This document shows positions 1 through 25,900 of a DNA stretch of 25,900 bases, in pieces. The position numbers and the translations under genes were made by a program. Each line of letters opens with the position of its first letter. Position 1 is the stretch's first letter. Origin of the DNA: a virus; the IMG/VR virus record IMGVR_UViG_3300023110_000150, positions 1-25,900 of that record. One strand, given 5' to 3'. Under the pieces are notes generated by a model, which was not told the origin of the DNA, did not search any database, and saw only the letters and a list, made by a program, of their open reading frames with translations.

Positions 1-1205
1 TCGTTGCCGTCACCGTCTTTGTTTGCTTCCATAAATTCTACACAACGTTCTAGTTCTGTAACGTGTTCAGGCATAAGTTTAGGATTTAAATAATCTGGAT
101 TTGTAAGTTGTGGAATATCAAACCAAACCATTTGTCTACTTGTACTATATTGCTTACGCAACTGTAATATATTTTGTAAGTATTCGTAAATGCCAAAGTA
201 ACTCAGTGTATTAAAAGTAATAATAAAAGTTAAACTGTGTCTGTCGCATTGTTCCAAATACTGCTTTACATTTTTTAACAATGTATCAAATTCTAACCCG
301 TTGCGAATGTATTCTGCTTGTTTACCCCAACTGTCTAAACTTGCAAACAACATAAAATGATCTACACAAGGAGCAACATCCTGCATTGCATCGATAAACT
401 TTTGCCATTGACCTTTAGGCGGACAACAGTTACTTGTAATACTTAAATGCAAATCTTCTTTTGGATTATTTTTTACATAGTCAAAAATCTTAAATGTGTT
501 TTTATCCATTAAAGGCTCTCCGCCTGTCATACGAAAAGTTTGTAGTGTAGGATAAATTTCAGGAAACCATTTCCAAAATGCTTCAACATAAGGATTGTCC
601 GGGCTGTTGTTTACCGGCTCCATATATTGCATGTCATTGTGTTTTCTATCAGCAAGCATATACGGTCCTTGCTTATCAATTTCTTTCATCCATTCTGTGC
701 TAAGAACAGGTGAACAATAAGAACACTTAAAATTACATGCCTGATTAAAATTTACTTCTACATAGCGTGGGCGAGCATTGCCGTCAATGCCTAACTGCTT
801 TGCTTCTTCAATAAGTCCTGGTTCAAATACGTCTTTACTTCTGTATGCTCTGTCACTAAGTTGATTGCCGCTATCTTCAATCTGCCAACAAAAATCGCAT
901 TCAGGCGGACGTATACCGTTTAACATTAGTCCACGTTGTTGCTTTTTATGTTCTGTGTTGTGCAACGCACTAGGATTGTCTTCTAATTCTTTTAGAGGAA
1001 TATGATGGCTTTTAGGATGATAACAACTGTGTGTTTTTCCTGTGGGGATATGTATGCTTACATTAAACCATTTAGCCAAACAGAAACTAGGACTGACTTT
1101 GTTAAGTTCTTCAAATACATACTCCGCATCGTGCATGTATCTAGATTCAAACTTGCCGTCAATCTTACGTAGTTCATTTCCTTTTATATTTCTATTATAC
1201 TTCAT
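1..1205 (-). CDS. N-terminal twitch domain radical SAM protein (3' end cut by window edge)
   Basis: I translated this frame by hand from the ATG at 1205 to the left edge: 401 codons without a stop, so the C-terminus is missing. Residues 157-164 read CNFKCSYC, the CxxxCxxC motif that binds the radical SAM 4Fe-4S cluster, and TGGEP follows at about 227-231 (the GGE motif that contacts S-adenosylmethionine). Ahead of the barrel, residues 40-110 hold C42, a THSCYHP segment with C61, and PPECDFCW with C103 and C106. This spacing resembles a twitch/SPASM auxiliary-cluster domain placed N-terminally, as in the known twitch-radical SAM family common in marine phages. Such enzymes make radicals to modify peptides or small molecules; the substrate here is unknown. 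The start overlaps the upstream stop as ATGA and I see no good Shine-Dalgarno, so translation is probably coupled. The family call is strong; the role is open. Confidence 0.9.
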   Translation of the reverse strand, partial: MKYNRNIKGNELRKIDGKFESRYMHDAEYVFEELNKVSPSFCLAKWFNVSIHIPTGKTHSCYHPKSHHIPLKELEDNPSALHNTEHKKQQRGLMLNGIRPPECDFCWQIEDSGNQLSDRAYRSKDVFEPGLIEEAKQLGIDGNARPRYVEVNFNQACNFKCSYCSPVLSTEWMKEIDKQGPYMLADRKHNDMQYMEPVNNSPDNPYVEAFWKWFPEIYPTLQTFRMTGGEPLMDKNTFKIFDYVKNNPKEDLHLSITSNCCPPKGQWQKFIDAMQDVAPCVDHFMLFASLDSWGKQAEYIRNGLEFDTLLKNVKQYLEQCDRHSLTFIITFNTLSYFGIYEYLQNILQLRKQYSTSRQMVWFDIPQLTNPDYLNPKLMPEHVTELERCVEFMEANKDGDGN

Positions 1206-2125
1206 TCAGGATCTATTACAAACTGCTCTGTGCTGTTTCTACTTGGGTTTTTATATACTGTCTTAAAAAATTTGCTTTGATTAGGTAATAGTGGGTTAGC
1301 ATCAATTGGAATTTCTAACTCATTAATTAAGTCATTGCCTAATCGCTGTATGTGGAACAATAACTCAGATCCTTTGTCTTTTTCATTTTCCCACATATTG
1401 TTTAGATATGTAAAATCACGAACGTTAATGTAATCCCAATCTGTACACATTGTCATATAAAGCCCTTGTCTTGCTCCGTAGATTGCCCATAAGCCGTTTT
1501 CTACATCTGCACCCACCATTAACCAAATCCAAAGCCTGTGTAAATTTTTCCAATGTCCGTTTAAAAAGTCTTGCTTACTTGGCTTGACGCCTTGATCAAG
1601 TGCCATCTTAACGCCTTCACGGAAGCCAGCTCTCCATGCTTGGTGTGGAGTTTCGTTATTATGCACAAGACTATAACAACTGTTTTGCTGAATGTATTTT
1701 AAATCCCAACAAAAGTCTACTTGTGCATGTGGATTGTCTGGATCGGCATTTTCGTGTGTACGCATATTAAGTACATAATCTTTAGGCCAGCATTTAAGGC
1801 CGCCATTGCCATACATAAGTCCGTTGATTGCATTTTGTCCACACCAACTAATAACACAATTTTCTAATTCTGCATTTTCATCAAAGTCTAATTCTTGTTG
1901 TAAGAAATCCGCTGATACAGTATTATCACCATCGACTGTGATAAAGCGAGGAGTTTCACTTAGTTCTGCACAGGCTTTGTGTGCCGCATCTGATCCTTCC
2001 ACACCGTGTACTCGTTTTGCCCAAGGAACTTTTGTAAGTAAATCTGCATAATTCTTTTCTGCATTGGGCTCGTCGTATGACAAGTAGATAATGTCATAGT
2101 CAATAATTTTTACCTTTTGTGTCAT
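1202..2125 (-). CDS. glycosyltransferase-like protein (GT-A type, DGD motif)
   Basis: A 307-residue soluble protein with no signal peptide or membrane segment. The N-terminus (DIIYLSYDEPNAE at 11-23, then KRVHGVEGSDAAHKAC near 37-52) leads into FITVDGDNTV at 61-70. A beta strand ending in an acidic DxD-type motif (DGD, 65-67) is what the metal and nucleotide-sugar site of a GT-A glycosyltransferase looks like. The C-terminal half is rich in Trp and aromatic residues (HRLWIWLMVGADVENGLWAIYG). Similar proteins are often annotated as glycosyltransferases in marine T4-like phages, but donor and acceptor are unknown. It starts on an ATGA overlap with the 178-residue gene, behind a good GAGGAAAT ribosome site, and its own stop overlaps the radical SAM start. 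It lacks the MSKG...DYVKQA start of the two upstream GT-like genes and belongs to a different subfamily. Confidence 0.75.
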   Translation of the reverse strand: MTQKVKIIDYDIIYLSYDEPNAEKNYADLLTKVPWAKRVHGVEGSDAAHKACAELSETPRFITVDGDNTVSADFLQQELDFDENAELENCVISWCGQNAINGLMYGNGGLKCWPKDYVLNMRTHENADPDNPHAQVDFCWDLKYIQQNSCYSLVHNNETPHQAWRAGFREGVKMALDQGVKPSKQDFLNGHWKNLHRLWIWLMVGADVENGLWAIYGARQGLYMTMCTDWDYINVRDFTYLNNMWENEKDKGSELLFHIQRLGNDLINELEIPIDANPLLPNQSKFFKTVYKNPSRNSTEQFVIDPE

Positions 2126-2658
2126 TTAATTTCCTCGATAACGTACTTGTCGAAAGATCCTTTAGTGTATATACTATACTCATTTGGTCTAAAAGTAAAC
2201 CTAACTTGCTTAGGTTTGGTAAAATTAACCTTAATTAAGTCTAACAAATAGTGAGGATTATCTTTTTTAGTAATACTAAACGAAAAATCTTGATCTAAAA
2301 GTGTTTTATCTTTGAGTTTTTCAAGCAACTGAGGATTTAGATTAAACACAATTATGTTTTTATTATATTTTACTGTTGCTTTTATATCGTAGTCCTCGTT
2401 TAGCTCTCTAAACTTATGAATAGAGTCATATACAACCGTTTCTTCTTTTCGATTGACTAACTTAAAATTTTTAACTTTTGTGTCATATACAACTTTATAT
2501 ACATCTTTGTTTTCCTTAAAAGAAAGTATAGGCTCTACTTGATCAAATTTAACCTCGATATAGTCAGTACCGTCCTCAAAACTAGGTCCAACACTTATAA
2601 TGTCACCGGTCATTCTTTCAAATGTAACATACTGCGGTGGTGTAAAGTCAACCTGCAT
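2122..2658 (-). CDS. conserved hypothetical beta-rich phage protein
   Basis: A 178-residue soluble protein that I cannot assign to a function. The first 35 residues (TPPQYVTFERMTGDIISVGP, then an acidic stretch) resemble the short beta-hairpin openings of many uncharacterised cyanophage and pelagiphage proteins. The rest alternates hydrophobic and charged residues with many Lys, Val, Tyr and Phe, suggesting an all-beta fold. There are no cysteines, no membrane segment and no obvious catalytic motif. It lies between two glycosyltransferase-like genes, overlapping the upstream gene by 11 bases and the downstream one by ATGA. It may be a partner or acceptor in the same pathway, but that rests only on position. 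The ribosome site GAGG and the bases next to the ATG (GTATCTT) match those of the first gene of the cassette. Confidence 0.7.
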   Translation of the reverse strand: MQVDFTPPQYVTFERMTGDIISVGPSFEDGTDYIEVKFDQVEPILSFKENKDVYKVVYDTKVKNFKLVNRKEETVVYDSIHKFRELNEDYDIKATVKYNKNIIVFNLNPQLLEKLKDKTLLDQDFSFSITKKDNPHYLLDLIKVNFTKPKQVRFTFRPNEYSIYTKGSFDKYVIEEIK

Positions 2659-3472
2659 AAGATACCTCTAATTTTTTAATCATTTCATCTGTAAGAAAAT
2701 CGTTTTCTGTATAGTGAACAACTTCTCTTTGTTTATAATTGCCAAAGAATAAATCTCCGTCATAGTAACTAGGTATTTTTTCTTGCCAACTAAATGTTTC
2801 TTCTGACCAGCCTTGTATTTTTGGCTTCATATGAACAAATCTTGGAAAGTCTTTTGTTTTATTTGTAACTTGATCTTCAATTCCTAATAACTTAACTGCG
2901 ATTGCCGCAGTTCTATCCATACTAGGTTCTTTAGGATACTTTTTAGGAGAATATTTTCCATAAAATAACTCCCAATTATTATTAATCAATTCTACCATTT
3001 TATAAAATTCTAATGCTATATCAGATTTTTTAAAATAATGAAACGCCATATAGATGTCCGGCAGGTCATTTACATAAAACATTTCTCTGTAATAGTTATA
3101 TTTTACAGGAGTGCCTCTGTAAGTATTAATATGGCTAGTAAAATATAATTCATACTTGGCTAGATAGTCCCACCAATGGCTTATATCAGTGCAAAAGAAC
3201 ATATCACTGTCAAGAACAACTGTTTCTTCATATGGTGATACATGATATAACTTCCATCTATGCTCTGTAGCAAACCTATCAGTAGCAGTATCTTCCAACC
3301 AGGGTGTTTCAATTACCTCATCAAACACTTCTCGATAGTAATTAGGAATAGGCGTATGTGTTACCAAAGAAACATTGTTTATTTTTTGTGTTTTTTTGAT
3401 GCTCAAGGCACATACATATGCTTGTTTTACATAATCTAAACCTTGTGCAAAAATTAAATAGCCTTTACTCAT
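2648..3472 (-). CDS. glycosyltransferase-like protein (GT-A type, DSD motif)
   Basis: A 274-residue soluble protein. It begins MSKGYLIFAQGLDYVKQAYV, a strand and helix typical of the nucleotide-sugar end of a GT-A fold. ETVVLDSDMFF follows at about 83-93, where DSD (88-90) is the expected DxD metal-binding motif. The mid-region has aromatic strands (YNYYREMFYVNDL, IYMAFHYFKKSD) like those of GT8-type enzymes with short domains. Length fits a minimal single-domain transferase. It is a paralogue of the neighbouring 285-residue protein: same start pattern, similar position of the DxD strand and a shared YFKKS(D/R) element. The 8-base overlap with that gene and 11-base overlap with the next point to coupled translation. 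Donor sugar and acceptor cannot be read from the sequence. Confidence 0.75.
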   Translation of the reverse strand: MSKGYLIFAQGLDYVKQAYVCALSIKKTQKINNVSLVTHTPIPNYYREVFDEVIETPWLEDTATDRFATEHRWKLYHVSPYEETVVLDSDMFFCTDISHWWDYLAKYELYFTSHINTYRGTPVKYNYYREMFYVNDLPDIYMAFHYFKKSDIALEFYKMVELINNNWELFYGKYSPKKYPKEPSMDRTAAIAVKLLGIEDQVTNKTKDFPRFVHMKPKIQGWSEETFSWQEKIPSYYDGDLFFGNYKQREVVHYTENDFLTDEMIKKLEVSYAG

Positions 3473-4322
3473 TTGCTAACGCCTTATTAATTGTATCATT
3501 AAGTTCGTACTTGTTCATAATATGTACATCTAAATCTTTTACTGTCAAACAAGTGTACTGTCCGTGATACCCTTTCTTTTCAATCATTAATTCTATTTTG
3601 TTATCCTGAACTTTAAGAGGAATATCTCTATCAAGAGTGTAATACATCTTGGTTGGCAAATCTTTAACAAAATCGCCTGAAGAAAATCCGTTTAAAATAT
3701 GTGCGGCAATAGCAAAAGCATGATCGTTCCTAAAAGTTACAGTACCAACGTTGAAAGTCATTGCATAATGGTCATAATTTTCTTCAACATGTCTAAGTGT
3801 ATCAAAGAACAGTTTAGCTTTTCTTGATTTTTTAAAATAAACTGCTGTTGCCCAATAAAAGTCAATACCACTATCATTAATATAATTAAATTCTCTAGTA
3901 TTTCTCCATCTTGCCAAGTCAGTAGCATGTCTATTAAACATTAGGCTTTGCTTTGCATTGAAACATTTAAGTAACTGCTTGCTATTAATAATGTAATCTG
4001 TATCTAGCAGGATTGTTTCGTTGTATGGCGATAGTTCGTAAGCCATTGATCTATGTTTATTATTAAATGGCAAGCTATTCCAATGGAATGGTCCATTATA
4101 GTAACGCTTCCATGTTGCAGATTTACTTTTTTCTACAGAAATAATTTGATCAAACATATCCTTTTCCTTAGGATATGCTTCTTCAATGTATTCTGATTCG
4201 CTAGTGATAAGAGTTACAGGCAATCTAAGAAATTGCTCGGAACGTTTTGCTAAAAAAATTGCTTGCTTCACATAATCAATCTGAGGATTGTTAAATGCAA
4301 AGCATATAATACCCTTTGACAT
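3465..4322 (-). CDS. glycosyltransferase-like protein (GT-A type, DTD motif), paralogue of the next gene
   Basis: A 285-residue soluble protein starting MSKGIICFAFNNPQIDYVKQ. The ETILLDTDYII segment at about 102-112 carries the putative DxD motif (DTD, 107-109). Downstream, DFYWATAVYFKKSRKAKLFF aligns by eye with the YMAFHYFKKSDIALEFY of its neighbour, and FRNDHAFAIAAHILNG matches the MDRTAAIAVKLLG region. The two genes are therefore an old tandem duplication, now well diverged. GT-A transferases of this kind transfer sugars from nucleotide donors in the cytoplasm. The start sits in a TAATG overlap with the stop of the 114-residue gene, with an AGGA about 11 bases upstream. Substrate is unknown; the phage capsid, fibres or a host glycan are all possible. 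Confidence 0.75.
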   Translation of the reverse strand: MSKGIICFAFNNPQIDYVKQAIFLAKRSEQFLRLPVTLITSESEYIEEAYPKEKDMFDQIISVEKSKSATWKRYYNGPFHWNSLPFNNKHRSMAYELSPYNETILLDTDYIINSKQLLKCFNAKQSLMFNRHATDLARWRNTREFNYINDSGIDFYWATAVYFKKSRKAKLFFDTLRHVEENYDHYAMTFNVGTVTFRNDHAFAIAAHILNGFSSGDFVKDLPTKMYYTLDRDIPLKVQDNKIELMIEKKGYHGQYTCLTVKDLDVHIMNKYELNDTINKALANE

Positions 4323-4666
4323 TAATCTAGTAGTCCTGAAACTGATCTGTTTTTAATTAGTTGCGAATATTCTGTATGATATTTGTTAGAGGCACTAAAG
4401 TAAACATTTGTAACCTCTGTCAAAAACTTTTCTAAGTTCTTAATTTCAAACGGAGTACCGTTGTCATCTGTTAAAACTGCTGAAGTTTGTTTTGATTGCA
4501 CTAAAAAGTTAACAAAATTTACAAGATCTTTTGTGGCTGTAAATTTGCCGCCTTGTGTATAAAACACAAGTTCGTCTTGATATCTATCTTTTAGTACTTG
4601 TTTCTGATTTTGAAGTGTGATATTGTAATTTGAAAAATCTATTGCCTGTTTTAGTCTATCGTCCAT
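4322..4666 (-). CDS. small conserved hypothetical protein, first gene of the modification cassette
   Basis: A 114-residue, probably largely alpha-helical protein (MDDRLKQAIDFSNYN at the start, SQLIKNRSVSGLLD at the end) with a central beta segment around FYTQGGKFTATKDLVNFV. It looks like a short protein family carried by T4-like marine phages, recognised by the DDRLKxAxDFSNY opening and the RSVxxLLD ending. I know of no function for it. No membrane segment, cysteines or catalytic motif are visible. The ATG at 4666 is well supported: TAGGAG lies a few bases upstream, and a consensus sigma-70 promoter ends about 25 bases upstream. Being first behind that promoter and coupled by TAATG to a glycosyltransferase-like gene, it may work with the cassette, but this is inference from position. 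Confidence 0.7.
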   Translation of the reverse strand: MDDRLKQAIDFSNYNITLQNQKQVLKDRYQDELVFYTQGGKFTATKDLVNFVNFLVQSKQTSAVLTDDNGTPFEIKNLEKFLTEVTNVYFSASNKYHTEYSQLIKNRSVSGLLD

Positions 4667-4691
4667 AAGATACTCCTACACTGTATTGTGT

Positions 4692-4720
4692 ATTATAAAC
4701 TATTTAACGGGCAATGTCAA
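4692..4720 (-). promoter_or_regulatory. consensus sigma-70 promoter for the glycosyltransferase/radical SAM cassette
   Basis: On the minus strand TTGACA (4720-4715) is followed by a 17-base spacer and TATAAT (4697-4692), a perfect match to both bacterial sigma-70 boxes at the ideal spacing. An A/T-rich tract just upstream could act as an UP element. Transcription would begin near 4685, giving a leader of about 19 bases with a TAGGAG ribosome site before the ATG at 4666. It lies in the 66-base gap after the 308-residue structural gene, the longest gap in the window. Confidence 0.85.
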
Positions 4721-4732
4721 GAGTTTTTTAAA

Positions 4733-5659
4733 TTATGAAAGGTTTCTTGCATTAGCAAACACAGGCTTATTAACATTAACACTGTTTACGTTATTTGGTC
4801 TATTACATTGCACTGTGCTTGTTGTTCTCGGCGTTACTGCTTCGTCGAAGTTTGGATTTGGACCTTTGTCGTCGTTGAAATAAATTCTAAAACGTAGTAC
4901 AGGTCCGTCGGTTGCATCTTCTTTTGCCTGAATTGTAAAATCGTTATCGGCATAAGAGCTTGCAGTTTTTGTAAAAATAGTTTGATACGATGTAGTTAAA
5001 TCAGTATGTCCAATAACTGTGCCTTCTGATCCATTGCTTGTAGCAGAATGACCAAATCTTACTAGTCCAACATTAGTAAGTAAGTTTCTCCAGTCAGTAT
5101 CAATTGCACCGCCTCCTGAAGCAAGACTTCCACTAAACACAATTTCGCCGCCAGCATTAAAAAATGCACGTCTATGATCACTTGCTGTCATATTAGTTGT
5201 AGTGCCGTCACCATTAGTAACGTTGTATGCTTGGAAAGTTACAGTAACTTCATGATAAATTGTGCCGTTCCAGTCTGTGTCTGTAAAGGACGAAACACCC
5301 GTTTCAACACCAGACTGTCCTGTAGCAATATTTAAACGGTCGGAAACAACGTCTAAGCTCAGTGCTTCAAACTCTGCCATACCTTTTTTAGTAGTAGGAT
5401 TAGAATCTTCAATTAAGTCGCCAACTGCCATATCAGCAATTTCGCTAGGCAAAGAACCTGTCTGGTGTACCCTTGCTTTCTTAATATCTTCAAACAGCCT
5501 TGACATATGATCTGCTTCGACTGTTGCATTTGCTGAAACTTGGAAACTTGATAGTGCCTGCCCGTATCCTTCGTCGCCTGCACCTTTACCCATTACACCG
5601 TTAATTCTTGCTTGTAACTGGTTGTAACGAGCCGCTGTAATTGTATCGCCTACTGCCAT
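4733..5659 (-). CDS. virion structural protein, tail/fibre-associated
   Basis: A 308-residue protein opening MAVGDTITAARYNQLQARIN, a start seen in many phage virion proteins of marine T4-like genomes. Its first 110 residues look helical; the rest is Thr/Ser/Gly-rich beta structure. HRRAFFNAGGEIVFSGSL followed by DTDWRNLLTNVG (about 165-195) is a signature I associate with these structural proteins. It probably sits on the outside of the tail or in a fibre. It has its own perfect TATAAATA late element and an AGGA ribosome site 9 bases before the ATG, so it can be expressed independently of the upstream gene. No terminator is visible after its stop, so late transcripts may run on into the cassette beyond. 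The exact place in the virion is unknown. Confidence 0.75.
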   Translation of the reverse strand: MAVGDTITAARYNQLQARINGVMGKGAGDEGYGQALSSFQVSANATVEADHMSRLFEDIKKARVHQTGSLPSEIADMAVGDLIEDSNPTTKKGMAEFEALSLDVVSDRLNIATGQSGVETGVSSFTDTDWNGTIYHEVTVTFQAYNVTNGDGTTTNMTASDHRRAFFNAGGEIVFSGSLASGGGAIDTDWRNLLTNVGLVRFGHSATSNGSEGTVIGHTDLTTSYQTIFTKTASSYADNDFTIQAKEDATDGPVLRFRIYFNDDKGPNPNFDEAVTPRTTSTVQCNRPNNVNSVNVNKPVFANARNLS

Positions 5660-5687
5660 TGTTAACTATCCTATTATCTACTAGTTT

Positions 5688-5695
5688 TATTTATA
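5688..5695 (-). promoter_or_regulatory. T4-type late promoter element TATAAATA
   Basis: The minus strand reads TATAAATA, an exact match to the T4 late -10 element used by the phage sigma factor gp55. It ends 28 bases before the ATG of the 308-residue structural gene, which leaves room for a short leader holding AGGA. The TAA stop of the upstream 493-residue gene (5693-5691) lies inside the element, so one short sequence serves both purposes. Confidence 0.8.
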
Positions 5696-7172
5696 CTTTT
5701 AAAAGACATTCAACAAGTTTTTCTGATGCGTCACTATTTGATTCTAAAGCAATACCTACTAAGTCACCGGCACCTTCTGCAGATGCAAGCCCATTCTGTG
5801 CAACAAAAACTCTATCGCCTTTATTAACAGCACCAAGAATTCTAACAGGAACACGCCCTTTAAGTGCAAGTGCTTCACCTTCTGCATCTGCATTCATTAA
5901 GTATGCTGGCTTTTCACTAATTACACCAACTGCAACGTCTCCAGGTTGTGCAACGTCTGCTTCAAAATCTTCATTAGCTGAAATTGCCATTACTGTGCCA
6001 ACCGGTGAATCTCCAGTTGCAGTACTGTATACTTCTGCTAAGTCAGCATATTTTGCTTGTGTAGCAGTACCGATAAATTCGTTTGCTGTAATATTTGCAC
6101 TAGCATCTCTAATTGCAACTGTGTTGTTTGTTGCAGAAGTAGACCCTGGTAAGTCACTACCACTTACTCTTACAGCAGAACTTGATGTAGCAAGACCATT
6201 GAACGAATTAGCATACATTGTTCTCCATTTAAAACTAGCACTTCCTAGATCAAACGAAACTGTTGTAAGTGGATTGATGCCTGTTTCTAATACCTGTGCA
6301 ACGTCGACTTCTTGTGCGTTATCAGTAACGCTAAATTTAATTTCGTTGCCTACTTGGTTTTTAATAACACCTTCATTGTCATTTTCAATAGCAATTAATA
6401 AATCGTTTGACGTTCCTACTGTTAGTCCAGCGTCTGTAAATCTTGCAATAGTATTAAATACTGCATCTTCGCCTGGAGTAGATTGAATAAAGTTAGCCGC
6501 GTCAACTCCGCCTAATTTAAGTGCGTTTGTGGCTGTACCCCAATATCTATGATCCGAACTTGTGACACCTAGTGTACTATCTGTAGTATTACGGAGTGTT
6601 AATCCTTGACGTATAACATCAAATCCAGTAATAGCATTTTCACTATCGCTACTATCAATTGTAAATTGTGTAGAGCTAGTTATAAAAATTGTTTCGTCAT
6701 TTACAACTGCTCTAATAACTGTTTGAATGTTTCCTACAGTATCTCTAACTTCTGTAGTAACCATTTGGGTAATAGTATCGCCTTGGCTTTGTGGTCCAAT
6801 TAAAACAAATCCTCCGTCTCCGGAATTAGCATACAATTGATTGTTCTCGTTATCCCACCAAAAATCGCCTTCTGTTAATCCAACTGGCTGTGTTGTGCTT
6901 ACTTCTGCACCGCCTGTTGTACGGAATTTTGCACCGTCATAAAATTTTAATTTACTGTTCGAACTATCAAACCAAATCTGTCCGCTGATAGGTCTTGCAG
7001 GTGATTGTGAACTACTGAAGTTTTCAAGCAGTGAAACTAGATTTTCATTTTCAATTTCACCATAGCCTGCATAGTTTTTACCAACTAACTTCAGATCCGT
7101 TGTTTGGTCAATGGTACCGTCCTCAACAACTGTAAGTTGGGTTCCGTTTGTCCTATTAATAATGTATGCCAT
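5691..7172 (-). CDS. tail fibre-like structural protein with C-terminal YADLAE domain
   Basis: A 493-residue protein. Residues 1-130 (MAYIINRTNGTQLTV, then NYAGYGEIENENLVSLLENF, SGQIWFDSS, FVLIGPQ) form the N-terminal module shared with the 597- and 672-residue proteins upstream, probably the attachment end of a fibre. The middle is Thr/Asn/Ser-rich beta structure. The last 120 residues begin KYADLAEVYSTATGDSPVGT and include VGVISEKPAYLMNADAEGE, a C-terminal domain common on marine phage structural proteins. It may act as a folding or cap domain, and I would not exclude a self-cleaving peptidase-like role, but no catalytic residue is certain. A CATAAATA late-like element and an AGGGG ribosome site lie just upstream of the ATG. 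Its stop codon is embedded in the promoter of the next gene. Confidence 0.8.
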   Translation of the reverse strand: MAYIINRTNGTQLTVVEDGTIDQTTDLKLVGKNYAGYGEIENENLVSLLENFSSSQSPARPISGQIWFDSSNSKLKFYDGAKFRTTGGAEVSTTQPVGLTEGDFWWDNENNQLYANSGDGGFVLIGPQSQGDTITQMVTTEVRDTVGNIQTVIRAVVNDETIFITSSTQFTIDSSDSENAITGFDVIRQGLTLRNTTDSTLGVTSSDHRYWGTATNALKLGGVDAANFIQSTPGEDAVFNTIARFTDAGLTVGTSNDLLIAIENDNEGVIKNQVGNEIKFSVTDNAQEVDVAQVLETGINPLTTVSFDLGSASFKWRTMYANSFNGLATSSSAVRVSGSDLPGSTSATNNTVAIRDASANITANEFIGTATQAKYADLAEVYSTATGDSPVGTVMAISANEDFEADVAQPGDVAVGVISEKPAYLMNADAEGEALALKGRVPVRILGAVNKGDRVFVAQNGLASAEGAGDLVGIALESNSDASEKLVECLLKV

Positions 7173-7198
7173 TTTATTATTACCCCTGAATTACAATG

Positions 7199-7206
7199 TA
7201 TTTATG
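7199..7206 (-). promoter_or_regulatory. late-promoter-like element CATAAATA
   Basis: The minus strand reads CATAAATA, one mismatch from the T4 late consensus TATAAATA. It lies in the 35-base gap just after the stop of the 597-residue gene and 26 bases before the ATG of the 493-residue gene, almost the same geometry as the perfect element at 5688-5695. That matching geometry is the main support. Confidence 0.6.
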
Positions 7207-7207
7207 C

Positions 7208-9001
7208 TTATACGCTAGATGTTAAATCTTGTATATAAGCCCATTGGCCCCCTACTACTCTAAATAGTTTCAATGTTCTGTCTACAGTCAATGCCACATT
7301 ACCACTAACGTTAGTAAATGTCAAGTCTGCGATAACACTTTCAGAACCATCATCATTACCGTTTCCGTCTAATTTCTGTACTGCAACTGTAGTTTTTTGT
7401 AGTGCCGCAACAAGATCTGCTGATTGGAAAGTTGCTGTTGCACTTGTTGTATCAGTACAATGTATTTTTGCTTCACTGCCGTTTTCTTTAGTATTGGCAG
7501 GTGCAATATCTTCTAACACACTTGCTATTTGGTTATTTGTTAAACCTGTAATATCTAAAGCAAGTGATAGTGTTTCTGTATTAATTGCACTATCTACATA
7601 GGCTTTTGTTGCTACATCCTGAGCATTTGTAGGATCTGCAACGCCTGTAATCTTTTGATTGTTTGTAATATTAATATCGCCGGCACTGGTGATATTTAAT
7701 CCGCCACTTGTTGTAGTTATAGTTGTACCGTTAATATTAGTATTGTCTACATCTAATGATGTTAGTGTGCCAATGCTTGTTAAGCCAGGTGCTGTAGTTC
7801 CTGTAATAAGAGTTACACCGCCTGATCTTAATGTATTATTTTGAATATCTATGTTTACATTAGATGTCCAAGAATTAGTAACTTGGTTCCAAAGGAATTC
7901 TTTGCCTCCTTGTGCAGACTGTAATATAATGCCGCCGCCATCTGCTTGTAAATCGCTAATTAGTGTACTATCATCTGTAATACCTAATTCAATATTTTTA
8001 TCTTTAACACGTAGTACTTCAGTTTCAATACCAATTCTTGAACCTTCAATAATTAAATCGCCGCTAATTCTAGCGTCACCATTTACATCTAATGTATACT
8101 CAGGCAATGGTTGGAATAATCCAATATGTTTGTCTGTTGTTTTGATTGTAATTGCATCAACCGGACCGTCTGTTGTTCTAACACGAACTCTGTAGTCATG
8201 TCCAGTAAGTTGGTTTTCAGTAACAAACGTTGTACCTAGTACATAACTTTTATTGTTTTGTGATAAACCAACAGTAATACCATTACTATTTTGTACAATT
8301 AACGATCCGCTTGTAGTACCGTTTGTATCTGCTGGAAGAAACTGTGCCGCACGTCTTAAGTTTCCATTTGCATCAATAAGTGCATCTGCTTGAGCCGCTG
8401 TACCGTTCCATCTAAAATCAACTTCAGCAGTATTAAATCCTTTTTTAAGTTGTCCACTAAATCCCGGAATTGCTTGTCCAACACCCGGTGTAAAATCAAT
8501 GTTAGCAAACACACCAACAATACTGTTACCAATGTAAAACTTAATAACTGTACGACTTGTATTCTGTGTGTCAAGTATTGTATCAACAACTGTTCCTGTA
8601 ATACCTTGGAATGCACTATAGTCTGGACCAACTAATACTAAGTCAGTACCATCAAAAAAGTACATTTGGTTTGTTTCGTTGTTGATCCAAAGGTCGCCAG
8701 CAACCATGTTAGGCTGTTGTGCAGAAACAATAGGGCCGCCGCCTGTAGTAAACTCTGTTCCTGTATATACTTTTAGTCTATTAGTACTTGTATCCCACCA
8801 AAGTTGACCTGCTAATGGATTTGCCGGTGCGGAAGTGTTAGCAAAATTTTCAAGCATTTTAACAAAGTTTTCGTTAATGCTTTCGCCAAACCCTGTATAA
8901 TTACGACCAATGAGCGAAATATCAGTTGAAGTTGTATCTAACTGTCCATCTGCTAGGTCAGTTAATAGTCCTCCATTTGTTTTATTAATTTGATAACTCA
9001 T
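7208..9001 (-). CDS. tail fibre/adhesin-like structural protein
   Basis: A 597-residue protein. Residues 1-135 (MSYQINKTNGGLLTDLADGQ, NYTGFGESINENFVKMLENF, AGQLWWDTS, GDLWINNETNQMYFF, VLVGPD) are the N-terminal module of this three-member family. The next 100 residues also match the 672-residue protein (IPGFSGQLKKGFN against IPGFTGIKPGFN). EYTLDVNGDARISGDLIIEG in the middle and ATKAYVDSAI near residue 470 are typical of trimeric, beta-rich phage fibres. The C-terminus (DLTFTNVSGNVALTVDRTLKLFRVV) differs from both paralogues, suggesting a distinct tip. Its ATG overlaps the upstream TAA as TAATG, but a strong purine-rich stretch (GGAGTAGGGGG) precedes it, so it need not rely on coupling alone. 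It is probably a distal tail or baseplate component. Confidence 0.8.
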   Translation of the reverse strand: MSYQINKTNGGLLTDLADGQLDTTSTDISLIGRNYTGFGESINENFVKMLENFANTSAPANPLAGQLWWDTSTNRLKVYTGTEFTTGGGPIVSAQQPNMVAGDLWINNETNQMYFFDGTDLVLVGPDYSAFQGITGTVVDTILDTQNTSRTVIKFYIGNSIVGVFANIDFTPGVGQAIPGFSGQLKKGFNTAEVDFRWNGTAAQADALIDANGNLRRAAQFLPADTNGTTSGSLIVQNSNGITVGLSQNNKSYVLGTTFVTENQLTGHDYRVRVRTTDGPVDAITIKTTDKHIGLFQPLPEYTLDVNGDARISGDLIIEGSRIGIETEVLRVKDKNIELGITDDSTLISDLQADGGGIILQSAQGGKEFLWNQVTNSWTSNVNIDIQNNTLRSGGVTLITGTTAPGLTSIGTLTSLDVDNTNINGTTITTTSGGLNITSAGDINITNNQKITGVADPTNAQDVATKAYVDSAINTETLSLALDITGLTNNQIASVLEDIAPANTKENGSEAKIHCTDTTSATATFQSADLVAALQKTTVAVQKLDGNGNDDGSESVIADLTFTNVSGNVALTVDRTLKLFRVVGGQWAYIQDLTSSV

Positions 9002-11019
9002 TAGCCCCCTACTCCTGTATAAATGATATAGTTCATTGTTGTGAACGGTTGCATAACATCAAATGGCTCGCCAACTGAACTTTGAGTCAGGATACCACCG
9101 GACGTTGGATATGCTTGTCCTGCTTGCGAACCTGTTGGTGCATCGTATTGAATACCTTCTGGGTCTGTAGGAACACCTTGAATATCTCTAATAACATAGT
9201 ACTGGTCACCTGATGGTCCACGTAAATCGTGTTCGTGTTCTGGTAAGTTTTCAACAGCAATGTTTTTCTTCTCATCACCACCTGATTGTCCAATAACATC
9301 TGCTGAAACGTTTGTTACCCTGCCCGAGCTTGATCCGCCCATGTTGTCAGCACCTAATGGTTGTCTACCTCTTAAGTCAGGTACAGCAAAGTTACCTGAA
9401 GTTGTAAGTGCTTGGTCTTTATATCTATAACTAATAATTCTAAACAGTTCTAAGTAGTCAGCAATTCGATACTCACTACCATCACACAATAACCATCCTG
9501 CAGGTGCTGTTGTACCTGCATATGGAGTAACTACACCAATTGGTGTAGTTGGAACAGCATCAAGCAAGTTACGCTGTGAGATTTTATATACACCCGGTGT
9601 ACCTGATGTTCTGTTAATAATAAATTCGTCGTCAATATTTGACACAGAAACTTCTGTCTTATCAGCAATAAATGTATTACTAATTGTTGTTTCAAACTGT
9701 TTAGTTGTGCCGCCTGTTTGTCCATCAAATGATATTTGCGTCGAACTAACGTCACCTGTAATTTGGAATGTTGTTGCTTGTGCTAGTTTGTTTGTGCTAC
9801 CAGAACGTCCTGATACTGTACCAGTAACGTTACCAACTAAGTTACCAGTAAACGATGTAGCATAAACATTTGCCCACTTAGTTGTACTAGTACCTAAATT
9901 ATTTGTATTGTTGTTTTGTGGAACAATATTTGAAGAATTAATTTGGTCATTAAATGTTGCTTCTTGTCCAACAAACAGTTTTTTAGCAATACCAATACCG
10001 CCTGTTGTTCTAATACTACCTGTACCAATACTGCTTGAATCTGTAGTGCTGTTTACAATTAATTCACCACTGCTTTGAATATTACCAGTAACGTCTAGTG
10101 CTTCTACTGGGCTTTGGTTATTAATACCAACTTTTTCTGTAGAGTCGACTCTTAGTACATTTTTCTGCACACCTAAGTTGTTTACTCGCAAATCAATACT
10201 TGCACCAGATGTTAAATTACTAATAACGCCTGAACTTCCTTCTACAGCAAAACTAATAAGTCCGTCTTGTCCAACTTGTAAACCAGTGTTATTTCGAATA
10301 ACAATAGGGCTAGTTGTTGTACTTGTAATGTCTGTTCTTAAAAAGTTAGTAGATGGTACTGTTGCATCTCCAACAACTAATCCTTCTGCTTTTTCTGCTG
10401 TACCGTAGTACTTTAGTGCATCGCCTGTTGCGTTTACTGACGATAAATTAAAGCCTGGCTTAATTCCTGTAAATCCCGGAATAGTTGCTTTAGGTGTAAA
10501 TTCTTTTGTAGAGTAAATTACAATAACACGACCTTGTACTTCAACTTGTAACACAGTGTAGTTAATATCGTCTGTACCAACTAGTACTGTCGGTTTAGTA
10601 CCAGTAAGCAAACCGTCACTGAATTCAGGACCAACTAGTGTCCATCCAGAACCTGTAAAAATGTACAACTGGTTATTGTCTGTGTCGCTCCATAAATCGC
10701 CTGCAATAGCAGTAGCGGCGTCTGGCTCATTGTCACCTTTCTTAATACCACTAGCATTTACCCAACTAGTACCGTCATAAATTTTAAGACTGTCAATTCC
10801 TGGAGTATTATCATACCATAGTTGACCTTCAACTGGGTTTTCTGGAGCAGTAGTGCTTGCAAAATTTTCTAGTATTTGTAGGAAGTTTGTACCAATAACA
10901 GCACCATAACCACTAGATCCTGAACCAGGAATTCTTAATGTTGTAGTGTCATTAATAGTTCCGTCTTCAACGGTAATGCTTCCTTTGTTAGGGTCTGTAT
11001 AGTTAATATTATAAGCCAT
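9001..11019 (-). CDS. tail fibre protein with C-terminal phage tail-collar domain
   Basis: A 672-residue protein. Residues 1-140 (MAYNINYTDPNKGSITVEDG, GYGAVIGTNFLQILENF, EGQLWYDNT, GDLWSDTDNNQLYIF, LVGPEFSDG) form the shared family module. A beta-rich shaft follows, with VGINNQSPVEALDVTGNI and GSIRTTGGIGIAKKLFVG. From about residue 490 comes a classic tail-collar domain: GVVTPYAGTTAPAGWLLCDG, YRIADYLELFRIISYRYKD, then FAVPDLRGRQPLGADNMGG at about 540-560. This domain is found at the tips of short and long tail fibres such as T4 gp12. The protein probably forms a trimer contacting the host surface. Its start overlaps the 203-residue gene (TAATG) and the ribosome site is weak, so coupling is likely. 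A perfect 22-base palindrome lies exactly where the collar domain begins. Confidence 0.88.
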   Translation of the reverse strand: MAYNINYTDPNKGSITVEDGTINDTTTLRIPGSGSSGYGAVIGTNFLQILENFASTTAPENPVEGQLWYDNTPGIDSLKIYDGTSWVNASGIKKGDNEPDAATAIAGDLWSDTDNNQLYIFTGSGWTLVGPEFSDGLLTGTKPTVLVGTDDINYTVLQVEVQGRVIVIYSTKEFTPKATIPGFTGIKPGFNLSSVNATGDALKYYGTAEKAEGLVVGDATVPSTNFLRTDITSTTTSPIVIRNNTGLQVGQDGLISFAVEGSSGVISNLTSGASIDLRVNNLGVQKNVLRVDSTEKVGINNQSPVEALDVTGNIQSSGELIVNSTTDSSSIGTGSIRTTGGIGIAKKLFVGQEATFNDQINSSNIVPQNNNTNNLGTSTTKWANVYATSFTGNLVGNVTGTVSGRSGSTNKLAQATTFQITGDVSSTQISFDGQTGGTTKQFETTISNTFIADKTEVSVSNIDDEFIINRTSGTPGVYKISQRNLLDAVPTTPIGVVTPYAGTTAPAGWLLCDGSEYRIADYLELFRIISYRYKDQALTTSGNFAVPDLRGRQPLGADNMGGSSSGRVTNVSADVIGQSGGDEKKNIAVENLPEHEHDLRGPSGDQYYVIRDIQGVPTDPEGIQYDAPTGSQAGQAYPTSGGILTQSSVGEPFDVMQPFTTMNYIIYTGVGG
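9499..9520. repeat. inverted repeat inside the collar-domain coding region (7-base arms)
   Basis: TGCAGGT at 9499-9505 and ACCTGCA at 9514-9520 are exact inverted copies with an 8-base loop. They lie in the codons for the conserved APAGWLLCDG part of the tail collar. They are 8 bases from the longer palindrome at 9529-9550, so the two could form adjacent hairpins. There is no U tract, so I do not call it a terminator. Confidence 0.6.
9529..9550. repeat. perfect 22-base palindrome at the start of the tail-collar domain
   Basis: The half AACTACACCAA (9529-9539) is followed at once by its exact reverse complement TTGGTGTAGTT (9540-9550). Read on the minus strand it encodes the TTPIGVVT run that opens the collar domain. 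No spacer separates the halves, so a single-strand hairpin would need to open a few central bases. Confidence 0.75.
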
Positions 11020-11630
11020 TATTCATTGAATCCTGATAAACTTTGTACCCTAACTGTGTAATCAATTTGAATAAGTCTATTCAACGATTTTTGTACTGGG
11101 TGAAAAATTACGTGTGTTAGCAATCTACCTTGTCCGTCCGGACTGTATGCTAACAAACCTAGTTCGTCAAATACATATAAACTGTTTGCATTTGCGGAAT
11201 TATCAATAGCATCTTGTCCATCTGGCTCACCGTAGTCTAACAAACAAGTTACTAGAATGTCTGTGTAGTTTGTGCCGCTTACGTGGCGTGTTTCAATCTT
11301 GTTTCTAGTAGGATCAACATTGTTTACACTTCTATCATCTACAATTTTCTTAAATGTTTGGCTATATAGGCTTGCATTTGTACCTGTGCTGTTTGGTGTT
11401 AAGTATGTAATAATACCAGTAGGATCAATGCTAGTACCACCATTACCAAACGCCATTTCATATATGAAACCTGTGCCTTGATTACTTAAACTTTCTGCTA
11501 ACGAGATACTCATATTCTCGTAATGAATTGCATTTCGCTTGTCTACAATAACCTCTCCGGAAGAGGGGTCCCATATCTTAATATGGCCTTGTAGTAACGT
11601 ACCGTTTGTGTCTTTAAATTTGTCTGTCAT
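11019..11630 (-). CDS. virion structural protein, baseplate/tail-associated (function not assigned)
   Basis: A 203-residue protein of the kind found next to the giant structural protein in marine T4-like phages. It opens DTNGTLLQGHIKIWDPSSGE and continues RNAIHYENMSISLAESL, with FIYEMAFGNGGTSIDPTG at about 54-71 and HVIFHPVQKSLNRLIQIDYTVRVQ near the end. It is mostly beta structure, with no membrane segment or enzyme motif. The IHYEN...GNGG pattern recurs in uncharacterised virion proteins of cyanophages. It could be a baseplate wedge or a connector to the fibres encoded downstream, but I cannot name the T4 counterpart. It starts 22 bases after the giant gene's stop, with AGGAT upstream, and its own stop overlaps the collar gene start (TAATG). 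Confidence 0.75.
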   Translation of the reverse strand: MTDKFKDTNGTLLQGHIKIWDPSSGEVIVDKRNAIHYENMSISLAESLSNQGTGFIYEMAFGNGGTSIDPTGIITYLTPNSTGTNASLYSQTFKKIVDDRSVNNVDPTRNKIETRHVSGTNYTDILVTCLLDYGEPDGQDAIDNSANANSLYVFDELGLLAYSPDGQGRLLTHVIFHPVQKSLNRLIQIDYTVRVQSLSGFNE

Positions 11631-11649
11631 TTTTTGATCCTATACACTA

Positions 11650-11657
11650 TATTTATT
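11650..11657 (-). promoter_or_regulatory. possible late-promoter-like element AATAAATA
   Basis: The minus strand reads AATAAATA, one mismatch from TATAAATA, with the giant gene's TAA stop inside it. It ends only 19 bases before the ATG of the 203-residue gene, shorter than at the two other elements, which would leave a very short leader around the AGGAT ribosome site. It is a weak candidate. Confidence 0.35.
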
Positions 11658-14600
11658 CAGGTAGCTCGGCTTCTTTGGATTTCAAGAAGCGTGTGATTGA
11701 ATTTTCTACATCTTCTAGTGATTCTCCAAGCGGCGTCCATAGTTTTCCTTGTTTTTTAACTATAATTATGCTTTCTCCTAGCACAGGGGTTCTAGTAAGA
11801 ACTAAGTTGCTATTTTCAACAGTAAATTCTGCTGGAACAGTAACATCGCCTTCCGGCGAATCTTGATTGACCGTGATATCAAATACTTTTACGGCTGATT
11901 TTCTTAGTCTCTTGCCTCCGACAAACACTTCTAGTTCATTTACCGATGACGGTGTGTACCCTAAATCAAAGGTATTTGTACTGTCGTCGCCGGTGTGTTT
12001 AACTTGTACTGTTTCATCTTTGTATGGAATAGTTTGTGTATAACCTTGATTATACACAACACTGCCTGCATCATGTACATGTTTAACACCTGTTCCTAGT
12101 GTGCCTCGTGTAAGTTGTTTTAGTTTGTTACCTTCTTTAACAAAATACTCAATTCTTTCGCTGTTAATAAAAATTACACCTGGTAAGTTAATTGCACTAT
12201 TTGGCTCTGGTAATCCTTCGGCATTTTCAAGCACAATCTTATTATCAAACACGGATAAATCTTCTGCTAGTCTGTATGCACGATCATCACCTAAACGTTT
12301 ATATACAGTTCTATTAAAGATATCTTTAAACTGTCTAAACGCAAATCTATTAGAAGTAATACCTGTAGTACCAAATTGAATTATGTCAATCTGATCGTTG
12401 TCTGCTATTTCATTTAAAATTTTAACAAAGTTTCCATCTTCTGTAACATAGTAGTCTACATTAGGAGTTAATAGATCTCCGTTAATAGTTACCCAAGCAT
12501 ATTGAGAGTCTTTTGCTTTAATATCTAATTTAATAAGTCCATTTCTTAATCTGTGATATTCTTCATGGTCATCGGTACCAACTGTTAATGTTACCCTATT
12601 AACTGCATCGAGTCTTGTTCTTTCAATTGCTTGTACATCATGTTTTGCAAAATTATATATAGACACTGTGTCACCGTCAGCAGGGGCATCATTTAATGTT
12701 ACTGTTGCTACGGTGTCAGCAACTGTTAAAGTATAATCTGCATCAGCAGTTACAAATATTTGAAGTCTGTCACCATCTTCTCCTACTCCATCAAACAACT
12801 CAACTGAGCTGTTAAACGGTCTAATGATATAATCAACTGCTGGCACAAGTGCTTCGCCGTTTAGTAGTAAAACAATATCATCACTGCCTAGTTTGCCTGG
12901 AGGTTGTTGGTATGTTCTTAACTGATATTCTCTTGCTGTTGAAATAACAAATTCTTCCTTGTATCCTGCGGAAAGTATCTTGTTATTCTTTTTAACAATA
13001 ATATTTGATAATAAAGGTATTGTTGCAAATGGAATTCTTGACAATGCAAATGCAGAAGTTGATCCGTCACCTGTAAACGTATCAATACCAATCTGACTAA
13101 ATGTTTTTTCTGTCCCGGTATATATTGCAAAATTAATAACTTTGCCTTCTTCCGGCGGCAAACCAAAGTCAAATCCAATTTTATTATTAGCAGTTTCTAT
13201 AACAACATATTCCGGTTCTTCTCCATCCATAGAAAGATATGAATTTGATTCTTCTGTATAAGGAACATTTGATTCATATACAATAGTGCTTCCGTCTGTT
13301 TCAAACGTTCCAATATCTAAAATACCATTACCATTTGAGGTTAATGAAATAATATTAATTTCATCTGTGTTTGACAACGCACTATCAAATGTTACAGTTT
13401 TGTCTTTGTAGTTTACAGTATAGTTACTAACAACTATGCCGTTAACTTTAACTATAAGTGCATCTTTGTTTTGTGGTAGGAAGTCAAACTTGTAAGTTAA
13501 TACACTACTATCTGCAGAATATACATTACTGCTGATTTCACTTCCGCCAGTTCCTACTCTGTGGAACACTTTAATATCAACTGTATCTAAAACTTGTCCT
13601 GGAACTAGTTCTTCGGGACCTTTCGATGTAGTCGGTGTTACAAAACCGTCACCGTCAATATTAATATCTTCTGCATTAATACCTTTTGCTGTTGTATATC
13701 TTAAATTGCCTCCATCAACAAGTGTATCATATGACTTAGGGTCAGGAATGAAACTACCATCACTAGTTTCTTTGCGGATAACAATAATGTCGCCTGCTTC
13801 TGTTGGAATTAATTCTTCATCAATAGTTACTGTTGTAGTTGTGCCGTCGCCTGTGATACTACGCATTTTAGCATTTTTGTTTGTGATAGACGTACTATCT
13901 TCACTGCTTGTCCATGCTTCGTCGTCAATACGTACACCATTTAAGTATACATTGTAAACAACTCCATTTTCTAAAGGCTGATTTAATTCAAATACACTTG
14001 TGCTTCCATCTAGAACAAAAACTTCATCTTCGTAAGTAGTATCAAATACATCAAAAGCACTTTCATTCCATCTGTCGGCGTTCCAACCTGCTCCGCCGCC
14101 AAAGTCAATACTTGTAACTTCTACGCCGCCGTAATCAACACCATCCATTAGCTGTGATAAATCGTTTGCAAGTTGTCCAGTAGTAGGATTGTACAGTAAA
14201 TTAATTCTATCTTGTGCATCTAACAGTTCTGTACCTTTTTTGTACTGAACTGTGATTTCGCTATTTGCATTAGGTGCTGTATTAAATAGGATTCTGCCTT
14301 TATATCTATCGTACCCTTTAGTAGTATCCTTCTTGTTATCATATGTGTATTGACTTCTTAACGCCTCAACACCATTTACAAGCACTGTAATATTAGTGCT
14401 AATAACATTCATAGGATATTTTAGTTCAAATACTTGTTGATTAGGCTGTGATGTAAATGTTTCAGTTTCATCAAGTGTTGTAATTAAGAAATTACCAGTA
14501 GTTCTATCAAATTTAACAACAACATGAGCACTTCTAATTTTTCCGTTGCCTAGTTGTGCGGCCGCTCTACCAGCAGATCCGTCATCATCAAGACTTCCTT

Positions 14601-17600
14601 CAATAATAATTTCAGGTGGTGTAATATATCCAGATCCTGGCTTAGTAACTTTAATGTTTGTAATCTTGCCAGCACCAATAAATGCTTCTGCTTTTGCACC
14701 AGAGCCGCCACCGCCTACAATTTTAATAATAGGTTTACTTAGATAACCGCTACCGCTATCAGCAATAACAATATCTGTTAATTCAAAGCCGACATTTTCT
14801 GCCCAATGTCTATTTGGATATGAACTAATATCTGCAATGCCAGTTAAAATCTCACCATCAACAACTTGTACTTCTGGTGCATGTATTTTACCTAATACTG
14901 CATTGTACTTAGGAGGTAGATCAAAGTCTGTTGCTACAATACTGTTAGTTTCAGTTTTTTCATATGAGCTAACATATTCTCTAACCTTAGTCTTAAATGG
15001 CTTTGCTTCATTGACATAATCTTCGTAACTAGACAAGTTATCATTTTGGAATGTAATCTTTTGTGCTAGATCTCCAAAGTTGTGTTTTGCTTTTACAAAA
15101 CTTGTTTTAAATGCCCAGTCTACAAAATTCTGTTCTGAGAATACATAACGCAATCCTACAAAGAATAATTTATTCCATTCAATTTCTAAATCATTAATAT
15201 AAATTTTGTTTTTAACTACATCTAAAATAATTCTTAATTCAGTAATTGGTTGTACATCATAGAATTGACTATCGTAACTGATACCGTCGTAACCTGTATT
15301 AGAAATTAATGTATCGTAGATTTGTTGTTTAAACTGAATAGTTCCGTTTTGTCTACCAATAGTTTCATAGTTTACAGTATAATCTACATTTTCTTGATCA
15401 TCAACTTTACGTAGCAATAGCCAACCGCCGCTACCAATACTTGTGATCTTAACAACTTGACCGACTGTAACATTGATGCTATCTAACTGATATGCATAAT
15501 CAATTGTGTGGTTAATTACCGTAAACTGATTATAGCCAGTCTTGTACCAATCAATATATTCCCAATATAACGATACATCATATGCCTGGCTTTCTACCCG
15601 GCTATAAGTACCTGAATAAGAATATATTGCCCATCTGCCGCCGATGTTTTCATCGCTGTTTACTAATACAGAGAACTTTCTAATTGAAATTCTTGCACTA
15701 TTTGAATAGTTTTTACCAGATTTAAGAATACGTACTCTTGCAATAGATCCGTTTTCATCTATAGTAATATCTAATTCTGCATCCTGACCTTTTGAATCAA
15801 TAATTTTGTACGTAGGTGCAACTGTGTAGCCTTGACCTTTGTCAGTAATAACAATATCTACAATTCGACCGTTTTCGATTACAGGACTAATTACAGCCGG
15901 TTTAGCAGAACTTACGTTTACAAATCTTAATTCTGCAACAGTATCAACAGTAGTATCGTATTTTCTTTCTGCAAATGCTGGTGCAGGATCTTTATCGTCT
16001 AAACTAGAAATATCATATGCATCTAAAATTAAAATGTCTTTAATAACATAATTAATTCTTTCAATAGTTTGCTTGAGTGCTTCTTTTCTATTTACAAACC
16101 AACTTTGTCTTGGTACATTTTGATTACCATACTTTTGTTTTGCACTTAGATTTAAATCAGGCACAGGACGGTTTTGTAAATCATAACCAACTAAACTGTC
16201 AATCCACTTATCTTCAACAATCTTAGAAGGCTTACTTGTTTTAAGTCCGTCAGTAACAATTTGATATTCTCTATGAATGTTTTGTTGTTGATTTTCATTA
16301 ATCCAATATCTAATGCTTAGTGCAATATCGTTATCTCTAATTAAACTTTCACAATTATGTAAAGCAAATTGACTATTGCTATTCATTGTTAGATACTTGT
16401 AATTTTGACTATCTGGATCTTGGATATACTGTGATACATCATACGCACTTACAAATCTACCCGGAACGTTCGGAATTGTTTTCTTACCTTTGACCCAGAA
16501 ATAATATTTTGTGCTAAACGTTTTGCTCGCAGTATCATAAACACGTTTACTACTATATGCATTATCTCCGTAAAGAGATTTTCCGCTTATTCCAGCAACG
16601 ATTCCAGCTTCAGTGTCTGCCCGAGCGTCCCATCTTGACGGAATAACAGTTGATTCAACCCATTCGTAAATATCAATTGATGCTCCAGTAAACAGTTTGT
16701 TAAATTTGTTTGTGCTTGAAATAATATCACCTTGGTATGGATTTACAAATTTTGCTGTAGATATATCCCACCAAATTTTTCCAACAAACTCATCTGTTGT
16801 AGGATTAAGAGTATCTTCGTTTGCTGTATTATCAACTACAATATTATACTGTGCAATATCATAAGGTGTTTTAATACTAATTTCTTGTTCAGCAGGTCCT
16901 GCAATAGCACCTTGAATTGGATCTAATATATCTACATATGTAAGTAATTCATTAGTTTTAGTATCATAAAGGAACGCACCATTAAACTTACTAATATCAA
17001 CTTGATCAATTGGTGATCTTAATTCAGACCACATAAAAGTATTTTTATCTTTTCTAAAGTCAATTACTTTACCGTTAATATTATTTCCATCTTCAACTTC
17101 TTCAGTGTACAAAGTTAATCCTACGTACACGTGATTATTAACAATTTTAAAGTTGTCTGCAAAGAAAATTACATCCTTATTATATGAAAGTGTTTGTCCG
17201 TACAAAAACTTGTTATTGTAGTTTTCATATAACTCAATTGTTCCACTGTCTTGATCAACTTGAGTAAATTGTGTAACTTTATTATCAAACGAAGTTTGAT
17301 CGCCATCAAATGATGTTTTGTTAACAATATCACCGCCTACACTACCTACTGCAAGTGTTCCGTTGTTATATTCAACTCTACTACCAAACTGTACGTTTAG
17401 TCCTTGATCTGGTCCATAAACTGTTTGAGATAAAACAAATGTTCCGTTTTGCTGTTGGTAACTGTAAACTGCACCGTTAGCTCTATTAATTGTGTCATTT
17501 CTTGACGCACCAATAAAGACAACCTTACCGTCATTTGAAATAGATACATCGCTACCAAAATTTTCATCTTCAGATAGGTCACTTTCTAAAAGTTGTGAAT

Positions 17601-20600
17601 ACTGGTATCTTCCGTTGTTTAATCTGTATACTGCAACTTTACGTACAGGATTTACTGGGTCATAATCAACAGTAACAACAAGTACTTGTCCATCTTCACT
17701 TACATCGTACTTTTCGCCAAACGCAAACAAGTTAGTTTGGTTTAGTGTACTATCGCCAATTTCGATACCAGATGTATTTGGCATGAATCCTAAGACATCG
17801 CTTGCTTCGGTTACAACTTCCCAGAACTGAGAATTAAACGGTTGTGCGATTAGGTTTGTAGTTAAACGATAAATTTCACCCGAATATAATACTAGTTCAT
17901 TTTCGTAATAGTCAATTGTAGGATCAAATACGCCTCTGTAATTAGGATCCTTGTTTAACAACCAGTCTGTATCTGCATCTTTTTTGTATACATAAATTTT
18001 GCCAGGAAGGGTAGTAGTTCCGTTTCCTTTAGCATGTATTAATGCTAGATAGGTATTATTATTTTTTCTAATTTTAATTTGATTACCAAACTGTAGCCCG
18101 TCTACTGCATCTGGAACTGTATAGTATCCTAAAGTATTATAGAGCAAGCCGCCGGACTTTTCAAAAAATCCTACAACACCTTCGTTGGTTCTTCCACTTG
18201 GATCAGCACTTACATCAATTGGAATATTTCTTACCTCTGTCCAGTCAAGGTTTAATCTATTTGGAGGAGTGCTTGTTCTAGTAATACCTGATTTTGTATT
18301 TTCAAAGTAAACAAAATATTCTAAATCTTCTAATACAGTAGCAGGAGATACTGCTATATTTTCTCCTGTATCAATAACAATCGCTCTACCTGCATTTGTT
18401 GTTGCAAGTTCTGAAGAAATAATATTACCAATAAGTCTTTCTGTTGAATCATTTAGGAAGAAAGAACAGGTACTAATGTCATCGTTATCGGTACCTAAGC
18501 TCCAACCGTCTGTAGCATTTTTAACAAAAATCTTAACTCTGTCAAACAATCTAATAACGTTTGTAACTGTTGCACTAGCATTTGTAGTTTGGTCAATGAC
18601 TTGATCGCCAACTTCCGGAATAAATGGATTTCCTTGCAGGTCAAAGTTAGTATACAAAACTACAATTTCACCGTCCCAAATATCATCCACAGTATGTGTG
18701 GCTCCATTTAGATAGTCAAATGTTAATCCAATAGCTTCTGGGCTTTGTACAATATTGTTTACTTTTAGTTCGTTTAAATAAAATCTAAAAGTGTCACCGA
18801 CTTCTAAATCAGCGTCAACAGGTGATCTAAAATACCAGCGAGTATCTAATCTTTCAATTTCTGTTTGGCCTTCAATAAAACTTAGTGTTTCAATGTGGCT
18901 AATTGGCGTTACTTGTATAGCACTTCTATTTTGTAGATTATCAAGAATGTTATAATAATCTACAGGAGTTGTTGACTCTTCTTGTTTAATAAAGTCTTTG
19001 TAAATTAAGTTAGGATTAGTTTCTGCAACTTCGGTACTATTAAATGTTGTACCTACATCTACATACCACCAACCGTTATATCCTGTGTATTCTGTAGCAA
19101 ATAATTTTTCATACTCGCCCAAGAAAACAATTCCACTATACAACTCACCGGTTTCTGCAAAGTCGCCATTTACATCTTTAACATAAATTAAAGTTTTATT
19201 ATCTGGATTATTAAATCTGTATTGCACTGTTCCTTTACCTAGTGTACTTGTAATAGTATCTCCTACTCCAGGAACTGCCTGAGTGTTATCAATTAATAGG
19301 ATAACATCAATTTTATCTACAATAGTGTGCTGTTTAGTAAAGAACTGTTTATTTAAAACTGCATCGCCGTTAAACGGTGAATACCCTAAAGGAGTTTTAG
19401 TAGTAAATTCATTCCATACTGTATTAAACTTGTCGCCAACTTTAGATGCTTCATACATATCCGAAGGTGCTCTAAACAATACATGGTTAGTAGCTTCGTC
19501 TGCAAAAGAATAGTTTCCTCTAATTACATATTCAATATCCGGATATGCTTGTGTTATTGTATCATATTTTTCATCTAGAACAATCGCAGTTGATCTAAAT
19601 GTATTTAGAGAGGTAATTTCTGCAGGCTGTACTGTACGTCTAGCTAGCCATAATTCTTCAGTGTATTTTACAATATCACCTTGGTTGTAAGTAATTGCTG
19701 GGTCATATTGTCCTACAAATTGTGACTTAACATCTGATGCACCTGGAGCACCCACTGCAATATATTTGCCGTCTGTACTTATTGCGACTGACTTGCCGAA
19801 GTCGTTATTTGTAGTCCACAAACTGGCAGGCTCATTAATAGTACTTACTAGGTTAATAGGACCAAAGTCTGTTTGTCTATTATAGATATTAATATTAGAA
19901 GTATTAATCGACGAATCATTAACACCAGGATTACCTAGCACAAGATTAGCATTATTGCTGTCTATATCAAAACTAGTAGCAAAGTCTACACTAGAAGTAT
20001 TTGTAATTTCTTTGTCTGCCAAGAAACGCTTTTCATTTTCTAGCACACTCCATTTTCCACTACCGTTGTCATCCAACCAAACAGTTTCTTTATCATAAAG
20101 TTTGGTATCAAAAACAAGTTGGTTTAATTCTTCTGGAGAACTAATTCTTGCAGGTGTTAAAATTGTTATAAATCCTTCAAGATCTGTATTTTCGCTTCCT
20201 GTTCCCTCAACAGTAATTTTATCAAGTTCTACACTTACTACTTTATAAAACTTGTCAAAAGGAGTATTTACAACACCGAATATTTCTCCCACTTTAACAT
20301 CAAAAATTCTATCAACTGTTATTTGGAATCCACTCGATGATTGTGTAGAAGAAAGAACTTTAACATTTGTCGGGCTTGACTTATACACATTCCAACTGTT
20401 ATCAACATTACCTACCCAAATATAACTACCTGTTTCTACACTATCTATATTAAGACTTAAGATATCATCATAAGTTGCAACTGTAAAATCAACATCTTCT
20501 TCAGTAACATATCCTGCTGTATTAATATAATCTTTAAATTTATATTCTGTAGGGAACGGCTTATGATCGTAATTATTAGGTTTTAAGTAAATGTCTTTTC

Positions 20601-23600
20601 TTTCAAGTTGTTTAATAAGTGTTGTATCTTGAGTATCAATTCTATCAACTAATGTAAATGGCTGAGGACTTAATCTCATATCCTCTTCATTTATCTTAAT
20701 CTCAAATTCTTCATAACCTGATGTTGAACCATACTGGCCGTTTAGTATTGCCCATTCTTCAAAAAATTCTAAACTATCTTTGTTAGCACTTCCTAATTTA
20801 TCAAAAAGTTTTGTAAGAGCATTTTTTGTACCTTTATCTCTAACAAATCCTTGATAAAACTTAAACTGGCTTACACTGTCTGGAATAATATTTTCCAAGT
20901 ACTTACGTTTTTGATAGCCAATTAAATGTTGTGCTAAACGCTGTTGATCAATATCAAAATTATCGCTTTCTAAATCATAAAAATCTGCAAACTGGTTTGT
21001 TTTGTATTCAAAGTTTGGAATTAAGCCTGCTTTAGGTTCTCTTGGTAGTCTAGACCATACAGAATTTTGGAATGATGCGGCACCTGGAATTTTTGTAATT
21101 GCAGTATAATAAAATGCTTTATATTTTACAATATCTCCAATAGCATAATCTTTCCATGCTGTCCACTCAGTAACTACTGCACTATCATAAATGAAGCCTG
21201 GAATATTTAATCCGCCATTCCATTCGTCTGATCTGTAACCTAAAACTTTAATACGTTCTTGTCTGTATCCGCTAGGCTGGTCAAAGATAATATCTCCAAA
21301 CACTGTATTATTGTCAATAATAACAACATGCTCTTTTTGTACTACTGGAATTTTAATATGATAAATTCCGTCTGCGGTGTTTTTAGTAGCTAGACCAAAT
21401 TTATTTGATTTGTCTCTAATTGTTCCGCTAAATTCTGGTTGGAACTTTTTGCCGTCTGCCTTTAATAAACTATAGTCAAAGAAATTATCAAAAATATCAT
21501 CAACAACTGAATATTCAGATTCAAATTCAAGTTTGTCTGCACCCGGACTAAGTGTGATTAATGTTCCTGCCTTCCAACGCTGTAAACTCCAGAACATAAA
21601 TTCTTTTGCACTAGTTTTCCAAGTTACAACATCGCCAATTGCTTGGTTATATGTATCAAAAATAAATCCTTGTGATTCTAAATAAGCACCGTATCCTAAT
21701 AAGAAATCAACAACACCCTGAACATCTGGGAATAGAGTACCGTAAGGAACTTCTTGGATTTCTTTGTCAAAGATTTTTGCAAAGGTAGCCGATACTCCGC
21801 CAGTTTCAGGCAAGTACGGAAGTTTAGCAAAATATTCAAGATTAGGTGATTCGTCTGTATTATGTTTTACAGTTACTCTATAATAACTATCTCCAATTTG
21901 TACAAGTTGACCTTGTTCATAAATTCTATTTGACTGATAGGTAACAAAATTTTCACTAATACCGCCTATACGAATAGTTGTATCATTTTGCTGTTTTATA
22001 ACAGGATAAGTTCTAAATGCTGGTGATGATCTATCATATCCTCGTACAGTATAACCTCTAGATTGTTTTTCAACAATAACACCGCTATAACTATATCTTT
22101 CTAAAGGTGTACTTGTGTTTAAGAAAATATTATAATTTTCTTCCGGAACAAAAATATTTCCTTCGTTATACGGAGTTCTACTGTCTAGTATTAGTTTAAA
22201 TTTTTCTTGTTGTGTAAATCCGCCAAGTTTAAATCCTAACTGATAAGAAATATTGTTTATATCAGTTTTGTAAACTGAATACAAATAGTTAGAATTTCCT
22301 CTAAGCATTCCTTGCATATAGTTTACTAGTCCCGACGTATAAACTCTTTGGTCATCTTCTGCAATGTTAGGAAATACTAAATCTTGCAATCTAATTCTTT
22401 TGTTAGTTTCAGAGTAAACAAGTTCTCCTGCACTATTTCTTACAGTTCTACTTCTATCAAATGCTAGTCCAAAAACTTTTGTAGGCTGATTTACTAGCCA
22501 TGCAATAATTAATGCAAATGGATATTCGCTGTTTCTACGCCATGCAGTTTCAACAGGTGCTTGATCACCAAATTTAAACGAATCTCCTGTACGTGTAGAA
22601 ATTAGTCCCTGTGCAAATCCTGTTTCAGAAGGTGCAACAAGATTGCCATCCACGTCTACAGGAATGTGTTTTTGTAAATTCTTATGTCTATGCTTTATTG
22701 AATATCTTGGATTTTCAGGATCTCTAATATATCCGTTTTCTAAATCTTCCCAAAGCACTTTGTTATTTTTAGTGTATGGTGATTCGCCATAAACATCATT
22801 AAACCAAGTTGGCTTATTTTGAATACCTAAGCACACCCAAGGTTCTAAATGAGGTCTGTCTGTGCCAAAATACTTTTTGTATATGCCTCTCCAAAAACCT
22901 CTTAGAGGTTTGCCTTCTGGATCTGTAGCATGTGCATAGTTATATGTAAATCCATCTAGATTATTAAAAAACGTATGTTGCGAATAATCAATACTACCTG
23001 CATTTTCTAACCATTGGTTAAAATCTATAATTAAACTTGGATTAACTTTTTGATCTGTAAATTTAGTTGGATCATTATAAGTATCTTCAAAATCATCAAT
23101 ATTAAAAATACTAGGATCATACTTAATTTTAATATTATTATGGATTCTTTTTTCAAGTTCTAAAATTAATCCATCTCTATAATCGCCATATGTTTTTACA
23201 ATCGATCCGTCATGTCCTTGAATTACTGTAACTAGTTCAGGATATGCATTAAAGTCTGTTGTATCTTCAACTGCTTCTTTTTTAGTAGCATTTGGCATGA
23301 AGAAAATTTTATTAGATCCTTCAAATTCAATTGCTTTTACTGTTCCAGTTCCTGCATTTAAATTATCATACTGTATTGCTTCTGCTTCGCTAGTAAACAA
23401 AGGATAGAACCAACCTAGTTTATTTCCTTCGTTCATGTTTTGACTTTTTACGCCATAGAATTTCCAAGGACCTGTAGATTCAGCATCAGTTAAAATAAAC
23501 GTATCGTCCGAATAAACTTTTGGATAATATGCTGGATATAAACCTAGTTTTGTAGGAGTAGGCGGAATCCAACATCCATCTGTGCTATCGTAATCTCTAA

Positions 23601-25900
23601 TAGTAATTAGATCATCTTCTACAATATCTATGCTTAGTTGTACAAATCCTTCAGTAGTAAAAGTATAATCTTTATCTTTAATTAATAATTCACCGTTTCT
23701 ATAAACGTAAACAGCTCTGTTGTTTAACTCATCTACGCTATAAGGATTACCAATACTAAAATATTTGTTATCTTCATCTATAACAGTATACTCATATGTA
23801 ACATAACCTTCGTATGCTAACATATCACTAAAATAAAACGCATCATTTTTTGTTTTTTCAGACATCATACGCTGAATAATTTGACTAACTACTGTTTCTA
23901 CAGAACCGTCAACTCCTAAATTTTCAGCTGTTTGAATAAAGTTTCTTTTAAACTTAGCATATTCAGTTTTTGCATAGCGAATAGCTCTTGTAATGTCGTA
24001 TTCTTTTTTAGTTGTATGTAACGAAGCAAATCCAATTAATCCAGAATGTTGTACAAACTTAGTTCCAAACTTACTTAGATTTGGAAGATCTCTTAAATTA
24101 CTTGTTCCTGGAAACTCTCCTGTCCAAGCATTATTATTTTCAGTAATTGTTTTTACATGATCGTTAATTTGTCCTAGTGTAAATTCTTCAATTCCTTCAT
24201 TATTAGGATTGTTTTGAAGATTAATAGGAAATTCGTAATAACCGTTATCATTTTTTGGTGCTGTTGAAACTGTCTTAATAACTAATTTCTGATCTTCAGT
24301 TATGTCTGTAAGAAATTGAACATATTTTTTAGTAGATCCGTCAATTATATCATATTCGCTAGGTAATACTTTTTTATCGTCAACAAATACACTTACTTGA
24401 ATATCATTAATTAATGCCGCATTATTATAAACATCAATTTCAAAATTATTAAATTGGATGCTTGTATCATACTGTCTAACAACTGGCTGTACACTTTCTC
24501 TGTATGCTTTTACCCATGCACTTCTATAATCAAAATTTTCTCTATTGATGTACTGTTGTAATAATCCTTTACTAACTGATTCAGTAATAACTTGTGTTCC
24601 GTCTTGATACTCGAACTCTTGTCCCTCGAAATCAAAGCTAAAGGTAATGTCACCAGTATTTTCGAGTGTTCTATAAACAATAGGAAATCCTAGTTCAACA
24701 TCATTTGTTCCTGTTCCTACTTTATAAGAAAATATTTTTGTGCCTGTAAATGTTGATGCTTCATAAGAAGAATAACTGTCGCCGTTGTTATCAAAAACAT
24801 CAAACAAAGGCGGTTGATTGAGTTGGGTTTTTTGCTGTGCTTCTTTCCAACTACTATTAGAATAGTAATAAATTTTACCTTTGTTTTTTAACCCGTTTGT
24901 AACAATTACTGTTTCATTATCTAATGGATCAGTATCTTCTGTTTCTCTTAATGCAATTTGACTTTGATTGTTGATTGTAAGAATATCTACTTCGTAAATT
25001 TTTCCGTTGACTCTTACATCAGTATCAGCATTAAATAAAATTCTCATTCCTTTTACAATATCAACACCATCAATATTGTAACCTAATTGACCTTCAACAT
25101 TGCTAAAAACATCTTTAGTAAAATTATCAATCAAATCAACTGCTGTTTTAGACTTAGATCCAAAATTAAATAATTTTAATCCTGCTTCAAATTCAATAAT
25201 AGGTCTAATTGCTCTGCTTGTTTGATCAACATCAAACGGAATATCTAAAATTTCTGCTGTTGTTTTTAGAACATCTTGATGTACCCATTTGTTATATCTT
25301 GTCCATTGATTGCCGTCAACACTTTGTCTACTAATAACAATATAATCTTTGGTTCCTGCATAACCTAATGCATTATCAAAAGGTTGCTTATCAAAAGGAT
25401 TTGCATCAAACTCAACATCTCTATCTTCAATATAGTCTGCTTGAATTTTTAGATCGTTTGCATTAATAAGTTGAATACTTTTTCCAACACCTTCAACTAC
25501 ATATTCACCTGTGGCATATTTTTCAGGTAGTACAATACCATCAAACTTTATTTTCATTCCGTTTGATAATTTATGTCCTGAATTTAGTGTATAACTTGTT
25601 TTACCAATGATTTCTTCTTCAACATTAATTTCACTGTTTTCTTCAATGTTTTGAATTTTAATTAATCCGCTTGCTTCAATACTGTTACCATTTACATAAA
25701 ATAAGTAATCAGGAGCATTTAATGGAACTTCAAATGTAACAACACCTTGTTCAACTTCATTTTCAGATAGTCCGTTATTATATAAAAATTCAGTATCAGT
25801 AGTATTTTTAGTTCTAATACTAAACGGCATGTTAGGTGCGTCTACATTAAATGTATATGTTTGTCCTCTGTATAGAGTCAGTGTAGGATTGCTGTTTACA
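11653..25900 (-). CDS. giant multidomain virion structural protein (5' end beyond window)
   Basis: At least 4748 codons, open at the right edge. The first in-window ATG (25830) is internal: the frame continues upstream as NPTLTLYRGQTYTFNVDAPN, part of a domain that runs on into MPFSIRTKN. In order: the N-terminal module; a conserved phage core (DGSIVKTYGDYRDGL at about 23.2 kb; RGFWRGIYKKYFGTDRPHLE at 22.9 kb; FYDLESDNFD and QQRLAQHLIGYQKRKYL at 20.9-21.0 kb); four carbohydrate-binding-like YxxGxxVxY modules; FG-GAP-like propeller blades (NDFGKSVAISTDGKYIAVGA at 19.8 kb, more at 18.1-17.0 kb); SGSGY...GGGGSGA repeats (15.8 and 14.7 kb); and about six beta-sandwich-like repeats with VLVNG or VFVGG strands (14.5-11.7 kb), ending KSKEAELPE. 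It probably forms part of the baseplate, tail tip or fibre attachment. Similar giants occur in marine T4-like phages. Adjoining structural genes and late elements fit late expression. Confidence 0.88.
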   Translation of the reverse strand, partial: VNSNPTLTLYRGQTYTFNVDAPNMPFSIRTKNTTDTEFLYNNGLSENEVEQGVVTFEVPLNAPDYLFYVNGNSIEASGLIKIQNIEENSEINVEEEIIGKTSYTLNSGHKLSNGMKIKFDGIVLPEKYATGEYVVEGVGKSIQLINANDLKIQADYIEDRDVEFDANPFDKQPFDNALGYAGTKDYIVISRQSVDGNQWTRYNKWVHQDVLKTTAEILDIPFDVDQTSRAIRPIIEFEAGLKLFNFGSKSKTAVDLIDNFTKDVFSNVEGQLGYNIDGVDIVKGMRILFNADTDVRVNGKIYEVDILTINNQSQIALRETEDTDPLDNETVIVTNGLKNKGKIYYYSNSSWKEAQQKTQLNQPPLFDVFDNNGDSYSSYEASTFTGTKIFSYKVGTGTNDVELGFPIVYRTLENTGDITFSFDFEGQEFEYQDGTQVITESVSKGLLQQYINRENFDYRSAWVKAYRESVQPVVRQYDTSIQFNNFEIDVYNNAALINDIQVSVFVDDKKVLPSEYDIIDGSTKKYVQFLTDITEDQKLVIKTVSTAPKNDNGYYEFPINLQNNPNNEGIEEFTLGQINDHVKTITENNNAWTGEFPGTSNLRDLPNLSKFGTKFVQHSGLIGFASLHTTKKEYDITRAIRYAKTEYAKFKRNFIQTAENLGVDGSVETVVSQIIQRMMSEKTKNDAFYFSDMLAYEGYVTYEYTVIDEDNKYFSIGNPYSVDELNNRAVYVYRNGELLIKDKDYTFTTEGFVQLSIDIVEDDLITIRDYDSTDGCWIPPTPTKLGLYPAYYPKVYSDDTFILTDAESTGPWKFYGVKSQNMNEGNKLGWFYPLFTSEAEAIQYDNLNAGTGTVKAIEFEGSNKIFFMPNATKKEAVEDTTDFNAYPELVTVIQGHDGSIVKTYGDYRDGLILELEKRIHNNIKIKYDPSIFNIDDFEDTYNDPTKFTDQKVNPSLIIDFNQWLENAGSIDYSQHTFFNNLDGFTYNYAHATDPEGKPLRGFWRGIYKKYFGTDRPHLEPWVCLGIQNKPTWFNDVYGESPYTKNNKVLWEDLENGYIRDPENPRYSIKHRHKNLQKHIPVDVDGNLVAPSETGFAQGLISTRTGDSFKFGDQAPVETAWRRNSEYPFALIIAWLVNQPTKVFGLAFDRSRTVRNSAGELVYSETNKRIRLQDLVFPNIAEDDQRVYTSGLVNYMQGMLRGNSNYLYSVYKTDINNISYQLGFKLGGFTQQEKFKLILDSRTPYNEGNIFVPEENYNIFLNTSTPLERYSYSGVIVEKQSRGYTVRGYDRSSPAFRTYPVIKQQNDTTIRIGGISENFVTYQSNRIYEQGQLVQIGDSYYRVTVKHNTDESPNLEYFAKLPYLPETGGVSATFAKIFDKEIQEVPYGTLFPDVQGVVDFLLGYGAYLESQGFIFDTYNQAIGDVVTWKTSAKEFMFWSLQRWKAGTLITLSPGADKLEFESEYSVVDDIFDNFFDYSLLKADGKKFQPEFSGTIRDKSNKFGLATKNTADGIYHIKIPVVQKEHVVIIDNNTVFGDIIFDQPSGYRQERIKVLGYRSDEWNGGLNIPGFIYDSAVVTEWTAWKDYAIGDIVKYKAFYYTAITKIPGAASFQNSVWSRLPREPKAGLIPNFEYKTNQFADFYDLESDNFDIDQQRLAQHLIGYQKRKYLENIIPDSVSQFKFYQGFVRDKGTKNALTKLFDKLGSANKDSLEFFEEWAILNGQYGSTSGYEEFEIKINEEDMRLSPQPFTLVDRIDTQDTTLIKQLERKDIYLKPNNYDHKPFPTEYKFKDYINTAGYVTEEDVDFTVATYDDILSLNIDSVETGSYIWVGNVDNSWNVYKSSPTNVKVLSSTQSSSGFQITVDRIFDVKVGEIFGVVNTPFDKFYKVVSVELDKITVEGTGSENTDLEGFITILTPARISSPEELNQLVFDTKLYDKETVWLDDNGSGKWSVLENEKRFLADKEITNTSSVDFATSFDIDSNNANLVLGNPGVNDSSINTSNINIYNRQTDFGPINLVSTINEPASLWTTNNDFGKSVAISTDGKYIAVGAPGASDVKSQFVGQYDPAITYNQGDIVKYTEELWLARRTVQPAEITSLNTFRSTAIVLDEKYDTITQAYPDIEYVIRGNYSFADEATNHVLFRAPSDMYEASKVGDKFNTVWNEFTTKTPLGYSPFNGDAVLNKQFFTKQHTIVDKIDVILLIDNTQAVPGVGDTITSTLGKGTVQYRFNNPDNKTLIYVKDVNGDFAETGELYSGIVFLGEYEKLFATEYTGYNGWWYVDVGTTFNSTEVAETNPNLIYKDFIKQEESTTPVDYYNILDNLQNRSAIQVTPISHIETLSFIEGQTEIERLDTRWYFRSPVDADLEVGDTFRFYLNELKVNNIVQSPEAIGLTFDYLNGATHTVDDIWDGEIVVLYTNFDLQGNPFIPEVGDQVIDQTTNASATVTNVIRLFDRVKIFVKNATDGWSLGTDNDDISTCSFFLNDSTERLIGNIISSELATTNAGRAIVIDTGENIAVSPATVLEDLEYFVYFENTKSGITRTSTPPNRLNLDWTEVRNIPIDVSADPSGRTNEGVVGFFEKSGGLLYNTLGYYTVPDAVDGLQFGNQIKIRKNNNTYLALIHAKGNGTTTLPGKIYVYKKDADTDWLLNKDPNYRGVFDPTIDYYENELVLYSGEIYRLTTNLIAQPFNSQFWEVVTEASDVLGFMPNTSGIEIGDSTLNQTNLFAFGEKYDVSEDGQVLVVTVDYDPVNPVRKVAVYRLNNGRYQYSQLLESDLSEDENFGSDVSISNDGKVVFIGASRNDTINRANGAVYSYQQQNGTFVLSQTVYGPDQGLNVQFGSRVEYNNGTLAVGSVGGDIVNKTSFDGDQTSFDNKVTQFTQVDQDSGTIELYENYNNKFLYGQTLSYNKDVIFFADNFKIVNNHVYVGLTLYTEEVEDGNNINGKVIDFRKDKNTFMWSELRSPIDQVDISKFNGAFLYDTKTNELLTYVDILDPIQGAIAGPAEQEISIKTPYDIAQYNIVVDNTANEDTLNPTTDEFVGKIWWDISTAKFVNPYQGDIISSTNKFNKLFTGASIDIYEWVESTVIPSRWDARADTEAGIVAGISGKSLYGDNAYSSKRVYDTASKTFSTKYYFWVKGKKTIPNVPGRFVSAYDVSQYIQDPDSQNYKYLTMNSNSQFALHNCESLIRDNDIALSIRYWINENQQQNIHREYQIVTDGLKTSKPSKIVEDKWIDSLVGYDLQNRPVPDLNLSAKQKYGNQNVPRQSWFVNRKEALKQTIERINYVIKDILILDAYDISSLDDKDPAPAFAERKYDTTVDTVAELRFVNVSSAKPAVISPVIENGRIVDIVITDKGQGYTVAPTYKIIDSKGQDAELDITIDENGSIARVRILKSGKNYSNSARISIRKFSVLVNSDENIGGRWAIYSYSGTYSRVESQAYDVSLYWEYIDWYKTGYNQFTVINHTIDYAYQLDSINVTVGQVVKITSIGSGGWLLLRKVDDQENVDYTVNYETIGRQNGTIQFKQQIYDTLISNTGYDGISYDSQFYDVQPITELRIILDVVKNKIYINDLEIEWNKLFFVGLRYVFSEQNFVDWAFKTSFVKAKHNFGDLAQKITFQNDNLSSYEDYVNEAKPFKTKVREYVSSYEKTETNSIVATDFDLPPKYNAVLGKIHAPEVQVVDGEILTGIADISSYPNRHWAENVGFELTDIVIADSGSGYLSKPIIKIVGGGGSGAKAEAFIGAGKITNIKVTKPGSGYITPPEIIIEGSLDDDGSAGRAAAQLGNGKIRSAHVVVKFDRTTGNFLITTLDETETFTSQPNQQVFELKYPMNVISTNITVLVNGVEALRSQYTYDNKKDTTKGYDRYKGRILFNTAPNANSEITVQYKKGTELLDAQDRINLLYNPTTGQLANDLSQLMDGVDYGGVEVTSIDFGGGAGWNADRWNESAFDVFDTTYEDEVFVLDGSTSVFELNQPLENGVVYNVYLNGVRIDDEAWTSSEDSTSITNKNAKMRSITGDGTTTTVTIDEELIPTEAGDIIVIRKETSDGSFIPDPKSYDTLVDGGNLRYTTAKGINAEDINIDGDGFVTPTTSKGPEELVPGQVLDTVDIKVFHRVGTGGSEISSNVYSADSSVLTYKFDFLPQNKDALIVKVNGIVVSNYTVNYKDKTVTFDSALSNTDEINIISLTSNGNGILDIGTFETDGSTIVYESNVPYTEESNSYLSMDGEEPEYVVIETANNKIGFDFGLPPEEGKVINFAIYTGTEKTFSQIGIDTFTGDGSTSAFALSRIPFATIPLLSNIIVKKNNKILSAGYKEEFVISTAREYQLRTYQQPPGKLGSDDIVLLLNGEALVPAVDYIIRPFNSSVELFDGVGEDGDRLQIFVTADADYTLTVADTVATVTLNDAPADGDTVSIYNFAKHDVQAIERTRLDAVNRVTLTVGTDDHEEYHRLRNGLIKLDIKAKDSQYAWVTINGDLLTPNVDYYVTEDGNFVKILNEIADNDQIDIIQFGTTGITSNRFAFRQFKDIFNRTVYKRLGDDRAYRLAEDLSVFDNKIVLENAEGLPEPNSAINLPGVIFINSERIEYFVKEGNKLKQLTRGTLGTGVKHVHDAGSVVYNQGYTQTIPYKDETVQVKHTGDDSTNTFDLGYTPSSVNELEVFVGGKRLRKSAVKVFDITVNQDSPEGDVTVPAEFTVENSNLVLTRTPVLGESIIIVKKQGKLWTPLGESLEDVENSITRFLKSKEAELPE
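11740..14480 (-). repeat. C-terminal beta-sandwich-like repeat array of the giant protein
   Basis: About six divergent units share the pattern F-x-L-x4-P, a V-x-V-N-G-type strand, a Tyr-containing loop, then a G-D-x-I-x-I strand. Examples are VFELKYPMN with ITVLVNGVEAL (14.4 kb), VFELNQPLENG with VYLNGVRI (13.95 kb), LIVKVNGIVVS (13.45 kb), IVLLLNGEALVP (12.85 kb), AWVTINGDLLTPNVDYYV (12.45 kb) and TFDLGYTPSSVNELEVFVGG (11.95 kb). The units are related in protein pattern, not at DNA level. Confidence 0.55.
16990..19815 (-). other. FG-GAP-like beta-propeller region inside the giant protein
   Basis: Blade-like repeats of the form FGxxVxIsxDGxxxxVGA followed by G-x-VYxYxx are visible: NDFGKSVAISTDGKYIAVGA near 19.8 kb; GLQFGNQIKIRKNNNTYLAL near 18.1 kb; FGEKYDVSEDGQVLVVTV near 17.7 kb; ENFGSDVSISNDGKVVFIGA near 17.55 kb; VQFGSRVEYNNGTLAVGSVG near 17.35 kb; and FKIVNNHVYVGL near 17.1 kb. 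The first is separated from the rest by over 500 residues. The fold is inferred from the pattern only. Confidence 0.6.

Follow-up and report, generated by a model that had tools for sequence, protein, structure and literature searches.

A conserved five-gene core follows the tail-fibre genes

What does a compact chain of sugar-transfer and radical SAM genes do when it stands directly behind the tail genes of a bacterial virus? The question is raised by the first 4,666 positions of a 25,900-nucleotide stretch of viral DNA (IMG/VR record IMGVR_UViG_3300023110_000150; the window). Tail-fibre-like ORFs precede six minus-strand ORFs chained by overlaps of 1, 8, 11, 4, and 4 bases, and the original prediction of six genes overlapping by 1 to 11 bases after the tail genes was thus borne out. 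The features are as follows.

4733..5659, minus strand: fib308, the last fibre-type protein ahead of the cassette; an ORF assigned as a late gene, outside the cassette
4322..4666, minus strand: u114, 114 aa; an ORF with a helix-hairpin-helix-hairpin-helix model, weakly prefoldin-like
3465..4322, minus strand: GT285, 285 aa, GT8-like transferase; related to glycogenin by profile, DxD at residues 107-109
2648..3472, minus strand: GT274, 274 aa, paralogous GT8-like transferase; DxD, related to glycogenin by profile
2122..2658, minus strand: X, 178 aa, two beta-sandwich (Ig/FN3-like) domains in the AlphaFold2 model with weak FN3-like matches, predicted to be non-catalytic
1202..2125, minus strand: GT307, 307 aa, putative GT-A transferase; invariant D-x-D in the alignment
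3..1205, minus strand: twitch radical SAM protein (N_Twi_rSAM, NF033640), 401 aa, cut by the window end

Using u114 as the sole bait, we recovered 45 distinct loci, and wherever a locus reached them, the same next four genes occurred in the same order. Across 222 loci, 109 of them non-redundant, the core gene order was kept. The families therefore co-occur, in order, far above chance, as the original prediction had expected, and the carriers form a family of large aquatic bacterial viruses with the cassette right after the tail-fibre genes. One group of relatives, on contigs of 50-162 kb, carries the five-gene core and zero twitch radical SAM genes, and the six-gene unit was rejected for this reason. 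The core consists of u114, GT285, GT274, X, and GT307, with the radical SAM gene as an optional addition; of the proposed sugar-transfer and radical SAM set, the theme stood and the unit of six did not.

Two GT8-like transferases, GT307, and two partner families

The GT8-like pair matched glycogenin-2 by profile (best E 2.6e-5, residues 4-116). Only 1 of 47 members matched Pfam Glyco_transf_8 (E 0.0038), short of its cut-off, so we named the pair GT8-like and did not file it as Pfam GT8. The active-site motifs are intact across the families: DxD is kept in GT285 at 109/109 loci, and CxxxCxxC is present in 345/345 complete members of the twitch family. At the 109 loci, GT274 has DxD in 99, ExD in 4, and no residues in those columns in 6. 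GT307 is the most conserved cassette protein (mean pairwise identity 63%) and is fused to a GT434-type domain in two loci (L121 and L151). Its family call is weak, with a match to Pfam GT2 in 1/22 members (E 0.009, below cut-off) and a negative hhalign profile comparison with the GT8-like pair. Of the three GT-A-like transferases originally proposed, two are GT8-like by profile, and GT307 has the D-x-D and an uncertain family. Among 84,980 genomes GT307 occurred at seven loci; because phage tail genes accompany it at six of these, L248 being the exception, they are probably binned phage contigs, and we rejected a cellular origin.

Both remaining core proteins gave confident AlphaFold2 models (pLDDT 91.7 for u114 and 90.8 for X), and neither had a significant match in the PDB by sequence or fold. 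For u114, in which Q21, D67, P72, and F81 are invariant, prefoldins were the best-probability Foldseek matches, but with E > 0.5 and TM < 0.5. The X sequences, of which 107 distinct ones occur in 151 loci, form a single homologous family, and the matches of X in BFVD were uncharacterised phage proteins only. Long X relatives carry CBM5/12-like inserts (CBM_5_12 E 3e-4, below the Pfam cut-off), and GT274 of three relatives holds a similar insert; judged from sequence, these modules suggest a glycan acceptor. u114 and X can now be defined as partners of phage glycosyltransferases, two conserved families without known function.

u114, GT285, GT274, and X diverge together, with partial rho of 0.65-0.74 against permutation maxima of 0.13-0.26. 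fib308, which keeps an ITAARYN-type N terminus and has a variable C terminus across loci, does not follow them (partial rho -0.12 to 0.08), and we rejected it as a specific partner of the cassette. Because the gene order is simply inherited throughout the lineage, position alone does not favour a virion target.

Somewhat less probable than action on a host glycan (see below) is a rival explanation in which these enzymes act in the cytoplasm on a protein of the phage (X, tail, or fibre), with the radical SAM island tailoring the glycan, much as large viruses of algae and amoebae glycosylate their own capsids or fibrils. Consistent with this explanation, every enzyme looks soluble, the acceptor seems conserved lineage-wide, to judge by the identity of GT307, and X, whose divergence follows that of the GT8-like pair, changes faster than any other core protein (mean identity 23%). 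Moreover, the nearest solved relative acts on protein, glycogenin being an enzyme that glucosylates protein. Glycans are known on the virions of mycobacteriophages, according to work cited in PMC12619734. Against it, the cassette diverges independently of the fibre protein beside it, and the cassette promoter is of an early type whereas the fibre genes are late (see below). A tblastn search of 50,697 phage records found no cultured relatives of GT307, twitA, GT274, GT434, or u114, and the lack of a detectable isolate relative for GT307, GT274, the twitch enzyme, and u114, and with it of a virion proteome to consult, also counts against virion glycosylation.

A sigma-70 promoter separates the cassette from the late fibre genes

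The promoters of the region are listed below.

4692..4720, minus strand: sigma-70 consensus promoter TTGACA-17-TATAAT, 12/12, in the gap between the fibre gene and the cassette
5688..5695, minus strand: T4-type late promoter motif TATAAATA, exact match, before fib308
7199..7206, minus strand: late promoter-like CATAAATA, before the 493-aa fibre gene
11650..11657, minus strand: late promoter-like AATAAATA, before the 203-aa tail gene

The cassette promoter is the sole 12/12 site at window positions 1-12500, where the runner-up scores 10. Upstream of u114, a score of at least 11/12.5 was found in 75% of the 109 non-redundant loci, compared with at most 8% for the other genes tested, and sigma-70 sites numbered 6.84 per kb at the cassette promoter position versus 0.05 elsewhere. 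Further sites lie upstream of GT434 (17) and GT307 (11). The late motif, in contrast, marks the fibre and tail genes: within one mismatch, it preceded fib308 in 66% of loci (27% expected) and u114 in 17% (22% expected), and it was found before the 493-aa fibre gene in 89% (15% expected) and before the 203-aa tail gene in 48/48 loci (18% expected). Since a near-perfect sigma-70 promoter heads the cassette while the fibre genes have T4-type late promoters, the motifs imply that the cassette is expressed early, although a consensus promoter does not by itself prove when a gene is expressed. The supposed coupling to the tail operon did not hold, and we rejected the cassette as part of a late tail operon; the prediction is instead an early unit that adjoins late fibre genes.

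A dyad lies at the cassette promoter in 38% of loci compared with 6% in shuffles, and no other gene had one above chance. An RNA hairpin masking the Shine-Dalgarno (SD) sequence was rejected, as the dyad overlaps the SD core in 11/41 only. The dyad is real and may be an operator or a hairpin.

The predicted early expression also bears on DNA hypermodification, in which transferases made early would glycosylate modified bases, as happens in T4, whose glucosyltransferases are early or middle genes. The early-type promoter and the phage-wide conservation of the core would suit this explanation. However, the sole thymidylate-synthase-type gene on the large contigs keeps PFNIASY and is a true thymidylate synthase, no pyrimidine hydroxymethylase occurs on these contigs, which may be incomplete, and no TET/JBP match was found, the control being equally silent. 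We rejected this explanation as very improbable.

A variable radical SAM island lies downstream

The predicted twitch radical SAM enzyme was confirmed: the window protein scored 328 bits against NF033640, and a second score was 308 bits, where the curated cut-off is 170. The cassette continues past the window edge, which truncates an island of ~30 kb; a full twitch gene (466 aa) lies at L002:12268-13668, on a contig overlapping the window. Relatives with the island have 4-18 radical SAM matches per contig, and the largest contigs have 14-18 each, mostly in the island alongside sugar-nucleotide enzymes. Island enzymes include a UDP-sugar dehydrogenase, a DegT aminotransferase, an epimerase, a methyltransferase, a B12-radical SAM enzyme, and an Asp/Asn hydroxylase, with the sugar enzymes found in two islands. 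The fixed place of islands so rich in these genes makes the role of phage radical SAM enzymes testable.

The radical SAM enzymes could instead act by crosslinking or epimerising a peptide, of phage or host origin, that the transferases glycosylate. At the same locus, the jumbo phages Atu_ph07 and Phosso have SPASM radical SAM genes, closest to those of the peptide maturases DynA, PapB, and DarE, around a protein ending in CHxSCHxSCHxSRSRR. Furthermore, an ORF of 53-75 aa is conserved in the islands, where it usually follows a 256-aa-type gene and in some loci immediately precedes a radical SAM gene; in the L002 island a conserved 74-aa ORF adjoins radical SAM genes. Yet neither Atu_ph07 nor Phosso gave any match to the GT core, no precursor-like peptide or evident peptide substrate occurs within the six genes, and one group of relatives keeps the core with no twitch radical SAM gene at all. 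We also examined fib308 for a Cys-rich peptide at its C terminus, of the kind seen in Atu_ph07, and it has none. Peptide modification is, on balance, improbable.

Membrane-spanning proteins numbered 0 in the core and 1 among 676 downstream ORFs, and no multi-TM protein occurred in the core, two islands, or these 676 ORFs. O-antigen flipping or polymerisation is unlikely for this reason and was rejected.

A host envelope glycan is the slightly preferred target

The cassette probably lets the phage change the sugar decoration of the cell it infects or of its own particles. As the target, we slightly prefer a glycan of the host surface to the virion. Our tentative reading, to which we give a probability of roughly 0.4, is an early, cytoplasmic glycan-transfer operon with variable radical SAM tailoring that acts most likely on an envelope glycan of the infected cell. 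In the course of events that we infer, from early timing through physical assembly, sugar chemistry, and acceptor to benefit, host RNA polymerase would transcribe the cassette from the sigma-70 promoter at its head while the late fibre genes are still off. u114, both GT8-like enzymes, and X would then act as one assembly, which together with GT307 would attach sugars to an acceptor common to the whole phage lineage. In many relatives, the attached island, which changes fast, would make or tailor unusual sugars or substituents for this glycan by means of its twitch and SPASM radical SAM enzymes, its sugar-nucleotide enzymes, and additional transferases. The acceptor would most likely be of the LPS inner-core type, within reach of soluble transferases, and the altered glycan would prevent or modify adsorption by phages that arrive later.

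Two points weigh against a host glycan. Given the lack of membrane proteins, the LPS change that would fit is confined to core-type addition by soluble enzymes, and an acceptor encoded by the phage would account at least equally well for the strong conservation of the core across a diverse lineage. An early-switched glycoprotein factory, in which u114, the GT8-like pair, X, and GT307 decorate phage proteins with sugars tailored by up to ~18 radical SAM enzymes, would be the phage counterpart of giant-virus glycosylation, with a chemistry that the known glycans of viruses do not show; we think this unlikely.

Comparison with known systems

In P22/Sf6-type phages, seroconversion genes, which encode the membrane proteins GtrA, GtrC, and Oac, adjoin tailspike genes. 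The present locus likewise places possible receptor-changing enzymes beside receptor-binding genes, but unlike the gtrABC and oac systems it has no membrane flippase, transferase, or acetylase. Atu_ph07 and Phosso share the upstream tail genes (the 203-aa protein is 52-54% identical), and behind these stands a cassette rich in radical SAM genes, with SPASM radical SAM genes, a cupin, and the CHxSCH-tailed protein in place of the GT core. The moraphages, compared by description, are also large aquatic phages and have four glycosyltransferase orthogroups in their core genome (PMC12619734); that paper does not mention radical SAM enzymes, a feature of the present islands.

The pelagimyophage host recognition cluster (PMC7029224) likewise combines fibres, GT8-type transferases, and variable radical SAM cassettes; its GT8 and radical SAM cassettes beside the fibres were assigned to host O-chain change, and freshwater members are without the LPS and radical SAM genes. 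That island is non-syntenic (PMC7029224), whereas here five genes stand in fixed order behind their own sigma-70 promoter, and the core includes u114 and X, families without a known name. Jumbo cyanophage LPS/capsule clusters, for example in P-SSM2 (PMC7824862), share the paralogous transferases and sugar-nucleotide enzymes in hypervariable islands; the islands described here differ in being dominated by twitch radical SAM paralogues and joined to a fixed GT core.

The six-gene set heads a longer cassette

ORFs were called on window 3-4666 by a simple longest-ORF rule, which returned six minus-strand ORFs directly behind fibre-type genes, overlapping by 1, 8, 11, 4, and 4 bases; the coordinates and lengths of the original prediction were correct. 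The radical SAM gene is truncated by the window end and encodes 466 aa in the overlapping contigs L002 and L003, in which the chain runs on past the edge as follows:

Start: second twitch enzyme (452 aa), SGNH-type protein, unknown 262-aa protein
Middle: SPASM radical SAM enzyme, 434-aa GT307-like protein, unknown 256-aa protein
End: second SGNH-type protein, 74-aa ORF, one more radical SAM gene

Because the chain continues in these contigs, the six-gene box is the leading part of a longer cassette. Pfam gave no match for either of two proteins that begin with a GDSFT-type motif (L002:14998-15798 and 19579-20373) and resemble SGNH hydrolases or acyl-group enzymes. Upstream of the fibre genes, one 4725-aa ORF fills window 11653-25830, and virion structural proteins of ~4450-4560 aa occupy this position in phages Atu_ph07 and Phosso.

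The core order is conserved, whereas the radical SAM gene is optional

The cassette order was found in 160 loci in a first survey. Against bait bias, the 114-aa protein (u114) was used as sole bait, yielding 45 distinct loci (≤90% identical). Behind u114 came the GT8-like transferases GT285 (45/45) and GT274 (41/42), the 178-aa protein X (39/40), the putative transferase GT307 (34/36), and a twitch radical SAM enzyme (31/34); all exceptions but one were shifts from one spurious small ORF of the simple gene caller. Hence the co-occurrence and order held with an independent bait. The full core was present in 222 loci, 109 of them non-redundant by k-mer overlap, and the X slot held a single homologous family. 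The relatives' contigs are fragments.

Hundreds of relatives of cassette proteins occurred in IMG/VR, and none of any cassette protein tested was detectable among cultured phages (50,697 records). Seven loci in bacterial genomes carried GT307 relatives; these are probably binned phage contigs, because six of the seven contain phage tail genes. Among the isolates listed (87 records), only Atu_ph07/Phosso/121Q-type jumbo myoviruses had relatives of the upstream 203-aa tail gene.

At the 109 loci, GT307 was followed by a twitch enzyme in 81 and by a GT434-type (434-aa GT307-like) gene in its place in 12. Twitch matches were absent from four contigs of the latter group (50-162 kb), two of which lacked radical SAM matches of every kind; the other 18 contigs had 3-14 twitch matches apiece, nearly all in the ~30 kb behind GT307. 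Thus, of the six-family unit originally proposed, the core order stood but the twitch enzyme was not a constant member, and radical SAM is optional in the cassette. In L121 and L151, the GT307 gene (547 and 534 aa) is fused to a second, GT434-type domain.

Two large contigs show the position of the island explicitly, right after GT307:

G006:C1:241188-271464 (241-271 kb of a 382-kb contig; L253, L252)
G007:C1:19402-55899 (19-56 kb of a 275-kb contig; L254/L255)

Radical SAM domain matches numbered 14 in G006 and 18 in G007, most within the island and mostly of twitch type, with a few in G007 outside it; the background of radical SAM motifs was 2 in 443 upstream ORFs, compared with 2.7 per 9 kb downstream. 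The islands further encode sugar-nucleotide enzymes (UDP-glucose/GDP-mannose-type dehydrogenase, DegT aminotransferase, NAD epimerase), a saccharopine-type dehydrogenase, a B12-binding radical SAM, a methyltransferase, Asp/Asn hydroxylase-type proteins, and QueC-like PP-loop proteins, the methyltransferase, QueC, one of two hydroxylases, and a sulfotransferase being hits under Pfam cut-offs.

A conserved 53-75-aa ORF (L002:20364-20588; L252:14244-14411; 27 distinct sequences; consensus QATNNNIxQFNKqAHHNSxNWYkAVIxWYveqYGDLPSkxGPGKdvkL) lies mostly behind a 256-aa-type gene and in some loci immediately ahead of a SPASM-type radical SAM gene; it is a possible precursor or partner.

Four core proteins diverge together

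Predicted active-site residues were retained in the transferase-like proteins. GT285 and GT274 are paralogues whose alignment shows an invariant DxD, and they are similar to glycogenin across the first 116 positions. GT307 was the most conserved cassette protein (mean identity 63%), and its D-x-D, H, E, and W positions do not vary. Of the three transferases originally proposed, GT285 and GT274 were thus supported, whereas GT307 is a weak assignment and may be a transferase. X has a confidently predicted fold of two beta-sandwich domains; its long relatives bear inserts resembling CBM5/12 (E 3e-4, under cut-off), and GT274 of three relatives contains a similar internal module. In the confidently predicted fold of u114, a pair of hairpins separates two long helices; the most probable matches of this protein, to prefoldins, were not significant.

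Pairwise identities of u114, GT285, GT274, and X covaried (rho 0.69-0.76), also with the fibre backbone removed (partial rho 0.65-0.74). Although adjoining u114, the last fibre-type protein (fib308) showed no covariation with these four (-0.12 to 0.08), and GT307, adjoining X, hardly any (0.15), indicating that adjacency alone does not cause the co-divergence. The signal was kept in the GT274-bait and GT307-bait subsets and was weaker in the u114-bait subset. This pattern suggests that the four proteins may form a single functional assembly, for which GT307 and the radical SAM genes would be exchangeable partners.

Promoter classes predict early expression of the cassette

The promoter-like sites in the window, all on the minus strand, were:

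4720-4692, TTGACA-17-TATAAT (12-of-12), in the gap that separates fib308 from u114
11657-11650, 7206-7199, and 5695-5688, late-like sites

The first was the sole 12-of-12 sigma-70 site in the 12.5 kb scanned. In the set of 109 loci, top-scoring sites ahead of u114 averaged 11.15 versus 8.59 in shuffles; sites reaching 11 occurred before u114 in 75% of loci versus ≤8% before any other gene tested. The site density was 6.84 per kb in this gap versus 0.05 elsewhere. The T4-type late motif TATAAATA (≤1 mismatch) was distributed oppositely: it preceded the 203-aa gene in 48/48 loci (expected 18%), the 493-aa fibre gene in 89% (expected 15%), and fib308 in 66% (expected 27%), but u114 in 17% (expected 22%). 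Read by the T4 scheme, these classes predict a late program for the fibre genes and an early one for the cassette, though consensus promoters alone do not prove activity.

This gap (window 4667-4725) has an inverted repeat overlapping the -10 region in 38% of loci versus 6% in shuffles, whereas the frequency of such repeats at four other genes did not exceed chance. Its arms had 33 different sequences in 41 cases, taking in the Shine-Dalgarno core in 11; the window's copy is weak.

Candidate acceptors of the modification

The soluble transferases, the sugar-nucleotide enzymes of the large islands, the glycan-binding-type modules, and the failure to find membrane proteins in the cassette and islands together point to a glycan that would be assembled cytoplasmically, with an acceptor that is either soluble or peripheral to the membrane. 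A modified peptide as the product is improbable, and DNA as the target highly so. The acceptor could be phage-encoded, on the virion, a doubtful but serious reading: the core is conserved lineage-wide and export machinery is absent, which fit virion and host targets about equally. The predicted early timing, however, leans to the host, so we tentatively favor an acceptor in the host envelope (probability roughly 0.4), for example of LPS inner-core type, whose alteration would block later adsorption.

Comparison with known phages

A host O-chain change is likewise the published reading of a similar pelagimyophage island (PMC7029224). In Atu_ph07 and Phosso, the corresponding slot, behind the collar gene, holds at least three radical SAM genes (some SPASM-type), a cupin-like protein, and, between SPASM radical SAM genes, a protein with the C terminus CHxSCHxSCHxSRSRR:

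L163:21062-21952, Atu_ph07 gp170
L162:20330-21250, Phosso

The first radical SAM of this slot is nearest to the peptide maturases DynA, PapB, and DarE. According to the Atu_ph07 paper, a cluster rich in virion proteins spans CDS 170-215 (PMC6102473), placing the CHxSCH-tailed protein, CDS 170, at its edge; this protein resembles a virion protein tail modified by radical SAM enzymes. Which modification system occupies the slot behind the tail genes may therefore vary from phage to phage. The 'moraphage' lineage, whose core genome includes four glycosyltransferase orthogroups (PMC12619734), may by its description be the same group as the phages studied here.
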